Assembly (NCBI GenBank): GCA_002699025.1
Contig: PABA01000006.1
Coordinates: 1-64,000, forward strand
Direction: 5' to 3'
DNA: 64,000 nucleotides
From: Sandaracinus sp.
Lineage (GTDB): Bacteria; Myxococcota_A; Polyangia; Polyangiales; Houyiibacteriaceae
A program made the position numbers and the translations under genes. Numbering within the stretch: the stretch's first letter is position 1; every line of letters begins with the position of its first letter. This document shows, in pieces, positions 1 to 64,000 of the stretch. The notes below the pieces were generated by a model. The model ran no database searches, had not been told where the DNA came from, and worked only from the letters and a program-made list of their open reading frames with translations.

Positions 1-114
1 ACCGCCAAGAAGCGCTCCTCGAAGAAGGCCGCCAAGAAGGCCGCTCCCAAGAAGACCGCCAAGAAGCGCTCCTCGAAGAAGGCCGCCAAGAAGGGCGCAG
101 CCCGGAAGAAGTAG
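1..114 (+). CDS. histone H1-like Lys/Ala-rich protein, C-terminal fragment
   Basis: The window opens inside a reading frame that ends at the TAG at 112-114. The 37 visible residues are almost only Lys, Ala, Arg and Ser, and the block KKRSSKKAAKK occurs twice, 20 residues apart. Such tails occur in bacterial histone H1-like DNA-binding proteins, which are common in myxobacteria and bind DNA non-specifically through their positive charge. The N-terminus lies outside the window, so a globular domain may precede the tail. The family assignment rests on composition and repeat pattern only. Confidence 0.7.
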   Translation, partial: TAKKRSSKKAAKKAAPKKTAKKRSSKKAAKKGAARKK

Positions 115-175
115 CGGGTCACGGCGCGAGTCCCGCGCCGGACGAGCTCCCCGCGCACCTACGCTGAGGAGCGGT

Positions 176-290
176 GGAGCCGGGAGCCCGGCTGCGAGCT
201 CGAGCCGAAGCGGGAAGCCCAAGCCGCGAGCCTGAGCCCGAGCCGCCAGCTCGAGCCCAAGCGGGAAGCCCGAGCCGCGAGGGCGTCCGA
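176..290. repeat. GC-rich degenerate repeat, small copy
   Basis: A roughly 30-bp unit with the core AAGCGGGAAGCCC is present twice, starting at about 201 and 252. The reverse complement (GGGCTTCCCGCTT) is the core of the larger repeat tract at about 12040-12530. The stretch lies between the histone-like gene and the 3' end of the minus-strand nusB operon. Reading frames across it look like low-complexity artefacts, so I treat it as non-coding. Confidence 0.55.
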
Positions 291-338
291 GCGCCCGTCC
301 GAACCCCCCGCCCGAACACGACGGGCGGCGCCGGGCCC

Positions 339-863
339 TCAGCCCGAGAACGCGCGCGCCCGCCGCCGCTCCTGCAGCAGCACGGGCTCCATCGCCTTCT
401 GCGCGTCCGGCCCCTCGAGCAGCGTCAGCTCGTCGTGCTCGAGGAACTCCCCCGCCACCCCGAGCAGCCGCTCCATGGCCTCCTCCGGCTCGATCGCCTC
501 CACCGACCGCCCCGGGAGCCCGCACACGCTCGAGCGCACCTTCGCCCGCTCGAGCGTCCGGAACATCCGCCGCACGCACCCCTCGTAGACCTCCGGGCCG
601 AACGCCGCCCGCGGCCCCAGCCCGAAGAGGAAGAGCTTGTCCACGCTCAGCCGCCCCTGCGTCGGCGTGAGCGTCACCTCCCCCTCCACCCCGCGCACGC
701 GCCCCGCCCGCACCTCCCGCGAGAGGAAGCCGCAGAGCCGCCAGTCGACCAGCCCGAGCGCCCCCCGCAGCGGCCGCTCGTCCTCGAAGAACGCCAGGCT
801 CAGCGCCTCGCTCTTCAGCCGGTCGAGCCGCCGCAGATCGGCCGGCACGAAGCGCACCTCCAC
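339..863 (-). CDS. peptidase M17 N-terminal-domain-like protein
   Basis: A 174-residue protein starting with GTG 6 bp after the nusB stop, so probably last in the nrdR-rib-nusB operon. The pattern (FFEDERPLRG, GLVDWRLCG, TPTQGRLSVDKLFLFGLG) resembles the N-terminal macro-like domain of leucyl aminopeptidases (M17). The C-terminal metallopeptidase domain with its metal ligands is absent, so no aminopeptidase activity is expected. Stand-alone domains of this kind are seen in myxobacteria and their role is not known. The family match is moderately secure; the function is open. Confidence 0.65.
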   Translation of the reverse strand: MEVRFVPADLRRLDRLKSEALSLAFFEDERPLRGALGLVDWRLCGFLSREVRAGRVRGVEGEVTLTPTQGRLSVDKLFLFGLGPRAAFGPEVYEGCVRRMFRTLERAKVRSSVCGLPGRSVEAIEPEEAMERLLGVAGEFLEHDELTLLEGPDAQKAMEPVLLQERRRARAFSG

Positions 864-869
864 GGCGCC

Positions 870-1295
870 TCAGCCCTTCCCGAGGTCGCTCGCGATCCGG
901 TCCAGCACGCCGTTGACGAACCCCGAGCTCCCCTCGCTGCCGAAGCGCTTGGCGAGCTCGATGGCCTCGTTCAGCGTCACGCGCCGCGGGATGTCCCCCA
1001 TCTCGAGCAGCTCGAAGGTCGCGAGCCGCAAGATGTTCCGGTCCACCCGCGCCATCCGCTCGAGCCGCCAGTGGTGGCTCACCTGCCGGATGGTCTCGTC
1101 GATGCGCTTCCGATGCGTCTCCACCCCGCGCACCAGCTGGTTCGCGAAGCTCTCCGCCTCCTTGGCGCCCCCGAGGTGCGTCCAGTAGGCGCGCAGCGCG
1201 TCCTCCGCCGAGAGGTCCGAGACGTCCATCTGGTAGAGGATCTGCAGCGCTGCTTCGCGGCCCTTCCGGCGCGCGCCGCGCTCGACCTTCCCCAT
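870..1295 (-). CDS. nusB: transcription antitermination factor NusB
   Basis: A 141-residue protein of normal NusB length. NusB binds boxA RNA together with S10 (NusE) and supports antitermination on rRNA operons. Recognisable segments are RRKGREAALQILYQ near the N-terminus, the central NQLVRGV, RVDRNILRLATFELL, and the C-terminal ELAKRFGSEGSSGFVNGVLD. The ATG at 1295 is 1 bp from the ribH stop, so the two are co-transcribed. The ribH-nusB order is common in bacteria. Confidence 0.96.
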   Translation of the reverse strand: MGKVERGARRKGREAALQILYQMDVSDLSAEDALRAYWTHLGGAKEAESFANQLVRGVETHRKRIDETIRQVSHHWRLERMARVDRNILRLATFELLEMGDIPRRVTLNEAIELAKRFGSEGSSGFVNGVLDRIASDLGKG

Positions 1296-1296
1296 C

Positions 1297-1776
1297 TCAG
1301 ACCCCGCCCTTCTCCAGCTTCACGCCGAGGTCGACCATCTCCAGGGCCGCCAGCGCGGCCTCCCAGCCCTTGTTGCCGGCCTTCGTGCCCGCGCGCTCGA
1401 CCGCCTGCTCGATCGTATCGGTCGTGAGCACGCCGAAGATCGCCGGCACCCCCGACTCCATCATCGCCGAGGCCACGCCCGAGGCCGCCTGGCCCGCCAC
1501 GTAGTCGAAGTGCGGCGTCGCCCCGCGGATGACCGCCCCGAGGGCGATCACGGCCGCGTACTTCTCGCTCTTCAGCAGGCGCGCCGTCACCAGGGGCAGC
1601 TCCCAGGCGCCCGGCACGAGCACCGTGTCGATCCGCTCCTCGTCGACGCCGTGGCGCCGGAGCCCGTCCTGGGCCCCCTCGACCAGCCGGTCGACGACGA
1701 AGTGGTTGAAGCGGCTCGCGACGATGGCGAAGCGCGCGTCGGCGGGGGCGACGTAGTGTCCTTCGTAGGTGCTCAT
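1297..1776 (-). CDS. ribH: 6,7-dimethyl-8-ribityllumazine synthase
   Basis: A 159-residue lumazine synthase, the penultimate step of riboflavin synthesis; it condenses 5-amino-6-ribitylaminouracil with 3,4-dihydroxy-2-butanone 4-phosphate. Visible signatures are [16 protein letters not shown], the VPGAWELPL loop, [16 protein letters not shown], and the C-terminal [14 protein letters not shown]. It lies between ribBX (27 bp upstream) and nusB. Members assemble into pentamers or icosahedral shells. The ATG at 1776 is the only sensible start. Confidence 0.97.
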
Positions 1777-1803
1777 CTCTCGGTTCCGTGCGGGGGCGTC
1801 TCT

Positions 1804-2922
1804 TCAGCCATCTTCGCGGACGAGCTTCTGCTCGACCACCTCGAGGCCGTAGCCGTCGAGGCTGGGGATGCGGCGCGGCCGGTTGGTCAGGATGCGGATC
1901 TTCCCGAGGCCCAGGTCAGCGAGGACCTGCGCGCCGAGCCCGTACTCGCGGAGCACCTCGCCCTGCTGCGGGCGCGGCCGATGCGGCGCCTCGTGCCCCA
2001 GGAAGAAGGCCAGCTCCTCGCCGAGGCTCGCGCCCGAGGGCAGGAGCAAGATGACGCCCTTCCCTTCGGCCTCGATGGCCTCGACCGCCTCGCGCATCTG
2101 CACCCGGCTCGGCTCCTCGAGCCCGACCATGTCGCCGAGGACGCTCGCGGTGTGCACGCGCACGAGCGTCGGCTCCCGGTCGATCTCCCCGTGCACCAGC
2201 GCGAGGAACTGCCGCGCGTCGGTCAGCACCTCGTAGACGCGCGCCTTCCACGCGCCCCCGCCGGGCAGCTTCACCTCACCCTCGCGCGCGACGCGCACCA
2301 GCCGCTCCCGGCTCAGCCGGTACTCGATCAGGTCGGCGATGCTCAGCAGGCGCAGGCCGTGCGTCTCGGCGAACCCGACGAGGTCGTCGTAGCGGGCCAT
2401 CGTGCCGTCATCGTTCATGATCTCGCAGATCACCCCCGCGGCGTCGAGGCCGGCGAGGCGCGCGAGATCGACCGATCCCTCGGTGTGCCCGGTGCGCTGG
2501 AGCACGCCGCCGGGCTTGGCCCGGAGCGGGAAGACGTGGCCCGGGCTGACGAGGTCCGAGGGGCGCACGTCCGGCGCCACCGCCGTGCGGATCGTGTGCG
2601 CCCGATCGGCCGCGCTGATGCCCGTCGAGACGCCGTGGCGGGCCTCGATGCTCACGGTGAAGGCCGTGCTCCGGCTCGACTTGTTGTGGCCGACCATCAT
2701 GGGCAGCTCGAGCCGATCGCAGCGATCCTCCGTGAGGCTCAGGCAGATCAGGCCGCGCGCGTGCCGCGCCATGAAGTTGATGGTCTCGGGCGTACAGAGC
2801 TCCGCGGCCATCACGAGGTCGCCCTCGTTCTCCCGATCCTCGTCGTCGGTGAGGATGACCATCTTGCCCTGGCGGATGTCTTCCAGGGCCGCGAGCACCC
2901 TCTCGATGGCTTCCGTGCGCAC
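1804..2922 (-). CDS. ribB: DHBP synthase fused to a degenerate GTP cyclohydrolase II-like domain (RibBX type)
   Basis: A 372-residue RibBA-shaped protein. Residues 1 to about 205 form an intact 3,4-dihydroxy-2-butanone 4-phosphate synthase: the acidic loop [22 protein letters not shown] and [14 protein letters not shown] are present. The second half has the RibA fold outline ([34 protein letters not shown]), but the cysteines that bind zinc in active GTP cyclohydrolase II (ECLTGD...CDCG) are missing, as is the usual QEGRGIGL. I infer that only the RibB half is catalytic and that a separate ribA exists elsewhere. No ribE is seen next to it. Confidence 0.92.
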
Positions 2923-2975
2923 GCTTCCTACCTAGCAGCTCGTGTTCAAAGCTCGACCCGACGGGGAGAGGACGA

Positions 2976-4076
2976 TCACCGCTCCTCGCGGGCCGGGAGC
3001 TCCCCTTCGATCAGGATGTCGACGCCGAGGGGCCGGCTCCGCACGCGCTCGAGGCCCCAGGCCTCGGCCATGGTCGCCCGCGGCACGTCCGCGCTCGCGA
3101 AGCTCGGCGCGCGGCTGTCGCCGAGGATGCGCGGCGCGACGAAGACGGCCACCCGATCGGCGAAACCGCCGCTCAGCAGCGCGTGATGCACGGTCGGGCC
3201 GCCCTCCACGAGCAGGCGCACGACCTCGCGCTCCCCGAGCGCCTTCAGCGCGGCGTCCAACGCGACGGCTCCCTCGACGGCGGGCAGCTCGAGCAGCTCG
3301 GCGCCCGCCTCGGCCAGGGCCGCGCGCCGCTCGGCCGGCGCCCCGGGACCGTGGAGGATCCAGGTCGCCCCGCCCTGCCCGAGGATCTTCGCGTCCGCCG
3401 GCGTCCTCAGCCCGGCGTCGAGCACGACCCGGATCGGGTCGCGCCCCTCGACGTGGCGCACGTTCAGCTGCGGATCGTCCGCGAGCACGGTGCCCACGCC
3501 GACGAGGACGGCATCCGCCCGGTCGCGCATGCGGTGCGCCTCGGTGCGCGCCTCGAGCCCCGTGATCCACTTGGAGTCGCCGGTCCGCGCGGCCATGCGC
3601 CCATCGAGCGTGACCGCGGCCTTCAGCGTGACGTGCGGGAGGCCCGTCGTGATGTGCTTCTCGAAGTCCGCGATGAGCGCGCGGCACTCACCCGAGAGCA
3701 CCTCCGTGACGACCTCGATGCCGGCCGCGCGGAGCTTCTCCACCGCGCCGGGCACGTGCGGCGCCGGGTCGGTCGCCCCGACCACCACCTTGGCGAAGCC
3801 GGCGGCGATCACCGCGTCCGTGCAGGGCGGCGTGCGCCCGTGGTGGTTGCACGGGGTCATGGTGACGTAGAGCACCTGCCCTTCCGTGCGCGGCGCCGCC
3901 TGGATGGCGGCCACCTCGGCATGCGCGTCGCCGGCGCGCGCGTGGTGGCCGACCGCGAGGACCTCCCCCGCGGGCGAGGCGACCACCGCGCCGACGTGCG
4001 GGTTGGGGCTCGGCCGGCCGCGGCGCGCCTCGTCGAGGGCACGGGCCATGAGGCGCTCGTCCTGCGAGACGCTCAT
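2976..4076 (-). CDS. ribD: bifunctional pyrimidine deaminase/reductase RibD
   Basis: A 366-residue enzyme carrying out the deamination and ribosyl reduction steps after GTP cyclohydrolase II. The N-terminal deaminase domain has the zinc site HAEVAAI and PCNHHGRTPPC. The C-terminal reductase domain has PHVTLKAAVTLDGRMA, GVGTVLADDPQLNVR and LLVEGGPTVHHALL. The ATG overlaps the nrdR stop as ATGA, so translation is probably coupled. Length and domain order are normal. Confidence 0.97.
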   Translation of the reverse strand: MSVSQDERLMARALDEARRGRPSPNPHVGAVVASPAGEVLAVGHHARAGDAHAEVAAIQAAPRTEGQVLYVTMTPCNHHGRTPPCTDAVIAAGFAKVVVGATDPAPHVPGAVEKLRAAGIEVVTEVLSGECRALIADFEKHITTGLPHVTLKAAVTLDGRMAARTGDSKWITGLEARTEAHRMRDRADAVLVGVGTVLADDPQLNVRHVEGRDPIRVVLDAGLRTPADAKILGQGGATWILHGPGAPAERRAALAEAGAELLELPAVEGAVALDAALKALGEREVVRLLVEGGPTVHHALLSGGFADRVAVFVAPRILGDSRAPSFASADVPRATMAEAWGLERVRSRPLGVDILIEGELPAREER

Positions 4077-4651
4077 GAATCGACCGGCGCCCCTTCGTCC
4101 GAGCCCGCGTCCGAGCCTTCGTCCGAGCCCGCGTCCGAGCGCACCTCCGGCTCACCCGGCTCGCCTCGCCCGTCCAGCTCCTCCGGCGGCTCGCTGTCCG
4201 CCCCCGTGCGGAGCCGCTCGAGCTCCCGCACGAACTCCTCCACGTCCTGGAACTCCCGGTAGACGCTGGCGAAGCGCACGTAGGCCACCGCGTCCAGGTC
4301 CTCGAGCTGCTCGAGCACCATGCGCCCCAGGAAGGTCGAGGGCACCTCGGGCTTGCCCCGCTCGACCATGGCGCGCTGCACGTTGTCGACGACCCGCTCG
4401 AGGGCCTCGGCCGAGATGTCGCGCTTGGCGCAGGAGCGGCGGAGCCCCGCGAGGATCTTGTCGCGATCGAAGGGCTGGCGGCGCCCGTCCTTCTTCACGA
4501 CCAGCGGCAGCGCCTGCTCGACCCGCTCGTAGGTGGTGTAGCGACGGCCGCACCCCTCGCACTCCCGCCGGCGGCGGATCACTTCGCCGCCCTGGGAGAG
4601 GCGGGAGTCGATGACCTTGTTCTCCAAGGTCGCGCAGTAGGGGCAGCGCAC
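4073..4651 (-). CDS. nrdR: transcriptional repressor NrdR
   Basis: A 192-residue NrdR, the ATP/dATP-sensing repressor of ribonucleotide reductase genes. The N-terminal zinc ribbon (CPYC and CEGC) and RRRRECEGCGRRYTTYER are intact, followed by an ATP-cone domain (LVVKKDGRRQPFDRDKI). The C-terminus has an unusual tail of about 40 acidic residues with DAGSDEG repeats, making it longer than typical NrdR proteins (about 150-170). The start is GTG at 4651. The GNAT gene is divergent, so 4652-4899 should hold both promoters; a TTGAAC-like element lies at 4683-4688 on the minus strand. Confidence 0.95.
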   Translation of the reverse strand: MRCPYCATLENKVIDSRLSQGGEVIRRRRECEGCGRRYTTYERVEQALPLVVKKDGRRQPFDRDKILAGLRRSCAKRDISAEALERVVDNVQRAMVERGKPEVPSTFLGRMVLEQLEDLDAVAYVRFASVYREFQDVEEFVRELERLRTGADSEPPEELDGRGEPGEPEVRSDAGSDEGSDAGSDEGAPVDS

Positions 4652-4899
4652 GGTGCTGGGGGTTTAGTGCATGGGGCCCAAAGTTCAACGGGCTTGAAGC
4701 CCTGCGCGCCACCTCGCTCGATCCCCGCCCCGCGCGGCCGACTCGGCAGCCCGGCGAAGGGCCGACGACGAGCCCGTGAAGGCGGCGAAGGGCCCGCAAC
4801 CGCTCGGTGACGAAGGGACGACTCCACGGGCCCGTCACCGGGTGGGCACCGGCGCGGAAAGGAGCGCGCCCAGAGCTGGCGGGCGAACGGAGGTTCTCC

Positions 4900-5748
4900 A
4901 TGACGCAGCAGAACGTCGAGCTCCCTGGCCGCGCCGCTCCCCTCTTCCCGGCGGAGGCCTACCCCCAGCACCCCGAAGGCGTCCCCCGGGGCGAGCTCCG
5001 CGCGGGCCGCTACCGGCTCCGCTTCGCCCAGGGCACGCGCGACCTGCGCGCGGTGCAGCGCCTCCGCTTCGAGGTCTTCAACCTCGAGCTCGACGAGGGC
5101 CTCGACGAGGCCTACGCCCTCGGCCGCGACGAGGACGAGTTCGACGCCGCCTGCCACCACCTGATCGTCGAGCACACGGGCACCGGCGCCATCGTCGGCA
5201 CCTACCGCTTCATGATGAAGCCCATGGCCGACGCCCGCGGCGGCTTCTACTCCGAGGGCGAGTTCGACTTCGGGCCGCTCCCTGCCGACGTCCTCGCGCG
5301 CGGCGCCGAGATCGGGCGCGCCTGCGTCGCCGCCGACCACCGCAACGGCCGGGTGATCCACCTCCTCTGGAAGGGGCTGGCGCGCTACCTCGCCTGGAAC
5401 GACAAGCGCTACCTCTTCGGCTGCTGCTCCATCCCGACGACCGATCCAGCCGCCGGCCACCTCCTCGAGAACGCGCTGGAGGCCCAGGGCCACATGCACC
5501 CGGAGCTCCGCCTCGAGCCCCTCCCCGCGCTCCGCTGCGACGACCGCGTCTCTCGGGGCGCCACGGCGCCGGCCGAGATCCCGCCGCTCATGCAGAGCTA
5601 CCTCGGTCTGGGCGCCCAGGTCTGCAGCCGCCCGGCCCTCGACCTCGCCTTCAAGGTCATCGACTTCCTGGTCGTGCTCGACCTCGAGCGCCTGAACCCG
5701 AAGGTCCGCCGGAGCTTCTTCGAGCGGACCCCCTGGTCCGACGCCTGA
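4900..5748 (+). CDS. GNAT-fold N-acyl amino acid synthase / OlsB-like acyltransferase
   Basis: A 282-residue protein from the ATG at 4900, which follows GGAGG at 4889-4893; an in-frame ATG at 4807 has no ribosome site. The sequence follows the OlsB/hemolysin-type acyltransferase family: VQRLRFEVFNLEL, DEFDAACHHLIVEH, IVGTYRFM, FYSEGEFDF, EIGRACVAADHR, LWKGLARYLAW and LFGCCSI. Family members transfer an acyl group from acyl-ACP to an amino acid, as in the first step of ornithine-lipid synthesis. No lyso-lipid acyltransferase partner is adjacent, so the substrate is not settled. Confidence 0.8.
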   Translation: MTQQNVELPGRAAPLFPAEAYPQHPEGVPRGELRAGRYRLRFAQGTRDLRAVQRLRFEVFNLELDEGLDEAYALGRDEDEFDAACHHLIVEHTGTGAIVGTYRFMMKPMADARGGFYSEGEFDFGPLPADVLARGAEIGRACVAADHRNGRVIHLLWKGLARYLAWNDKRYLFGCCSIPTTDPAAGHLLENALEAQGHMHPELRLEPLPALRCDDRVSRGATAPAEIPPLMQSYLGLGAQVCSRPALDLAFKVIDFLVVLDLERLNPKVRRSFFERTPWSDA

Positions 5749-5765
5749 GGTCGCCCGCGCGTCGT

Positions 5766-7565
5766 TCAGCGCAGCCCGTGGAGGGGCTCGAAGCGGCGCC
5801 CGTCGCGCGACTCGAGGACGAGGGCGTCGGACCCCTCCCGGGCCACGAGGACGACGCGACCGCGGCGGCTGCCGATGGAGGGGCGGCCGCAGAAGCCCAC
5901 TGGGGTCCGGCTGAGGGGCCCCTCGGAGAAGCACGCCGCCGGCGCCTGGGGCTCGCCCCAGCCCTCGGGTCCGAGCGCGCGCACGCGGATCTGAGGGGCC
6001 TCCTCGCTCTCGCTCCAGGCCACGAGGAGCCGGTCGCCGTGGGCCGTCGCGTCCAGGGCGTCCGCCGGGCCGAGGCGGGCCCACGCCCCGCAGCCCTCCC
6101 CGGCCGCGCAACGGAGGGCCCACGCGATGCCCTCCGCGTCCCGTCCCACGATCCCGACGAGCTCCTCGCCACCACGGAGGAGCACGTCCTCGAGCGTGCG
6201 GCTCGGCGCCTCGAACCGCGTGTCCCCCCGCTCGAGGAGCACGCGCTCTCCCTCGCTCCAGGCGAGCCAACCGGCGTCCAGGCGGGCCCAGCCCGCCTCC
6301 CCCGGCGCCCCGCTCCGCACCTCGCCACCTTCCCAGCTCCAGTGGCGCCCCTCGTGCCACCAGTCCACGCGGCCGGGCCGCACCTGTGGGTCCTCCGCGC
6401 CGGGCAGCGCCCAGCGCTCCACCGGCGCGAGCGGCGCCGCGGCCGGCTCCTCGCGCTCCGTCTCTGCCCGCCCGGCTTCCGCATCCTCCGCCTCCGCGTC
6501 CTCCGCCTCCGCTGCCTCCTCGCCGCTCCCGGCGTCGTCGAGAGTGAAGCGCCGCAGCTCCGGTCCGGCCTCGCCACGCGCGACGATCCACGCCTCGCGC
6601 CCCTCCACGGCGACGGCCTGGGCCGTGACCGGGTGGGCCTCGAGCCAGATCGGCTCCGGCGTCACCACCGTCTCGTCCCCGAGCGGGGCCAGCCCCGAAG
6701 CCCGATGGCTGCAATCGGGTGCGCAGCGTGCGTCGTCCATGCGCCAGAGCAGCCAGGGCACCTCGCCGCCCCGGAACGCCCGCGCCACCAGCCGCGGCCG
6801 CCGGAGCCGCCGCTGATCCACACGCCCGCCGGCGACGCGCACCCAGCTGATCCCCCGGCGGTCGATCGCCAGGAGCTCCGCCCCCTCCACCCAGGGCCGC
6901 ACCTCGAGCTCCGCCTCGCGGGCCGCCCGCAGCGGCACCCGCTCCGGTGTCGCGCTCCGCGCCGGCGCCTGGAAGGCGATCGCCGGCGCGTCCAGGTCGA
7001 GGCGGGCGTCCGCCTCCCGGCAGAGCACGCCGAGCGCCGCCGCCAGGCGCTCGAAGGCGAGCCGGGGCCGCGCGGGGATCGGCGCGCCCTCGGCCCGGGG
7101 CCCCGACGCCGCCTCGAGCTCGCGGCGCACCATCGCGACGGCCCGGCGCAGCTGGCCTTCGGCATGCCGCGTGTCCGGGAAGAGCCAGAAGACCTCCGCC
7201 GGCGCGACGGCCTCGAGGGCCTCGAGACAGGTGCCGGGCCAGCCTTCCTGACGGGCCGCGTCCGCGTAGTGCGCCCAGTCGCCTTCCGGGAAGGTCAGCC
7301 CGGGCTCCGCCGCCGGCTGGCCGCCCCAGACGCAGGCCGCCGCCTCCGCGAAGCGCTGCCGGGCCTCGAGCGCGCGCTCCCGGCCGCGCCAGTAGGGGCC
7401 CCCGAGCATCACCAGGGCCACGATGGCGTTCCCGCCGATCGCCAAGAGGGCGAGCCGACGCCGCCGCCGGATCGCCCGCCGGAGACGCCGGATCTCCGGG
7501 CCCTCGAGCTCCTCCTCGGCGCGCTCGGTGGGCTTCTCCTCGTGCTGCTCCGCGGCCTCTGCCAC
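5766..7565 (-). CDS. large membrane-anchored protein of unknown function
   Basis: A 599-residue protein I cannot assign to a family. A charged cytoplasmic N-terminus rich in Arg/Glu is followed by one membrane segment at about residues 38-56 (LALLAIGGNAIVALVMLGG). The rest would be outside the cytoplasm. It includes an acidic Glu/Ala/Asp-repeat linker (about residues 350-380) and many short Trp-rich, beta-type segments (GRHWSWEGGEV, AGWLAWSEGERVLL) suggesting a propeller-like C-terminal half. It is convergent with the upstream acyltransferase gene, with 17 bp between the stops. Probably lineage-specific. Confidence 0.8.
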   Translation of the reverse strand: MAEAAEQHEEKPTERAEEELEGPEIRRLRRAIRRRRRLALLAIGGNAIVALVMLGGPYWRGRERALEARQRFAEAAACVWGGQPAAEPGLTFPEGDWAHYADAARQEGWPGTCLEALEAVAPAEVFWLFPDTRHAEGQLRRAVAMVRRELEAASGPRAEGAPIPARPRLAFERLAAALGVLCREADARLDLDAPAIAFQAPARSATPERVPLRAAREAELEVRPWVEGAELLAIDRRGISWVRVAGGRVDQRRLRRPRLVARAFRGGEVPWLLWRMDDARCAPDCSHRASGLAPLGDETVVTPEPIWLEAHPVTAQAVAVEGREAWIVARGEAGPELRRFTLDDAGSGEEAAEAEDAEAEDAEAGRAETEREEPAAAPLAPVERWALPGAEDPQVRPGRVDWWHEGRHWSWEGGEVRSGAPGEAGWARLDAGWLAWSEGERVLLERGDTRFEAPSRTLEDVLLRGGEELVGIVGRDAEGIAWALRCAAGEGCGAWARLGPADALDATAHGDRLLVAWSESEEAPQIRVRALGPEGWGEPQAPAACFSEGPLSRTPVGFCGRPSIGSRRGRVVLVAREGSDALVLESRDGRRFEPLHGLR

Positions 7566-7887
7566 GGCAGCGACCCTAGCCCGGATTCGTCACCCGTCGA
7601 CGCGCCCTCGCACAGTCCTTCGGGCCCGCAGCGGATTCTCGCTTCGCCGGAATACCGCCTGTATTCCTCGCCTCTCGAGAAGCGACTGCGAACCCGAACC
7701 CCTGATCATCACGCCGCGGGGTCACTCATCCGGGCTGGTGCTCCCAGCGCGGCCGCGCGACGGGCGGATCGCGACATTTCGCCCAGCGCGAGAAACATCA
7801 CGCCCCGCTCGGACGTCCTCTTCCCGTGAGCGAAGACATGCCAGCCGCCCAGGCCCATGGCCCGGTAGCCGAGCGAGGGGTGGGTCG
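7566..7887. other. intergenic region with a perfect inverted repeat
   Basis: No convincing gene is seen. It contains GGAATAC at 7649-7655 and GTATTCC at 7661-7667, a perfect 7-bp palindrome with a 5-bp spacer, the geometry of an operator or short hairpin. It lies upstream of the minus-strand gene at 5766-7565 and could regulate it. Codons in the overlapping long plus-strand frame are not biased as in real genes here. Confidence 0.35.
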
Positions 7888-8079
7888 CTACACTCCCGAG
7901 ACGAAGAAGATGCGGCCCGCGGCCGCCCCCTCGGGGGGTCGTCGGGACACGCCGAGCACGAAGCTCACGAGGGTCACGGGCACGAACACGCCGTCCACGA
8001 GCACGCCGGGGAAGAGCGCAGGGAAGAGCGAGGGCCAGTGGGCGTCCGAAAGGCGCCACGCGCACTCCGTCACGGACAC
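7888..8079 (-). CDS. possible small membrane protein
   Basis: A 63-codon minus-strand frame from a GTG at 8079 (GGAG a few bases upstream) to a TAG at 7888. It holds one strong hydrophobic stretch (residues about 16-35, including VLVDGVFVPVTLVSFVLGV). Nearly every codon ends in G or C, as in the confirmed genes around it, whereas the competing frames are compositionally odd. It is divergent from the S41 protease gene. No family is recognised and the start is uncertain. Confidence 0.4.
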   Translation of the reverse strand: MSVTECAWRLSDAHWPSLFPALFPGVLVDGVFVPVTLVSFVLGVSRRPPEGAAAGRIFFVSGV

Positions 8080-8199
8080 GGACCCGCTCCGACCCCATGT
8101 TCGAGAGACCCGCCCGCACCCAGAGATCAGCGAACGCCCCCGGCGGGGCACGAGCCGGCCCCCGCGGGCCCGGCGACGATGAGGGGCCGAAGGAACGAC

Positions 8200-11100
8200 A
8201 TGCCGACGATCAAGCGTTTGTGGAAGCCGCTCTTGGCCCTCGCGGCCGTGCTGGCGGCATTCACCATCACCTTCGTCTGGAACGAGCCGAACGGCCTCGA
8301 CATCGACATCGACGGGAGCCCCCGCGCCCAGGCCGCGCGGAGCCAGGACCCGTACGATCTCACCCAGCTCCAGGTCCTCAACCGGGCCATCCTCGAGGTC
8401 AACGACCACTACGTGGAGCCCGAGCGCATCGACCACCGGCGCATGCTCTTGGCCGGCCTGAACGCCATTCAGCGGAGCGTCGCCCCGGTCATCGTCCACT
8501 ACGAGGACGGCGCCGAGAGCCTGGCCGTGCAGGTCAACGACCAGCGCCGCGAGTTCGCCCTCGACGTGAACAGCCCCTGGTCGCTGGCGCGCCGCTTCCG
8601 GGAAATCTTCGGCTTCCTCCAAGACAACCTCCACGACGAGGAGGTCGATCTCCGGGACATCGAGTACACGGCCGTCAACGGCATGCTGCGGACCCTCGAT
8701 CCGCACACCGTGCTGCTCACGCCGGACATCTTCGAGGAGATGCAGATGAGCACGCGCGGCGAGTTCGGCGGGCTCGGCATCGTCATCTCGATCCGCGAGG
8801 GGCACCTCACGATCATCCGGCCCATGCCGAACACGCCGGCCTCCCGCGCCGGCCTCGAGCGCGGCGATAGGGTCGTGAAGATCAACGACGAGTCCACGCT
8901 CAACATGCCGCTGAGCGAGGCCGTCGATCGGCTCCGGGGACCCCCCGGCTCGCGCGTGACCGTCTTCGTCCGGCGCCGGAACGGCCAGGGTCAGTGGCAG
9001 AACCCGCAGCGGGTCGAGCTCGTCCGCGCCGTCATCCACATCGACTCGGTCGAGTCGCGGATGCTCGACGGGGGCGTCGGCTACATCTCGATCAACAGCT
9101 TCCAGGGCAACACGCACGAGGACCTCCGGCGCGCCCTCGCGGAGCTGCACCGGCAGGACCTGCAGGGCCTGGTGCTCGACCTCCGCGACAACCCCGGCGG
9201 CCTCCTCGAGCAGGCCGTGCGCATCTCGGACACGTTCCTCTCGAGCGGCACGATCGTGACGACGAGCTCGAACGATCCGCGTCAGCGGGAGGAGAAGTTC
9301 GCCAGCGGAGAGGGGACCGAGCCCGCCTATCCCATGGTCGTGCTCCTGAACGGCGCGAGCGCGTCGGCCAGCGAGATCGTCGCCGGCGCCCTGAAGAACC
9401 ACGACCGGGCGCTGGTCATCGGCCAGCGGAGCTTCGGCAAGGGCTCGGTGCAGGTGCTGAACAACTTCCAGGACGGCTCGGCGCTGAAGCTGACGATCGC
9501 GCAGTACCTGACCCCCGGGGACCTCTCGATCCAGGGCGTCGGCATCGTGCCGGACATCGCCATCGATCCGATGACCGTGGACGCCGAGGACATGGACCTC
9601 GCCGTGGACCCGGAGGCCTACCTCCGCGAGGCCGACCTCCGCTCGGCGCTGACGAGCGATCGGGTGCGCGAGCGGGTGCGGCCGAGCGAGGTGCTCCGCT
9701 ACTACCTGAACCGCGAGATGCGGCAGCAGCTCCGCGAGCAGGACCCGCGGGACAACGAGAACGAGGAGGAGGACGAGTTCCTCCTGCGCTTCTCCCGGCA
9801 GCTGCTGACGCGCGTCCGGGCGAGCGACCGGCGCGAGATGCTCGAGCAGGCGCAGCCCGTGCTCGCCGAGGTGCGCGCCGAGGAGATGAACCGGGCCATC
9901 GCGGACCTGCGGCGGCTCGGCGTCGACTGGAGCGAGGGGCCGGACGGCGGCCCGAGCCCGGTGCGCGTCGAGGTGTCGACGAACCGGCCGGACAACGTGG
10001 GTCGGGCCGGCGAGCCCTTCTCCGTGCGGGTGCGGGTGACGAACGAGGGCGACGCGCCGCTCTTCCGCCTGCGGGGCACGACCAAGAGCGATTACCGACT
10101 CTTCGACGATCGGGAGCTCGTCTTCGGCCGCCTGAACCCGGGCGAGACGAAGGAGTGGACCACGACGCTCGGGACGTGCACGACGGAGAACGACGAGCGC
10201 GTCTGCCGTCTCCCGCGTGACACGCCCGACCGGGCCGACGGGATCAAGATCGAGTTCGACGAGCTCCATGGGCATGCGCCCGAGCCGGCCGAGCTGCGCA
10301 CGCGCGTGGAGGCGCTCCCGCGGCCGCAGTTCGCGTACTACGTGCAGGTCGCCGACGACATCGAGGGCAACGGGGACGGGCGGCTCCAGCGCGGGGAGCA
10401 CGCGAGCCTCTACCTGCGGGTCCGGAACGTGGGCCGGGGGCGCACGTTCGACACGCACGCCAACCTGCGGAACCTGAGCGGCCGGGGCATCCTGCTCCGC
10501 GACGGCCGCTTCCGGATCGACGACATCGCGCCCGGCGAGGAGCGACTCGTTCGGTTCACCTTCGAGGTGCTCGAGGACTTCGAGCGGGACGAGACCAAGC
10601 TCGAGCTCTCCGTGATCGACGCCGATCTGCGCGAGTCGATCTCCGAGAAGGTGATCGTGCCCATCCTGCCCGGGGGCTCGACGCCCGCGGCCCGGAGCGG
10701 TCGCGTGACGCTCTCGCCCGGAGCCGTGGTCCGCGCCGCGCCCGACGCCGAGGCCGAGATCCTGGCCGAGGTCGAGGGGGGCGGGCTCTCCCTGCCGGCC
10801 GAGGCCACGCTCGATGGCTTCGTTCGGGTGCGCCTCGGGGAAGAGCAGGTCGCGTGGGTGGCCGAGAGCCAGCTCGGCAACGGCCAGGGCGGCTCGCTCG
10901 AGTTCCAACTCAACCACGCGCCGCCGCGCATCGAGGTGGACTACGGCGGCACGCTCGTGACCCGCGAGAACAGCATCACGCTCCGCGGCACCGCGGTGGA
11001 CGAGACGCTGGTGCGGGACCTCTACATCTTCGCCGGCGCCCGGAAGGTGCACTACCGAAGCACCCGCCGCGCCGACGACCGCACGCGGGTGAGCTTCGAG

Positions 11101-11271
11101 ACCGAGATCCCGATGCACGGCGGTATCAACTACATCACCGTCTTCGCGCGGGAGAGCGACGAGATCGTCTCGCGCCGGCTCATCGTGGTGCGCCGCGACG
11201 CGCCCGACGGGAGCCTGATGGAGACGCCGCGCTTCGACGACGACGTCTTCGGCAACGTGCACTACGAGTGA
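8200..11271 (+). CDS. S41 (C-terminal processing) protease with PDZ domain and long beta-rich tail
   Basis: A 1023-residue protein from the ATG at 8200, preceded by AAGGA at 8190-8194. A signal anchor (LLALAAVLAAFTITFVW) directs it to the periplasm. Next come a helical region, a PDZ domain (about residues 185-275; GEFGGLGIVI, PASRAGLERGDRVVKI) and the S41 core. By alignment with E. coli Tsp/Prc the catalytic dyad is Ser389 in GASASASEI and Lys414 in SFGKGSVQ. The core ends near residue 480. About 500 further residues include two Ig-like stretches, an SH3-like segment (about 820-880) and a last beta domain. This is far longer than CtpA-type enzymes, suggesting a substrate- or envelope-binding role for the tail. 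Confidence 0.93.
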   Translation: MPTIKRLWKPLLALAAVLAAFTITFVWNEPNGLDIDIDGSPRAQAARSQDPYDLTQLQVLNRAILEVNDHYVEPERIDHRRMLLAGLNAIQRSVAPVIVHYEDGAESLAVQVNDQRREFALDVNSPWSLARRFREIFGFLQDNLHDEEVDLRDIEYTAVNGMLRTLDPHTVLLTPDIFEEMQMSTRGEFGGLGIVISIREGHLTIIRPMPNTPASRAGLERGDRVVKINDESTLNMPLSEAVDRLRGPPGSRVTVFVRRRNGQGQWQNPQRVELVRAVIHIDSVESRMLDGGVGYISINSFQGNTHEDLRRALAELHRQDLQGLVLDLRDNPGGLLEQAVRISDTFLSSGTIVTTSSNDPRQREEKFASGEGTEPAYPMVVLLNGASASASEIVAGALKNHDRALVIGQRSFGKGSVQVLNNFQDGSALKLTIAQYLTPGDLSIQGVGIVPDIAIDPMTVDAEDMDLAVDPEAYLREADLRSALTSDRVRERVRPSEVLRYYLNREMRQQLREQDPRDNENEEEDEFLLRFSRQLLTRVRASDRREMLEQAQPVLAEVRAEEMNRAIADLRRLGVDWSEGPDGGPSPVRVEVSTNRPDNVGRAGEPFSVRVRVTNEGDAPLFRLRGTTKSDYRLFDDRELVFGRLNPGETKEWTTTLGTCTTENDERVCRLPRDTPDRADGIKIEFDELHGHAPEPAELRTRVEALPRPQFAYYVQVADDIEGNGDGRLQRGEHASLYLRVRNVGRGRTFDTHANLRNLSGRGILLRDGRFRIDDIAPGEERLVRFTFEVLEDFERDETKLELSVIDADLRESISEKVIVPILPGGSTPAARSGRVTLSPGAVVRAAPDAEAEILAEVEGGGLSLPAEATLDGFVRVRLGEEQVAWVAESQLGNGQGGSLEFQLNHAPPRIEVDYGGTLVTRENSITLRGTAVDETLVRDLYIFAGARKVHYRSTRRADDRTRVSFETEIPMHGGINYITVFARESDEIVSRRLIVVRRDAPDGSLMETPRFDDDVFGNVHYE

Positions 11272-11280
11272 CGGGCCCTC

Positions 11281-11313
11281 GCTGCGCTCCCTGCTCGAGC
11301 CAGGGAGCGCAGC
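11281..11313 (+). terminator. strong hairpin after the S41 protease gene
   Basis: A perfect 13-bp stem (11281-11293 pairing with 11301-11313) with a 7-base loop starts 10 bp after the protease stop. No T-run follows, so it may end or stabilise the transcript with Rho rather than act as a classical intrinsic terminator. Confidence 0.55.
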
Positions 11314-11445
11314 GAACGAAGCCCATAGGCGCTGACGCCCCCGTCCCCCGCAGGAGCACGGGGCCGCGCGCATCCCTGAGCGAGTGCTCGTGCCCTCGCA
11401 GTGTGGGAGGTCCGGAGGCGCTCCGGGGCCCCGCCCAGCACGGGG

Positions 11446-11874
11446 TCAGACGAAGCGGGCGAGGATGCGTTCGACCTCGAGGAGCTTGTCGGCGCCGGGC
11501 GTGATCTCGGCGAGGGCGACGTATCGCTTCACGTAGGCGGTCGCGAGGCGTCCTCGTGCCTCGCGGGCTTCGCCCAGGGCGACCGTGAAGCTCTGCCGCT
11601 GGTGGCCGCCCGACTTGGCGTCGCCCTCGGCGACGTTCCCGACGACGTTGTCGAGCGCCGCGTCGAGCTGCCCGAAGAGGCTCCGGCTCTTCCGCCGGAT
11701 GACCTGAAGCGCCGGCTGAAGCAGCGCCACCGCCTCGAGCGCCCGCTCGTGCGCGATGAAGTGGAACCGGAGACTGGCCGGCCGCGCATCGAGAAGCTGC
11801 CGAACCGAATCGTCGGAAGAAGAGGAGCGGCCCGAGGTGGCACCGGCTCGCTGGGGGGTCTGGGTGTGGGTCAT
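11446..11874 (-). CDS. four-helix bundle protein (S23/IVP family)
   Basis: A 142-residue protein from the ATG at 11874. The pattern FHFIAHERALEAVALL, RSLFGQLDAALDNVVGNVAEG and SFTVALGEAREARGRL matches the four-helix bundle family first found as proteins encoded in 23S rRNA intervening sequences. The family also includes the Avd accessory proteins of diversity-generating retroelements, but no reverse transcriptase or template repeat is nearby. The first nine codons lie in one arm of the 154-bp inverted repeat at 11844-11997. Function unknown; probably nucleic-acid binding. Confidence 0.8.
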   Translation of the reverse strand: MTHTQTPQRAGATSGRSSSSDDSVRQLLDARPASLRFHFIAHERALEAVALLQPALQVIRRKSRSLFGQLDAALDNVVGNVAEGDAKSGGHQRQSFTVALGEAREARGRLATAYVKRYVALAEITPGADKLLEVERILARFV

Positions 11875-11997
11875 GCCCACCCCAGGCGCAGGTCCCGTGA
11901 CAACGGCACCCGAGCCAGAACGAGCCCGACGCACAGCCGTTGGCGCGAGACGTGCGCCGCCACGGCCTGACCCACACCCAGACCCCCCAGCGAGCCG
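11844..11997. repeat. 154-bp near-palindromic element
   Basis: The outer 30 bp (11844-11873 and 11968-11997) are perfect reverse complements. Inside them, about 24 bp on each side still pair at roughly three quarters of positions, leaving a central loop of about 45 bp. The left arm covers the start codon region of the four-helix bundle gene. Transcribed, it would fold into a long hairpin; as DNA it resembles a foldback element. Confidence 0.75.
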
Positions 11998-12039
11998 CCC
12001 CCCGAGCAGCGCCCATCCACCTACCCCCAAGCGACCTCG

Positions 12040-12530
12040 CAGCTTGGGCTCGAGCTGCACGCTCCACGGCTCGGGCTGGGGCTCCACGCTCCCAGCTTGG
12101 GCTTGGGCTTCCGGCTCGGGCTCCGGCTCTCGCTCCCCGCTTGGGCTTGGGCTTCGGCTCCACGTTTGGGCCTCCACGTTTGGGCCTCCACGCTTGGGCT
12201 CCCAGCCTGGGCTCTCGCTTCCTGCCCGGGCTCCGGCTCTCGCTCCCCGCTTGGGCTTGGGCTCCACGCTTGGGCCTCCACGCTTGGGCTCCCAGCCTGG
12301 GCTCTCGCTTCCTGCTCGGGCTCGGGCTCTCACTCCCCGCTTGGGCTTGGGCTCGGGCTTCCCGCTTGGGCTTGGGCTCGGGCTTCCCGCTGGGGCTCGG
12401 GGCCCACTGCTTGGACTTGGGCTCCCAGCCTGGGCTCCGGCTCTCGCTCCCCGCTTGGGCTCGGGCTCCCCGCTGGGCCGGGGGCTCGACGCTCCCCGCT
12501 CGGGCTCGACGCTCCATGCTCCCCGCTCGA
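12040..12530. repeat. degenerate GC-rich tandem repeat tract
   Basis: About 490 bp are built from variants of CGCTTGGGCTCGGGCT and CTTCCCGCTTGGGCTTGGG. Two larger copies of about 90-110 bp (about 12131-12240 and 12241-12330) share the same order of sub-units, including CTCCCAGCCTGGGCTCTCG. The minus-strand frame across it would read as an endless Pro/Ser/Glu/Arg/Ala repeat joined to the four-helix protein, which I regard as an artefact. A smaller relative sits at 176-290. Together with flanking sequence it fills the gene-free stretch 11875-12599. Confidence 0.75.
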
Positions 12531-12599
12531 CCCCCTCCCCCCGGCAAGCCCACCTGCCGCTTTCCTGACCCCACCCCCACAACCCGCTAGCGTCTCCCC

Positions 12600-14060
12600 G
12601 TGAGCTCTCTCGCCGCGAGAGCCGCGCCTCCGGACGCGCCGCGTGACGCGCATCGCTCCTCGGCGCGGCGCTGTCCGCTCTGTGGGGCGCGCTTCCGCGC
12701 CACCCGGCGGACCTGCGCCCACGACGGCACCGAGCTCGAGGACGTCCCGCTGGACCCGCTGATCGGCGCGACCCTCGGCGGCACCTACCGCATCGACGCC
12801 CCCCTCGGCCGCGGCGGCATGGGCCAGCTCTACGCGGCGACGCACCTCCGGCTCCGGCGGAGCGTCGCCGTGAAGGTCCTGCACGGCGCCTTCGCCGACC
12901 ACGACCTCGCCCTCGCCCGCTTCGAGCGCGAAGCGCGCGCCATGGCGCGCATCCGCTCCTCCCACGTGGCCCAGGTCCTCGACGTGCTCCGTACCCCGGA
13001 CGGCCGCCCCAGCCTGGTCGTGGAGCGCCTGGAAGGCGAAGACCTCCAGGCCCGGCTCCGCCGGGTCGGCCGCCTCACCGTCGACGAGGCCCTGGCCCTC
13101 GCCGTGGACCTCGGGCACGGCCTCGAGGCCGCCCACACCGCCGGCGTCATCCATCGCGACCTCAAGCCCTCCAACGTCTTCCTCGACGCCCAGGGCGCGA
13201 AGCTCCTCGACTTCGGCGTCGCCCACGTCGAGGAAGAGGCCGCCCTGACGAAGACCGGCACGGTGGTCGGCACGCCGACCTACATGGCCCCCGAACAGGT
13301 CCGCGGCTCGGCCGGGGTGGACGGCCGCGCCGACGTCTACGGGGCCGGAGCCATCCTCTACCGCGCCCTCACCGGCGCCCCGCCCTACGACACGGGCCCG
13401 GCCACGGCCGTCCTCTCCGCCATCCTCGAGAGCGCTCCCCCGCCCCCCTCCGCGCATGCGCCCGACCTGCCCCTCGACGTCGAGGCCTTCGTCATGCGCG
13501 CCATGAGCCGCGACCCGGAGACGCGCTTCGCGAGCGGGGCCGAGCTCGCCGCCGAGGCCGCTCGCCTCCTCGAGAAGCGCCGCGCCCCCCGCCCGCGCGG
13601 CTCCACGGCGCGCGCCACCGGCACGCTCCTCGCCACCGGCACCCTGGCCGCCCTCGCCGGCGCCTCCGCGGCCGCCGAGCAAGACCTCTCGCCCTGGTGG
13701 GGCCCGGGCGCGACCGCCCTCGCCCTGGCCCTCCTCGTCCGGCGCTGGCGGACCGACGGCGAGCTCGGCCCCCGCGGCTGGGCCCTCGCCCGCGCGCTCC
13801 GCGCCACGCTGGTCGCCTTCGCCGCCCTCACGCTCCTGGTGGCCGGCCTGGAAGCCTTCGGCGCCTCCTCACCCCGTGGCGTGGCCCCCCGTCTGGCCTT
13901 CGCGGCCCTGATCGGCGTCGCCGCCTACGTGCGTCAGAGGAGCCGCTCGAAGAGCGAGCCCGAGCCGGTCGCGAAGAGCACGGAGAACGGCTCGATCGCG
14001 AGCACGCCGTCCTCGTCCCAGAGCCGCCCGGCGATCCAGCGCACCCCGTCGCATTCCTGA
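12600..14060 (+). CDS. membrane Ser/Thr protein kinase (Hanks type)
   Basis: A 486-residue kinase starting with GTG. Residues 25-42 form a zinc-ribbon-like knuckle (CPLC and TCAHDG). The kinase domain spans about 60-330: glycine loop GRGGMG, Lys92 in VAVKVL, HRDLKPSN with Asp187, DFG at 204-206, and APEQ. About four hydrophobic segments follow (about 340-460), so the kinase faces the cytoplasm. The last 40 or so residues are Ser-rich and overlap the convergent gene at 13934-15157 by 127 bp. Kinases of this build are abundant in myxobacteria; the target is not shown. Confidence 0.93.
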   Translation: MSSLAARAAPPDAPRDAHRSSARRCPLCGARFRATRRTCAHDGTELEDVPLDPLIGATLGGTYRIDAPLGRGGMGQLYAATHLRLRRSVAVKVLHGAFADHDLALARFEREARAMARIRSSHVAQVLDVLRTPDGRPSLVVERLEGEDLQARLRRVGRLTVDEALALAVDLGHGLEAAHTAGVIHRDLKPSNVFLDAQGAKLLDFGVAHVEEEAALTKTGTVVGTPTYMAPEQVRGSAGVDGRADVYGAGAILYRALTGAPPYDTGPATAVLSAILESAPPPPSAHAPDLPLDVEAFVMRAMSRDPETRFASGAELAAEAARLLEKRRAPRPRGSTARATGTLLATGTLAALAGASAAAEQDLSPWWGPGATALALALLVRRWRTDGELGPRGWALARALRATLVAFAALTLLVAGLEAFGASSPRGVAPRLAFAALIGVAAYVRQRSRSKSEPEPVAKSTENGSIASTPSSSQSRPAIQRTPSHS

Positions 14061-15157
14061 GCGAGGGCGCCGAGCCGCCCCGCCACGGCGGGCTCCAGGC
14101 TCAAGGCCAGCGCGTCTCCCTCCCCGTCCATGACGAGGCGCCGGTCCACGTCCAGCTCATCCACCCCCACCACCGCGAAGGGCTCCGCCAGGGCCGGGAA
14201 GGCCTTCAGCGACGAGCGGAACTCGGGGCGGAGCGACTCGTAGCGCGGCGCGGCCACCTGCGTCGTCCGGTCCCAGAGCGCGTCCGTCACCCGTGGCGAG
14301 ACCGCGTACTGCATCAGCCGCAGCCGCCTCGGCACGGGCCCCGCCTCCACCTCGGCGAGCCCCGCGATCACCTGCCTCGGGCACGGCCCGACCGATCCCG
14401 GCTCGGTCCGCCCGCGGTCCTCCCGGTAGAGCGCCCCGGTGGTCGTGCAGAGCATGTAGCGCCGCTGGATCGATCCCCGCGACGTGCCCGCGATCCACTC
14501 CCGGGCCACCTCGACGAGCGTCCGGTCGAAGACCGTCTCCCGCTCCCCCTCGAGATCCCCGGGCCGACCGAGCCACGCCTGGAGCCGCCGCGCCCCTTCC
14601 TGCCCGCCTTCCCCCCCGCGGAGCTCCGCCACCACCCGGGCCGCCCCGTCGAGCACCTGCGCCACGGCCGGCGTGTCCTGATCCGCCAGCGCCGTCCGCA
14701 GCCGCCCCACGAAGCGCGCGATCCCCACGGGCACGGGCGGGCTCACGCAGCCGAGGAGCCGCTCGATGGCCTCGTCCACGCTGGCCGCGCCATAGGCCTC
14801 GGCCACGCCCATGCGCACCACCGCGACGAGGAGCTCGTCGAGGGCGTCCGCGATCTCGGCATGCTCCGCGCGGGGAGCCTTGGCGCTCGGCTCCTCGCCC
14901 GGCTCGTCCTGCTCCGTCGGCGCCTCGTAGGCCCCCGCCAGGAGCGCCAGCGCCGCCCGCACGTGGGGCCCGTCCTGCCGCCCGTCCGTCGCCGCGACCA
15001 GCAGCGCGCCGCCCTCCTTCAGCGTCACGGTGACGAGCTCCGTCCGCCCCGCCGCCGTCACCTCGAGCGACACGCGGCGCACCTCCCCGGCCCCGCCCTC
15101 GTCCGCGCGCAGCGCCTCCAGCGCCGCCCGCGCCGCGTCCGGGAGCGACGCCGTCAC
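13934..15157 (-). CDS. conserved-looking protein of unknown function, third gene of a coupled trio
   Basis: A 407-residue protein starting at GTG 15157, whose GTGA overlaps the stop of the HEAT/TPR gene upstream. I do not recognise a family. The N-terminal segment (VTVTLKEGGALLVAATDGRQDGPHVRAALALL) faintly recalls a SWIM zinc motif that has lost its cysteines; this is a guess. Later parts look like a globular alpha/beta domain (REWIAGTSRGSIQRRYMLC, PRQVIAGLAEVEAGPVP). There is no signal peptide or membrane helix, so it should be cytoplasmic. Its 3' end overlaps the kinase gene tail to tail. Confidence 0.8.
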   Translation of the reverse strand: MTASLPDAARAALEALRADEGGAGEVRRVSLEVTAAGRTELVTVTLKEGGALLVAATDGRQDGPHVRAALALLAGAYEAPTEQDEPGEEPSAKAPRAEHAEIADALDELLVAVVRMGVAEAYGAASVDEAIERLLGCVSPPVPVGIARFVGRLRTALADQDTPAVAQVLDGAARVVAELRGGEGGQEGARRLQAWLGRPGDLEGERETVFDRTLVEVAREWIAGTSRGSIQRRYMLCTTTGALYREDRGRTEPGSVGPCPRQVIAGLAEVEAGPVPRRLRLMQYAVSPRVTDALWDRTTQVAAPRYESLRPEFRSSLKAFPALAEPFAVVGVDELDVDRRLVMDGEGDALALSLEPAVAGRLGALAQECDGVRWIAGRLWDEDGVLAIEPFSVLFATGSGSLFERLL

Positions 15158-16908
15158 GCCGCCCTCTGCAGCGCCTTGCGCCGCCGCTGGATCTCGAAGC
15201 GCACCGCCGGCGGCGCGCGCCGCAGGTCGAGGTCGAGCACCTCGCCGAGGAGCCCGCGCGCGATGTCGTGCCGCCCGTCCCGCTCCACCTGCTCCGCGCG
15301 GCGCAGGAAGGTCTGCGCCAGCGAGCGAATGGTGATCGGGTTCCGCTCGACCATGCTCCTGTCCGTCTCGATGGCCCGCCGGAACGCCGCCAGCGCCGCC
15401 GCGTGCTTCCGCCGCCGCGCGTGGTTCAGCGCGATGGCCACCCAGGGCCGCGCCCAACCCGGCCGGAGCGTCGCCGCCTGCTCGAGGCGCGCGATGCCCG
15501 CCTTCACCACGCCGAAGGCCAGCAGGAGCTGCCCGAAGAGGTAGCTCCGGAACGCCTTGAAGCGCGCCCCGGTCGGCGTCTCCGGCCGCTCCTCGTGGGC
15601 CAGCCGGATCGCCTGCGTCGTCTCCTCGAGGCTCTCGTCCAGCTCCTCGCCCCGCAGCTCCATGCGCGCGACGATCGCGAGCCGCGCCTCCTCCGCCGCG
15701 GCCCGGACCGCCGACACCCGCGTCGAGGCCTCCAGCTCCGCCAGCGGCCGGAGCGCCCGCGCGTCCCCAACCCGCGCGAGCGTCTGCACGGCGCCGAGGG
15801 TGAGCGCGCCCCCCTCCTCGAGCAGCGCCGCCACCGCCTCCGTGTCCTCGGCGCCGCCGAGAGTCTCGAGCGCCTCGAGCGCCGCGAGCTGCACCTCCGG
15901 GTCGTCCCGCTGGAGGAGCTGCCGCACGTAGTCGAGCCCGCGCCGATCCCCCCAGCTCCCGAGCGCCGCCGCCAGCACGGCCCGCGTCGAGTCGACCACC
16001 GAGCGCTCGTAGGCCCGCTCGACCGAGGGGCGGATGCGCGGGTCCTCGATCCGCCGGAGCGCCCGCGCGGCCTCCGTCACGATCTCCGGGCTGCCGCTGT
16101 CCAGGAGGCTCGTGAGCGAGGGCACGAGCCGCGGGTCCCCGGCGTGGCGCAGCGACTCGAGCAGCTCGCGCCGGGCGCCGCGGGAGCTCACGCCGTCGAC
16201 GCCCTCGAGCACGGCGGCCAGGTGGCCGATGACGAGCGGCGGCAGGTCGCGCGTGCGCTGGAGGATCTGCGCCCGCTCGTCGCCGGGCAGGTCCCCGACC
16301 GGCTCCACGCTCCGCTGGGCGTCCCAGAAGTCGTCGATGGCCTGCTCGAGCCGGTCCACGCGCCGCTTCCAGGTCTCCCGATCGGCCCGCGCCGCCCGCC
16401 CCCGCGCCCCGCCGAGAGACTCACGGGCCCGGGCCAGGTCCTGCTCCAGCTCCACGTCGCGGATCGCCTCGCAGGTCTCGATGATCTGCTTCTGCTCGCG
16501 CCCCGGCCGATCCCCCAGGTTCTCCACGAGGTGCTGGAGCACCGCCCGGCGCTGCCGGAGGCTGCCCCCGCGGAGGACGGCGAGGAGGGTCTGCAGGTCG
16601 TCCACCTGGTCGACGGCGATCGCGTCGCTGCCCCGGCCCTCCAGCCGCCCGAGGAGCGACGAGTCCGCGCTCGGCGCCCCGTCCTCCTCGCCGGCGTCGA
16701 CCTCGACCGCCACCTCCACCGGCCGCCGGCCCGCGTCCGCGACGCTCACGGCGGCCACGATCTGCACCAGCGAGCGCGCGACGTGCCGATCGTCCGCGTC
16801 CGAGCCCAGGCCGAGCTCGCCGCGCACGGCGTCCGCGGGCCCGCCCCCGAGCCCCGCCTGGAGGGCGTCGAGGAGGCGTTCGATCCGGGGCTCGAAGCGG
16901 GAGCTCAT
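15154..16908 (-). CDS. HEAT-repeat/TPR scaffold protein
   Basis: A 584-residue cytoplasmic protein from the ATG at 16908 (ATGA overlap with the propeller gene). Residues about 120-200 are charged helices, possibly coiled coil. HEAT-like repeats fill about 205-400 (VPSLTSLLDSGSPEIVTEAA, LLQRDDPEVQLAALEALETL). TPR-like helices follow (GIARLEQAATLRPGWARPWV, AALAAFRRAIETD). Such proteins usually hold partner proteins together. Coupling to both neighbours suggests a three-protein assembly; its role is unknown. Confidence 0.85.
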   Translation of the reverse strand: MSSRFEPRIERLLDALQAGLGGGPADAVRGELGLGSDADDRHVARSLVQIVAAVSVADAGRRPVEVAVEVDAGEEDGAPSADSSLLGRLEGRGSDAIAVDQVDDLQTLLAVLRGGSLRQRRAVLQHLVENLGDRPGREQKQIIETCEAIRDVELEQDLARARESLGGARGRAARADRETWKRRVDRLEQAIDDFWDAQRSVEPVGDLPGDERAQILQRTRDLPPLVIGHLAAVLEGVDGVSSRGARRELLESLRHAGDPRLVPSLTSLLDSGSPEIVTEAARALRRIEDPRIRPSVERAYERSVVDSTRAVLAAALGSWGDRRGLDYVRQLLQRDDPEVQLAALEALETLGGAEDTEAVAALLEEGGALTLGAVQTLARVGDARALRPLAELEASTRVSAVRAAAEEARLAIVARMELRGEELDESLEETTQAIRLAHEERPETPTGARFKAFRSYLFGQLLLAFGVVKAGIARLEQAATLRPGWARPWVAIALNHARRRKHAAALAAFRRAIETDRSMVERNPITIRSLAQTFLRRAEQVERDGRHDIARGLLGEVLDLDLRRAPPAVRFEIQRRRKALQRAA

Positions 16909-18536
16909 GCGTGCGCGAGGCGGAGCCGCCAGAGCCCGGCCCCGGTCGCCACGAGGACGGCGCCGGAGCGAGGCGAGAGGGCGTGGATGCGCTGATCGTC
17001 GCCCGGTTCGGCCCGCGTCCCCGAAGTGTTCCCCAGCGCGACCCGGAGGTCGAGAACCAGGCGAGGCGCGTCGCCGGCCCCGGCGGCGCTGAGCAGCACG
17101 CCCCGGTCCTGCGAGGCGAGGTGCCGGGCCGCGAGCAGCGCCCCCCCGGCGAAGGCCACGAGGTGCGCGCCCGCGAGCGCGTCGAGGCGCTCCCAGCGCC
17201 CGGCGGCGAAGTGGGCCGGCCCCGCGGCCTCGCCCTCGCCGGCCACCGCCAGCTGCTCCCCGCGCGCCGCCAGCCGGTAGGCGCGCCCCGCCTCCCGCGC
17301 GAGCGGCGCCCCCACCGCGTCGAAGGCGCGCCCATCGACCCGCGCCCGGAGGAAGTCGAGCTGGCCCCCGCTGCCGACGAGGACGACCAGGCGGCCCTCC
17401 TCGTCCAGCGTCGCGTCCAGCACGGGCGAGGGGAGCACGGGCCCGGTCCAGCGGGAGCCGAGGTCCTCGCTCCGGTAGAGCGCGCCGCCCGCCCAGAGCC
17501 AGAGTCGCCCCGCCCCGTCGAAGCGCACGTGGCAGCCCACCGAGGGCTCGCCCCCGCTGCGCCAGCCGTTGATCGGCTCGAAACGCGCGCCCCCGTCCAT
17601 CGAGCGGAAGACGCCGCCGAGGCGGGTGCCGACGATCACCGCGTCCGGCGCGGCCGCCACCGTCAGCAGCTCCTCCGCCTCGAGCCCCTCGGCCCGCACC
17701 GTCTCCGGGAGCGCCCCGGCCCCGGCGTCCACCGGGAGGCGCACCAGCTCGTCCGACGCGACCCAGAGCACCTCCCCGACGACCGTCACGTCGTAGGCGG
17801 GCCCGCGAAAGAGGCGCTCCGCCGGGAGGTCCAGCGGCGGCGGGAGCTGCGAGCCCATGAGCCGCGCCTCCTCCTCGAAGCTGAGGGGAGCGAGGTCGAT
17901 GTCGCCATCGCCCTGGAGGTCGAGATCGTCGGCGAGCTCCTCGCCGTCCTCGTCGCCCAGCCCCTCGTCCAGAGGCGGCAAGCCCGCCAGGTCGTCGTCC
18001 CCGTCGAAGTGGAGCCCCGCGTCCACGTCGAAGAGCGCCCCGTCGTCCTCCTCGGTGCCGTCGCGGATCTCGTCGACCAGGTCTTCGTCGTCCCACTCGG
18101 CCGAGTCGAAGGTCTCGGTGCCGTCCGTCCAGCCGTACTCACCGGCCTCCGAATCCGCGACGCCCTCCCCGAGCCCGCCGACCAGGTCCCCCGCCTCTTC
18201 CGCGTCGCTCAGGTCCACCGCCTCGTCGAGCCCCTCGTCGAGGAAGTCGACGGGGTCGAAGTCGTCCAGGCCCTCCGCCGCGTCGAGGCCGATCTCTTCT
18301 TCCTCGCCGAGGTCGAGCCCGAGGCCCGGATCCACGTCGATGCCCTCCTCCTCTTCCTCGCCCACGGCCGGCAGGGGCGGCAGGTCGAGCGCGTCGTCGT
18401 CGAGGACGTCGTCGTCGAAGGCGTCCGGATGCGCGTCCTCGCCGTCCTGGAGGTCGGCGTCGGGGACCTCGGCATCGGCGACATCCGGGTCGAGGACGTC
18501 GCGGCCGTCGAAGTCGTCGTCGGGTTCGAAGGGCAC
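16905..18536 (-). CDS. acidic-N-terminal, propeller-like protein of unknown function
   Basis: A 543-residue protein from the GTG at 18536 (an in-frame ATG at 18677 would add 47 residues unlike the rest). Residues 1 to about 235 are extraordinarily acidic and Gly/Leu-rich, and probably disordered. From about 255 on there are repeated beta motifs with SMDGGARFEPINGW and RSEDLGSRWTGPVL, typical of BNR/Ycf48-like propellers. No signal peptide is evident. First of three genes joined by 4-bp overlaps (with 15154-16908 and 13934-15157). Function unknown. Confidence 0.82.
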   Translation of the reverse strand: MPFEPDDDFDGRDVLDPDVADAEVPDADLQDGEDAHPDAFDDDVLDDDALDLPPLPAVGEEEEEGIDVDPGLGLDLGEEEEIGLDAAEGLDDFDPVDFLDEGLDEAVDLSDAEEAGDLVGGLGEGVADSEAGEYGWTDGTETFDSAEWDDEDLVDEIRDGTEEDDGALFDVDAGLHFDGDDDLAGLPPLDEGLGDEDGEELADDLDLQGDGDIDLAPLSFEEEARLMGSQLPPPLDLPAERLFRGPAYDVTVVGEVLWVASDELVRLPVDAGAGALPETVRAEGLEAEELLTVAAAPDAVIVGTRLGGVFRSMDGGARFEPINGWRSGGEPSVGCHVRFDGAGRLWLWAGGALYRSEDLGSRWTGPVLPSPVLDATLDEEGRLVVLVGSGGQLDFLRARVDGRAFDAVGAPLAREAGRAYRLAARGEQLAVAGEGEAAGPAHFAAGRWERLDALAGAHLVAFAGGALLAARHLASQDRGVLLSAAGAGDAPRLVLDLRVALGNTSGTRAEPGDDQRIHALSPRSGAVLVATGAGLWRLRLAHA

Positions 18537-18701
18537 GGGCGGAAGATAGCGCGCCTCTGCGACGAACCAAGGCGCCCATCGCCTCCGGGCGCCTCCGGGC
18601 CCGGTCCACGCCTCGGGAGCCCCGCCGGCGCCTTCGCCCTTCCCCGATGCGCATCCGGGGAACGAGGGGACCGGCATCGCCAGCGCGGGCCTCCCGGCTA
18701 C

Positions 18702-19613
18702 TCAGCCCTTCCCCGGCACCGGCTTGCCCAGCCGGGCCATGACCTTCTGCAGGTCCTGCCACACCGGCCGCTTGAACTGCGGCGAGCGGAGGAGGAAAGC
18801 CGGATGGTAGGTCGGCATCACGGGGACGCCTCGCCAGCTCCCCCAGCGGCCCCGCCAGCCGCGCCCGCCCGGCTCCACCACGCCGAGGTTCTCCGCGGCG
18901 CAGCGCCCGAGCGCGACGATCACCTTCGGCGCGACGAGGTCCAGCTGAGGCTCCAGGAAGCGCGCGCACGCGCCGGCCTCGTCGGGCTTCGGCGTGCGGT
19001 TCTGCGGCGGGCGGCACTTGACGACGTTGCAGATGTAGACCGCGTCGCGCTCGTAGCCCATGGCCGCGATCATCTTGTCGAGGAGGTGCCCCGCCTTGCC
19101 GACGAAGGGGAGCCCCTGCTGGTCCTCGTGGTAGCCGGGGCCCTCGCCGACGAAGGCCAGGTCCGTGAAGGGGGTGCCGCGGGCGAAGACGCTGCGCGTG
19201 CGGCCCTCGTGAAGGCGGCAGCGCGTGCACTCGGCGGCGTCCTCCTGGAGCACGCGGAGCTCGGCGATGACGTCCCCCGGGTGGGTGCTCGGCTCCGCCG
19301 CCCGCGGCTCGGGCTCGCGCGCCGGCTCGGGCTGCGGAGTCGGCGCAGGCTCGCGCGCCGGCGGCTGCGAGGCGGCGGGAGGGCGGGGAGCCGCCGCGCT
19401 CGTCGAAGACGACGTCTGCCGCACGGGCGGCCTCGGCTCGGCCGGGGGCATCGCCGCGTCCCCGACCAGCTCCGTGAAGGGCGCCGTGGAGGCCGGAAAG
19501 GGCGGCGGCTCCACCGCCGGCACCCCGACGCCACCGAGCTCCTCTTCCCAGCGAAGCAGGGCGCGCGCCGCGTCCGCGAGCTCCTGCAATTCCGCTCGGG
19601 CGTCGTCTTCCAC
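18702..19613 (-). CDS. uracil-DNA glycosylase, family 4 (Fe-S type)
   Basis: A 303-residue enzyme that removes uracil from DNA. I use the GTG at 19613; the upstream frame overlaps the divergent promoter. The first 110 residues are a Pro/Ala/Glu-rich linker. The core has GEGPGYHEDQQGLPFVGKAG (active-site loop), NVVKCRPPQNR, and the C-terminal HPAFLLR. Four cysteines (about 129, 132, 200, 216) match the [4Fe-4S] ligands of family 4 enzymes. The long N-terminal linker is unusual. Confidence 0.92.
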   Translation of the reverse strand: MEDDARAELQELADAARALLRWEEELGGVGVPAVEPPPFPASTAPFTELVGDAAMPPAEPRPPVRQTSSSTSAAAPRPPAASQPPAREPAPTPQPEPAREPEPRAAEPSTHPGDVIAELRVLQEDAAECTRCRLHEGRTRSVFARGTPFTDLAFVGEGPGYHEDQQGLPFVGKAGHLLDKMIAAMGYERDAVYICNVVKCRPPQNRTPKPDEAGACARFLEPQLDLVAPKVIVALGRCAAENLGVVEPGGRGWRGRWGSWRGVPVMPTYHPAFLLRSPQFKRPVWQDLQKVMARLGKPVPGKG

Positions 19614-19683
19614 GGCGCAGGCGTATCGAGGCGGAGGGCCGAGGGCAAGGGCCGATCGCCGAGCCCGCCCGGACCCGCGCAGG

Positions 19684-19710
19684 AAAAGAAGCCCCCTCCT
19701 TCGGGCTTTC
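19684..19710 (-). terminator. intrinsic-terminator-like hairpin in the leader of the glycosylase gene
   Basis: On the minus strand, AAGCCC and GGGCTT pair around an 8-base loop and TTCTTTT follows directly. This is the form of a Rho-independent terminator and it lies about 70 bp upstream of the uracil-DNA glycosylase start. It may block transcripts entering from the PP2C side or act as an attenuator. On the plus strand the hairpin is followed by a weaker T-rich stretch. Confidence 0.5.
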
Positions 19711-19712
19711 GT

Positions 19713-19742
19713 TTGACCGCAGGGCGAGCGGCCACGTAGGCT
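19713..19742 (+). promoter_or_regulatory. sigma70-like promoter of the PP2C gene
   Basis: TTGACC at 19713-19718 and TAGGCT at 19737-19742 are separated by 18 bp. Transcription would start about 25 bp before the GTG at 19774, and a GGAGG ribosome site (19759-19763) lies between. Assigned by eye. Confidence 0.45.
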
Positions 19743-19773
19743 CTTCGCGAATGTTTTCGGAGGTCTGGACCCC

Positions 19774-20553
<780 letters not shown>

Positions 20554-20570
20554 GCCCCCGTCCCACGCCC

Positions 20571-21536
20571 ATGTGGGATCACCTCCGCGACCCCCGCACC
20601 GGCGCCCCCGTCACCCTGGACGTCGCGGCCAACGACGCCGCGGCCACCGAAGACGCGGCCACGGGCGGCGCGGCCACGGACGGCGTCACCCTCCGAACCC
20701 GCGACGGCCAACCCGCCGCCACCTGGCACCCGGCCGAGCGCCGCCTCGACTGGCCCATCCACGCCCCCCTGGCCCACGCCGAAGCCGCCGAGTGGGATCG
20801 TCGGGCCCGGGAGCTGGCCCCCTTTCCCCTCCCCCGACCCGACGGGCCCGAGTGGTGGGACGCCGATATCTGCCGGGGCGCGAGCCTCGACCCGATCCGC
20901 CGCGCCCACCCGAGCCTCGGGAAGGTCGAGGGCCGGCGCGTCCTCGTGCTCGACGGCTCGGGCACGGACGCCTGGCGCTTCGTGGAACACGGCGCCCTGC
21001 GCGTCGATCACGTCGACGTGAGCTCCGGCATGCAGCGCGTGGCCCTCGCCCGGCTCCGCCGCATGGGCACCCCCACCGACCGCCTCCTCTTCCACCGCGT
21101 CGAAGCCGAGGCGCTCCCCTTTCGGGCTGCCAGCTTCGATCTGGCGTTCGCCCGCGGCACCGTCCATCACCTCGACCGGCGCCGCTTCTTCCCCGAGCTG
21201 CACCGCGTGCTCGCCCCTGGCGCCGAGGCCCTCCTCCTCGAGCCCCGCTTGAGCCCCGCACTACAGAGCGTCCTGCGCCTTCGCCGCGGCCTTCGCCGGA
21301 TCGATCGCGGCGCCGACCGGCCCCTGGGGGACCGCGATCTCGAGACGCTCCGGGCGCTCTTTCGCGAGGTCGACGTCGCATTCGAGGGCACGCTCCAGCC
21401 CATCCTCACGAGGCTCCCTCGCCGCGCCCGATCCCGTTGGAGCGTGCGCCTGAGGCCGGTCGAGGGGGCGCTCGACGCACGGCCCCGCTTGGGTCGCTGG
21501 CTCGGCGCCTTCGCCTCCGTGTACCTGCGCCGCTGA
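20571..21536 (+). CDS. class I SAM-dependent methyltransferase
   Basis: A 321-residue protein 17 bp after the phosphatase gene, probably in the same transcript. The Rossmann motifs are VLVLDGSGTDAWRF, VDHVDVSSGM, and FDLAFARGTVHHL with ELHRVLAPGAEALLLEP, a methyltransferase-11-like pattern. An Asp/Ala/Thr-rich low-complexity insert occupies about residues 18-38. The C-terminal 80 residues are Arg-rich. The substrate is unknown. Confidence 0.85.
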   Translation: MWDHLRDPRTGAPVTLDVAANDAAATEDAATGGAATDGVTLRTRDGQPAATWHPAERRLDWPIHAPLAHAEAAEWDRRARELAPFPLPRPDGPEWWDADICRGASLDPIRRAHPSLGKVEGRRVLVLDGSGTDAWRFVEHGALRVDHVDVSSGMQRVALARLRRMGTPTDRLLFHRVEAEALPFRAASFDLAFARGTVHHLDRRRFFPELHRVLAPGAEALLLEPRLSPALQSVLRLRRGLRRIDRGADRPLGDRDLETLRALFREVDVAFEGTLQPILTRLPRRARSRWSVRLRPVEGALDARPRLGRWLGAFASVYLRR

Positions 21537-21540
21537 CGCT

Positions 21541-21579
21541 CTTCCGGTCGCAGCCGACCGATCGGAGTCAGACCGGAAG
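21541..21579. terminator. bidirectional hairpin between convergent genes
   Basis: CTTCCGGTC (21541-21549) and GACCGGAAG (21571-21579) pair perfectly over 9 bp. The loop holds a smaller CGGTCG/CGACCG hairpin. It separates the methyltransferase from the convergent nucleotidyltransferase, whose last codons lie in the right arm. There is no clear T-run. Confidence 0.5.
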
Positions 21580-22371
21580 GACGCGGCGTCGCGCTCCCCC
21601 GAGCAGATGCGAGGCCAGGCTGAGCGAAGCGCGAGGCAGGCTCTCGTTCAGGCCGTGGACCCCGACCACGCTCAGCGCCCCCGCCCGCCGACGCTCCAGC
21701 AGCGGCCGGACCGACTCCACGACGCTCCGGTCCACCAGGCCCGGCTCGAGCGCATCGAGCAGCGCCCGCGCCGACGCGGAGCCCGAGCGCCCGAGCACGT
21801 AGGTCGCCACGCGCAGCATGCCCGTCGCCCGCAGATGAGCCGCCAGCACGGGCGCGGAGAGCGCGTGGTGCGCCTGGACCGCGTCGAGCTCGGCGAGCTT
21901 GGCGCCGTGGCCCCGCCCGAAGCGGCTCTTCGCGAAGTGGCCGAGGAGGTGCGCGTAGAGGTCGCGCGGGTCCGGGAGGACGATCCGCGTCCCGAAGAGC
22001 GCCTCGTCGGGGCGCCCTCGCGCGAAGAGCGCGTCGGTGCGGAGCCGGAAGAGGTGCCGCTGGAAGAGCCAGCGGTGGAGGTCGACGACGCAGGGCAAGG
22101 GCCCCTTCAGCGTGCGGCTCCGGTCATCCCGATCCCGGGCCAGCTCCGAGAAGCCGGCCTGCCCGAGCCGCCGCGCGGCCCGGGCGTAGTCTCGCGGGCG
22201 CACCAGCAGGTCGACGTCCGAGATGACCCGGAGCTTCCCCGCGTAGACCGTCTCGAGGAGGAGCGCGCCCTTGAGCGGCATGACCTCGATGCCCTCCTCG
22301 GCGAGCAGCTCGGCCACCCGCCGCACCGAAAAGCGCGCCCCCGCCGCCTTGAAGAGCTCCCGCGCGCTCAT
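21568..22371 (-). CDS. nucleotidyltransferase-fold protein (NTP_transf_5-like)
   Basis: A 267-residue protein from the ATG at 22371, overlapping the stop of the upstream gene as ATGA. The pattern LLAEEGIEVMPLKGALLLE and RVISDVDLLVRPRDYARA has the GS...DxD arrangement of pol-beta-like nucleotidyltransferases, followed by VVDLHRWLFQ and LPDPRDLYAHLLGHFAKSRF. Such proteins are often found in polysaccharide gene clusters, but their reaction is not known. Confidence 0.8.
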   Translation of the reverse strand: MSARELFKAAGARFSVRRVAELLAEEGIEVMPLKGALLLETVYAGKLRVISDVDLLVRPRDYARAARRLGQAGFSELARDRDDRSRTLKGPLPCVVDLHRWLFQRHLFRLRTDALFARGRPDEALFGTRIVLPDPRDLYAHLLGHFAKSRFGRGHGAKLAELDAVQAHHALSAPVLAAHLRATGMLRVATYVLGRSGSASARALLDALEPGLVDRSVVESVRPLLERRRAGALSVVGVHGLNESLPRASLSLASHLLGGARRRVLPV

Positions 22372-23270
22372 GCGCCCACCGTGACCACCCGCTCCGGCGT
22401 CACGACGGCGTCCTCGAGGCTCTCGATGACCCGCGCTCCCGGCCAGACGACGCACCGCGCGAGCCGCACGGGCCCGATCCGCGCCCCCGCGCCGACGACG
22501 CACCCGTCGAGCTCCGCCGCCGGGTCCACCTCCGCGCTCGGATGCACCAGCGCCCCCCCCTCCGCGCGGGCCAGCTCCACCTGCGCCCCCAGGTAGGCCG
22601 CGAGGGTGCCGAGATCGCGCCAGGGCCCCTCGTCCACGACGCCCGCCACCACCGTCTCCGGGTCATCCACCCAGCGCCGATAGGCGTGCCGCACGATGCA
22701 GCCCTCCGGGGGCATGTCGTCGAGCGCGTCCGCCGAGAGCACGTGGACCCCCGTGAACATGAAGCGCGCCGTCTCCCCGGCCCACGCCGGCTCCCCCAGT
22801 AGCCGCCGCACCCGGCCATCCGGGTCCACATCGATCGCCCCGAGCCGCTCCGCCGCCGGATCGGGGCGGAGCACCATCGTCGCCCGCGCGCCCAGGCGCC
22901 GGTGCGTCTCCAGCGCCGCCCCCAGATCGGGCCGAAACACGATGTCCGAGTTGAGCAGCAGCACCGGCCCGTCGGCCTCCCGCAGCCAGCCCGCCGCGTT
23001 CGCCACCCCGCCGCCCGTCCCCAGCAGCGTCTCCTCGTGAAGGTAGCGCACCGACATCCCCGCCGGGAGATGTGGCTCCAGCAACCCGGGCAGCCGCTCC
23101 CCGAGGTGGTGCGTGTTCATCACCACCTCCCGCACCCCCACCGCCGCCAGCGCCTCGAGCGACACGCACGCGAGCGGCGCGAGCCCATACGGCACCCCCG
23201 GCTTCGGCCGCTCCAGCGTCAACGGCCGAAGCCGCGTCCCCAGCCCCGCCGCCAAGACCATCGCCCGCAT
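22368..23270 (-). CDS. sugar-1-phosphate nucleotidyltransferase
   Basis: A 300-residue enzyme from the ATG at 23270. The N-terminal NTP-binding motif AAGLGTRLRPLTLERPKP, HETLLGTGGGVANAA and LLLNSDIVF are typical of mannose-1-phosphate guanylyltransferase or MurU-like enzymes, which activate sugar phosphates. The C-terminus (about 245-290) has hexapeptide-type repeats (VHPSAEVDPAAEL, CVVGAGARIGPV), closer to the GDP-mannose type. It is coupled to the nucleotidyltransferase-fold gene and lies beside the exopolysaccharide locus. The sugar cannot be named with certainty. Confidence 0.85.
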   Translation of the reverse strand: MRAMVLAAGLGTRLRPLTLERPKPGVPYGLAPLACVSLEALAAVGVREVVMNTHHLGERLPGLLEPHLPAGMSVRYLHEETLLGTGGGVANAAGWLREADGPVLLLNSDIVFRPDLGAALETHRRLGARATMVLRPDPAAERLGAIDVDPDGRVRRLLGEPAWAGETARFMFTGVHVLSADALDDMPPEGCIVRHAYRRWVDDPETVVAGVVDEGPWRDLGTLAAYLGAQVELARAEGGALVHPSAEVDPAAELDGCVVGAGARIGPVRLARCVVWPGARVIESLEDAVVTPERVVTVGA

Positions 23271-23374
23271 GCCGCCACTATCGGCCAACGGCCGCGCGCG
23301 GTCGAATGAGTGTCGGGAGAAAAGCCCTTGGCTCGCCCACCCGCGCGACTACCCTTTCGCCCAGGGGACCTTCC

Positions 23375-24385
23375 TTGCGCTCGACCTTCCTCGCATTGCT
23401 TTTGACCGCCTCCTCGGCGTGCTCCATCGACCGGACCGGCCTCGCCCAGGAGGACGCCGCCACGGACCGCGACGCGGGTCGCACGGACGCGGGCCACGAC
23501 GCGGGCCGTGACGCCGGCCCCACCGACGCGGGCCCGGACGCCGACGCCGGCAGCGACCTCTGCCCCGACGACCCGGACAAGACCGAGCCGGGCGTCTGCG
23601 GCTGCGGCACGCCCGACGACGACAGCGACTCCGACGGCACCCCGGACTGCGAAGACGGCTGCCCCTTCGACCCGATGAAGTTCGACCCGGGCGTCTGCGG
23701 CTGCGGCGACCCGGACCTCGACTCGGACAGCGACGGCTTCCTCGCCTGCGAGGACTGCGACGACGACGACCGAGACGTGAACCCGGGCGCCGACGAGCGC
23801 TGCAACGAGCGTGACGACGATTGCGACATGATGACCGACGAGGGCGGCGTCTGCGACATAGGCTGCGCGGACGGTGAGCGCGAAGCCTTCCTCGACCCGG
23901 TCACCCGTCCCGACATCGCTGGCTGCTCCGGCGCTTGGAGCGAACGCGGTATCCTCGACGACGTCGCTCCGGCTTGCGCGCGGGAGGGTGGCGACGACGG
24001 TCCTCGGCCGATGGGATCCGGCTGCAACATCGAGGATCTCTGCGCCTTCGGCTGGCATGTGTGTGAGGACCCCGCCGAGGTGGCCGCCTCCTCGCCAACT
24101 GGCTGCACCGGCGCTCTCGAAGGAACCAGCGGCGATCTCTTCTTCCTGCAGCGCCAGAGCGGCACGGGGAATCGCGAATGCGATGGCGGCCAGAACGACA
24201 TCTTCGGCTGCGGAAACCTGGGAGACATGCCGAAGCCCTCGTGTCGTCCGTTGGATGCCGTTGCGACTTCGACGTGTTCAGCTCTCCCGCCAACCTGGGA
24301 CTGCGGTGCGAGCAACTTCTCCGAGGCCGCGGCCGTAACGAAGGATGGCGGTGCTGGCGGGGGCGTTCTCTGCTGCCGCGATTGA
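23375..24385 (+). CDS. MopE-like Cys/Asp-rich surface lipoprotein
   Basis: I choose the TTG at 23375 (336 residues): AGGGGA lies upstream and the product begins with a signal sequence ending at a cysteine (LLLTASSAC). The ATG at 23306 would add 23 untypical residues. After an Asp/Ala/Gly linker (DAGRDAG repeats) come two PGVCGCG blocks with DSDSDG calcium-type loops, then [25 protein letters not shown], a MopE/Pfam putative metal-binding repeat. The last 180 residues ([23 protein letters not shown]) form another Cys-rich domain with looser codon usage. Probably a surface metal- or carbohydrate-binding protein. Confidence 0.8.
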
Positions 24386-24492
24386 GCGTCCACTCGGCAG
24401 CCGGTGTGCCCGCGCCACCACGCCGGTCGTGCCGAGCCACGTCCAACGGCGAGGCACGTGCAGGCTGCAGGCGGGCCTGAACCTCACACCCT

Positions 24493-24543
24493 TGCCAGGC
24501 AACCTTTCGGGTTGTACTCCCCTGGCACCCTCATGCGCGAGGG
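24493..24543 (+). ncRNA. structured 5' leader upstream of ugd
   Basis: TGCCAGG (24493-24499) pairs with CCTGGCA (24521-24527) and encloses CAACC/GGTTG (24500-24504 with 24510-24514) with a TTTCG loop. A second small hairpin, CCCTC (24528-24532) with GAGGG (24539-24543), follows and ends about 15 bp before the ATG. It resembles a translational control element but I do not recognise a known riboswitch class. Covariation has not been tested. Confidence 0.4.
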
Positions 24544-24558
24544 GTACGAGGAGAATCG

Positions 24559-25869
24559 ATGAAGCTCTGCATGGTTGGAACGGGCTACGTGGGCCTGGTG
24601 AGCGGCGCCTGCTTCGCCGAGACGGGCCAGACCGTCATCTGCGCCGACAAGCACGAAGAGAAGATCCACGTCCTCGAGGAAGGCGGCATCCCGATCTTCG
24701 AGCGCGGCCTCGAGGAGCTCGTCCAGCGCAACGTCGAGGAGGGGCGCCTCTCCTTCACCAGCGACGTGAAGGAGGCCATCCGCCAGGCCACCATCATCTT
24801 CGTCGCCGTCGGCACCCCGCCCCGCGGCGACGGCGGCGCCGATCTGAGCGCCGTCGACGCCGTCGCGCAGATGGTCGCCGAGAACGTCGAGCGCGAAGCC
24901 ATCATCGTGCTCAAGAGCACGGTCCCCGTCGGCACCAACGCCCGCGTCCGCCGGCTCGTGCAGAACGCCCCGCACCGGGTGCACGTCGTCTCGAACCCCG
25001 AGTTCCTCAAGGAGGGCGACGCCGTCCAGGACTTCCTCCGCCCGGACCGGGTGGTCGTCGGCCTCGACGAGGACGACCACTTCGCCCGCGACCTGATGGC
25101 CCGCATCTACCACCCGGTCTGCCTCGACAAGAACCGCGTCGTCTTCATGGACCCGGCGAGCGCCGAGCTCACCAAGTACGTCTCCAACACCATGCTCGCG
25201 ATGCGCATCTCGTTCATGAACGAGATCGCCATGCTCTGCGAGAAGGTCGGCGCCGACGTCCACGCGGTCCGCCACGGCGTCGGCAGCGACGGCCGCATCG
25301 GCCCCAAGTTCCTCTACGCCGGCCCCGGCTACGGCGGCTCCTGCTTCCCGAAGGACGTGAAGGCCCTCGTCCACACGGGCCGCGAGCACGGCCTCGAGCT
25401 CGAACTCGCCGCCACCACCGACCGCGTGAACGACCGCCAGAAGGGCGTCCTCTTCCGCAAGCTAAAGGCCCACTTCGACGACGACCTCCGCGGCAAGCGC
25501 ATCGCCGTCTGGGGGGTCGCCTTCAAGCCGCGCACCGACGACATCCGCGAGTCCGCCTCGCTCACGCTCATGGACGCCCTCCTCGCCGACGGCGCGACCA
25601 TCGTCGCCCACGACCCGGAGGCCGAGGAGAACGCCAAGCAGCGCTACGGCGACCGCGTCAGCTTCGTCGAGGACGCCTACGACGCCGCGAAGGACGCCGA
25701 CGCGCTCTGCCTGATGACCGAGTGGCGCCAGTACCAGAACCCGGACTTCGACCGGCTGAAGGAGCTCATGCGCCGCCCGCTCATCGTCGACGGCCGCAAC
25801 ATCTGGAGCACCTACGGCCTCCGCGCCCAGGGCTTCATCTACGACGGCATCGGCGTCCGGGGCAACTGA
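24559..25869 (+). CDS. ugd: UDP-glucose 6-dehydrogenase
   Basis: A 436-residue enzyme oxidising UDP-glucose to UDP-glucuronate with NAD. The NAD site is [32 protein letters not shown] and STVPVGTN are typical of the Ugd/TuaD group. The catalytic Cys is Cys262 in [12 protein letters not shown]. The C-terminal domain carries [17 protein letters not shown]. The TGA overlaps the uxs ATG by one base, placing UDP-glucuronate synthesis next to its decarboxylase. GC3 is very high, as in the host genome. Confidence 0.95.
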
Positions 25870-26804
25870 TGAAGGTCATCGTCACTGGCGGCGCCGGCTT
25901 CGTCGGCTCCCACCTCTGCGACAGGCTGATCGAGCAGGGCCACGAGGTCCTCTGCATCGACGACTTCTCCACCGGCTCCCGCGAGAACATCGCGCACCTG
26001 GCCGATCATCCCCACTTCGACGTCTTCGATCACGACGTCACCTTCCCCTACTTCGCGCCCGCGGACCGCATCTACAACCTCGCCTGCCCGGCGAGCCCCA
26101 TCCACTACCAGCGCGACCCCATCAAGACGATCCTCACGAACGTCCAGGGCACCATCCACGGCCTCGAGCTCGCCCACCGCACCGGCGCGCGCTTCCTCCA
26201 GGCCTCCACGAGCGAGGTCTACGGCGACCCCGACGTCCACCCCCAGCCCGAGTCCTACTGGGGCAACGTGAACCCCATCGGCCCCCGCGCCTGCTACGAC
26301 GAGGGCAAGCGGAGCGCCGAGACCCTCTGCTTCGACTTCCACCGCCAGGCCAAGGTCGACATCCGGGTCGCCCGCATCTTCAACACCTACGGCCCCCGCA
26401 TGGCCATCGACGACGGCCGCGTCGTCAGCAACTTCATCGTCCAGGCGCTCCGCGGCGAGCCCCTGACCATCTACGGCGAGGGCCAGCAGACCCGCTCCTT
26501 CTGTTACGTCGACGACCTCGTCCGCGGCCTGATGTGTCTGATGGAGGACTCGAGCGAGGCCGGGCCGTTCAACTTTGGCAACCCTGGAGAGTACACCATC
26601 CGTGAGCTGGCAGAGATCATCCGCCGGCTCACGAGTTCAAGCTCTTCACTCGTCAAGCGCCCCCTGCCGGCCGATGACCCACGGCAGCGGCAACCCGACA
26701 TCTCCCGCGCCCGCCGGGCACTCGGATTCTCGCCAACGGTCGATCTCCATGAAGGGTTGAAGCGCACGGTCACCTACTTTGTTTCGCGAACTGATCTCCT
26801 ATGA
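25869..26804 (+). CDS. uxs: UDP-glucuronate decarboxylase (UDP-xylose synthase)
   Basis: A 311-residue short-chain dehydrogenase/reductase converting UDP-glucuronate to UDP-xylose. It has [15 protein letters not shown], the family-typical [21 protein letters not shown], the catalytic YDEGKR and IFNTYGPRM. The start overlaps the ugd stop by one base; the stop overlaps the next gene as ATGA. The first 650 bp or so use almost only G/C-ending codons, and from about 26530 codon use becomes mixed although the protein stays intact, marking a composition breakpoint inside the gene. Confidence 0.95.
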
Positions 26805-27604
26805 AGCAATGCCCTGTCTGTCGACACTCGGATGTCCGTGAAGCCACGGCCCTGGCCGGGCACCGGCGCTTCGTGTGCCGGCGCTGCGGCCATCAGCATA
26901 TCGCCCCGCCGCCAACGGAGCAGCTCCTCGCTACATACGGACACGACTACGCTGGGTTTAGGACGGATTCAAGATTTCGGCGCCGTGTCCTCGAGTTGTG
27001 GACCGAGTCAGTGGCTCCTCACGCTCCGCAAGAAGTGCGCACGGTGCTCGATGTCGGCTGTGGCGGGGCAGAGTTCCTGGACCTGGCGGCCGAGATGGGC
27101 CTGACAGCGCGTGGCTTCGACCTTTCTGAAGCGTCAGCGGAGAAGTGCCGCGAGCGGGGTCTCGCGGCCGACGCGGGCGACTTCCTCGAATACGATTTCA
27201 GGACCCAATTCGACGTCATCACGTCTTGGGATGTCTTGGAACACCTTCCCGCACCTCTTGCTTTTGTCGAGAGGGCGGCGGCTCTCCTCACTCCGGGAGG
27301 ACTGGTCGTGGCCAAAGTCCCCCTCACCACCCAACGCAGTCTCTTGATGGGGTCCTTACACCCGAAGGTAGCCAGAGCGCTTCTGCACACTCCGAGTCAC
27401 GTACAATACTTCACTCTCGCAACCGCCCGGCTCCTAGTTTCTACCGCCGAACTGGATCCGTTGGAGGCGCGATGCATAGGTGGTATCCGGACGGTCCGTT
27501 CCGACGGGTCTTGGAGACAGCGGGCAAAGCGAGCGGTTCGCCGCCACCTGGCTCGAAGCTCAGGCCTCGCCAACGCCTTCGTCGTGGCTCGAGGGAAGCC
27601 ATGA
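26801..27604 (+). CDS. class I SAM methyltransferase with N-terminal zinc ribbon
   Basis: A 267-residue protein coupled to uxs (ATGA) and to the following glycosyltransferase (ATGA). The N-terminus has a four-Cys ribbon (CPVC at 4-7 and CRRC). The SAM fold follows: [36 protein letters not shown] and [12 protein letters not shown]. Proteins of this build occur in polysaccharide loci, where they may O-methylate sugars. GC3 is lower than in the housekeeping genes. Confidence 0.88.
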
Positions 27605-28728
27605 GTCGCACGCGTGTGATGCTCTTCACTGGGCGTCTCGGTGGCGGGGGAGCCGAGAAGAATCTCCTCCGTGTCGCCAACTCGCTTGACCGCGCGGAGT
27701 TCGCACCCGAGATCATTGTAGCCCGAAGCGGAGGTAGCTATGAGCTTCAGATTCGGAACGACGTTCCCTTTCGGCCACTCGTCCGACATCTCACACGGTC
27801 GAGCACGCTATCTGTCTTCCGCTCGATTCCCGCCCTGTCCATGAGTGCGCGCAGCTCGCGTCCGTCCATACTCTGCTCCTTCATGGACTTGCCAAATGCG
27901 GCGGCGATGCTGACATCGCCCTCGGCCCATACTCGGCGGGTGCTATGCGTACAGAACAACCCCCGAGAAGCGTACCGGGGAACCCGCCTGGAGCCTGCCG
28001 TTCACTTCGCCATTCGGCACTTGTACCCACGCGCCGATGCCATCATCGCCCTCTCGCACGGAGTGGCCGCGGAACTGCTTGAGATGCAGCCCGCGCTCGA
28101 GCGAGTTCTCACGGTGGTCCACAACGCAGCCACCGGAAACGGCTTCGACGCCGAGACAGTGGTCCCCGCAAAGGCATCGGGGCGGCCTCTTCTTCTTGCT
28201 TGCGGACGGCTCAACGAGCAGAAGGACTACCCGACCATGCTCAGAGCCTTCGCACGAGTGCTTGAGACGCATCCCGCAGCAAGGCTCCGCATCCTGGGGG
28301 ATGGACCCCTTCGGAGCTCGCTCGAGGCGCTCTCTCGATCATTGGGACTGTCGCGGTCCATCGAGTTTCTGGGATTCCAGCCGGACCCCTTCGCTCACAT
28401 GAAGGCGGCGGATCTGTTCGTTCTCACGAGCGCCTACGAGGGATTCGGCAACGTCGTTGCGGAAGCCCTCGCGTGCGGAACTCCAGTGGTCTCCACCGAT
28501 TGTGACCACGGGCCACGGGAGATACTCGCCGATGGCGAGTACGGAGCCCTCGTCCCAGTCGGCGACGTGGAGGCCACGGCGAACGCAATCACCCGTCTGC
28601 TCGATGATCCCGAGCGACGACGAGCATTCTCGGAACGCGGAAAGCTTCGCGCGAGTCAGTTCACAGCCGAATCCGTCGCCAGGGCATACGCTGACGTGTT
28701 CCGCCTAGTGCTCAGCCACGCGGCCTGA
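27601..28728 (+). CDS. GT4-family glycosyltransferase
   Basis: A 375-residue GT-B fold enzyme. The N-terminal loop GRLGGGGAEKNLLRVANSL and the C-terminal nucleotide-sugar site (GRLNEQKDYPTMLRAFARV, FLGFQPDPFAHMKAADLFVL, SAYEGFGNVVAEALACG) are typical of GT4 retaining transferases. It should add one sugar to the lipid-linked repeat unit at the cytoplasmic face. The start overlaps the methyltransferase stop. Donor and linkage cannot be read from the sequence. Confidence 0.92.
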   Translation: MSRTRVMLFTGRLGGGGAEKNLLRVANSLDRAEFAPEIIVARSGGSYELQIRNDVPFRPLVRHLTRSSTLSVFRSIPALSMSARSSRPSILCSFMDLPNAAAMLTSPSAHTRRVLCVQNNPREAYRGTRLEPAVHFAIRHLYPRADAIIALSHGVAAELLEMQPALERVLTVVHNAATGNGFDAETVVPAKASGRPLLLACGRLNEQKDYPTMLRAFARVLETHPAARLRILGDGPLRSSLEALSRSLGLSRSIEFLGFQPDPFAHMKAADLFVLTSAYEGFGNVVAEALACGTPVVSTDCDHGPREILADGEYGALVPVGDVEATANAITRLLDDPERRRAFSERGKLRASQFTAESVARAYADVFRLVLSHAA

Positions 28729-28743
28729 CACGGTGTGTGTGTC

Positions 28744-29877
28744 ATGGTCTCTGAGCGCATCGTGTTCGCCGCGAGCCAGACAGGTGCGCGAGCGAACGGT
28801 GGCATCCGCAGCCTGTCGAATTGGATCCGTCGCCTCGATGGATTCCTTCCCTCGGTTATCACGAACCTGGAAGGAACCCAATTCACGAGTGATCTCCGCG
28901 CAGCTGGGGTTCCTGTTAGAGTGCTCCACTGGGACCACCGCTCGCGCGGTGGCCGTCTGGCTCATGAGTTCCTTCGGTGCTCTCGCGCCCTCCGCCGGCC
29001 GCCACTCCCGGACCCGTCACTACTTCATCTCAATGATATTCAGTCGTTGCAGCGCTTCGGCTTGGCAGCCCTCGCACGCAAGCTCCCGTTCGTCTTCAAC
29101 GTCCGTGGGACCAAACCCGAAGGCAACCGATACGGGCCCTGGTGGCAGTTCGGGGCACGGGCAGCGAGGCGGTGGTTGGTCCTGTCCAACGAGATGAAGG
29201 CGCTGCTCGTACGACGTGTCCGAGGGCTGTCGCCGAACCGGGTCTCCGTGGTGCCAAGCGTCGTCGATCCGCAGCGCATCCATCCAGGCACGCGCGCGCA
29301 GGCGCGGCGCGTTCTGGGGCTGCCGCGAGACCGCTTGATCGTGCTCTACCCGGCGCACTTCAACGATCTCAAAGGGCAAGACCGGCTCGTAGGTTGTGGC
29401 TTTCGCGAGATCGCCGCCTCGACACCGGAGCTATTGCTCTGCTTCGTCGGAGATGGGGACCCGGTGACGAACCAGACAGCTGCACGGGCCCATGAGTGGG
29501 TCCGCGACATCGGCCTACAGAACGCCGTTCGCTTCGCTGGATTCCGTTCAGATATGGGCGATTGGTACCGCGCCGCCGACGTCGTCATCGTAGCAAGCCG
29601 ACACGAAGGGCTGAGCAGGGCGATGATCGAGGCCGTCTCCAGCAACCGACCCGTGGCGTCCTTTGACGTTTGCTCCGCGAGGGAGGTCTTGGCTTCGGGC
29701 GCAGGAGCCGTCGTTCCTCAGGGCGACCACCGCCAACTGCTCGATGCAGCCGTCGCCTTGGCCCGACGACCGCCGAGCGAGTCCTTGCTTCGTCAGGCCG
29801 CCGCACCGTTCTGCCCCGAGCGCGTTCAAGAGCGCCTGCACGAGTTCTATCGACTGACGTTGGGTTCTTCGACCTGA
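28744..29877 (+). CDS. GT4-family glycosyltransferase
   Basis: A 377-residue GT-B glycosyltransferase. I use the ATG at 28744; a GTG at 28735 would add three residues. Key segments are FAASQTGARANGGIRSLSNW, FNVRGTKPEGNRYGPWW, LYPAHFNDLKGQDRLV, FAGFRSDMGDWYRAADVVIV and the EHEGLSRAMIEA-like acid-rich motif (SRHEGLSRAMIEAV). It starts 15 bp after the preceding GT. Together they probably build the side chain or backbone. Confidence 0.9.
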   Translation: MVSERIVFAASQTGARANGGIRSLSNWIRRLDGFLPSVITNLEGTQFTSDLRAAGVPVRVLHWDHRSRGGRLAHEFLRCSRALRRPPLPDPSLLHLNDIQSLQRFGLAALARKLPFVFNVRGTKPEGNRYGPWWQFGARAARRWLVLSNEMKALLVRRVRGLSPNRVSVVPSVVDPQRIHPGTRAQARRVLGLPRDRLIVLYPAHFNDLKGQDRLVGCGFREIAASTPELLLCFVGDGDPVTNQTAARAHEWVRDIGLQNAVRFAGFRSDMGDWYRAADVVIVASRHEGLSRAMIEAVSSNRPVASFDVCSAREVLASGAGAVVPQGDHRQLLDAAVALARRPPSESLLRQAAAPFCPERVQERLHEFYRLTLGSST

Positions 29878-29878
29878 C

Positions 29879-29907
29879 TTGAACGCTGAGCGCCTGCTGC
29901 GCTACAC
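29879..29907 (+). promoter_or_regulatory. possible sigma70-like promoter before the UDP-sugar dehydrogenase gene
   Basis: TTGAAC at 29879-29884 and CTACAC at 29902-29907 have 17-bp spacing, in one of the few gaps of this gene block. It may start a second transcript covering 29950-33205. Judged by eye; the -10 match is weak. Confidence 0.3.
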
Positions 29908-29949
29908 ACCCACCGCCGTACCGGAGCGGTGCTGCCGCACGAGCATGAG

Positions 29950-31290
29950 ATGACCCACACACCGCGTGAACGCCTAGCTACTGATCTCTCCGACCGAATC
30001 CATCGACGAAAGGCCCTCGTGGGCATCGTGGGTCTGGGCTACGTGGGGCTCCCGCTCGCGCTCGCGTTCGCAGAGAAAGGCTTCCGCGTCCTCGGCTTCG
30101 ACGTCGACGATTCCAAGGCCGACGCGGTTAACGCGGGCCGCGACTACATCAAGCACATCGGCGAGGGCCGCGTGGCGTCGGTGGTTGGCGAGGAGCGGCT
30201 CGCCGCCACGAGTGACTTCGATCGACTGGCTGAGCCGGACCTGCTGATAATCGCCGTCCCGACGCCTCTGACCCCGAACCGGGACCCAGACATGCGCTAC
30301 GTCCGGGCCACGAGCGAAGCCATCGCAACCTGCCTCCGCCGGGGGCAGCTCGTCATCCTCGAGTCGACCACCTACCCCGGCACGACCGACGAGCTGGTCC
30401 TCCGGGCCCTCGAGGAGGGCTCCACACTGACGCTGAGAGAGGATTTTTTCCTCGCCTATTCGCCGGAGCGCGAGGATCCCGGCAACCCCAGCTTCGGGAC
30501 GAGCACGATCCCGAAGGTCGTGGGAGGTGTCGATGCGGTGTCGGGTGACCTCGCCCAGCTCGCTTACGACCAAGTGATCGAACGCACGGTGCGTGTGAGC
30601 CACGCGCGCGTGGCCGAGGCCAGCAAGTTGACCGAGAACATTTTCCGCGCGGTTAACATCGCCCTGGTGAACGAGCTCAAGCTGGCATACGAGCGGATGG
30701 GCATCGACGTCTGGGACGTGCTAGATGCCGCCGAGACCAAGCCCTTCGGGTTCATGCGATTCAACCCCGGCCCCGGCTGGGGCGGCCACTGCATTCCTCT
30801 CGACCCCTTCTACCTGAGCTGGAAGGCACGGGAGATGGGCGCCTCGACTCGGTTCATCGAGCTCGCGGGCGAGGTGAACGTACAGATGCCCCGGTACGTG
30901 GTCGAGAAGCTCGTCCTCGGACTCAACGATCGGCGCAAGGCGGTCCGCGGAGCGAAGGTCCTGATCCTCGGGCTTGCCTACAAGAAGGACATCGACGACC
31001 CACGCGAGAGCCCCGCCTTCGAGGTCCTCGAGGAACTCCTGCACCTGGGGGCTGAGGTCAGCTATCACGACCCGCACATCCCGCGGGCCCCGCGCATGCG
31101 CAGCTGGCCCGAGCTGCCGCCGATGGAGTCGCAACCGCTCACTCCGGAGACGCTGGCGGCCCTCGACGCCGTCGTTCTGATCACAGACCACACCTCGGTC
31201 GATTACGTGCTCGTCGGTGAGCACGCGGACCTGGTCGTGGACACTCGGGGCGTGTTTCGAGAGCCCAGCTCCAACATCGTCAAGGCGTGA
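29950..31290 (+). CDS. UDP-N-acetylhexosamine 6-dehydrogenase (WbpA/WecC-like)
   Basis: A 446-residue nucleotide-sugar dehydrogenase starting at the ATG at 29950 (GTG at 29929 is an alternative). It has the NAD motif GIVGLGYVGLPLALAFAEKG, VPTPLTPNRDPDM, STTYPGTTDE and the catalytic Cys281 in GPGWGGHCIPLDPFYL, which groups it with WbpA/WecC/TviB rather than Ugd. The product would be a UDP-N-acetyl-hexosaminuronate. With Ugd this gives the cluster two separate routes to acidic sugars. The next gene starts 3 bp after the stop. Confidence 0.9.
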   Translation: MTHTPRERLATDLSDRIHRRKALVGIVGLGYVGLPLALAFAEKGFRVLGFDVDDSKADAVNAGRDYIKHIGEGRVASVVGEERLAATSDFDRLAEPDLLIIAVPTPLTPNRDPDMRYVRATSEAIATCLRRGQLVILESTTYPGTTDELVLRALEEGSTLTLREDFFLAYSPEREDPGNPSFGTSTIPKVVGGVDAVSGDLAQLAYDQVIERTVRVSHARVAEASKLTENIFRAVNIALVNELKLAYERMGIDVWDVLDAAETKPFGFMRFNPGPGWGGHCIPLDPFYLSWKAREMGASTRFIELAGEVNVQMPRYVVEKLVLGLNDRRKAVRGAKVLILGLAYKKDIDDPRESPAFEVLEELLHLGAEVSYHDPHIPRAPRMRSWPELPPMESQPLTPETLAALDAVVLITDHTSVDYVLVGEHADLVVDTRGVFREPSSNIVKA

Positions 31291-31292
31291 CC

Positions 31293-32237
31293 ATGCCCCG
31301 GCTCCCCAACCTGGTAGTCGGCGGAGCCCCGAAGTGCGGCACCAGCAGTCTCTACCGCTGGCTCATCGCCCATCCGTCAGTGGCCGGCGCGACCAAGAAG
31401 GAGACGTTCTTCTTCATGGACGCGACCCACAGTCTCGCGGATCACGAGCGGGGCTTCCATGTGCGCGGCCTGGCAGGCTACGAAGACTTCTTTCCTGAGA
31501 GCGCCCCCGTCATCGTCGAAGCGACGACCCACTACCTGTACCAAGACACGGCGCTCCAGATGCTCCCCAAGCTGCCGTCGGATCCGACCGTCGCCTTCGT
31601 GCTCCGCGATCCCGTCTCTCGTCTGCGCTCCTCCTTCCAGTACACAAAACACACGCTGGGGCGCATGAAGAGGGAGCTCGGTTTCGACGAGTACCTGCGA
31701 GCGCTCCACGAGGGCCGTCCCGAGCACGTCGTCTCCGCATTTCACCGACCGCGCGACGCCCAGGTTCTTCTCCGAGACGTGGAGCACGGCCGCTACGTAC
31801 GCTTCCTGAGACGTTGGCGGGACGCCCTTCCTCCCGAGCGCCTCACGGTGGTGACGTTCGAGGATTTCGTCGCCGGTCCCCGCCAGGTCCTAAGCGAGCT
31901 ACTCGCGCGGTTCGACGTAGACCTGAGCTTCTACTCGGGCTTCTCCTTCCCTTCGGCGAACGAGACCTACGGTGTCGGCCGTCCCAAACTCCACCGCGTC
32001 GCTCGCCGCATCGGCGCGCACATGAGTGTGGCGCCACGGCTCCAGAGCGCCCTTCGGAGCATCTATTGGCGCGTCCAGCCGCGCCGCCCCCCTCCGCCCT
32101 CCGACCTCTCGAAAGAGGCCGATGAGCATCTCCGCGCCCTCTATGCGGAAGACACCCAGGCCCTGGCCGACGAATTCAACCTGGACGTAACGAGCTGGCA
32201 AGCGCGCGCTGCGCGTGCAGGAGACGATGTAGCATGA
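31293..32237 (+). CDS. sulfotransferase, first of four
   Basis: A 314-residue PAPS-dependent sulfotransferase. The 5'-phosphosulfate loop is GAPKCGTSSLYRWL at the N-terminus and the 3'-phosphate site is FVLRDPVSRLRSSF. This resembles heparan-type carbohydrate sulfotransferases. I use the ATG at 31293; a GTG at 31287 overlapping the preceding stop is also possible. It overlaps the following epimerase gene as ATGA. It most likely sulfates a sugar of the polymer made by this locus. Confidence 0.9.
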   Translation: MPRLPNLVVGGAPKCGTSSLYRWLIAHPSVAGATKKETFFFMDATHSLADHERGFHVRGLAGYEDFFPESAPVIVEATTHYLYQDTALQMLPKLPSDPTVAFVLRDPVSRLRSSFQYTKHTLGRMKRELGFDEYLRALHEGRPEHVVSAFHRPRDAQVLLRDVEHGRYVRFLRRWRDALPPERLTVVTFEDFVAGPRQVLSELLARFDVDLSFYSGFSFPSANETYGVGRPKLHRVARRIGAHMSVAPRLQSALRSIYWRVQPRRPPPPSDLSKEADEHLRALYAEDTQALADEFNLDVTSWQARAARAGDDVA

Positions 32238-33205
32238 AGACGATCCTCTTGACGGGCGCAGCCGGATTCATCGGCAGCCACGTTGCGGACCTCCTGGTCG
32301 GCCGGGGCGACCGGGTGGTCGGCCTCGACAACCTCAACGACTACTACGACCCCGCGCGGAAGCGCGCCAACCTCGCCGAGGTGGCGGAAGTGGACGAAGA
32401 CGATCGGTTCCTCTTCGTCCGAGGAGACATCCGAGACCGCGAGCTTCTCGCAAAACTGTTTTTTGAGCATACCTTCGACTCCATCGTGCACCTCGCGGCG
32501 ATGGCCGGGGTGCGCAACTCGGTCGAGAACCCCCATCTCTACTACGACGTGAACCTGACCGGCACGCTCAACCTCCTGGAGGAGGCCAAGAAGCACGACG
32601 TACAGATGGTCTTCGCGTCCACGTCCTCGGCTTACGGTCGCACGGAGCAGATCCCGTTCATCGAGACAGACCATGCCGACAGGCCCTTGGCTCCCTATCC
32701 GGCAAGCAAGCGTTCAGCCGAGCTCCTCGGGCATAGCTACCACCACCTGCACGGCGTGAAGTTCACTGCACTCCGCTTCTTCACCGTCTACGGCCCTCGG
32801 GGTCGGCCGGACATGATGGCCTACAAGGTTCTGGACAATATCTATACCGGGCGCCACGTACCCCTCTACAATGCCGGTCAGATGCATCGGGACTGGACCT
32901 ACGTCACCGACATCGCCCAAGGCATCGCCGCCGCTGTCGACCACCCCTGCGAGTACGAAGTCATCAACCTCGGGCGCGGAGAGCCCATTCTTCTGGCAGA
33001 CTTCGTGAAGATGCTAGAGGAGCTCGCCGGCCAGCCCTCCAACCTCGAGAACCGTCCGATGTTGGCCGCCGACGTCGCCTACACCTACGCGAGTATCGAC
33101 AAAGCCCGCGAGCTGCTCAGCTACGATCCCAAGGTGACCGTCGAGGAAGGTGTGAAGAGCTTCTTCGATTGGTACCGACAGGCTGTATCATCGACACAGC
33201 CGTGA
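32234..33205 (+). CDS. NAD-dependent epimerase, UDP-glucuronate 4-epimerase-like
   Basis: A 323-residue SDR enzyme with GAAGFIGSHVADLL, DNLNDYYDPARKRANL, HLAAMAGVRNSVENP, ASTSSAYGR, YPASKRSAE and FFTVYGPRGRPDMM. The NDYYDPxxK segment and length fit UDP-glucuronate 4-epimerases, which make UDP-galacturonate. With Ugd upstream the substrate would be available. Last gene of the plus-strand block before the IS remnant. Confidence 0.9.
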   Translation: MKTILLTGAAGFIGSHVADLLVGRGDRVVGLDNLNDYYDPARKRANLAEVAEVDEDDRFLFVRGDIRDRELLAKLFFEHTFDSIVHLAAMAGVRNSVENPHLYYDVNLTGTLNLLEEAKKHDVQMVFASTSSAYGRTEQIPFIETDHADRPLAPYPASKRSAELLGHSYHHLHGVKFTALRFFTVYGPRGRPDMMAYKVLDNIYTGRHVPLYNAGQMHRDWTYVTDIAQGIAAAVDHPCEYEVINLGRGEPILLADFVKMLEELAGQPSNLENRPMLAADVAYTYASIDKARELLSYDPKVTVEEGVKSFFDWYRQAVSSTQP

Positions 33206-33291
33206 AACCACGGCGCGGCTCCCTGCCGTCCAACCGAGTCGTGCCGCGCGCTAGTACCCGACCACAGGGGACTTGATCGATTGGTACGTGC

Positions 33292-33550
33292 TCATCGGAG
33301 CAGGGGGAGGTCGTCGGGAGCGACGAGCAGCTCGATGCTGCGCGCCGTCCGCGGCGTTCGACGGATGAGGCCCTTGCTCTCAGCTCCTTGACCGTTCGGT
33401 GGACCGACGGCGGCGTGACTCGAAGAAGCGCTGCATGTCTGCGTCCGCCGGTGGACGCGTGTGGATCTTCGAGTAGGCGTAGATGAACGCCAGGTACTGA
33501 CCCTGGAGCTCGGTGAACGTCGGCTTCGTGGGCCGAGGGGGGATCGACAT
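33292..33550 (-). pseudogene. decayed LexA-like winged-HTH gene of an IS630-type element
   Basis: Reading from the ATG at 33550, MSIPPRPTKPTFTELQGQYL and RPPADADMQRFF match the start of small LexA-like HTH proteins found beside IS630-type transposases. The frame is then lost, but TPPSVHRTVKEL is legible in a second frame and GLIRRTPRTARSIELLVAPD, up to a TGA at 33292, in a third. Two single-base deletions therefore break the gene. It is divergent from the transposase remnant at 33599. Confidence 0.75.
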
Positions 33551-33598
33551 GGTGGCCGGAGCCTGATCCGCTAGCGCCTCCAAGGAAAAGAGGCCTGG

Positions 33599-34134
33599 AT
33601 GCACGTGAAGTACGTCGTCGAGCTGACCGAGGCAGAGCGCGAGTCGCTCGAGACCTTCGTGAACAGGGGGAGCAAGTTGGCTCGGAAGGTGGAACGCGCG
33701 CAGGTCCTGCTCGCTGCCGACGAGGGCTACCAGAACAAGGAGATCGCCGCGTTGGTGGGCGTCGGGACCCGCGCCAAGAAGCGCTTCGTAGAGCGTCCCT
33801 TCGAGGTCGTGCTCCATGACGAGTCGCGGCCTGGCGAGAGCCGGAGACTCACGGGTAAGGAGGAGGCCTTGCTCGTCGCCACGGCATGCTCAAAGCCACC
33901 GGACGGACGCGCTCGGTGGACGATGCAGCTTCTGGCTGACGCCTTCGTCTCGATGACCGACCACACGTCGTTGTCCGACGAGACGGTGCGGAGGCGCCTA
34001 CGCGAGAAGAAGATCAAGCCCTGGCAGCACAAGATGCGGTGCATCCCCAACGTCGACGCCGAGTACGTCGTCCGCATGGAGGATGTCCTGGACCTCTACT
34101 CCGAGGACGCGACCCATGACGAGCCCGTGCTCAT
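33599..34134 (+). pseudogene. truncated IS630-family transposase
   Basis: The N-terminal HTH part of an IS630-type transposase is legible: ELTEAERESLETFVNRGSKL, ERAQVLLAADEGYQNKEIAA, ACSKPPDGRARWTMQLLAD and DETVRRRLREKKIKPWQHKM. A few residues are missing between the two HTH halves (VGVGTR joined to AKKRFVE). Similarity stops at DEPVL, just before the first catalytic Asp, so the whole DDE core is gone. The frame then runs on as antisense of the next gene. Inactive remnant. Confidence 0.85.
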
Positions 34135-34246
34135 CACGCAGCCTGCGCGGAATCGGCCCCGAACCCCTCAGCAGGGGTGCGCGCCAACAGCAGGCCACTC
34201 CGGTCCTGGCCTCGACCACGGCGACGAAGCTCACGGATGTGAGTCC

Positions 34247-35371
34247 CTACGTGGTCGCCAGCTCGCCATAGACTCGGAGCAAGGCCTCCGTCACCAAGGC
34301 GAGCGAGAACTCCCGCTCGACGTGGCGGCGCGCGCCCTCGGCGAACTGGGCGCGCAACGGGGCGTCTGAGACCAGGCGCTCGAGCGCGGCTGTGAGCGCC
34401 CGCACGCTGCGGACGGGAACCAGGAGGCCAGTCTCTCCATCGATCACTACCTCGCGGCACCCGGGCACATCCGTCGCGACCAGCGCGCGCCCAACCGCGC
34501 TCGCTTCGAGCAAAGCCTTGGGCAGCCCCTCTCGGTAGGAGGGCAAGCAAATGATCGAGCAGCGGGCAAGCGCCGCGGGCATGTCGTCTTGATGTCCCCA
34601 CCATTCGACGACGCCCTGACGCACCCAATCCCGAAGTGTGCCGGATGCTACGGCGCTTGGGTTGGCCTCGTCCGTGCCACCTATGAGCGCGCAGCGCACC
34701 TCGGGGTGCCGTCTACGGAGGATGCGCGCAGCCTCGACGAACTCCTCGACCCCCTTGTCACGGAGCATGCGGGCGGGGAGCCCAATGATCGGGGGCCCGG
34801 CCGGCTCGGGGACCCGCCCGAACCGTCGGAGGTCGACTCCGGAACCCCGAACGAGGACGTGCACGCCGCTGTAGCCCGTGAGCCGGCGCACCGTGGCGGC
34901 GTCGTCGGGGTTCTGGAAGACCAGCCTATGCGAGGGATGGCCGAAGGCGACCCGGAGGAGCCCACCGAGTACCGCTCGGTAGACGTGCCCGCGCAGCCCG
35001 GTCGAGAGAAAGCCCGTCCCCAGCCCGGTCATCGTGTAGACGACCGACGGCACCCGAACTGCACGCGCCACACTCCCTCCATAGGCGATCAGCTTCGGGC
35101 TCACGATGTGAACCACGTCCGGCTCCACGCGCTGATAGAGCGCTCGCAGGCGCGCGAAGGTCCGGAGCTCGTCAGTCGGCCGCCCGACCCCCCGGGTGAG
35201 CGCGAAAGGCTCGACGGCCCAGCCCTCCTCTCTGAGCCTTCTCGCCTCTTCCCCCGAGAAAGGGCCGGCCACGGTGACCGACCAACCTGCCTGGCGCGCT
35301 GCCCGGGCCCATCCGATACGGTGGCTGAAGAAGGTGCTCGAGGCGTTGTTGAGGTAGAGGAGCCGCTTCAT
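34247..35371 (-). CDS. GT4-family glycosyltransferase
   Basis: A 374-residue GT-B enzyme. MKRLLYLNNASSTFFSHRIG, HIVSPKLIAYGG and TMTGLGTGFLS resemble the EpsD/PglA/TuaC-type transferases that use UDP-GalNAc or related donors. The C-terminal site has PARMLRDKGVEEFVEAA, CLPSYREGLPKALLEASAVG and VIDGETGLLVP. The ATG at 35371 overlaps the stop of the upstream gene (ATGA). Its 3' end lies close to the transposase remnant, but the gene is intact. Confidence 0.92.
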   Translation of the reverse strand: MKRLLYLNNASSTFFSHRIGWARAARQAGWSVTVAGPFSGEEARRLREEGWAVEPFALTRGVGRPTDELRTFARLRALYQRVEPDVVHIVSPKLIAYGGSVARAVRVPSVVYTMTGLGTGFLSTGLRGHVYRAVLGGLLRVAFGHPSHRLVFQNPDDAATVRRLTGYSGVHVLVRGSGVDLRRFGRVPEPAGPPIIGLPARMLRDKGVEEFVEAARILRRRHPEVRCALIGGTDEANPSAVASGTLRDWVRQGVVEWWGHQDDMPAALARCSIICLPSYREGLPKALLEASAVGRALVATDVPGCREVVIDGETGLLVPVRSVRALTAALERLVSDAPLRAQFAEGARRHVEREFSLALVTEALLRVYGELATT

Positions 35372-36621
35372 CGCCCAAGGAGCCGTTCGTACACCTCGGT
35401 TACGCCGGCGACATAGCGCTCGGTGGAGAATACGTCGAGCACCCTGCGGCGTCCCGCGGCGCCCAGCCGCTCGCGGAGCTCGCCAGAACACACCAGCTGC
35501 TCGAGCACATCGGCGAGGGCCTTTGGGTCTCCAGGAGGAACGACGAAGCCCGTCTCCCCATCCACGATCTGCTCGGGAACCCCGACGATACCCGTACCGA
35601 CACAGGGCAGCCCGAAGCACATCGCCTCGAGGTGCGTCCGAGGGAAGCCCTCGTTGCCACGGACGTCGATCACCTCGTCGTCAAAGACCAGCCTCTCACG
35701 ACTCACCGAGACCATCACGGACACGTCCGCCGAGCGGTAATAGCGGAAGGGGTCGTCCTGCCAGCCGACGAACGCCACCATCTCGAGCCCGAGCTCATCG
35801 CGTCGGCGCTCCAGGTATCGGTGGTAGGCCTCGTGGCCATCGACGAAGTCGCCCGCAACGAAACACGCGAAGCGCCCCGCACCGAGGCGGGCGCGAAGGT
35901 GCCCGAGCGCCTGCAAGAGATGGTGGTGACCCTTGAACGGAACGATGGAAGCCATGCAAACCAGGGTGACGATGCCCTTCGCTCTGAGTCGCTCGAGCTC
36001 GGGAACCGAGGGCCCCGGTGTCGCAACATCGTCCGTACCGTTGTAGACCACAGAGGTTCGTATCCTCCGGGCATGAGGCAGTGCGTCGGCCACCGCCCGC
36101 GAGACAGCGATGTGCCGTGTGGACACGGAGTCGGCGAACCTGGCGATCGTCCCGCCCACGGCCCTCTCCCCGCGCTCGTGAACCACGACCGGGATTCGGA
36201 GCGAGGCGGCCGCTGGGGCAGCCAGAAGCGCGCCCCGCGTGTCGTTGACGTGCAGGAGGCTGACCGCTTCGCGCCCGAGAAAGCGCCGAACCCGCCACCA
36301 ATACGGGGCGAGCTGCGTCGCGAGCACGCGAGCCCGCTGTGCCGAGGACCAGCGCAACGCCCCCTTTCCATAGGTGTGGAGGTCGCGCCCCGGGCGCAGC
36401 ACGTGCACCGCCACTCCATCGTGACGGTATGCCTCCGTCACTCGTCCCTCGTCGGTAGCGATCACGAGGGGCTCGTAGGAGGGACGCAACCCCAACACGA
36501 GCTGGCGCAAGCTGCGGTTCGCTCCGGCCATCCGCTGGGGGTAGCTGACGAAATACGCCACGCGTCCGCGAACGAGAGGCCTCCCGCGCGTTGAATCAGT
36601 GGCCCGCTCATGGATACTCAT
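35368..36621 (-). CDS. GT4-family glycosyltransferase
   Basis: A 417-residue GT-B enzyme from the ATG at 36621; an ATG at 36657 would add 12 residues. It shows YFVSYPQRMAGANRSLRQLV, VVHERGERAVGGTIARFADS, MASIVPFKGHHHLLQALGHL, FVGWQDDPFRYYRSADVSVM and GFPRTHLEAMCFGLPCVGT. First gene of a two-gene minus-strand operon, divergent from the polymerase gene; the gap 36622-36740 should hold the promoters of both. Confidence 0.92.
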   Translation of the reverse strand: MSIHERATDSTRGRPLVRGRVAYFVSYPQRMAGANRSLRQLVLGLRPSYEPLVIATDEGRVTEAYRHDGVAVHVLRPGRDLHTYGKGALRWSSAQRARVLATQLAPYWWRVRRFLGREAVSLLHVNDTRGALLAAPAAASLRIPVVVHERGERAVGGTIARFADSVSTRHIAVSRAVADALPHARRIRTSVVYNGTDDVATPGPSVPELERLRAKGIVTLVCMASIVPFKGHHHLLQALGHLRARLGAGRFACFVAGDFVDGHEAYHRYLERRRDELGLEMVAFVGWQDDPFRYYRSADVSVMVSVSRERLVFDDEVIDVRGNEGFPRTHLEAMCFGLPCVGTGIVGVPEQIVDGETGFVVPPGDPKALADVLEQLVCSGELRERLGAAGRRRVLDVFSTERYVAGVTEVYERLLGR

Positions 36622-36740
36622 CGCTGTTCGCTCTGTAGCACCATCCTTCCACTGCATTCAGCACGCTCTTGAGTCAGGCCACCACCACGGGCGCCCTCCA
36701 GCGGCACCGCGCCATCAGCCAGGGCAGCCCTTTCGTATCC

Positions 36741-38120
36741 ATGAGCGGAATGGCGCGCGGAGCCGTTCTCGCGCTCTTCCTTGGCTATTACGTCGTCGTC
36801 GTATTCCTTTGCTATCGAAACCAAGTCCCGAACGGTGCGAGCATCCTGCTCGCTCTGGGCCTCAACCTCCTCACGTTCGCCCTTCCGCTGATGTTCTACC
36901 GGCAGGGCTGGGGATGGTTCCACCCGCTCGTCTTCGCCTCGCTCTGGCGCGTGATGAAGATGCTCCCGCGCAAACTGCCCACGTTCGTGCACGGCCTCAC
37001 GTGGCACCGAGCCTTGCCCGAGTACTCGCCCAGCGAGCTGAACCAGCTCGTCGCCCAGGACCTGCTGCTGGAAGCACTTGGGGTGCTCTGCGCCTTCGTG
37101 GCGTTCATGGCGATGCCCCGCCCCCCGGTGCCGTCCCTCAGGCTGGCGCTTCCCAGGCGCCACACGGGGATCTGGGTCGCGATGGCGTTCGCAGGAGGGG
37201 TGGTCACCCTATACCTCATCGCCCGCGGAGGCCTTCTCTCCCACTTCTCTCAGACCGCCCGCAGCCGCCATGTGGGCCTCGCTGGCCAGATTTACATCAC
37301 TCGCCTGGTCGCCTTCGGCTTCGTGGCGCTCTGGTACTGGCTGGCCTACTGGCGCAACTCGGCTCGCGACCTTCGCTTTTGGGTCGCGGCCCTCATCTTC
37401 GCGTTCCTTTCGTTCGCGCTGACGGGGAGCCGCGGGAGCATCGTATCCATCGCCATGGTCGGGCTCGTCGTCGTGTTCATGCGTGACCGACGGATCCGCG
37501 TGGGGAGGGTCGCGCTCGCCGCCTTCGCAGCCATTTACGTCATCGGTGTCCTGGGACCGCTCCGGCGGTCGGCCTTCCGTGACGGCGAGTTCAGCCTGGA
37601 GAACGTCCGGAGCGTGGATCTCGACGAGGGACTGGAAGGGGGAGGCGACGAGATCGTCACCCGCGCGAACAACAACAACGCGACGCTCGCCATCCTCGCC
37701 CGCGTGCCCGAGCGCGTCGACTTGCTCTACGGCAGCTCGTACGTCGCGCTCTTCACGGCGCCCATTCCCAGAGCCTTGTGGGCCGGAAAGCCGGGCTTCA
37801 CCGGAGGCCGTGTGGGCAAGGCGTTCTACGGCACGACGGGCGGGGTCCCGCCAGGCGCAGTCGGCGAGGCCTACTGGAACTTCCACATCCCGGGTATCGT
37901 CCTCGTCTTCTGCCTGTTCGGCGCGTTCCAGAGGTGGATCGCCGACACCGTCGCAGCATACGACGCGCACCCATCACTCATCCCGATGTACGCCATGTGC
38001 CTAACCATGTTCCAGTCTCCGGTTGTCATGGGGTTCGTCTACCTGGTCAGCCACATCGTGATCGCCCTGATCGTCGTCTGGAGCATGGGAACGCTAGGGC
38101 ATCGAGGACCACGAACATGA
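36741..38120 (+). CDS. wzy: oligosaccharide repeat-unit polymerase (Wzy-like)
   Basis: A 459-residue integral membrane protein with about ten hydrophobic segments. The motif LTGSRGSIVSIAMVGLVVVF and the C-terminal ALWAGKPGFTGGRVGKAFYG, PPGAVGEAYWNFHIPGIVL are typical of O-antigen/oligosaccharide polymerases of the EpsG/Wzy kind. It would join lipid-linked repeat units at the periplasmic face. The start is uncertain: the ATG at 36741 is used, with a TTG at 36669 in frame. Its stop overlaps the next gene (ATGA). Confidence 0.82.
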   Translation: MSGMARGAVLALFLGYYVVVVFLCYRNQVPNGASILLALGLNLLTFALPLMFYRQGWGWFHPLVFASLWRVMKMLPRKLPTFVHGLTWHRALPEYSPSELNQLVAQDLLLEALGVLCAFVAFMAMPRPPVPSLRLALPRRHTGIWVAMAFAGGVVTLYLIARGGLLSHFSQTARSRHVGLAGQIYITRLVAFGFVALWYWLAYWRNSARDLRFWVAALIFAFLSFALTGSRGSIVSIAMVGLVVVFMRDRRIRVGRVALAAFAAIYVIGVLGPLRRSAFRDGEFSLENVRSVDLDEGLEGGGDEIVTRANNNNATLAILARVPERVDLLYGSSYVALFTAPIPRALWAGKPGFTGGRVGKAFYGTTGGVPPGAVGEAYWNFHIPGIVLVFCLFGAFQRWIADTVAAYDAHPSLIPMYAMCLTMFQSPVVMGFVYLVSHIVIALIVVWSMGTLGHRGPRT

Positions 38121-39058
38121 GCTCACCTGCGCTCGTATCCATCGTTGGCGTGAGCCGGAGCGGGACCACGCTCATGCGCAATGTGCTGAACCGCTCGAGC
38201 AGTGTCGCGGTCGCGTCGGAAAACTACTTCCTGGGCCACCTCGTGAAGAGCCAGGGCATGCGCCGCATCCTGTGCGATCGCTTCTCCTTGGCGAACGATG
38301 ATGACCTCCGACTACTCGTCGACTTCATCTACTCGGGGGAGTTCAGGCAAGTCACCTGGCAGAAGAACTGGGGCTACTGGCGGTGGCTCCGCGACAACGT
38401 CAGCCGCGAGAACCTCGTTCGCCGACTCACGCGCTCCGACCGGACCGAGCGCGCGCTCTTCCTGGCGCTGGTGGGTGCCTACGCGGAGGCACAGGGAAAG
38501 CCCATCCTCGGCGAGAAGACACCTTCCCACTTCCGCTACCTCGACCAGCTGTTCGACTGGTTCCCGGATGCCAAGGTGGTCCACATGGTGAGAGACCCAC
38601 GCGGCAATTGGTGGTCCGAGTGGCGAAGGCGCGGCCGACAGAAGCCGCATGAGCTGCCGGGCCCGTATCGCCTCGCCAAGCGCACCGACACGAGTCTGAA
38701 GGCCCTCATCACTGCGGTAGTCACCTACGCCTGGGGGGAGGCGATGCGTGCTCGGGCTTGGGCTCGGCGCGAGGTTCCGCGCTCCTATCTGGTGGTCCGC
38801 TTCGAGGATCTGGTGGCGGCGCAAGGCCGTGAGATCCGCCGGATATGCCGGTTCCTCGACATCCCCTTCGAGCCGCAGATGCTCGACCAAGAGGTCGTCA
38901 GTCGTGGCCACAAGCAGGGCATGAAGGGCTTCGACCGGGAGGCAGCGAAGCGGTGGAAAGAGGGAATCGATCCCTGGGTAGACCGCTGGTTCAGCACGGT
39001 CTTCCGCCACCCCTTGAACGACCTGGGCTATCTCGGAAACGAGGGAGACAACGCATGA
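38117..39058 (+). CDS. sulfotransferase, second of four
   Basis: A 313-residue sulfotransferase. The PAPS loop is GVSRSGTTLMRNVLN and the 3'-phosphate site is VHMVRDPRGNWWSEWRR; LGEKTPSHFRYLDQLFDWFP and RFEDLVAAQGREIRRICRFL complete the family pattern. It lies between and is coupled to (ATGA on both sides) the polymerase and the priming transferase, a strong sign that sulfation belongs to polymer synthesis. Confidence 0.9.
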   Translation: MSSPALVSIVGVSRSGTTLMRNVLNRSSSVAVASENYFLGHLVKSQGMRRILCDRFSLANDDDLRLLVDFIYSGEFRQVTWQKNWGYWRWLRDNVSRENLVRRLTRSDRTERALFLALVGAYAEAQGKPILGEKTPSHFRYLDQLFDWFPDAKVVHMVRDPRGNWWSEWRRRGRQKPHELPGPYRLAKRTDTSLKALITAVVTYAWGEAMRARAWARREVPRSYLVVRFEDLVAAQGREIRRICRFLDIPFEPQMLDQEVVSRGHKQGMKGFDREAAKRWKEGIDPWVDRWFSTVFRHPLNDLGYLGNEGDNA

Positions 39059-40503
39059 AGTCCTCCATCGTTACCTTCGTCATCGCGGCGGCCATCGCGT
39101 CGGTGCTCACGCCTGTGGTCATCCGGCTCGCCCGGCGACTGGGCGCCGTCGACATCGGAGGGGGTCGGCGCGTCCACCAGGGCCAGATCCCCAGGCTCGG
39201 TGGCATCGCCGTTGGCGTTGCCTTCTTCGCCGCAGTCGCCGTCCCCGGTCTCCTCGAGAGCGCGATCGGTCGCCGTTTCTTCGGCGAAGTGGATATCCTC
39301 ATCGCTATCGGCGGCGGGGGCCTCTTGATGCTCGGCACGGGCATGGTCGATGACGTCCGAGGCGTGCGGGCCTGGCAGAAGCTCTTGCTTCAGGTAGGCG
39401 CAGCTTCCCTCGCATACGGACTCGGCCTTCGGATCGACGCGATCACGCTGCCCATGATCGGCAAGCTGGAGTTGGGGCTGCTCGCCTACCCCGCGACCGT
39501 CTTCTGGGTCGTCGGAATCGTGAACGCCATCAACCTGATCGACGGGCTCGACGGGCTCGCCGGCGGCGTCGCGTTTTTCGTATGCGTCACCAACTTCGCT
39601 GTCGCCTACCTCAACCACAGCGTGTTCGTGATGCTCCTTTCCGCGGGCCTCGCAGGAGCCATTCTCGGGTTCCTCTTCTACAACTTCAACCCCGCCAGCA
39701 TCTTCATGGGCGACACGGGCAGTCTCTTTCTCGGCTATGTCCTCGCCACGACGTCCATGCTCGGTGCGGCGACCAAGAGTTCGACGACCGTGGCCATCGT
39801 CGTGCCCCTCGTCGCACTAGGCTTACCGGTCCTCGATACGCTCTTCGCGATTTGGCGACGTTGGCTCGAGCGGCGACCCCTATTCTCGGCGGACCGGGGG
39901 CATATCCACCATCGGCTGGTCGACTTGGGTCTGACCCACCGTCGGGCCGTGCTCCTGCTCTACGGGCTGACCATTCTCTTTGCGGTGGGGGCGATCGCCG
40001 TCGCGCTGGGCCGCAGCCTCGAGATCGGCATCGCCCTCGTGCTGCTCTGCGTCGCGCTCGTAGGCATCGTGCGCTTCGTCGGCTACTTCGAGTACATCAG
40101 CCTCCGCCGTCGCGCGTCGCGTCTCACCCCCTTCACGGAGACCCTTCGTGAAGCTGTCCCCGCGATTCTCCGAGATCCGAACAGGCAACCGGATCACCTC
40201 CTCGGCGAGCTTTGTCGTCGCTCCGCGATCGTCGAGTGGGAGGTCAGGCGACAGAAACGCACGCTTCGCCGCCATCGCTGCGAAGGGACGAAGGGGCGGC
40301 GCCGTGACTTCGTTGCAGCCGTGTTCACTCTCGGTGATGGAGAGCTCATCATTCGCTACACGGGCAGCACGGTCTCGCCGGAGGATCGAATCCTCTTGCA
40401 GCTCGTGGCCGACACCCTCGACCCAGATTGGGTTTCGTCACTATCGGCCAGCGCCGCCCACGCCTCGGGCGAGTTCGCCGCGAGCGCGGCGGACGGGAGC
40501 TGA
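39055..40503 (+). CDS. polyprenyl-phosphate sugar-1-phosphate transferase (WecA/TagO/MraY family)
   Basis: A 482-residue membrane enzyme that should start the repeat unit by transferring a HexNAc-1-phosphate to undecaprenyl phosphate. It has about ten membrane helices, the Mg-binding DDVRG motif, NAINLIDGLDGLAGG (from residue 157), FMGDTGSLFLGY and the His-rich GHIHHRL loop. A hydrophilic C-terminal extension of about 130 residues (RRSAIVEWEVRRQKRTLRRH onward) is absent from plain WecA. Coupled to the sulfotransferase upstream. Confidence 0.92.
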   Translation: MKSSIVTFVIAAAIASVLTPVVIRLARRLGAVDIGGGRRVHQGQIPRLGGIAVGVAFFAAVAVPGLLESAIGRRFFGEVDILIAIGGGGLLMLGTGMVDDVRGVRAWQKLLLQVGAASLAYGLGLRIDAITLPMIGKLELGLLAYPATVFWVVGIVNAINLIDGLDGLAGGVAFFVCVTNFAVAYLNHSVFVMLLSAGLAGAILGFLFYNFNPASIFMGDTGSLFLGYVLATTSMLGAATKSSTTVAIVVPLVALGLPVLDTLFAIWRRWLERRPLFSADRGHIHHRLVDLGLTHRRAVLLLYGLTILFAVGAIAVALGRSLEIGIALVLLCVALVGIVRFVGYFEYISLRRRASRLTPFTETLREAVPAILRDPNRQPDHLLGELCRRSAIVEWEVRRQKRTLRRHRCEGTKGRRRDFVAAVFTLGDGELIIRYTGSTVSPEDRILLQLVADTLDPDWVSSLSASAAHASGEFAASAADGS

Positions 40504-40506
40504 GCG

Positions 40507-42903
40507 CTGACGCACGCGATCCGAGCGCGGGCCGCCCTATTCGTCCCGCTCGCCCTCGGCCCACTCCTGCTCGCTGGCGCTCCTGCGTGGGCCACGGTTG
40601 TCATCGCAGGGCTGGGGTTGATGGCGTTCGCCGTGGTGGCCCAAACGTCGGGCATCACACGACCCGGACCGATCGGCGCGCTGCTCCTCACGGGTTTGGG
40701 GCTGACGGCCCTTCAGGCAGTCCCGCTCCCCACCCCACTCGTCGAATGGCTCCAGCCCCACGCCGTGCAGCACACCACGGAAAGCGCCCGGCTGCTCGGA
40801 AGTGAGCCGCCCGCCTTCGTGGCGCTCTCGCTCGCGCCCATTGCCAGCTGGACCGCGCTCCTCCGAGGTGTCGCCTGCGCGGCGGTCTACGCCGCAAGCT
40901 GCAGCGTAGCGCGTCGACTCGGTCGCCGCGCCGTCCTCGAGCTCACGAGCGCCGCGGTGGGTGTGACGGCGCTGGTCATCGGCGCGCACGCAGCAGCTGG
41001 CACCGAGCTCGTCTACGGCGTCTATGACCCCATCTACGTCCAGCCTCGACTGGTGGGACCCGTGCTCAACGGCAACCACCTCTCCGGGCTCATGGTGCTC
41101 GGTGCCGTGACTTCGTTTTGGCTCTCCACCACCTCCGAGGGACGCTCGCAGCGGGTCGCCTGGCTCGGGCTGTGCCTGCTGGAGGCGGCCTTCGCGCTCT
41201 ATACGCTGAGCCGCGGGGGAGCCGCCGCGCTCGGCCTGGCATTCTTCCTCCTCGCCGGCCTGTCGCTGCGGTCGCGGAGTCGTGTTCGCTCTCGGCAGCG
41301 GGTCGCGCTGACGTGGACGGTCGCCGTGCTCATCATCGGCGGCGCCGTCATCGTGGACTGGGCTTCGTCGGACCTTCGCACACAGTTCGAATCGGGCCCC
41401 TATGAGAAGCACGAGCTCGCCCTCGAGGGCGTGCAGGTTGCCCTCGCCCACCCGTTGCTAGGCGTCGGACGCGGAGCCTACGCGGTAGGCGTCGCTGAGC
41501 TGCACGGGGGGCTACGGAGGGCGACCCACCCTGAGAACATCATTGCCCAACACGTGGCGGAGTGGGGCATCTTCGGCGCGGTGTTCCTCCTCGGGGTCGC
41601 CGCCGAGCTCATCCGACGGGCCCTCCGCACGCGTAGCAGCGCCGTGGCCGCCGCTACGGCGGGCCTCGTCGCCGTTTCCGCCCAGAATCTGGCCGACTTC
41701 AGCCTGGAGATGACCGGCATCGCGATCGTGGTCATGGCCGCGCTCGCCATCGTGACCCGCCCTGAGGAAGAAATCCGCGTTCCGAGGCGACCCATGGTGC
41801 TGGTGGGAGCACTGGCCGCGAGTGGCCTTCTCGGTACCGCGGCGTGGAGCTCCCTGTTCCATGACGCCACGCGCACGCAGCTCGCGCTCGAGATGGGGCT
41901 GACGCGCGGCGACTGGCAGCGGGTGATTGATGATGCAGAAGACGCCATCGCGCGCCACCCGGCAGAGCCGGCCTTTCCGCTCCTGCTCGGCACAGCCCTC
42001 GCCCGGCGCGCCGACGCGAGTGCCCTTCCCGCGCTCAATCGCGCCATGGTGCTCGCTCCACGCTGGCCCCAGCCGCACATCGAGGCCGCACGGGTGTTGA
42101 GCGCGCTGGGACGAACTGACCAAGCTCTCCTGGAGCTCCGCGCCGGTGCCGAGCGCGATCCCGAGATGACCGCCCCGTTCGTGTGCGCCCTCGTGGGAAG
42201 CTCGGACACGCAGCGCGCCTGGCGGGCCATCCCGGAAGCGGGCATCACCCGTTCGCAGACCTTGAACCTCGTGGCGGGCTGCCTACCGGAGAATGACGCC
42301 GTGGCCGCTCGCATGGACGACGAGATACTCCGGCGTCACCCTGGTCATGTCCATGCTGGGCTTCGACGCGCGGCTCGCCTCGAGGGCGCCGCGCGCACCG
42401 AGGCGCTCGAGACGCTCATCGGAGCACACCCGGAAGACGAGCGCGCTTGGCGGCAGCTCGCGCGGGCCCACGCCGATCTGAACGCATTCGCAGCGGTGGT
42501 CGAGGTGACGGAGCAGGCTCGAGATGCCATCGGTCCTGACGGGACCCTCTTGGCCCTCGAAGCGCGGGCGTTGGCCGCCCTCGGCCGAGAGGCCGCCGCG
42601 CGGCGGGCGGTCGACGACCTTCGGGGGCTCGGGGGGATCTCCGCGGAGCGCATGACGAGCACCTACCTCGTCGAGGCCGATGTGGAAGAGATGCTGGGCA
42701 ACCCGGCCCGGGCACTTCGAGCAGTCGAGCAAGCGGAGCGTCTCGACCCATCACCGCAGGTGCTCCGGCGCCTCATCGACCTCTCACGCGAGGTCGGCGA
42801 CGAGCGGCGCGGGTACGCTGCCCGGGCGAAGCTCTGTCGCCTCCACGACGAAGAGGCCGCCTGCAGGGCGGTGAATGCCGTGGCACGGCCAGGACACCAG
42901 TGA
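40507..42903 (+). CDS. O-antigen ligase/polymerase-like membrane protein with TPR tail
   Basis: About 798 residues if translation starts at the CTG at 40507, 3 bp after the preceding stop. Homologous-looking sequence (ALFVPLALGPLLLAGAPAWA) begins there, well before the first conventional starts (TTG 40618, ATG 40621). About 11 membrane segments include LVGPVLNGNHLSGLMVLGAV and LYTLSRGGAAALGLAFFLLA, and the Wzy_C-type ALAHPLLGVGRGAYAVGVAE. The last 330 residues are periplasmic TPR-like helices (FPLLLGTALARRADASALPA and others). It could be a second polymerase or a ligase. Confidence 0.82.
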   Translation: MTHAIRARAALFVPLALGPLLLAGAPAWATVVIAGLGLMAFAVVAQTSGITRPGPIGALLLTGLGLTALQAVPLPTPLVEWLQPHAVQHTTESARLLGSEPPAFVALSLAPIASWTALLRGVACAAVYAASCSVARRLGRRAVLELTSAAVGVTALVIGAHAAAGTELVYGVYDPIYVQPRLVGPVLNGNHLSGLMVLGAVTSFWLSTTSEGRSQRVAWLGLCLLEAAFALYTLSRGGAAALGLAFFLLAGLSLRSRSRVRSRQRVALTWTVAVLIIGGAVIVDWASSDLRTQFESGPYEKHELALEGVQVALAHPLLGVGRGAYAVGVAELHGGLRRATHPENIIAQHVAEWGIFGAVFLLGVAAELIRRALRTRSSAVAAATAGLVAVSAQNLADFSLEMTGIAIVVMAALAIVTRPEEEIRVPRRPMVLVGALAASGLLGTAAWSSLFHDATRTQLALEMGLTRGDWQRVIDDAEDAIARHPAEPAFPLLLGTALARRADASALPALNRAMVLAPRWPQPHIEAARVLSALGRTDQALLELRAGAERDPEMTAPFVCALVGSSDTQRAWRAIPEAGITRSQTLNLVAGCLPENDAVAARMDDEILRRHPGHVHAGLRRAARLEGAARTEALETLIGAHPEDERAWRQLARAHADLNAFAAVVEVTEQARDAIGPDGTLLALEARALAALGREAAARRAVDDLRGLGGISAERMTSTYLVEADVEEMLGNPARALRAVEQAERLDPSPQVLRRLIDLSREVGDERRGYAARAKLCRLHDEEAACRAVNAVARPGHQ

Positions 42904-42918
42904 TAGAGGACCTCTGCA

Positions 42919-45144
42919 GTGAGTGACGTATCGCACCTTCGAGAAGTCGGCCCGGAGCCGGCCCGGACGGCCGATCCGCCCGTGAACGTGCGTGAGCTGC
43001 TCGCCACCGTCGCCGAGCGGAAGTGGCTCATCCTGGGGGTGGCGTCCATCGTCGCCTTGCTCGCACTCTTCTGGACCCTTCGACAGCCCAAGATCTTCGA
43101 GGCCGAGTGCACGTTGGAATACGACCCGACTCCTCCCCGCCCCCTCGGCGCCGAAGTTCACGACGTCGCCGATCCGGTCGGGAGCTATTGGGCGAGCGTC
43201 GAGTACTTCCGAACCCAGAACGAAATCCTCCAGTCCCGCTCCGTGGCCGAGCGCGCCGTCCGCGAGCTCGGACTGCATCGAGACCCAGGCTTCGTGGGAG
43301 TGCCGGAGGAAGAGCGTGACGGGTGGCGAGGCATCAGCGTCGAACTGGCAGCCGACCGACTACGCAGCCGGCTCGCCGTCGAGCAGGAGCAGGAGACCCG
43401 CATCGTCACCGTGAGCTTCCGCGATGAGGACCCGGAGCGGGCGCAGCTCGTGGTGAACACGATCGTGGATGGCTACTTGGAGAAGCTCCTCGAGGACCGG
43501 CTCGGGACTACCGTGAGCGCCCTCGCCTGGCTTCAGGAGCAGCTGGACGACCTCAAGGGCGAGCTCGAAGGCTCCGAGCTCGCTCTTCATCAGTTCAAAC
43601 GCGACAACAACATTCTCTCCGTCTCGCTCGAGGACCGGCAGAACATCATCGCGAACGACATCCGACAGTTCAGCCAAGCGCTCACGGAGACCCGAGCTCG
43701 CCGTATCGAGCTGCAGGCTCGACTCGGTGTGCTCAGGAGGGCCACAGAGGATCCCGAGATCGCTTCGACCGTTCTCGAGCAGAACGAGACACTGGGCACC
43801 CTACGGACCGAGCTCCAGCGACTCCAATCGCAGCGGGCCTCCGAGAACGTGTCGCGGGGCACGAACCACCCCATGGTTCGGGAGCTGACGGCCCAAATCG
43901 AGGTCCTCGAAGAGAAGATCGCCGAGGAGATCGCGCGCGTCACGGCGAGCGTCGCGGGCGATTTGGCCGAGGTTCGACGCACAGAGACCGGCCTCGGCCA
44001 AGCCCTACAGGAAGCCAACGAACGGGGCCTGGACCTCAACTTGTTGGAAATCGAGTACACTCGTCTCCATCGCGAGCGGGAGAACAGCAGCGAGCTCCAT
44101 GAACTCCTCCTCCAGCGCACCGCGCAAACGAATCTGACGAAGGCGATGCGCGTCGACCACGTCCGGGTCGTGGACGAGGCCCTCCTCCCAACGCGTCCGG
44201 TTAGCCCCAAGCTCTCACTCAACCTGGCCGCCGGGACTTTCCTGGGCTTGGTGTTGGGCATCGTCATCGCGCTCGGCATCGACCACATGGATCGGACCAT
44301 TCGGGCGCCGAGCGACATCGAGTCCACCGGCCTCACAGTGCTCGGGGTCGTACCCGCGGCCGCCGAGGAGGGTGCAGCGCGCAAGCGAAAGCGACGGCGG
44401 CGGGTGGCGGGTCCGATGACGGACCGCGACCTCATCGCCTACTCGCACCCGATGTCCTCCATCGCAGAGCACTGCCGGGCCATCCGCACGAACCTGACCT
44501 TCATGTCACCCGAGAAGCCCTTCGAGGTGCTGGTGGTGACGAGCCCGGGACCTCGAGAAGGAAAGACGACCTTCGCGACCAATCTGGCGATCACCCTCGC
44601 TCAGGCCGGCGACCGAGTCCTTCTCATCGACACGGACCTGCGGCGCCCCCGCATCCACAAGACGTTCCACACCAGCCTCGAGCGAGGGGTGACCAGCATC
44701 TTGGTTGGCGAGCACTCGCTCTCGGACGCCGTGCAGGAGACCGAGATTGGCGGCCTGGACGTCCTGGTGGCCGGCCCGGTACCGCCCAACCCGAGCGAGC
44801 TACTTCACGTGACGAGGTTCCGCGATCTTCTGGCCGAGGCCCGCCGACGCTACGACCGCGTGATCCTCGACAGCCCCCCGGTCGGTGCCGTCACGGATGC
44901 CGCGATCATCGCGCCCCGAGTCGACGCCACGGTCGTCGTGGTGCGCGGCCAGCAGACTCACAAGGAGGAGCTCCGCCTCGCCGTGCGCCAGCTCCGGGAT
45001 GTTGGTGCACGAATCGCCGGCGTCGTTCTGAACGACCTCGACGTGTCGCGGCGTTCCTACGGCTACGGCGGCTACTATTACCAACGGAAGGGCTACTATT
45101 CGAGCCGAGATGACGAGCCCAATGAGCTCCACGAGACCGCCTGA
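42919..45144 (+). CDS. wzc: Wzc-type polysaccharide co-polymerase with tyrosine kinase domain
   Basis: A 741-residue inner-membrane protein starting with GTG (AGAGGA at 42905-42910). A Wzz domain with TM1 (LILGVASIVALLALFW, about 38-54), a long periplasmic coiled coil (about 180-420) and TM2 (LAAGTFLGLVLGIVIAL) precede the BY-kinase. Walker A is GPREGKTT (Lys549), Walker A' is VLLIDTDLRRPR and Walker B VILDSPP. The C-terminal Tyr cluster (SYGYGGYYYQRKGYYS) is the autophosphorylation tail. It controls chain length and couples synthesis to export. No Wzb phosphatase is adjacent. Confidence 0.95.
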   Translation: MSDVSHLREVGPEPARTADPPVNVRELLATVAERKWLILGVASIVALLALFWTLRQPKIFEAECTLEYDPTPPRPLGAEVHDVADPVGSYWASVEYFRTQNEILQSRSVAERAVRELGLHRDPGFVGVPEEERDGWRGISVELAADRLRSRLAVEQEQETRIVTVSFRDEDPERAQLVVNTIVDGYLEKLLEDRLGTTVSALAWLQEQLDDLKGELEGSELALHQFKRDNNILSVSLEDRQNIIANDIRQFSQALTETRARRIELQARLGVLRRATEDPEIASTVLEQNETLGTLRTELQRLQSQRASENVSRGTNHPMVRELTAQIEVLEEKIAEEIARVTASVAGDLAEVRRTETGLGQALQEANERGLDLNLLEIEYTRLHRERENSSELHELLLQRTAQTNLTKAMRVDHVRVVDEALLPTRPVSPKLSLNLAAGTFLGLVLGIVIALGIDHMDRTIRAPSDIESTGLTVLGVVPAAAEEGAARKRKRRRRVAGPMTDRDLIAYSHPMSSIAEHCRAIRTNLTFMSPEKPFEVLVVTSPGPREGKTTFATNLAITLAQAGDRVLLIDTDLRRPRIHKTFHTSLERGVTSILVGEHSLSDAVQETEIGGLDVLVAGPVPPNPSELLHVTRFRDLLAEARRRYDRVILDSPPVGAVTDAAIIAPRVDATVVVVRGQQTHKEELRLAVRQLRDVGARIAGVVLNDLDVSRRSYGYGGYYYQRKGYYSSRDDEPNELHETA

Positions 45145-45146
45145 GT

Positions 45147-46244
45147 ATGCGCATCGTGTACTCATCGCTCGCCCATCTTCCCGGCGAGACCGCCAACTCG
45201 GTGCACATCGCACGGATGTGCGACGCCTTCACTTCACTCGGCCACGAGGTCACGCTCGTCGCCGCTCACAGTAGTGAACCCACCACCGTGCGGGAGTTCT
45301 ACGGACTCGACGGCGACTTCGACACCGTCTCACTCGACCCGTGGGATGGTGTCCGGGGCTGGTCTCACGTCGCCGCGGCCAAGACGGCCCTCATCGCTCG
45401 TCGGAGGAAGGCCGACTTCGTGTACGGACGCTTTGCATGGGGGTGCGCCTTGTCTGGAATGGCTGCGGTCCCCTTCGCGGTGGAGTTCCACACCCCCCCC
45501 CCAACCGGCTCATTCGGTCGGCGAGTTCGCTGGGAGAGCGTTCGACGACACCCACTCCTCAGGGCCATGGTGGCAATCACCGAGTCGCTGAAGCGTGACC
45601 TCCATGCGTTGGGGGCCTCAGGCCGAGTCTTGGTCGAGCCCGATGCAGCATCCCCTCCTGGCTCGGCGCCTCCGCTTCGGCTGGAGGGGAGAACGCGGAT
45701 TGGCTACGTAGGTCAGCTGTACCCTGGAAAGGGCATGGACCTGATCGCCCGCCTGGTACGACGCATGCCCGAGTGCGACTTCCACGTCGCCGGGGGGCCC
45801 GAAGACCTGGTTCGTCACTGGTCGGGCGTCCTTGCCGATTGCCCCAACGCCCACTTCCACGGCTTCATCGCGCCACACCAAACGGATCGATTCCGACGAG
45901 GGTGCGACCTCTTGCTCGCCCCCTACAGCGCGAAGGTAGAAGGCTGTGATGGAAAACAGATAGGCCGCTGGATGTCGCCTCTCAAGCTCTTCGAGTACAT
46001 GGCCTCCGGAGTCCCGTTCCTCACCTCCGACTTGCCTGTCTTGCGAGAGGTGCTCTATGGGCCACTTGAGACCGCGCTCTGTGACCCAACCAGTCCCGCG
46101 GATTGGGAACGAAAGGCCCGACTCCTCCTCACCGACCCGGAACGCAGTGCAGCCCTCACAGCCCACGCTCGCGCCAGGGCCAAAGCGCATACCTGGGCAG
46201 CGCGTGCGCAACGAATTCTCGAGTTCTGTCAGCTGTCAGAATGA
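45147..46244 (+). CDS. GT4-like glycosyltransferase
   Basis: A 365-residue GT-B protein starting 2 bp after wzc. It shows VYSSLAHLPGETANSVHIAR, EFHTPPPTGSFGRRVRW, IGYVGQLYPGKGMDLIARLV, FHGFIAPHQTDRFRRGCDLL and PLKLFEYMASGVPFLTSDLP. The donor is unknown. The stop overlaps the next gene (ATGA). A poly-C run in the middle leaves the frame intact. Confidence 0.9.
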   Translation: MRIVYSSLAHLPGETANSVHIARMCDAFTSLGHEVTLVAAHSSEPTTVREFYGLDGDFDTVSLDPWDGVRGWSHVAAAKTALIARRRKADFVYGRFAWGCALSGMAAVPFAVEFHTPPPTGSFGRRVRWESVRRHPLLRAMVAITESLKRDLHALGASGRVLVEPDAASPPGSAPPLRLEGRTRIGYVGQLYPGKGMDLIARLVRRMPECDFHVAGGPEDLVRHWSGVLADCPNAHFHGFIAPHQTDRFRRGCDLLLAPYSAKVEGCDGKQIGRWMSPLKLFEYMASGVPFLTSDLPVLREVLYGPLETALCDPTSPADWERKARLLLTDPERSAALTAHARARAKAHTWAARAQRILEFCQLSE

Positions 46245-47068
46245 AGCTTCTATACATACTTGGAACTGGCCATTGCGGCTCCACTCTGCTCGCTATGCTC
46301 CTGAACGCGCATCCGCGCGTCTTCGGTATGGGCGAAGTCGTCAAGCTCGCTGTCATCGCGCGTGGGCAGATCGCTGGAGAGGACATCAGCTCACCCAGCT
46401 TCTGGCGAGAAGTCGACGACCGCCTGAGGGTGCGATGGCACGTCGGCATTCGGGAGCTGTCGCTTCGCCACGCCCACTGGTCTGCGATGGAGGGGTGGGA
46501 CGAGTCGGCCCGGGCGACCTGGAGCCGCCACAACAGATGGCTACTCGACGCTGTTTCGCACACCGCGCACTGCGAGATCCTCGTCGATGGCTCCAAACAA
46601 CCGGCGAGACTCGAGGCGCTACTACGCTGGGCGCCAGACATCGACGTGAGGGTCGTCCACCTGGTCAGAGATGGCAGGGCCGTCATCAACAGCTATCTCC
46701 GCAAGTATGGACGACCCCGACAAGCCTTCAATGCTTGGTTACGGCCCTCACTCCGCGCGGTTTCGATTCGCAGACGGCACCCGAACGTCCCATGGCTGCG
46801 TCTTCGGTATGAAGACCTCTGCGCGAGGCCGGTAGACGAGCTGCGCCGACTGCACAGCTTCGTGGGCGTGGAGCCAGACGCCCTCCCCCCCATCGCGGAC
46901 GCGCAGAAGAGGTACGCGGGCATCTCGGGAAACCGCATGCGGCACCGGCGACTCGAGGGAATACGCCTAGATGAACGCTGGAGACACCAGTTACCGGCCC
47001 GCTGGCGTGCCCTCTTTACCCTCGTCGGGACGCCACTCAACGGGTGGTACGGCTATCCCGTCGTGTAG
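46241..47068 (+). CDS. sulfotransferase, third of four
   Basis: A 275-residue sulfotransferase: PAPS loop ILGTGHCGSTLLAMLLNAHP and 3'-phosphate site VVHLVRDGRAVINSYLRKYG, with LRYEDLCARPVDELRRLHSF. Coupled to the glycosyltransferase upstream and ending tail to tail with the fourth sulfotransferase, with a 16-bp overlap. Codon use is looser than in flanking housekeeping genes. Confidence 0.88.
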   Translation: MKLLYILGTGHCGSTLLAMLLNAHPRVFGMGEVVKLAVIARGQIAGEDISSPSFWREVDDRLRVRWHVGIRELSLRHAHWSAMEGWDESARATWSRHNRWLLDAVSHTAHCEILVDGSKQPARLEALLRWAPDIDVRVVHLVRDGRAVINSYLRKYGRPRQAFNAWLRPSLRAVSIRRRHPNVPWLRLRYEDLCARPVDELRRLHSFVGVEPDALPPIADAQKRYAGISGNRMRHRRLEGIRLDERWRHQLPARWRALFTLVGTPLNGWYGYPVV

Positions 47069-47961
47069 CCGAAGCACCCGGGCGGTAGCACGTCGTTCAT
47101 GCGGTCGGTCACCCACTCGACGTCCTCCTCCGACATCTCCTCACGAAACCCTCCGACCTGGCCCTTGCGGACCTTGAAGGAGTTCGGGACGTCCGGATCA
47201 CCCGGCCTCAGCCGGTGGCTGGCGAACCCACCTACGGCTTCCTGTCTCCTCATTCGCTCGAAGGCGCTCGCCTCGACCGCGCGCCGAGCGCTCGCATCGG
47301 GCAGCCGGTCGAAGCCGAGCCCGAGCGCCGCGGTGTGGAGTTGCGCGACTGGGTCCGACCTCAGGTCCTCGTATCGAACGACGACGGCATGGGGAAGCTC
47401 CTGCTTGCCTCGCCACCAAATCGCGTAGAAGCGAAGCAGCGATTCGTAGCCACCCCGCTGCGCGCGTAAGAACGCGCTCAGACTTCCGTCGAAATCCCGA
47501 TCACGAGAGCGCCTGTGGTGATATTGGGACACGATCACGTCCCTTGGGTCGCGCACGAGCAGCACCACTCGGCGACGACGGTACGCCGACTTGTCCGTTT
47601 CAAGCTCATCCGGCGTCTTGCGGTGAGGATCATCGTCATGCGTGACCGCAACCCGCGGCGACCCCTCGACCAAGCGGTGGAGGCGCTGAACCTTCGTCAG
47701 GTCGGTCCCCTGAGTGGGCAAGCCGGCGGCGTCCAACACTGCTCGACTCAGCATGACGCGGAGCCACGTCCGACCGCACTTCGGGTATGAGACCAGGTGG
47801 CTTCGAGTCTGCCAGTCGATGTAGGCACGCCGCGCGAAACGGAGCCCGCTCACCAAGCGCTCGGCCAATCCCGCGGGAAGCGTACGCCCGAAGAGCAATT
47901 CCGCGTTGCTCGCGACGGGACCCATCAGGCTCTCGAGACGGCGAAACGGCTTCCTACTCAC
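47053..47961 (-). CDS. sulfotransferase, fourth of four
   Basis: A 302-residue sulfotransferase of the cytosolic/aryl type (Sulfotransfer_1): LVSYPKCGRTWLRVMLSRAV for PAPS, LLVRDPRDVIVSQYHHRR for the 3'-phosphate, and the C-terminal RKGQVGGFREEMSEEDVEWV, which is the family's conserved RKGxxG motif. The GTG at 47961 follows a strong GAGGAGGAGG. It overlaps the wzx stop by 8 bp and is the last gene of the minus-strand export operon. Confidence 0.92.
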   Translation of the reverse strand: MSRKPFRRLESLMGPVASNAELLFGRTLPAGLAERLVSGLRFARRAYIDWQTRSHLVSYPKCGRTWLRVMLSRAVLDAAGLPTQGTDLTKVQRLHRLVEGSPRVAVTHDDDPHRKTPDELETDKSAYRRRRVVLLVRDPRDVIVSQYHHRRSRDRDFDGSLSAFLRAQRGGYESLLRFYAIWWRGKQELPHAVVVRYEDLRSDPVAQLHTAALGLGFDRLPDASARRAVEASAFERMRRQEAVGGFASHRLRPGDPDVPNSFKVRKGQVGGFREEMSEEDVEWVTDRMNDVLPPGCFGYTTG

Positions 47962-49432
47962 CCGACCTCCTCCTCAGGACAGCTGACACACGTGCTCGCC
48001 ACCACTTCACGTCGGACACTAGGATTCGAGGCGGGAAAATCGCAAGCAGTACGAGGGCTGTTGCACAGGTCGCCGCAGCGCCAGACAGCACGACGAATGG
48101 CGACCCACCAGCAGCGCGCAAGCCGAGCGTCGCAACGAACAGCGGCCCACCAGCCAAGACCGCTACCACGACCCCCGCCGCGTGCGCGCCAAAGAAGCGC
48201 GACGGGCTAATGCGCAAGATGTGGAGAGCAAGTCCGTTCAGGACTATGAAGTGAAGCACCAGTGACGCGCCAACCCACCGAGCGACTGCTACCACGCCGG
48301 AGTCGACGAATCCCAGAGTGCCTACGAGGAGAACAGCGGCGTAGAAAAACTGGGAGACGACGTAGCCGCGAATCTTGCCCGTCGACCGACATACCAGACC
48401 GCCCATCTTGTATCCAAGCCGAAAGTAGGACGACAATCCGAGCCAACGAAACGGCTCGACAGCCTCCCCCCAGGCCGGACCAAAGAATACCCCGATGAGC
48501 TCGGGCGCCAACACAAAGAAGGACACACTTGTCAGCAGGCCTCCGGTCGCCAGCGTGCTCACACCGCGAAGATAGGCATTCCCAAGACGTTCACTCTGAC
48601 CTTGTACACGCGCCATAGAGGGGAAGACCACCTTATTGCTCATCTTGGAGAACAACTTCGCGGGCATCTCTAGCAGCTTATATGCCCGATTGTAGTACCC
48701 CAGCGCGTCCATGCCGAGAGCGCGACCAATGATGAGATAGTCCCCCTTGAGAGCCGCGTAGTTGGCGACTTTGGCCAAGGTAATGCCGGCGCCATACCCC
48801 GCCAAGTCCGCGAGGGCTGAACGACTCAACCCGAAGCGCAATGCTCTTGGAGACGCCGCCAGGAAGAGCCCCGTGCTCACCGACGCTTGCGCGAGAAGGC
48901 CGAGAGCGATCGACCATGCGCCCCAGCCAGCGACGGCCAGGGAGACCGCTACGCAGACCTGCCCCACGAAAAAGGCCGCAAACTCGACCAGTGTCGCCGC
49001 CTTGAACCGCAGAGCACGAAGGACTTGGGCGCGAGCTGTTACACCCAGGGCGCGGGCCAGGAAGCTGAGAGACAGGACCTGTACGAACGGAGCCGCGAGC
49101 TCCGATCCGGAGAACGAAGCGAGCTCCTGGGCGAACAGAATTCCAAGGCACGAGAGGCCGAGGCCCAGGGAGACGTTCACGGTCGTCGCAGTGGAGATCT
49201 GATCATCATCCAGGCTCTTCTTCTGGATGAGCGAAGGCCCCAGCCCGAGATCGGCGACCAGATCAGCGAGTCCGACAACAACCTGAGCTGCGGCGACCAG
49301 ACCAAACTGTTCTGGGGACACGAACCTGGCCAGTACAGCCAGCGTCCCCAGCTTCAATAGTGCCTGCCCTCCCGCACCAACAGAGGTCCAAGCGATACCC
49401 GATAATGTCCTTCGAGTTGCCCCGTCGCTCAA
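47954..49432 (-). CDS. wzx: Wzx-type lipid-linked oligosaccharide flippase
   Basis: A 492-residue polytopic protein of the MOP/PST family. GIAWTSVGAGGQALLKLGTL, LARFVSPEQFGLVAAAQVVV, GLGPSLIQKKSLDDDQIST and YYNRAYKLLEMPAKLFSKMS are typical of lipopolysaccharide/capsule flippases of the WzxC/TuaB group. It would move repeat units across the inner membrane. The start is TTG, overlapping the methyltransferase stop as TTGA. Confidence 0.92.
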   Translation of the reverse strand: MSDGATRRTLSGIAWTSVGAGGQALLKLGTLAVLARFVSPEQFGLVAAAQVVVGLADLVADLGLGPSLIQKKSLDDDQISTATTVNVSLGLGLSCLGILFAQELASFSGSELAAPFVQVLSLSFLARALGVTARAQVLRALRFKAATLVEFAAFFVGQVCVAVSLAVAGWGAWSIALGLLAQASVSTGLFLAASPRALRFGLSRSALADLAGYGAGITLAKVANYAALKGDYLIIGRALGMDALGYYNRAYKLLEMPAKLFSKMSNKVVFPSMARVQGQSERLGNAYLRGVSTLATGGLLTSVSFFVLAPELIGVFFGPAWGEAVEPFRWLGLSSYFRLGYKMGGLVCRSTGKIRGYVVSQFFYAAVLLVGTLGFVDSGVVAVARWVGASLVLHFIVLNGLALHILRISPSRFFGAHAAGVVVAVLAGGPLFVATLGLRAAGGSPFVVLSGAAATCATALVLLAIFPPRILVSDVKWWRARVSAVLRRRSGE

Positions 49433-50217
49433 GATACCACGCAGAGCGCCGTAACGGGCGTTATGCGACGAGCCCGAAACCCATGCCGACGGCAGAAGTC
49501 GTCGAATGCCGTGTTCCGCGCCACATCATCACTACCGATAATGGTGCCCGGCCCCGACGCTTCCAGAGCCGTTTCGTATTCGAAGGTCATACATTGGTAT
49601 GAGTGCTCCGAATCATGAAAAAAGAAGTCGACCTGCCCGAGTCGCTGCAGTAGCGGCGGAAGCAATTCGTAGGATCGGCCTTCGAGAAAAGTCCATCGCC
49701 CCAAGAGCTGCTCCGGGATCACCCAACCGGGCCGGGCCCCCTTGGGAATTGCAGCACCGCCTTTGCCACTCCAAAACGCTTCGGCGGAGTAGGATGAATC
49801 GGTGTACTCCGGCAGATCAATCGAGTGTAGGTGGCCTTCCCCGTTCATTTGAAGTGCTAGCAAGATGTAGGCACTCGACACACCGTTGCATACACCGGTT
49901 TCAACCAGCACTCGTGGCTTCGTCTTGCGGACCAACGCGTACCAACGAAGCCTTCCCAAAGCACCGAGCGCCCCAAAACGGTAAGGCTTACCTCGGCTGT
50001 TGAGTTCGGATCCGGTAACACTCTCTTGAAACTCCAAGCGCTTCGCTTCGATGAGTGAATCGAGCCCCGCATCGGCCAGCTCCCGCTGATACTCAGCGAG
50101 CTCACGACTCGAGACCAAGCTGCTGAACTCATGGTCGGAGATCCGCTCGCGCACGAAACGCTGAGCCCTCCGCCTCGCCCAACGCATCGCCCGGAACGCT
50201 GACATGTTGCTACCCAT
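49429..50217 (-). CDS. class I SAM methyltransferase (Methyltransf_24-like)
   Basis: A 262-residue protein. An Arg-rich helical N-terminus precedes the SAM fold: LVETGVCNGVSSAYILLALQ, GHLHSIDLPEY, VDFFFHDSEHSYQCMTFEYE and GPGTIIGSDDVARN. Such enzymes O-methylate sugars or small molecules. The ATG at 50217 overlaps the OPX stop by one base. Codon use is clearly lower in G+C than in genes right of 52.2 kb. Confidence 0.85.
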   Translation of the reverse strand: MGSNMSAFRAMRWARRRAQRFVRERISDHEFSSLVSSRELAEYQRELADAGLDSLIEAKRLEFQESVTGSELNSRGKPYRFGALGALGRLRWYALVRKTKPRVLVETGVCNGVSSAYILLALQMNGEGHLHSIDLPEYTDSSYSAEAFWSGKGGAAIPKGARPGWVIPEQLLGRWTFLEGRSYELLPPLLQRLGQVDFFFHDSEHSYQCMTFEYETALEASGPGTIIGSDDVARNTAFDDFCRRHGFRARRITPVTALCVVS

Positions 50218-50804
50218 CAAAAGACCCGCTCCGGCACATAGATGATGTCGCCATTCTGCATCGGAACATCCGATGAGCGACCCTCCGTGATCCGCTTCAC
50301 CGGCACGCGGTACCGCTCCAGCTCCCCCTCCTCGTTTCGACGTGTCAACACGGTACCGTTCTGATCCGCCAGGTTCGTGAAGCCGCCCGCCGAGGTGATG
50401 GCCTCGACGACGGTCATGCCGTTGGTCATGGGGAAGCTACCCGGCTGTGCTACGGCTCCAATAACGCTGATCCGTTTCGAGTTGTACTCCTCGACGAGGA
50501 CCGACACCTGAGGGGCGAGTAGAATCTCACCTTGCCGAAGTCGGGCGGCGACGAGGTCGGAGACCGCCGGCGGCTCGAGGCCGGCGACCTCGATTCTTCC
50601 CACCAGCGGAAAGTCGATGGTCCCGTCCTCCGCTACGCGATACCGATTGCTGAGCTCCTCTTCGCCGTACACGCGAACCTGGAAGAGGTCACCCGGCCCT
50701 AGGCTCGAGTCGGCCTGGGGCGGCGGCGGAAGCTCGGATGGCGCTGATGACGCCCCGCAGGCCGCCAGGCTCATAACGAACGCCAGGAGGGCAGTACGCA
50801 TCAT
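50217..50804 (-). CDS. short lipidated polysaccharide export (OPX) protein
   Basis: A 195-residue protein with a lipoprotein signal (MRTALLAFVMSLAACG), a Poly_export domain (LGPGDLFQVRVYGEEELSNR, DGTIDFPLVGRIEVAGL, APQVSVLVEEYNSKRISVIG) and one SLBB domain (GAVAQPGSFPMTNGMTVVEA, NGDIIYVPE). It is much shorter than E. coli Wza and lacks a C-terminal amphipathic outer-membrane helix. Together with the adjacent beta-barrel it fits the composite OPX/beta-barrel translocon reported for Myxococcus EpsY/EpsX. Confidence 0.92.
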   Translation of the reverse strand: MMRTALLAFVMSLAACGASSAPSELPPPPQADSSLGPGDLFQVRVYGEEELSNRYRVAEDGTIDFPLVGRIEVAGLEPPAVSDLVAARLRQGEILLAPQVSVLVEEYNSKRISVIGAVAQPGSFPMTNGMTVVEAITSAGGFTNLADQNGTVLTRRNEEGELERYRVPVKRITEGRSSDVPMQNGDIIYVPERVF

Positions 50805-50842
50805 CAGCTCGTTGCTGACCGGCTGCCCAGCGTTCAGACGGG

Positions 50843-52147
50843 TCAGTAGAAGACGCGGACGCCGAGCCACGCCTGGAACTTGGAGAAGTCGGCCGGATCG
50901 ACCACCGGCGACATACCGATGAGGCGATCGTACTCGAAGTCCGTGAAGTCGCCCGTGTACCCCACGGTCGCGTTCAACGCGAGCCAATCAGTGAACCTAT
51001 ACTCGGCGAAGAGCGAGAGGTTGACCATCACGTCCGAGCGCTCGGTGGAACCGTCTACCGTGATGGGAGCCCCGGACGAGTCCACAATGGTCCCAAACTT
51101 CAGGTAGCCGACCCAGGAGTCGAAGCCCAACAGGAACGAGCCACCAAGTAGCCATTGGAAGTTGAGGTAGCCTCGGTCGCGCGTGCGCCAGTTGCCGATG
51201 ACCGAGCCAAGGAAGTCCCGCTCGTAGCCGAACGTCAGTTTGGTGGTGGGAGACAGCTTGAGACGCAGCTCGGCCTGCGCAATGACCGTATCGAAGTCGC
51301 GGAGGGTGGGATCGTCGACGAGGACGGCGCCGTAGCCTACCGCCACGAGGGCGGAGAGCCGCGGGGTGAGCGCGCCATTGAGGCCAACACGATTCCGAAC
51401 TCTGACGTTGTCAGACACTCGTAGCACCGACGGATCCTGGTAGTTCGTAAAGTCGGCCGTAAAATCGTAGAAGAGCGTGGTGTGGGGCAGGAATCGGAAG
51501 TTGGCCCCAGCCTCCGCCCGATGAATCAGCGCGTTCCCGAAGTCGAACGCATCGTTCTCGAAAAACTGCCAGGTCAAGTCATAGCCGAGGTTGGCGCTGA
51601 ACACCCCTCCGCGGGTCTGGAACCTGAGGTTGCCGCCGGCGACATTCGTGATCCTCCCGAAGTCGTTCCCAGCCCCCGACTCCGTGAAGGGCCGGACACG
51701 TCGAGAGAACCGGTCGTAGACCGAGAAGGTCACGGGACCATCCGGCAGAATGCTCAGCTCCAGGTCGCCGTTGATGCCAACGTCATTCCGAGCCTGGTCT
51801 TCGAGAAAGACATAGATGGGCGCGGCGACGCCGGCACGGAACTGGACCTTGGGGGCCTGGGTACGCTCTTCCCCCCCATCCTCGCGGCGTTGCTCGCCGA
51901 GCGTCGAAACGTCAAAATGCGGCGTGATCCGAAAGATCGCGCTGCCGACCGGTTCATCACTCATGAAGACGTTGCTGTCGTAGCCGCCTTCGACTCCGAT
52001 TCCTGGATGCAGCTCGAGGTTTCCAACGCGGAAGCCGGGCCCCTCGCGCCTCGCACGGTCACCGAGCCAAGCCTGTGCTGATACGATGGTCGCAGAAGGC
52101 AACAAGAGGGCTGCCACGCACACCGTGCGGATGATCATTCGAAGCAT
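50843..52147 (-). CDS. outer-membrane beta-barrel protein, likely export-channel partner
   Basis: A 434-residue protein with a signal peptide (IIRTVCVAALLLPSATIVSA) followed by alternating amphipathic beta strands and a terminal phenylalanine/tyrosine strand (FQAWLGVRVFY). Examples are NLELHPGIGVEGGYDSNVFM and HTTLFYDFTADFTNYQDPSV, resembling EpsX/Wzp-type outer-membrane proteins of myxobacterial exopolysaccharide loci. It begins 38 bp upstream of the OPX gene in the same operon. It would supply the outer-membrane pore that the short OPX protein lacks. Confidence 0.85.
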   Translation of the reverse strand: MLRMIIRTVCVAALLLPSATIVSAQAWLGDRARREGPGFRVGNLELHPGIGVEGGYDSNVFMSDEPVGSAIFRITPHFDVSTLGEQRREDGGEERTQAPKVQFRAGVAAPIYVFLEDQARNDVGINGDLELSILPDGPVTFSVYDRFSRRVRPFTESGAGNDFGRITNVAGGNLRFQTRGGVFSANLGYDLTWQFFENDAFDFGNALIHRAEAGANFRFLPHTTLFYDFTADFTNYQDPSVLRVSDNVRVRNRVGLNGALTPRLSALVAVGYGAVLVDDPTLRDFDTVIAQAELRLKLSPTTKLTFGYERDFLGSVIGNWRTRDRGYLNFQWLLGGSFLLGFDSWVGYLKFGTIVDSSGAPITVDGSTERSDVMVNLSLFAEYRFTDWLALNATVGYTGDFTDFEYDRLIGMSPVVDPADFSKFQAWLGVRVFY

Positions 52148-52202
52148 GTTGCGGAGGTTCGTTTCGCGAAACCGGTCGCGTGCGGTCTCAATCAGGCTCG
52201 AA

Positions 52203-52799
52203 TCAAATCGTCCCGCTTTCGGGGGGCGGAACGAAGGGGATCACCCCTGGCGGAATATCCGGGAGGGTCCTTGGATCCTCCGTGGGGGTGTCCGGGTCGA
52301 TCTCGGTGATGACCCGGGTGGCGCCCGTCTCGAAGATGTCCTGACCGATGCACTGCGCGGCCTCGCGGTCGAGGACCACGAACTTCTGGCCGAGCACGGT
52401 GATGACGGTGAACTCGTGGTTGCGGCGACTGGAGTCGTCGGCCTCGACGGCGTCCTCGAGGTTGTCGATGCGCTGCTCCACGGTGCGGAGGTTGGCGTTC
52501 ACCTGGGTGAGCTTGTCGTTGACGCAGGTCACGCGGATGATGTCGCGCTCCTGACGGGCCTCGTCGAGCATGGCGGAGACCCGGCGGCTGAGGTCGGTGC
52601 CTCGCTGCTGGATGGCTCGCGCCTCTTGAAGCTGCTCCTGCGGCCCGAGGTTGGCGCGGCGACGCACGTCGACCTCGCCCTCGGCGGGGGCTTCTTCCGC
52701 GACCTCGTCGTCGTTCTGGGCGCCGGCGAAGCCGAGGCCGCTGGTCGCGAGCCCGATGGCGATCACCGAGCCGAGTATGACGCGCATGCGTCGAGTCAT
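52203..52799 (-). CDS. secreted protein of unknown function heading the export operon
   Basis: A 198-residue protein with a signal peptide (VILGSVIAIGLATSGLGFAGA), a helical, coiled-coil-like middle (QLQEARAIQQRGTDLSRRVS, NDKLTQVNANLRTVEQRIDN), a short beta domain (FTVITVLGQKFVVLDREAAQ) and a Pro-rich end. I do not recognise a family. It has a strong ribosome site (GGAGGGG) and the sigma70-like promoter at 52825-52852. First gene of the operon with the barrel, OPX, methyltransferase, Wzx and sulfotransferase, so a periplasmic export role is plausible. Confidence 0.85.
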   Translation of the reverse strand: MTRRMRVILGSVIAIGLATSGLGFAGAQNDDEVAEEAPAEGEVDVRRRANLGPQEQLQEARAIQQRGTDLSRRVSAMLDEARQERDIIRVTCVNDKLTQVNANLRTVEQRIDNLEDAVEADDSSRRNHEFTVITVLGQKFVVLDREAAQCIGQDIFETGATRVITEIDPDTPTEDPRTLPDIPPGVIPFVPPPESGTI

Positions 52800-52824
52800 G
52801 GGGGTCCCCTCCGAAACTGTGCCG

Positions 52825-52852
52825 AGTATACCGTCGCGCCCTACCCTGTCAA
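52825..52852 (-). promoter_or_regulatory. near-consensus sigma70 promoter of the export operon
   Basis: On the minus strand, TTGACA (52852-52847) and TATACT (52830-52825) are separated by 16 bp. Transcription would start about 20 bp upstream of the ATG at 52799. Such a close match is rare in this GC-rich window. Confidence 0.75.
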
Positions 52853-53195
52853 CGCAGCGATGGGCGGAGAAACCTTGGGATTTTGCGGTTCTACGGCTCT
52901 GTTGCTCGCCCGTCGCCCGCCGTTCAGCGCGTTCGCCCTGCTACCGGCTCTTCCCGGGGTCCGCCCCGCTTCGACGAGCCGCCACCGGCCGAAGCGCCCA
53001 CGGGGCGATCGCGGGGGTCGCGCTCGGCCGCCAGCCCGGATGAGTCACCCCGCGGCGAGATGATCGCACCGGCGAGCGGTGCGATGGCGCAGCACCTGCC
53101 CCGTGCCCTCGGTCTCCTTCGTTTGCTCGGAACGCACGTCTTCGTGGAGACTGAATCTCTGCCAGCTCCGCGCCGAGCCCGCTCGCCCAGTCACG

Positions 53196-53246
53196 GCCTG
53201 CGGATGGCGGACGCCTGCGGATGGCGGACGCCTGCGGATGGCGGAC
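53196..53246. repeat. three tandem copies of a 17-bp unit
   Basis: GCCTGCGGATGGCGGAC occurs three times without gaps or mismatches, at 53196, 53213 and 53230. It lies in non-coding sequence downstream of the gliding operon. The exact identity suggests a recent, variable-number tandem repeat. Confidence 0.85.
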
Positions 53247-53288
53247 GGCCCGAGCCAAACGCCCAGGACGAACGCCCGGAACGACGAA

Positions 53289-53309
53289 CGCCCCCGGGTT
53301 GCGGGGGCG
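53289..53309 (-). terminator. hairpin downstream of the gltG-like gene
   Basis: CGCCCCCG (53289-53296) and CGGGGGCG (53302-53309) form a perfect 8-bp stem with a 5-base loop, 28 bp past the stop of the GltG-like gene. The minus strand continues with TTCGTCGTT, a weak T-tract. Confidence 0.55.
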
Positions 53310-53337
53310 GACGTGCGGGATCGGACGGCTTCGCGGG

Positions 53338-54822
53338 TCAGTTCTGCGGGGCGAAGACGAACGGGTAGCTGAAGGTGACGCTGCCGCCGTCGGGGCCCGG
53401 GTTGAAGCGGAAGCGGCGGACGGTGCGGACGACGCAGTTGGCGACCGCCGCGCTGCCGGTGGTGTTCTCGGACGCGCGGGCGTTGGTCACGGTGCCGCGC
53501 TCGACGATCGTGAACTCGACGGTGACCTTGCCCTCGAGCGTCGGGTTGGTGCGGAGCTCGGTCTCGTAGCAGCGCTGGATGGCGCGGAGGCGGGTGCGGA
53601 TGGTCCGCACGACGACGCTGGAGTCGAAGTCACCAGAGCCGCCGATGTCGCCGCCCCGGTCGAGGCGGATGTTGCCCATGATCGAGCGCTCCATCACGGC
53701 GCCGCCCTCCATGGCGGCCATGCCGGCGTTCATGCTCGCGGCGAGCTGGCCGAGCATGCCGCCCTCGCCGGAGCCCATGCCGCCGCCGCTCCGCGTGCGG
53801 AGCGTGCCGCTGTTGCTGCGGGTCGCGACGCCGACGCCACCGGCCTGCGCGAGGACCTCTTCCGCGTTGCTCGTCACGGCGCCGCCGGCGAGCACGTCGG
53901 CGAGGGCGCCGCCGGCCGCGTTGTCGATCGCGCCGAGGATCAGGGCCTCGGCGTTGGAGGCGACCTCCTCGGCGATCCGGGCCCGGGCCTCGGCGCTGTT
54001 GTTCGGGTTGGACTCGCCGCTCGACTCGCCGCTCGACTCACCGGAGCTCGAGCTCGAGCTCGTCGTCGTCTCGGTGACCTCGGCGACCTCGTCGGTCTCC
54101 TCGGGCTCCTCGGTCGGCTCGTCGGTCGTCTCCTGCGGCTCGGGTGGAGGCGCGGGCTCCTCGAAGATCAACCGGGCCACGCTCTCCGGGACGGCCGCGA
54201 TCCCTTGCTGGATCGGCCAGTCGGCGTTCTCCAGGTAGATGACGAAGCCGAAGAAGGTCATGTAGCTGAACACGACGAAGGCCGTGAAGAGCCAGTCGAT
54301 GCCGGCCACGAAGCCGCCGCGGGCCGCGGCCGGGAGCTGCGGGCGCGGGGTGACGGGCGGCGGCACGACGAACTGGAAGAGGATCGTGACGTTGCCGACG
54401 ACGATCTTGCCGCGGCTCGTGTCGCTCAGCTTCACCTGCCAGTGCGAGCCGGCGTTGCGCGCGCCGCCCGAGGCGCGGAGCTGCTCGAGCTGCTGCACGC
54501 CCCCCGGCAAGCCCACGCGGCCCTTCATGTCGGCGGTGAAGTTGAGGATGTAGTCGCTGCCGACGAGCTGGAAGAGATCGAAGCGGGCCGGAAGACCCTT
54601 CGCCTGGACGATGAAGTGGTTCTTCTCGGAGGTGCCGACGCTCACGGTCTCGCGGCGGCGGATGATCCGCTCCTCGATGATCTTGCCGTCCTGGATGAGG
54701 CCGATCCGGAGGACCTTCGGCCCCTGGGGCTTGGTGGCCACGGCCTGCATGGCCATGGTCATTGCGCCGGGGCGCTGGCCGCCCTTCTGCTGGCCCTGTT
54801 GCGGTCGCTTCTGCGTCGCCAT
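53338..54822 (-). CDS. GltG-like gliding/transducing protein (FHA-like, TM, TonB-type C-terminus)
   Basis: A 494-residue protein from the ATG at 54822 (a GTG at 54879 would add 19 residues). Residues about 37-152 form an FHA-like beta domain (RRRETVSVGTSEKNHFIVQA). A membrane helix follows (about 177-197), then a Pro/Glu/Thr acidic and Ser-rich linker. The C-terminal 90 residues (QRCYETELRTNPTLEGKVTV, VRRFRFNPGPDGGSVTFSYP) are the AgmX/PglI C-terminal TonB-like domain. In Myxococcus such proteins link the inner-membrane motor to periplasmic and outer-membrane Glt parts. Confidence 0.9.
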   Translation of the reverse strand: MATQKRPQQGQQKGGQRPGAMTMAMQAVATKPQGPKVLRIGLIQDGKIIEERIIRRRETVSVGTSEKNHFIVQAKGLPARFDLFQLVGSDYILNFTADMKGRVGLPGGVQQLEQLRASGGARNAGSHWQVKLSDTSRGKIVVGNVTILFQFVVPPPVTPRPQLPAAARGGFVAGIDWLFTAFVVFSYMTFFGFVIYLENADWPIQQGIAAVPESVARLIFEEPAPPPEPQETTDEPTEEPEETDEVAEVTETTTSSSSSSGESSGESSGESNPNNSAEARARIAEEVASNAEALILGAIDNAAGGALADVLAGGAVTSNAEEVLAQAGGVGVATRSNSGTLRTRSGGGMGSGEGGMLGQLAASMNAGMAAMEGGAVMERSIMGNIRLDRGGDIGGSGDFDSSVVVRTIRTRLRAIQRCYETELRTNPTLEGKVTVEFTIVERGTVTNARASENTTGSAAVANCVVRTVRRFRFNPGPDGGSVTFSYPFVFAPQN

Positions 54823-54972
54823 CGTCTCTCGTTCCCTCGTCGTGCGGTCGACGGGCAGGTCGGCCCCGCCCTGCTTCACCTCGTCGGCTCCTGGATGGGA
54901 CCCGGGAAGAGGCTGGCAGATTGGACCACGGGCGTCGCCGAAAGTTCCGGGCGCTCCCGTGGGCGAAACCTA

Positions 54973-55608
54973 TCACCCCTCCGCGCCGAGCGTCCAGGGC
55001 GAGGGCGCGTCCTCGCCATCGAGCCGGAGAAGCGCGTTCTCCAATCGTTCCTTGAGGTTACGCCCGCCGTCGAGGAGCTCCTTGGCCACGCCCTTCAGCT
55101 GGGCGCGCGCGTAGAGGGCGAAGCCGGCGGTCGCGATGCCGATCGCGATGGCCAGAAAGGCGCCCTCCTGGGCGCGCTCCTCGGGCAAACCGGCCACCAG
55201 GCCCGCGAGGCCCGGGTCGCCGACCTGAATCCAGATGTACTGGCCGAGGGCGCCGAGGAGCCCGGCGGCGGTGCCCACGTGGGCGAGGATGCGCAGCGTC
55301 CGGAGCCCGTCGGCGGCCTCGAAGCGGAGATCGCGAAAGAGCTCGGCGAGCGCCAGCCCCGGGTCGAGACCCTCGGCCCGCGCCTCGAGGCCCTCCCGGG
55401 CCAGCCGCGCCAACCAGGCCTCCCCGCCCCGCTGCGCCAGCGCCATCGCCCCATCGAGCTCTCCCGCGGTGACGCGCTTCAGCAGCGCGCGGACGAAGGG
55501 CGGGCCCTCCAGCGCCGCCGCGTCGAAGGCGAGCCGGCGCACCCGCCGCCACACCAGCACGGCGACCAGCGCGGCCAGCGCGACCTGGATCGCGTGGAAG
55601 ATCCCCAC
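54973..55608 (-). CDS. MotA/TolQ/ExbB-family proton channel protein
   Basis: A 211-residue inner-membrane protein starting with GTG. Three hydrophobic segments are visible: residues about 4-20, 106-125 (LAHVGTAAGLLGALGQYIWI) and 150-168 (FLAIAIGIATAGFALYARAQ). The last holds the conserved threonine of TolQ/ExbB/MotA pores. It would use the proton gradient to drive the TonB-like GltG partner encoded next. No TolR/ExbD protein is visible in the window. It lies 15 bp downstream of the small secreted protein gene. Confidence 0.85.
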   Translation of the reverse strand: MGIFHAIQVALAALVAVLVWRRVRRLAFDAAALEGPPFVRALLKRVTAGELDGAMALAQRGGEAWLARLAREGLEARAEGLDPGLALAELFRDLRFEAADGLRTLRILAHVGTAAGLLGALGQYIWIQVGDPGLAGLVAGLPEERAQEGAFLAIAIGIATAGFALYARAQLKGVAKELLDGGRNLKERLENALLRLDGEDAPSPWTLGAEG

Positions 55609-55623
55609 GGGCGAGCCGCGGCC

Positions 55624-55869
55624 TCAGAAGGGCTCGCGCCGGACGCTGCGAATGATCTCGCGGACGAAGGTGGTCCGGAGATCGAGGACCTCGTAACCGA
55701 GGTTCGAGCGGTTGAGGATGTAGAAGGCGTTCGGCTTCTGCACCCGGCCCTCGATGCGGATCTCCTCGAGCTGGATGACCCGCGGCTGCCGGTTCTGCGC
55801 CTCGGCGGGGGCGGGGCCCAGCGCGAGGAAGGAGGCGGCGAAGAGGATCGTGGCGAGGATCAGACGCAT
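55624..55869 (-). CDS. small secreted protein with C-terminal RSVRRxPF motif
   Basis: An 81-residue protein: signal peptide (LILATILFAASFLALGPAPA, cleavage near AEA), then EEIRIEGRVQKPNAFYILNR, and the end FVREIIRSVRREPF. It is a sister of the gene just upstream (55923-56195): both have an I-x-G-R-x-Q-(K/R)-P segment and end in RSVRR-x-PF. Located between the TPR lipoprotein and the TolQ-like gene, so a periplasmic partner of the complex. No known family. Confidence 0.85.
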   Translation of the reverse strand: MRLILATILFAASFLALGPAPAEAQNRQPRVIQLEEIRIEGRVQKPNAFYILNRSNLGYEVLDLRTTFVREIIRSVRREPF

Positions 55870-55922
55870 GGCGGTGGCTCGAGAGGGGTTCGGCTCGCGA
55901 AGAAGACGGTGGGAACGGGGAA

Positions 55923-56195
55923 TCAGAAGGGCGCGCGGCGGACGCTGCGGGGGATCCGGCGGACCCGATCCTCGCCCCGATCACGCCGCTCGGTGCGGCG
56001 GACCACGTCGCGCGGCGCGGGGAGCAGGATGCTCATCGGGCGCTGTGGACGGCCCTCGATGTCCTGGACGGGGAGCACGATCACGCCGCGCGCGTCGGGC
56101 TCCTGGGCCAGGGCGGCCGCAGGGGCGAGGAGGGCAGGGGCAAAGAGGCCGACGGCGATGGCGGCGATGGCCAACGTGGTGAGCACCTTCTTCAT
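55923..56195 (-). CDS. small secreted protein with C-terminal RSVRRxPF motif (sister copy)
   Basis: A 90-residue protein: signal peptide (VLTTLAIAAIAVGLFAPALL, cleavage near ALA), then VLPVQDIEGRPQRPMSILLP and the end RRIPRSVRRAPF. It shares the GRPQRP/GRVQKP segment and the terminal motif with 55624-55869, suggesting tandem duplication. The ATG overlaps the stop of the TPR lipoprotein by one base, with GAGGGGAG upstream. Confidence 0.87.
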   Translation of the reverse strand: MKKVLTTLAIAAIAVGLFAPALLAPAAALAQEPDARGVIVLPVQDIEGRPQRPMSILLPAPRDVVRRTERRDRGEDRVRRIPRSVRRAPF

Positions 56196-57748
56196 CACTC
56201 GCTCCCCTCCTCGCGGGCGCCTCGATCGGCTTCCATCTCCCGCCGGCGCGCCTCGCGCTCCATGCGGCGGCGCGTGCGCTCGATCTGCCGGTCGAGGTCC
56301 TCGAGGTAGCCCGTCGACGGGTCGTCGCGCGGCAGCCGCGGGCCCATCTGATCGCGGTAGCGCGTGAACTCCTGCTTGGCCCGCTCGAGCGCCTGGAGCG
56401 CGTCGAGCCCCGGGAAGTCCTCGCCGGCCGACTGGTACATCAGGCCGAGGTTGAAGTGCGCCTGAGGGAGCTCGGACTCCATGGAGAGCGCCTTCTCGAA
56501 GGAGGCCTTGGCCTTCTCCCACTGCTTGGTCGCCCGGTAGGCGTCGCCGAGGTTCAGGTGCACGGCGACCAGGGTCGGCGCGAGCCGCGCGGCGGTCTGG
56601 AAGTGCTGGAGCGCCTCGGTGTAGTTGCCGCCGGCCAGGAGCATCACGCCGAGCTGCACGCGGGCCTCGGCGTAGTCGCCACGGAGCTCCACGGCGCGCC
56701 GGAACTCGCCGAGGGCGTCGCGGAAGCGGCCCGGCTCGTCGCGGAGCATCATGCCCTTGATGAAGTGGAGCTCGGCGTCGCGCTCGTCGACCTCGAGGGC
56801 CTGATCGAGCACGGACTCGGCCAGCTCGGTCCGGCCCTGGGCCCGCGCCGCCTTCACGATGGCGGTCAGCGCGGGGACGAAGCGCTCGTCGCAGCGGAGC
56901 GCCACGCGCGCGGCGTCCCAGGCCTGGTCGTAGCGCTCGGCGTGCACGAGCACCTCGGCGTAGATCGCCTGGAGGTGGAGGTTCGTGCGGTGCGAGCGGG
57001 CCAGCGGCTCGATGAAGGCGAGCGCGTCGGGCACGGAGCCGCGCCGGAGGAAGATGGTGACCATCCCGTCGGCGGCGCGCTCGTAGTCGCTCTGGATGCG
57101 GAGCGCCTGCCGGTAGTACTCCATGGCCCGGTTGGTGTTGCCGGCGCGGTCGGCCAGCACGCCGAGGTTGTAGGCGGCCTTGAAGGCGTTTCGATCCTCG
57201 CTGATGGCGCGCTGGAAGGCCTGCTGGGCCCGGGCCGTGTTGCCCCGGTTGGCCTCGCGGACGCCGTCCTCGAAGGCCCGGCGCGCGGCCGAGCTCATCT
57301 GGCGACGCTCGGGGGCGCGGCACTGCTCGGCGCGCGTCTCGCCCCACATGTTCCCGGCCTCTTCACCGCCATCGGCCGAGTCGCCACCGGCCGAGTCGCC
57401 ACCGGCCGAGTCGCCACCGGCCGAGTCACCGCCATCCGAGGAACCGCCTCCATCGGAGCCGCCCTCGTCGCCCGAGTCGGAGCCCGAGCCCTCGTCGCCG
57501 TCCCAGCCGTCGCCGCCGTCCTCGTCGGGCTCGCGGCTCCCGGGCGGGCGCTCGAGATCGCTCATCCCCTCGCCGCCGGTGTCCTCACCGCCGCTGCTGC
57601 CCTCGCCGTCCTCGGCCGTCGTCTCCTCGTCGTCCTTGCAGCCGCTGGCCGGCGCCCAGGCCACGGCGCCCAGGAGCACCGCGACGAGCGACCAGCTGCG
57701 GAAGCCGGCGAGCGGAGAAAAGGTCCGATGTGTCCGGATGCGCTCCAT
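56195..57748 (-). CDS. TPR lipoprotein (GltE/AglT-like)
   Basis: A 517-residue protein. A lipoprotein signal ends in WAPASGC. About 110 acidic and Gly/Ser-rich residues follow, with four GGDSA repeats. From about residue 135 on there are TPR units (FKAAYNLGVLADRAGNTNRA, PTLVAVHLNLGDAYRATKQW, LPQAHFNLGLMYQSAGEDFP), then a charged helical tail. By build and position next to the GltD- and GltG-like genes it corresponds to the lipidated TPR protein AglT/GltE of Myxococcus. Gap to the upstream gene 11 bp. Confidence 0.87.
   Translation of the reverse strand: MERIRTHRTFSPLAGFRSWSLVAVLLGAVAWAPASGCKDDEETTAEDGEGSSGGEDTGGEGMSDLERPPGSREPDEDGGDGWDGDEGSGSDSGDEGGSDGGGSSDGGDSAGGDSAGGDSAGGDSADGGEEAGNMWGETRAEQCRAPERRQMSSAARRAFEDGVREANRGNTARAQQAFQRAISEDRNAFKAAYNLGVLADRAGNTNRAMEYYRQALRIQSDYERAADGMVTIFLRRGSVPDALAFIEPLARSHRTNLHLQAIYAEVLVHAERYDQAWDAARVALRCDERFVPALTAIVKAARAQGRTELAESVLDQALEVDERDAELHFIKGMMLRDEPGRFRDALGEFRRAVELRGDYAEARVQLGVMLLAGGNYTEALQHFQTAARLAPTLVAVHLNLGDAYRATKQWEKAKASFEKALSMESELPQAHFNLGLMYQSAGEDFPGLDALQALERAKQEFTRYRDQMGPRLPRDDPSTGYLEDLDRQIERTRRRMEREARRREMEADRGAREEGSE
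57373..57430. repeat. 15-bp minisatellite in the TPR lipoprotein gene
   Basis: A 15-bp unit (GGCCGAGTCGCCACC on the plus strand) is repeated nearly perfectly about four times and encodes the GGDSA repeats of the acidic linker. The unit keeps the reading frame, so copy number can vary without frameshift. Confidence 0.8.
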
Positions 57749-57759
57749 CGGGGTCGTCC

Positions 57760-60700
57760 TCACTGGTCCAGCGCCGGCGCCGCCGTGTCGGGCTCGAGGG
57801 TCAGGTTCTGGCCGCGCGGCGCCCGCGCGAACTCGCCGGGCTGGTAAGCCTGGAAGCTCGGGTCGGTCGACTGGGCCTGGGCGATGCACTCGGCGATGCG
57901 CTCGTCTCCGTAGGCCTGGAGCCGATCGATGGCCACGCGCGCGTACTCGGTGTCGATGCTGCCGGCCCGCGCCGCCCGGGCGGCCAGCGCGTAGCGCGCG
58001 ACGCCGAGGCACTCGATGGGCCGGACCTGCTCGTCGAGGACCATGCGGATGCGATCCTCGACCTGGATACGGATGTCCTCGCGCGCGTCGCCGCTCACGC
58101 GCCGGAGCTGCCGCTGCAGATCCGCCGGCATGGCGAAGGGCGTGTTCAGGACGGCGCGCGCGAGCACCTCGTAGACCCGCCCCTGCTGCACGAAGGCGGC
58201 GATGGTCCACTGCGGGCGGCCGAACTGCATCACGGCGTTGAAGCCGTCCGCGTAGCGCTGGGCCTCGGCGGCGCCCTCGTTGATCTCCCGGAGCACGGTC
58301 TGGACGTAGGCCTCGAGCGTCGGCGGGCGGCCGACCTCGACCTCCCAGCTCTCGAACTCGTCGACCGTGTCGTTCGTGATCAGGAACTGGGCGTGCGCGG
58401 CGTACTCGGCCGCGATGGAGCCCCGCTCCTGGCCGCTCCGCTCGTAGGCCGAGACCACGTCCTGGAGCGCGCGCATGTAGTCGCGCGTCTGCCGCATCTC
58501 CTTGCGGGCCTGCGCGATGCGCCAGTAGGCCTGCACGACGAGCTCCTGGGCGTCCCCGTCGCGCTGGTAGCGCTGGATGAACTCGCGCATCTCGCGGATG
58601 GCGAGGTTCCAGTTCCGCCGGTTGTAGGCGATCTCGGCGATGCGGTAGGTGGCCGTGCGCTTCAGATCCTCGTCCGCGTCGGGCGAGCGGAGGATGAGGT
58701 TGTAGTAGCGCGTGGCCTCGTCGTAGCGCTGGAGCCGCTCGAAGATGACGGCCGTGTTGACGAGCGCGTCGCGGCGGAACTCCTCGATGCGCTCGTCGCT
58801 CGACTCGCGGAAGCGGCGCGAGTCGACGAGCACCCGGTAGTTGTCCACGGCCGTGTCGAAGTCGAAGCCGCGGTTCGCGTTGTAGGCCACGCGGAAGTAG
58901 GCGTTCGCGACGATGGCGTCGAGGCTGGCCTGCTGCTCCGGGTCGTCCGACTGACGCGGGCCGACCTCGTCGATGATCCGCTGGTAGAGCTGCCGCGCCG
59001 AGTCGAAGCGCTGGGTCTGCTCGAGGGCGGTCGCGGCGTACTCGAGGGCGAGGGGCGCCTGCGAGTTGCCCGGCGTCCGGTTCACGGCCTGGACGAGCAT
59101 GGTCGCCGCCCGCTCGTAGAGCTCGGTCTGCTGGTCCCCGGTGGCGGCCTCGGCCTGCCGGTAGACCTCCAGCGCGCGCTGGTACTCGATGGCCGTCAGG
59201 TCCTCCATGGCCCGGCAGCAGCGGTCCTCGGAGTTGTCCGGGTTCGCGCAGAAGGTCCGGAGCTGGTCGCCCGTGGGACAGGCCTCGCCGTCCGGGCTGA
59301 AGGTGCAGCCACGGCGCGAGAGGTCGCGCGCCAGGCGCTCGATCTCGTCGGTGTCGTTCAGCGCGATGGCCATGGCGCGGAGGTTCTCCCACGCCACCTC
59401 GCCGGTGGAGTCGGCGTAGGGGCCGGCGCAGCGCTCGTCGAAGATGCGCTCGAAGCGCTCCTTCGCCTGGGGCCAGTAGCCGTACCAGTAGAGGAGGAGC
59501 GCGTTGTTGTAGTCGTAGGCGGCGCGGACGCCCTCCGAGTCCTGCGCGTCGCTGACCCGGGCGAGGTAGAGCTCGCGGGCCTGGGCGAGGCGCTGCAGGA
59601 GCTGCGGCATCTCGACCGGACGCACCGAAGGCGGCGTGCCCTGCGGGGCCGGCGGCTCGCTGCGGATGGTGAGGCGCCCGGCCTCCTCCTCGGCGTCGGC
59701 GATCTGCTTGAGCGACTCGACCACGCGGCGGGCGGACTCGCTGAGGTGCACGTCGTCGAGGTTCGAGTCGCGCACGGCGGCGTAGGCGCGGGCCGCCTCC
59801 TCGTAGTTCTCCGACCAGTAGAGCGCGTCGGCGAGGTTGTACTGCAGCTCGTAGGCCTGCGGGTTGTTCGGGTAGCGCTCGAGGTAGCGCCGGTACGCCT
59901 CGGCCGCGCGCTGGTAGTGCCCCTTGGCCACGTCGAAGAGCTCGAGGGCCCGCTCGACGTCGCCGGCGTTCGCCGCCTCGACCGAGTGGCGCCGCTCGCG
60001 CTGCGCCGTCTGATGCTCGTGGATGGCGGTCGCGATGAGCGCGTTCTCCGCGAGCTCCTCGGCGCGACGCTGCTCGGCCGGGTTCTCCGTGTTCGTGTCG
60101 TACCACTCGCTGCCCGGCAGGTACTGGCCGAGCTCGGAGCGGGCCGCGATGGCCTCCTCGAACTCGTTGTTCCGCTGGTGGGCGCGCGCGATCATGTTGG
60201 TGATCTCGGGCGCCATCGGGTGGTTCGGCCAGCGCGAGAGGGCCAGGCGCCAGACCTCGACCGCCTGCGGGTACTTGGCCTCCTCGAAGAAGACGTTGCC
60301 CAGCTCGAAGTAGACCTCGGCGGTCCAGTCGCGGTCCTGCGGGAGGAGGTTCGGATCCTGCACGCGCGTGATCGGGCGCGGCATGCCCTCGACGTTGTCG
60401 GGGAGGCCGTTCTCGTTCCAGTCGTCGTACGCGAAGGCGATGCCGAGGTACTGGATGGCCTCCGGGCGGAGCTGCGAGCCGGCCTGGCCGGTGCGCGCCT
60501 GCTCGTCGTCGGACCACTGCACGAGGCGGCCGAAGGCGTCGATGGCCTCCGGGTAGCGGCTCGCGCGGTAGTAGGCCCAGGCGACCTTGTAGAGCGCGAG
60601 GTTGTAGTTGCGGTCCTCGGGGTCGTCGAGGATCTGGTTGTAGGCCGCGATGGCCAGGTCGAGCGCGTGCGGGCTGCCGTAGTCGTCGAAGTGGTACTCG

Positions 60701-61785
60701 CCGATGCGGAACCAGGTCTCGCTGACGAACTCGGCGTCTTCGCGGACCGGCTGGCAGTCCTGGTAGGGGTTCACGAACTCGGGCTCGGCGAGGGGGTCTT
60801 CCTCCTCGTCGCCGTCGAGCGTCAGGGCCGGGTGCGCGTCCTCGGCGTCCTCGCCCTCCCCTTCGCCGTCGAGGTCCTCGCCGTCGAGGTCGTCGCCCTC
60901 GAGGTGGTGGTCGGGGTCGTAGGTGTACTGGTTGGCGCAGACCAGGTTCAGGTAGGCCTGGAGCGCCTCCTCGGGCCGGCCCATCTCGTTCAGGCAGTAG
61001 CCGATCAGGTAGTAGACGCCGTCGAGCCGGCGGTAGTCGGGGAACTGCTCGACCAGCCGGCGATAGAGCTCGATGGTCGGGTCGAAGTCCGGCGTCTCCG
61101 GGAGCTCGACGTCTTCCTCGCCCGCGTCCATGCGGGCCTGGGCCTCGTCGTAGCCCTCCTGGAACTGGATGGCGCTGCGCTCGTAGTAGAGCTCGCCGAG
61201 GCGGAACATCGCGTCGGGCGTGTAGGTCGGGTCGTCCGGGTAGCGGCGGACGAAGCGCTCGAACTGGCGGATGGCGTTCTCGCGGGCCTCGTCGAGGAGG
61301 CGCTCCTCCTCGCGGATCTGGTGCGCGTACCACTGGTTGCGGCCACGGCGCTGCCGGAGGTACTCGCGGCGAACGAGGCTGACGACGGTGTTGCCGTAGG
61401 CGCCGCCGGCCTGGCTGAAGCGGGCGACCTCGGCCTCCATCTCGCGGAGGGCCGCGATCTGCTCGGGCGTGGGCGGCGGGCGCTCGTCGACGATGCGGGT
61501 GTCGGTGGTGTCGAGGAAGGTGGGGAGCGGCGGCGGAGTGTCGGCCGTCCGCGGCTGGTCACGCCCCACGGTCCCGTCTTGGACGGTTCCATCTTGAACG
61601 GTGCCGTCCTGGACCGTTCCGTCCTGCGCGGTGCCGTCCTGGACCGTGCCGTCCTGCACGGTTCCGTCTTGAACGGTTCCATCTTGGACGGTGCCGTCCT
61701 GCGGCTGGGCGAGCACGACCGAAGCGCCGAACATCAGCGCCAGGCCCGCCCCTCGGAGCACGTTCACATGCAGCGGGCGACTCAT
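57760..61785 (-). CDS. very large secreted TPR protein (GltD/AgnA-like)
   Basis: A 1341-residue protein with a signal peptide (VLRGAGLALMFGASVVLA) and nine QDGTV-type repeats (about residues 29-73). Many TPR units fill the rest (PDAMFRLGELYYERSAIQFQ, DGVYYLIGYCLNEMGRPEEA, YELQYNLADALYWSENYEEA, RFDSARQLYQRIIDEVGPRQ). A Cys-rich patch (CRCCRAM-like) lies near residue 855 and an acidic linker near 300. It should be a periplasmic scaffold of the gliding-type complex. The ATG overlaps the upstream stop (ATGA). Confidence 0.87.
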   Translation of the reverse strand: MSRPLHVNVLRGAGLALMFGASVVLAQPQDGTVQDGTVQDGTVQDGTVQDGTAQDGTVQDGTVQDGTVQDGTVGRDQPRTADTPPPLPTFLDTTDTRIVDERPPPTPEQIAALREMEAEVARFSQAGGAYGNTVVSLVRREYLRQRRGRNQWYAHQIREEERLLDEARENAIRQFERFVRRYPDDPTYTPDAMFRLGELYYERSAIQFQEGYDEAQARMDAGEEDVELPETPDFDPTIELYRRLVEQFPDYRRLDGVYYLIGYCLNEMGRPEEALQAYLNLVCANQYTYDPDHHLEGDDLDGEDLDGEGEGEDAEDAHPALTLDGDEEEDPLAEPEFVNPYQDCQPVREDAEFVSETWFRIGEYHFDDYGSPHALDLAIAAYNQILDDPEDRNYNLALYKVAWAYYRASRYPEAIDAFGRLVQWSDDEQARTGQAGSQLRPEAIQYLGIAFAYDDWNENGLPDNVEGMPRPITRVQDPNLLPQDRDWTAEVYFELGNVFFEEAKYPQAVEVWRLALSRWPNHPMAPEITNMIARAHQRNNEFEEAIAARSELGQYLPGSEWYDTNTENPAEQRRAEELAENALIATAIHEHQTAQRERRHSVEAANAGDVERALELFDVAKGHYQRAAEAYRRYLERYPNNPQAYELQYNLADALYWSENYEEAARAYAAVRDSNLDDVHLSESARRVVESLKQIADAEEEAGRLTIRSEPPAPQGTPPSVRPVEMPQLLQRLAQARELYLARVSDAQDSEGVRAAYDYNNALLLYWYGYWPQAKERFERIFDERCAGPYADSTGEVAWENLRAMAIALNDTDEIERLARDLSRRGCTFSPDGEACPTGDQLRTFCANPDNSEDRCCRAMEDLTAIEYQRALEVYRQAEAATGDQQTELYERAATMLVQAVNRTPGNSQAPLALEYAATALEQTQRFDSARQLYQRIIDEVGPRQSDDPEQQASLDAIVANAYFRVAYNANRGFDFDTAVDNYRVLVDSRRFRESSDERIEEFRRDALVNTAVIFERLQRYDEATRYYNLILRSPDADEDLKRTATYRIAEIAYNRRNWNLAIREMREFIQRYQRDGDAQELVVQAYWRIAQARKEMRQTRDYMRALQDVVSAYERSGQERGSIAAEYAAHAQFLITNDTVDEFESWEVEVGRPPTLEAYVQTVLREINEGAAEAQRYADGFNAVMQFGRPQWTIAAFVQQGRVYEVLARAVLNTPFAMPADLQRQLRRVSGDAREDIRIQVEDRIRMVLDEQVRPIECLGVARYALAARAARAGSIDTEYARVAIDRLQAYGDERIAECIAQAQSTDPSFQAYQPGEFARAPRGQNLTLEPDTAAPALDQ
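61567..61701. repeat. nine-copy 15-bp minisatellite encoding QDGTV
   Basis: Nine in-frame 15-bp units encode QDGTV (one reads QDGTA) just after the signal peptide of the large TPR protein. Synonymous differences between units show some age. The repeat gives a flexible, low-charge spacer. Confidence 0.9.
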
Positions 61786-64000
61786 TCCGCGCCCTCCTCG
61801 TCATCCGAGCGGATGTCCATGATGTCGCGGAACTCGTCGTCCAGCGCCTGCAGCTCGCGGCTGCGCTCGCGGGTCAGGATGTCCACGCGCATCCGGTGCT
61901 CCTCGCGCTGCGCCCAGGAGACGTCGATGCGTCCGACGTCCGCGCGCAGCACCAGATCGTAGAAGCGATCCCGCACGTCGTTGAACGCCCCGTAGGTCAC
62001 GCTCCCCACGACCTCCTCGGTCTCGCCCTCGAGGCCGGCGATGGCCTCGCGGTAGCCGACGAGGTTCTGGCTCTCCTCGTCGATGACCCGCTGCATGTCC
62101 GCCGTCCGCTCCTCGACGCGCGCCTCGATGGTCGCGTCGTGCTGGTCGAGGCGCGCCTCGATGCGGATGATGCGCGCGAAGAGCGGCCCGGTGCGCCCGT
62201 TGCGCCCGCCGAGCTCGTGCTCGCGCTGAACGAGCCGGTTGTACTCTTCGCGGAGCCGGTCGTCGCGCTGGTAGCGGACGTCCCCGACGCCCACCTGGAT
62301 GCGCGCGATCTCGATGAGGTCCGTGAGCTCCTCGATCTCCTCGCGGTAGGTCGCGACGGCGGCGCGCTGCTGGGCGAGCTCCGCGCGGACCGCCTCCGGA
62401 TCCTGCTGGTCGCCCTCGGTCTGGGCGAGGAAGCGCTCGGTGGCGACGATGCGCGCCTCCATGCCGAGCAGCTCCACTTCGAGATCGCTCAGCTCGCGCT
62501 GGAGCATGCGGTAGCGGCCGAGCAGCTGATCGTCCCGGGAGATGAAGTCGTCCTCGGAGGTCGGCATGCCGCCGAGGGCCCGCTCGATGCGCCGGCGATC
62601 CTCCCGGACCGCCTGCAGCTCGGAGCTCGCCCCGCCCTGCCGCTCCTCCCAGCGCGCCAGCTGGCGGCGCACCTGCGAGAGCCGGTTGCGAAGCGACGTC
62701 GTCGACTCCCGATGCCGGCGGAGATCGCCGAACACGCTGACCCGGTTCGGCGCGTTGATGGCCGCGGTCAGGCGCTGGATGAGATCGTCGGTCTCCTCGA
62801 CCATGCGCCGGGCCTGGCTGAGGTCGCTGAGCACGCCCACGGCGCGCTCGAAGTCGCCCTCGAGGTCGACGTAGTTGCGCGACGACTCCGGGAGGAAGTC
62901 GTTGACGTCGAAGTCCTCCATGTTCTCCCGGACGAGCGAGCGGAAGTGCCCGAGCAGGTCGCCCTCGTGCGCCTCGCGGATGTCCTCGAGCTCCCGGAAG
63001 ACCGGACCGAACTCGTTGCGCACCCGGCGGAAGACCTCGGTCGCGTCGTCGAAGCGGCCGTTCCGGAGCAGGAGGTTGCCCCGGAGCACCTGGCCGTCGG
63101 GGATGTGCGGGCTGTCGGGCGCGGCCACGGAGAGCACCTCGAGGGCGCGCTCGGCGCGGGTCGAGTCGCCCAGGCGGATGTAGACCCAGGCGATCTCGTA
63201 GAGGGCGTCGTCGAAGCTGTTCGAGGTGCGCGGGACGGCCTGGTAGGCCTCGATGGCCTGGTCGAGCTGGTCCGTCTCGTAGTAGAGGCGGCCGAGCGCG
63301 AGGTGCGTCAGGTCGATCACGCGCTGCTGCTCGGGCGTCGAGGCCTCGGAGCGGAGCACGCGGCGGAAGGCCTCGATGGCCTGCGGGTACTCGCCGCGGA
63401 GCGTGTGCACGACGCCGATGAAGTAGCGGGCCTGGGGGTAGTAGGCGCTCCCCTGGGGGACGGCCTCGAAGGCCTCGCGGCCCTGCTCGAGCATGGCCAT
63501 GTCGACCTGCTCGCTGCCGCCCTCCTCGAGCTGCTCCTCGAGCGGGACCGCGCGGTTGTATAGGTACTTCGCGCGGAAGTAGGCCGTGTTGGCCTCGACC
63601 TCGGTCGGCGGGAGCCGGCTCAGCTGCTGGAAGTAGGCCTCGACGCCGTCGAAGTCGCGCACGTGGATGGCGATCTCGATGAGGCGCCCGAGCGAGCGCT
63701 GTACGTAGGGGCGAAAGGCGGGCTCGTCCGCGCGGTCGAGGAGGAGCCGGAACTTGGTGCGGGCGCCGAGGTAGTCGCCGGCCTGGTAGAGGCTGTCGGC
63801 GAGGAGGAAGAGGGCGTCCGGGTAGGCGCGGTGGCGCGGGAAGTTGTCGACGATGTCGGTGAAGATGATCGACGCGCGCAGGTAGTCCTGGAGCCGGTAG
63901 TAGAGCTCACCGTCCGTGAGGCGCTCCTCGACGTAGGTGGGGCTCCGGACGGCGGAGGCCTGCAGCGGCTGGCGCGTCAGGTTGTCGAGGTCGCCCTCGA
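61782..64000 (-). CDS. TPR and coiled-coil protein, 5' end outside the window
   Basis: The frame is open from the stop at 61782 to the window edge (about 739 codons visible); the GTG at 63662 is internal, since clear TPR sequence (YPDALFLLADSLYQAGDYLG, RPYVQRSLGRLIEIAIHVRD) continues upstream. TPR units fill the first part (YPQARYFIGVVHTLRGEYPQ, LGRLYYETDQLDQAIEAYQA). A long charged coiled-coil region follows (SQVRRQLARWEERQGGASSE, ELAQQRAAVATYREEIEELT). It is coupled to the GltD-like gene by ATGA and is probably another part of the same periplasmic complex. Confidence 0.88.
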   Translation of the reverse strand, partial: EGDLDNLTRQPLQASAVRSPTYVEERLTDGELYYRLQDYLRASIIFTDIVDNFPRHRAYPDALFLLADSLYQAGDYLGARTKFRLLLDRADEPAFRPYVQRSLGRLIEIAIHVRDFDGVEAYFQQLSRLPPTEVEANTAYFRAKYLYNRAVPLEEQLEEGGSEQVDMAMLEQGREAFEAVPQGSAYYPQARYFIGVVHTLRGEYPQAIEAFRRVLRSEASTPEQQRVIDLTHLALGRLYYETDQLDQAIEAYQAVPRTSNSFDDALYEIAWVYIRLGDSTRAERALEVLSVAAPDSPHIPDGQVLRGNLLLRNGRFDDATEVFRRVRNEFGPVFRELEDIREAHEGDLLGHFRSLVRENMEDFDVNDFLPESSRNYVDLEGDFERAVGVLSDLSQARRMVEETDDLIQRLTAAINAPNRVSVFGDLRRHRESTTSLRNRLSQVRRQLARWEERQGGASSELQAVREDRRRIERALGGMPTSEDDFISRDDQLLGRYRMLQRELSDLEVELLGMEARIVATERFLAQTEGDQQDPEAVRAELAQQRAAVATYREEIEELTDLIEIARIQVGVGDVRYQRDDRLREEYNRLVQREHELGGRNGRTGPLFARIIRIEARLDQHDATIEARVEERTADMQRVIDEESQNLVGYREAIAGLEGETEEVVGSVTYGAFNDVRDRFYDLVLRADVGRIDVSWAQREEHRMRVDILTRERSRELQALDDEFRDIMDIRSDDEEGAE

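Follow-up and report, generated by a model that had tools for sequence, protein, structure and literature searches.

A steady gene pair with a frequent acidic partner, often behind a uracil-DNA glycosylase gene, in Polyangia

Described systems and the operon in Sandaracinus

The domains of HIN-200 proteins (IFI16, p202, p204), which belong to eukaryotic innate immunity, have a two-helix linker between their OB folds, and SWIM proteins occur in operons of the MoxR/vWA type. The DNA-binding domain of BRCA2 consists of a helical domain followed by OB folds, and according to the accessible part of PMC8191791 the very acidic protein DSS1 engages the helical and first OB part. The ternary MoxR-vWA conflict systems, as presented in the available text of PMC7159879, are multi-gene units of which some include a beta-propeller, and SWIM is absent from the main text of that paper. 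Protein inhibitors of uracil-DNA glycosylase (UDG) link the idea of DNA mimicry to this enzyme; those in the accessible portion of PMC10303552 are viral and directed against Ung-family enzymes.

The window analysed here, a stretch of 64,000 nucleotides from Sandaracinus sp., carries three adjoining genes on its minus strand: gene 1 (18536-16905; GTG start at 18536, stop at 16905, 543 amino acids), gene 2 (16908-15154; ATG start at 16908, 584 amino acids) and gene 3 (15157-13934; GTG start at 15157, 407 amino acids), for all of which a codon-usage gene caller picked identical starts. In the minus-strand sequence, the stop of gene 1 and the start of gene 2 share ATGA (16905..16908), and the stop of gene 2 and the start of gene 3 share GTGA (15154..15157). 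The initial annotation had described a translationally coupled three-gene operon without assigned function, and this description holds, since all three frames and both 4-bp overlaps are in place, the operon is conserved, and genes 1 and 3 match no Pfam family at E 1. A description of the operon was not found in the titles and abstract openings returned by searches of the open-licence literature, nor was a paper on Sandaracinus together with uracil-DNA glycosylase found in that literature.

A single overlap of -4 is ordinary: of 100 further gene pairs lying close together on one strand (from 16 loci, with our own gene calls), 19 have one too. Across the loci compared, genes 1 and 2 overlap in this way at 15 of the 27 loci having gene 1, and genes 2 and 3 overlap by exactly 4 bp at 26 of 48 loci; this conservation of the gene 2/gene 3 overlap is beyond the ordinary.

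Domain plans of the three proteins

By Pfam and structural model, gene 2 (15154..16908, minus strand) encodes an alpha-solenoid with a HEAT part at residues ~241-440 and a C-terminal basic TPR-like part at ~446-584. The HEAT/TPR scaffold proposed earlier as the second protein is borne out by a HEAT_2 match at E 1.5e-16, a sub-threshold TPR_2 match and an all-helical predicted structure (pLDDT 86.7), and a fold search returned generic HEAT/TPR matches. Residues 446-584 have a net charge of +17, and since genomes lacking gene 1 retain this basic end, it may bind something other than gene 1. In PADLOC, the sole match of gene 2 was to the HEAT portion of a single model, HEAT-ARM_XIII (E 4.9e-6), and no match was found for genes 1 and 3.

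Gene 3 (13934..15157, minus strand) had been left as an unknown protein, which now appears too modest. Its structural model (pLDDT 89.1), fold comparisons and profile comparison with SWIM segments point to a degenerate SWIM-like finger (residues 28-73), a helical domain (95-204), a first OB-like fold (205-287), two helices and a second OB-like fold (327-405). No entry of Pfam, PHROGs or NCBIfam above cut-off covers window gene 1 or 3, PHROGs returning no match for either, and when the gene-3 profile was searched against PDB sequences, the best match had E 0.16.

The finger is best seen in relatives, where 9 of 51 gene-3 rows carry SWIM-like CxC..CxH ligands; like SWIM proteins (PF04434), these have the finger and the helix that follows it. 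With hhalign, such zinc-type segments, themselves cut around the same motif, scored 96% against SWIM segments, compared with 23% for zinc-less gene-3 segments and 0.1-0.3% for six controls. In contrast to SWIM proteins, the zinc-type relatives stay below the Pfam cut-off (reached by 0 of 7, with 3 of 7 giving sub-threshold matches), the rest of gene 3 is without a Pfam family, and window gene 3 has lost the cysteines and lacks the CxC..CxH ligands, with ATDGRQDGPH at the corresponding place. The operon resembles the MoxR-vWA systems in being multi-gene with a propeller-like part; a scan of six window proteins and sixteen neighbour proteins revealed neither a MoxR nor a vWA gene. The lead towards SWIM proteins of MoxR/vWA-type operons was given up; the SWIM matches in relatives lie mostly inside long open frames.

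The first 23 Foldseek rows for the gene 3 model were HIN tandem-OB entries, among them seven for 4jbj/4jbk/4jbm. Gene 3 would share with HIN-200 the succession of OB fold, two helices and OB fold, but the best E was 5.6e-3, the TM-score on the target was ~0.35, and the VIA rmsd was ~5 or more over both folds; the likeness to these eukaryotic proteins may be convergent. Among the 50 matches listed by VIA, residues 205-300 resembled OB folds of BRCA2, telomere-end-binding protein, CST/POT1 and SSB, and residues 301-400 those of Teb1, RPA, RecG, Stn1 and tRNA synthetases. The Z-scores of these OB matches were 6.4-7.3 (at most 7.3 where one OB fold is matched and 6.9 where both are), a range below 8 that may mean merely a common arrangement; the top two rows (Z 7.8) were helical matches, and the OB rows include proteins not listed as nucleic-acid binders, such as YgiW. 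The first OB-like fold aligned with a BRCA2 OB fold (1miu) at Z 7.3 over 94 residues with an rmsd of 3.8. Judged from sequence and model, the operon recalls BRCA2-DSS1 in having a helical domain followed by OB-like folds and a very acidic partner. It differs in being bacterial, with no sequence relation shown and no RAD51-type partner known, and in the propeller-like part of gene 1 and the SWIM-like N-terminus of gene 3.

Conservation within gene 3 centres on the first OB-like fold. Residues 205-287, a segment chosen after the model, hold 12 of the 19 invariant residues (p 4e-5) and 8 of the 13 conserved arginines. Residues 205-300 have a net charge of +3 with 15 Lys/Arg, the region of the second OB-like fold (301-407) has a net charge of -8, and the whole protein is acidic (pI 4.78).

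Gene 1 begins with an acidic, disordered-looking tail (residues 1-230; 17847..18536, minus strand), recognized by its D/E-rich composition and a ladder of motifs. It holds 91 Asp/Glu against 3 Lys/Arg, in good accord with the very acidic stretch of about 235 residues noted before. The ladder (LDLPPLP, ExxGLD, EYGWTDG, DDG, LPPLDxxxxxxxxELADDLDL) is kept in relatives both with and without the propeller, including 6 aligned propeller-less proteins. A profile of propeller-less gene-1 proteins found matches in 10 of 37 genomes, 3 of which were already in the profile, and always at the gene-1 locus. This conservation of motifs argues for peptide contacts by the tail, for which metal binding had also been considered.

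Residues 236-543 with the stop (16905..17831, minus strand) would form a BNR/YCF48-like propeller part, as judged from Asp boxes (SMDGGARF and SEDLGSRW in the window) and profile alignment. A pattern search found Asp boxes in 13 of 17 gene-1 propeller parts, and equivalently placed parts in f9, f12, f18 and at L089 (f1, f2 and so on being arbitrary family labels) aligned with the Polyangiales profile at 95-96% in hhalign. Matches to NCBIfam F510_1955 (22.5 vs 175 bits) and, in gene-1 relatives, to Pfam BNR, YCF48 and sortilin were all sub-threshold. The propeller-like first protein of the initial annotation is tentatively supported at the level of sequence.

Distribution and genomic neighbourhood

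Gene 3 lies directly behind gene 2 at 47 of 48 loci, the remaining one being at a contig end, and at all 30 loci where gene 2 was found in named genomes, for the most part the same genomes again under names; the compared loci are not mutually independent. Gene 1, scored by eye, is present at 27 of the 48 loci (of all 48, seven have <600 bp upstream): 18 have both parts, 8 the acidic part only and 1 the propeller only, leaving out L129 with its 94-aa acidic frame close to a contig end. In g2, a genus inside the window's own family, and in families f2, f4 and f11, no gene 1 was found ahead of the gene 2-3 pair. Conversely, beside gene 1 at 18 of 18 other loci (f12, f17, f5 and part of f9; all frames) no gene-3 match was found, and one gene-1 locus, L287, has two HEAT-type gene-2 matches. 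The complete trio occurs as a block at the f12 loci L128 and L130, in a different neighbourhood away from UDG. Of the expectation that the trio would be kept together, these distributions sustain the part concerning genes 2 and 3 and contradict that concerning gene 1, which is missing before the pair in several lineages and also found without gene 3. The fixed three-part stoichiometry had to be rejected, since the class-wide search gave gene 1 without gene 3 as well as the pair without gene 1. On the best reading, the products of genes 2 and 3 make up a two-protein core, to which gene 1 adds a partner that is frequent but can be dispensed with.

Upstream of gene 1 on the same strand is a UDG gene (18702..19868; start at 19613 or 19868), assigned to family 4 by TIGR00758 (184.3 bits, cut-off 125.3). 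It is a neighbour unmentioned in the initial annotation, situated between the operon and a PP2C gene. Among the 32 loci whose flank spans 3.5 kb, UDG occupies the upstream same-strand position in 22 and is missing from it in 10, the f12 loci among these. Since several of the 22 are close g2 relatives, shared synteny could explain much of the link, which extends to f17 and f18, two families beyond the window's order. In f17, UDG stands immediately before gene 1 (gaps 0, 19, 11, -4, -4), and the -4 overlap between the two genes recurs in f3.

Since genes 2 and 3 are side by side wherever this can be checked and often behind a uracil-repair gene, they probably form a new complex, which perhaps handles DNA. 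We tentatively propose that the complex is linked to UDG, with gene 2 serving as scaffold for the OB/SWIM-like gene 3 and the acidic tail competing with nucleic acid for the basic surfaces on which it docks. About as likely is a scaffold or signalling assembly in the cytosol that has nothing to do with nucleic acid, with the tail as a hub of short linear motifs and UDG as a merely syntenic gene. HEAT/TPR, propeller and OB-like surfaces are all used in protein-protein contacts, being of the repeat or adaptor type, and the lost zinc ligands of window gene 3, the middling OB Z-scores and the distance of the f12 trios from UDG would all fit such a role. What speaks for nucleic acid instead is the conserved arginine cluster in the first OB-like fold, together with the UDG link outside the window's order and the -4 overlaps with gene 1.

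We consider it unlikely that gene 1 is UDG's own regulator, its DNA-mimic tail blocking or tuning the enzyme, and that genes 2-3 joined a UDG-gene 1 operon later. This would account for gene 1 standing directly after UDG, with no gene 3 found, in f17, f5 and f9, and it has a precedent in the DNA-mimicking UDG inhibitors, at least as far as covered by the accessible text of PMC10303552. However, those are viral inhibitors of Ung, whereas here a long motif-bearing tail, a candidate inhibitor, stands beside a family-4 enzyme; moreover, gene 1 is kept at 8 f12 loci with no UDG match, and genes 2-3 remain by UDG in f2, f4 and f11, where gene 1 was not found. Very improbable is the absence of any complex, with unrelated families sharing a promoter by descent: the differing distributions of gene 1 and the 2-3 pair and the frequency of single -4 overlaps (19/100) would agree with it, but the pair is exceptionless in 47 assessable loci across several families and neighbourhoods, and the trio has been kept as a block in the other neighbourhood of f12.

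As the initial annotation stated, a kinase gene abuts the operon and a PP2C gene lies beyond it. The Ser/Thr protein kinase (12600..14060, plus strand; Pkinase E 3.6e-40, and in PADLOC matching kinase models such as PD-T4-6 at E 1.6e-85) runs convergently towards gene 3, with an overlap of 127 bp at the end of the latter; the Stp1-type PP2C (19774..20553, plus strand; NF033484 256.4 bits, cut-off 230) is divergent from UDG. A steady link of the kinase with the operon was not borne out: by hand count it converges directly on gene 3 at ~10 of the 43 loci whose sequence extends at least 2.6 kb beyond gene 2 (7 as the next gene, plus L072, L084 and L085, where it overlaps gene 3 and another frame was called). 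At 24 of 49 loci, PP2C is upstream and on the opposite strand. Neither was found above the thresholds used at f12 and f18 loci (flank cut in L129 and L132). Regulation of the complex by phosphorylation through these two genes, for which their proximity at such loci speaks, is hardly to be expected, as the kinase is on the opposite strand and in most loci not beside gene 3, and in L084, L085, L138 and L076 the GWT motif has R, R, A and V in place of its threonine. We regard the kinase as a neighbour rather than as part of the system, and PP2C is a syntenic neighbour.

A putative mode of action and its meaning

For the UDG-linked complex, the binding, activity and stoichiometry that we infer would be as follows. 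Gene 2 would hold gene 3, whose first OB-like fold may have single-stranded nucleic acid, or else an acidic peptide, as its ligand. Docking sites for the acidic ladder in gene 1 might be the basic C-terminal part of gene 2, the arginine-rich first OB-like fold of gene 3, or both, and such docking could displace or gate nucleic acid; the propeller, where present, may recruit another protein. Such a complex would be active in or near the repair of uracil or other DNA damage, and its mode of working might be analogous to that of helical-OB proteins paired with acidic partners (BRCA2/DSS1, RPA/acidic motifs), without kinship to either. A bolder version, which we think doubtful, is a Polyangia-specific machine for single-stranded nucleic acid, built of the OB/SWIM-like protein, the HEAT-TPR scaffold and the nucleic-acid-mimicking ladder as its gate, convergent with BRCA2-DSS1 and RPA, and made together with UDG to act on its products.

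Two co-kept protein families and a motif-bearing acidic partner, none with a curated name, are found in numerous genera within a single myxobacterial class. Should the OB reading prove right, they would provide a bacterial example in which an OB-fold protein is gated by an acidic partner, and would tie it to uracil repair in large, GC-rich genomes.

Organization of the operon and its neighbours

The operon lies on the minus strand and comprises gene 1 (18536-16905, 543 aa; an acidic tail and a propeller-like part), gene 2 (16908-15154, 584 aa) and gene 3 (15157-13934, 407 aa). An ATGA overlap joins genes 1 and 2 and a GTGA overlap joins genes 2 and 3, confirming the overlapping three-gene operon of the initial annotation, and a codon-usage gene caller placed all three starts identically. 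A single 4-bp overlap is unremarkable, since 19 of 100 other close same-strand pairs (16 loci, our own gene calls) also show one. Upstream, on the same strand and 165 bp off, is a family-4 uracil-DNA glycosylase (UDG) gene (TIGR00758, 184.3 bits versus a cut-off of 125.3), past which an Stp1-type PP2C phosphatase gene diverges from it. Downstream, a convergent protein kinase gene (12600-14060) overlaps gene 3 tail to tail by 127 bp (13934-14060); convergent overlaps of 16-283 bp were again seen in six loci of relatives (L072, L073, L076, L084, L085 and L090). In PADLOC, its product hits kinase models (PD-T4-6, for instance, at E 1.6e-85), probably through the shared kinase fold only. Elsewhere in the window, G+C falls from ~0.70-0.78 to 0.60-0.69 across ~28 kb (24000-52000), a stretch that is perhaps a genomic island.

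Conservation of genes 2 and 3 and distribution of gene 1

Queries with gene 3 and with gene 2 each found matches in 31 of 37 genomes, the former including the window's own genome and the latter including two weak HEAT-type matches (G005, G027). Gene 3 stood directly behind gene 2 in 47 of 48 gene-2 loci, the sole exception being a contig that stops 182 bp past gene 2, and the overlap was exactly 4 bp in 26 of the 48. A gene-2 search of named genomes gave 30 loci with gene 3 adjoining in all 30, which is not fresh evidence because these are largely the genomes already counted. More broadly, gene 2 occurred in 51 of 289 genomes of the class, the weakest case (G265) being a HEAT-type match inside a long frame, and gene 3 in 30 of 377 genomes at phylum level, all 30 within the window's class. 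One genome (G023) carries a second, partly masked gene-3 copy (L102) with no gene 2 called adjoining.

The earlier proposal that the trio is kept together therefore holds for genes 2 and 3; gene 1, read by position, preceded gene 2 in only 27 of the 48 loci. Eighteen of these encode tail and propeller part, eight the acidic tail only (L072, L081, L084, L085, L086, L136, L137, L140) and one the propeller part only (L089); L088 also has gene 1, its gene 2 being displaced in that gene call. By position, gene 1 was not seen before gene 2 in genus g2, families f2, f4 and f11, the f1 genus-g5 loci or the f64 locus. A single-sequence search with the propeller part matched 7 of 37 genomes. Conversely, a gene-1 profile located gene 1 at 18 loci (L248, L264, L279-L294) where gene 3 was found in none, every frame having been searched; at L294 the contig end truncates gene 2, and frames of 1060 and 424 aa at L287 each give a HEAT-type gene-2 match. 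Searches of 377 genomes, drawn alike for the two genes, found a tail-starting gene-1 match in 32 and gene 3 in 30; both were present in 9, or 14 counting short or diverged gene 1 placed by position. At looser cut-offs the gene-1 profile matched 117 of 289 class genomes; most of the weak matches covered the propeller part alone and are left out of the counts. Since gene 1 and the pair occur separately, we conclude that they form two modules.

Short motifs follow one another along the gene-1 tail like the rungs of a ladder: LDLPPLP, E..GLD, EYGWTDG, DDGGEEG (weak in the window's own gene 1), and LPPLD followed by ELADDLDL. Only L52-P53 is invariant among 19 sequences, which makes the ladder a partly conserved motif pattern rather than a fixed sequence. 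A profile built from six short tails matched 10 of 37 genomes (three of which had contributed sequences to it), always at the gene-1 locus, and thus does not merely pick acidic proteins; the gene 1 of G003, G008, G009 and G031 escaped it. The outlying propeller parts (f9, f12, f18 and L089) matched the Polyangiales profile at 95-96% and each other poorly, at 49% at best.

Linkage to uracil-DNA glycosylase

Thirty-two gene-2 loci have 3.5 kb or more of upstream sequence; 22 of them carry a same-strand UDG inside that distance, and these 22 are not independent because several belong to one genus (g2). In the remaining ten, UDG was inverted in L092, on the other side in L086, and not found within the fetched stretch in eight. 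UDG-gene 1 spacings were 0, 19, 11, -4 and -4 bp in f17, outside the window's order, and -4 in f3 (L090, L147). UDG also adjoined gene 1 in 8 of the 18 loci without gene 3 (L286-L291, L293, L294); an all-frame search found none at eight f12 gene-1 loci, L248 or the short L264. Six of these eight f12 loci have an aspartokinase-type gene of ~400 aa near gene 1, the three tested being Pfam AA_kinase, as are the genes flanking the f12 trio loci L128 and L130, which occupy a different place and lack UDG. Two divergent small genes (74-98 and 214-237 aa) stand beside gene 1 in six of the eight (L279, L281, L282, L283, L285, L292). At one genus-g2 locus, a toxin-antitoxin-like pair (a RES-domain gene with an Xre/MbcA/ParS antitoxin gene) fills the UDG-gene 2 gap at gene 1's place (L080:10678-11600).

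Predicted architecture and possible role

Gene 2, initially annotated as a HEAT/TPR scaffold, encodes a HEAT/TPR solenoid: it matches HEAT_2 (Pfam E 1.5e-16), its model is all-helical (pLDDT 86.7) and its fold matches are generic HEAT/TPR. Its C-terminal part (446-584) has net charge +17 and many conserved arginines.

Gene 3 had no match in Pfam or NCBIfam at E 1, nor in PHROGs or PADLOC at E 0.01. A SWIM-like N-terminal CxC..CxH occurs in 9 of 51 gene-3 rows (L087, L099, L131-L134, L141, L142, L144), where the window's protein reads ATDGRQDGPH. Pfam SWIM was sub-threshold in three of seven such zinc-type proteins and over the cut-off in none. In profile comparisons, zinc-type segments matched SWIM segments from PF04434 loci at 96%, a figure inflated because they were cut around the same motif; zinc-less segments matched zinc-type ones at 98% and SWIM at 23%, versus 0.1-0.3% for six control segments. 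In the gene-3 model (28 sequences, pLDDT 89.1, pTM 0.77), residues 28-73 form strands and one helix and residues 95-196 form helices; two strand-rich parts follow (207-287 and 327-405), with two helices between them. The top 23 Foldseek rows were HIN tandem-OB entries (seven of which we take to be such), with low TM-scores, a best E of 5.6e-3 and no row under E 0.001. VIA-align matched either half to OB folds of BRCA2, telomere proteins, RPA, SSB, RecG and synthetases (one OB-range row being YgiW) with Z-scores of 6.4-7.3 on single folds and at most 6.9 across both halves, where values below 8 may reflect only a common arrangement; the two best rows (Z 7.8) paired the helical part with unrelated helical proteins. 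The first OB-like fold holds 12 of 19 invariant residues (p 4e-5, the segment picked after the model was seen) and 8 of 13 conserved arginines.

Titles and abstract openings in the literature searched, PMC7159879 included, held no description of this operon; the component folds are known, and their combination and two-module behaviour appear undescribed there. A protein-only scaffold has about the same likelihood as the nucleic-acid reading that follows. Four points stand against that reading: gene 3 is acidic overall, its second OB-like fold has net charge -8, the window's protein lacks the zinc ligands, and the gene-2 end remains Arg-rich where gene 1 is absent. From architecture, charge and linkage, we infer as the likeliest reading a complex with a core in which gene 2 would hold gene 3, and in which the acidic tail of gene 1 would dock either on gene 2's basic end or on the Arg-rich first OB-like fold of gene 3. 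The docked tail would compete with nucleic acid, and the complex may serve uracil repair or other DNA repair.

Follow-up and report, generated by a model that had tools for sequence, protein, structure and literature searches.

Does the Glt-like gene row of Sandaracinus sp. carry its own motor, and if it does not, what drives the encoded machine and to what end? The window analysed here is a 64,000-nucleotide stretch (GCA_002699025.1, PABA01000006.1:1-64000). A reading of its sequence alone had proposed that, at positions 53,338 to 64,000, GltD-, GltE- and GltG-like genes are combined with a TolQ/ExbB protein and two novel small secreted proteins in one operon beside an exopolysaccharide export locus, and that the built-in channel energises the complex, perhaps for envelope transport or gliding. 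In Myxococcus, AglR contacts GltG and the motor genes are unlinked (PMC3169522); the Group B core complex comprises gltC, gltD, gltE, gltG, aglR, aglQ and aglS (Luciano et al. 2011, PMC3169522).

The gene row and its members

GltD-, GltE- and GltG-like genes do lie in one row, all on the minus strand: NF033758, NF033760 and NF033768 find matches, and a large TPR protein occupies the place of GltD. The row is, however, longer than the GltD-to-GltG stretch first described: a GltC-like gene and X422 precede it, and d198, a beta-barrel gene and an OPX gene follow gltG. Transcription runs in the order X422, GltC-, GltD- and GltE-like, sm1, sm2, TolQ-like, GltG-like, d198, beta-barrel, OPX.

64163-65431 on the contig, minus strand: X422, a secreted protein encoded just upstream of the window and conserved in relatives
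61782-64166 on the contig (61782..64000 in the window), minus strand: GltC-like TPR and coiled-coil protein, 794 aa (NF033756)
57760..61785, minus strand: GltD-like TPR protein, 1341 aa, with a signal peptide and many TPRs, in the gltD position
56195..57748, minus strand: GltE-like TPR lipoprotein, 517 aa (NF033758)
55923..56195, minus strand: sm1, a degenerate second GltF-like copy, 90 aa, with a signal peptide and the shared SVRRAPF ending
55624..55869, minus strand: sm2, a GltF/CglF-like secreted protein, 81 aa (NF033764 match, conserved core)
54973..55608, minus strand: TolQ-like protein, 211 aa, pore-dead (TolQ fold, profile-profile comparison, pore-residue alignment)
53338..54879, minus strand: GltG-like TonB-type transducer (NF033760, NF033768)
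52203..52799, minus strand: d198, a secreted protein of 198 aa without a Pfam family, conserved directly after gltG
50843..52147, minus strand: beta-barrel protein in a WzpB-like place beside the OPX gene (PF10082 BBP2_2, E 8.5e-12), conserved after gltG
50217..50987, minus strand: short OPX (Wza-type) polysaccharide export protein, 256 aa (PF02563, E 2.8e-20, and SLBB)
47954..49432, minus strand: Wzx-type flippase (PF13440, E 1.3e-68)
42919..45144, plus strand: Wzc/Wzz-type co-polymerase with an AAA domain (PF02706, PF13807, PF13614)

The stop of X422 overlaps the start of the GltC-like gene; its predicted fold is a helix plus a beta sandwich, for which transthyretin- and adhesin-like matches are weak. 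The GltC-like gene is kept in all relatives, and the gltD slot is shared by all of them in both position and homology. The GltG-like protein has an N-terminal cytoplasmic domain, a single TM helix and an AgmX/PglI C-terminal domain, the last of which passes NF033768 (95.2 bits against a cut-off of 40). Matches to the gliding families are clear in E-value and fall under the equivalog cut-offs: NF033756 for the GltC-like protein (E 3.7e-29, 102 bits, cut-off 450), NF033758 for the GltE-like (E 4.5e-38, 131 bits, cut-off 225) and NF033760 for the GltG-like (E 4.2e-41, 141 bits, cut-off 650). This rules out the row as the gliding Glt machinery itself and indicates a paralogous machine, whose proteins are, on these scores, paralogues of the gliding Glt proteins.

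Between the GltE- and GltG-like genes lie two small secreted proteins, as the sequence-only reading had it, though their supposed novelty did not survive comparison. sm2 matches NF033764 (CglF) weakly (E 3.9e-4, 20.4 bits, cut-off 90) and has the core KPxAFYxLxRS...SVxxxxF in common with the same-slot protein of Nannocystis. sm1, found in some family members only, ends like sm2 in SVRRAPF and is a divergent copy of it. GltF and CglF are one protein in Myxococcus (PMC4488436), for which a likeness to a TonB box has been described (PMC9389320).

A TolQ relative without pore residues

The TolQ-like protein is missed by Pfam alone (PF01618, 10.3 bits against a gathering score of 22.9). Profile-profile comparison with true TolQ nevertheless gives E 9.5e-18 across 188 columns, and an AlphaFold model built on 31 sequences (mean pLDDT 93.7) finds TolQ/ExbB chains at the top of a Foldseek search of the PDB, at a TM of about 0.6-0.69, with MotA/PomA-type 5:2 motors ranking below them. 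The presence of a TolQ/ExbB relative between GltE and GltG is thus upheld: homology places the protein with TolQ/ExbB, and it is predicted to keep the TolQ fold. The modelled three-TM fold is what it shares with the TolQ/ExbB/MotA motor subunits; unlike them, it lacks the proton-path threonines, the N-terminal helix of true TolQ and an ExbD/TolR partner.

Thr148 and Thr181 of ExbB, equivalent to 145 and 178 of TolQ, are essential, as is an Asp (PMC12905483). In our alignment Ala120, Ile154 and Gly149 of the TolQ-like protein replace ExbB Thr148, Thr181 and Glu176, respectively. The first pore column (TM2) is Ala, Val or Ile and the second (TM3) Ile, Val, Leu, Phe or Met in all 21 pseudo-TolQ sequences aligned, whereas all ten true TolQ rows of the same alignment have Thr at these columns; in a wider set the pore threonines are gone from 24 of 24 pseudo-TolQ rows. 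A TolR/ExbD gene, which the sequence-only reading had suggested seeking upstream of the window, was found neither there nor anywhere on the contig (C17), and no relative with the pseudo-TolQ form has an ExbD gene between TolQ and GltG. The absent pore residues, on which that reading had itself staked the built-in channel, together with the absent ExbD, argue strongly against the channel. The pseudo-TolQ alignment is too variable for a pattern-based search of related loci.

The row resembles the Group B core complex in part. The GltC-, GltD-, GltE- and GltG-like genes are clustered in both, and relatives of the window also have TolQ and two ExbD genes in the row; in the window, by contrast, an AglR-type TolQ with pore residues and the two ExbD-type genes (AglQ, AglS) are absent from the cluster. 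The window's row also differs in including GltF-like, X422, d198, beta-barrel and OPX genes.

The motor slot in relatives and motors at another locus

Relatives were sought at the level of order, class and phylum and through a named scan, and the regions around matches were read. The usual arrangement in other classes of the phylum is X422-GltC-GltD-GltE-GltF-TolQ-ExbD-ExbD-GltG, and in most cases d198, beta-barrel and OPX genes come next. Four states of the motor slot, between gltF and gltG, were seen. State A, a TolQ-ExbD-ExbD set with pore threonines, is found in Nannocystis, Plesiocystis, Enhygromyxa, Paraliomyxa and some other families of the class, and in most of the clusters read from other classes (L300, L301, L303, L306, L308-L310, L312, L314, L316 and L318, nearly all of which have the pore threonines). 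State B, a pore-dead TolQ without ExbD, is that of the window, the Sandaracinaceae and several related families. Conservation of the TolQ-like gene in the row, the other point on which the sequence-only reading had staked its case, is upheld: the gene has the same position between gltF and gltG in about 25 relatives. In state P, that of the Polyangiaceae, the slot holds a shorter, more degenerate ORF with profile-level likeness to the B form (probability 85%). It is empty (state C) in the SG8-38 group and some other families. A second TolQ that lacks the TM2 Thr, with no recognised ExbD, is that of a locus in another class (L313).

State A is the likely ancestral arrangement, given the complete motor in other classes. 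In a tree of X422 and GltD the SG8-38 group is nested among state B loci; the deep branches of the row's tree are long and its root is unreliable. The relatives thus give the full series from a working built-in motor through a dead subunit to loss, and the proposal of an energised complex with a built-in motor holds in other classes and in other families, Nannocystis and Plesiocystis among the examples, and fails for the window's copy.

We compared the constraint on TolQ in the two main states. In state A its median pairwise identity is 82%, the highest of the row; in state B it is 31%, the lowest, and pseudo-TolQ is the fastest-evolving gene of the row. Its dN/dS is 0.14, 0.21 and 0.35 in three near pairs, against 0.07-0.33 for most neighbour genes; these values come from near pairs only, as synonymous sites of distant pairs look saturated at very high GC3. 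Taken together, the dN/dS values and the contrast in identity indicate that pseudo-TolQ is kept by purifying selection under a constraint much looser than that on a motor subunit.

With pore residues and partner genes gone, any power for the machine is probably supplied by a motor whose genes lie elsewhere in the genome. Genomes of the order do carry two divergent TolQ-ExbD-ExbD trios at another locus (L286-L290; in the Polyangiaceae, L084 and others); in our genome they lie at about 13.3-17.7 kb of another contig (C69), with the aligned TolQ threonines and ExbD aspartates intact. In the Nannocystaceae, where the built-in motor is kept, a second AglR-type TolQ was not found, and across the 23 genomes compared the built-in motor and the separate twin trios are complementary. 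The TM helix of GltG is equally conserved where pseudo-TolQ has been lost (L194, L222, L244) and where it is kept, so its partner is probably the separate motors rather than pseudo-TolQ. The C69 trios may instead serve other GltG-like proteins; the genome has 34 AgmX/PglI tails. A further TolQ-ExbD-ExbD set (C149) was rejected as the motor, being a TonB set beside a TonB-dependent receptor.

Polysaccharide export and the role of the machine

The adjoining exopolysaccharide export locus is borne out by OPX, beta-barrel and Wzx genes; the window also carries an initiating glycosyltransferase and other sugar genes. At 256 aa the OPX protein is below the 280 aa of the short form and its gene adjoins that of a PF10082 barrel, as in the short (D1D2, class 3) OPX plus 18-stranded beta-barrel translocon known from myxobacteria; the portions of those descriptions consulted report no Glt-type row beside it (PMC9603273, PMC9601211). 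Among state B loci whose sequence extends far enough, we found d198, the barrel and OPX after gltG in nearly all (exceptions: L149 and L151), and the order is the same in the SG8-38 group and the Polyangiaceae. In state A and in other classes the set follows gltG wholly or partly, d198 or the barrel being unrecognised by simple tblastn in several Nannocystaceae and other loci; OPX after gltG is conserved across much of the phylum. From sequence and gene order, the genes appear to encode a Glt-type envelope-spanning machine, and they share one conserved row with genes for the export of a sugar polymer. Spacing like that of an operon and a common order are nonetheless no proof of a single shared function. 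Of the two roles first suggested, envelope transport is borne out indirectly by this conserved link; nothing found points to gliding.

A comparable arrangement may exist in M. xanthus. MXAN_1915, the orphan OPX gene of the biosurfactant polysaccharide (BPS), lies a megabase from its pathway there, while in Sandaracinus the corresponding WzaB gene is contiguous with other BPS genes (PMC7310880). MXAN_1922 of the G4 cluster, a GltD paralogue of unknown function (PMC3169522), is seven tags from MXAN_1915; judged by the tags, 6-7 genes separate the Glt paralogue from the OPX and beta-barrel genes WzaB/WzpB (MXAN_1915/1916), much as in the window. The GltE model NF033758, used as a marker for Myxococcaceae in the genome collection, gave no match over its cut-off. 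From the locus tags and the contiguity in Sandaracinus, we infer that MXAN_1915/1916 and MXAN_1922 form one row like that of the window.

With somewhat better than even confidence, we favour an envelope transducer of the Glt/Nfs type that is linked to polysaccharide export and driven in trans, with the pore-dead TolQ kept as a structural subunit. One of the C69 trios would drive GltG through its conserved TM helix; in Myxococcus the unlinked AglRQS likewise drives both GltG and NfsG. The window's GltG would then pull on outer-membrane parts through GltF, GltE, GltD and GltC, and the pull would move, release or arrange polymer leaving via the OPX/beta-barrel pair. A precedent is the Agl-Nfs machine of M. 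xanthus, which moves Exo polymer on spores (PMC3858216). It likewise sets a Glt-type transducer beside Wza-type export with the motor encoded elsewhere, but its nfs and exo genes are at separate loci, whereas the window's transducer and OPX/beta-barrel genes are contiguous, and the part of that account considered here does not mention a pseudo-TolQ (PMC3858216). The pore-dead TolQ, conducting no protons of its own, would be a membrane subunit that changes fast and most likely serves docking or assembly beside GltG; the SG8-38 group has lost it altogether.

Three other explanations were weighed against this one. That the TolQ-like protein is a working proton channel, with ExbD supplied from elsewhere, would fit its position, which matches that of true motor TolQ, its predicted TolQ fold and the 13 ExbD matches elsewhere in the genome. 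We consider it highly improbable given that Ala, Ile and Gly stand in place of the two essential threonines and the Glu, the threonines being replaced throughout the group; the N-terminal helix is missing, no relative with the pseudo-TolQ form has ExbD in the row, and the gene evolves faster than any other there. It is less improbable, though still unlikely, that pseudo-TolQ is a dying, functionless remnant and that separate motors alone run the machine. Its fast evolution, the still shorter remnant in the Polyangiaceae and the lack of any trace in the SG8-38 relatives, nested inside the pseudo-TolQ group, would all be expected of decay; a neutral remnant, however, would hardly persist with a frame of about 200 aa still open in about 25 genomes from several families, and the dN/dS of 0.14-0.35 and the high-confidence predicted fold also speak for retention.

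The machine might instead be unenergised, a static scaffold across the envelope that joins the polymerase side at the inner membrane to the OPX/beta-barrel pair and has pseudo-TolQ as its membrane base. The motor genes are gone from the row, the conserved TPR and coiled-coil proteins could span the periplasm, and the row is linked to export. A scaffold of this kind is nevertheless unlikely, as GltG still ends in a domain like that of TonB, its TM helix is strongly conserved, and intact twin AglRQS-type motors are kept precisely in genomes without a built-in motor. Returning to the driven transducer, we give about an even chance to a fuller statement of it, in which a pseudo-motor subunit without ion path or TolR partners is kept by selection as the structural base for a TonB-like transducer, the true motors lying elsewhere, and the machine belongs, as a dedicated and perhaps force-driven component, to an OPX/beta-barrel polysaccharide export row widespread in Myxococcota.

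In a retained pore-dead TolQ, the structural role of a 5:2 motor subunit would be naturally separated from its role in ion conduction. The export link is the more useful result. What the Glt paralogue clusters G4 and G5 do was left open by Luciano et al. (2011, PMC3169522); through the conserved adjacency, one type of Glt paralogue cluster is tied to polysaccharide export in much of the phylum, which makes a direct test in M. xanthus possible.

The ExbD pair and the twin motor locus

In relatives that carry a TolQ-ExbD-ExbD motor between gltF and gltG, the first ExbD has Asn at the position of the essential Asp (MNMV, MNLV) and the second retains the Asp (MDIM; both in L300, L301, L303, L306, L308-L310, L314, L316, L088 and L090). 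On sequence grounds the two make up a natural Asn/Asp pair, whereas both ExbD proteins of the separate trio on C69, a contig of the window's own genome, have Asp. In Polyangiaceae-type contigs (G115, G121, G124, G075) the twin motor locus lies about 58-79 kb from the row, on the same contig.

A TolQ-like gene in another class also lacks the TM2 Thr, and no ExbD was recognised with it; it is possibly an independent instance of the loss seen in the window's TolQ-like protein.

L313 (genome G309), about 9552-10322: TolQ-like gene

Genes around the row

Two genes on C17, the window's contig:

64163-65431: X422, conserved secreted protein
65625-66242: gene for an ECF-type sigma factor, oriented divergently to the row

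The head-of-row position of X422 and its relatives is conserved across the phylum. They have no family match in Pfam or NCBIfam, and the structure model of one relative is a beta sandwich with a long helix (pLDDT 80). The sigma factor may be a regulator.

G+C is 0.61-0.69 across the polysaccharide genes (window 24000-52000), compared with 0.70-0.77 in both flanks.

Window 47053-47961: sulfotransferase gene

AgmX/PglI tails

The AgmX/PglI tail domain, the C-terminal domain of GltG-like TonB-type transducers, was matched at 34 places in the organism's own genome, which, judged by these domain matches, would encode a large set of TonB-like transducers.
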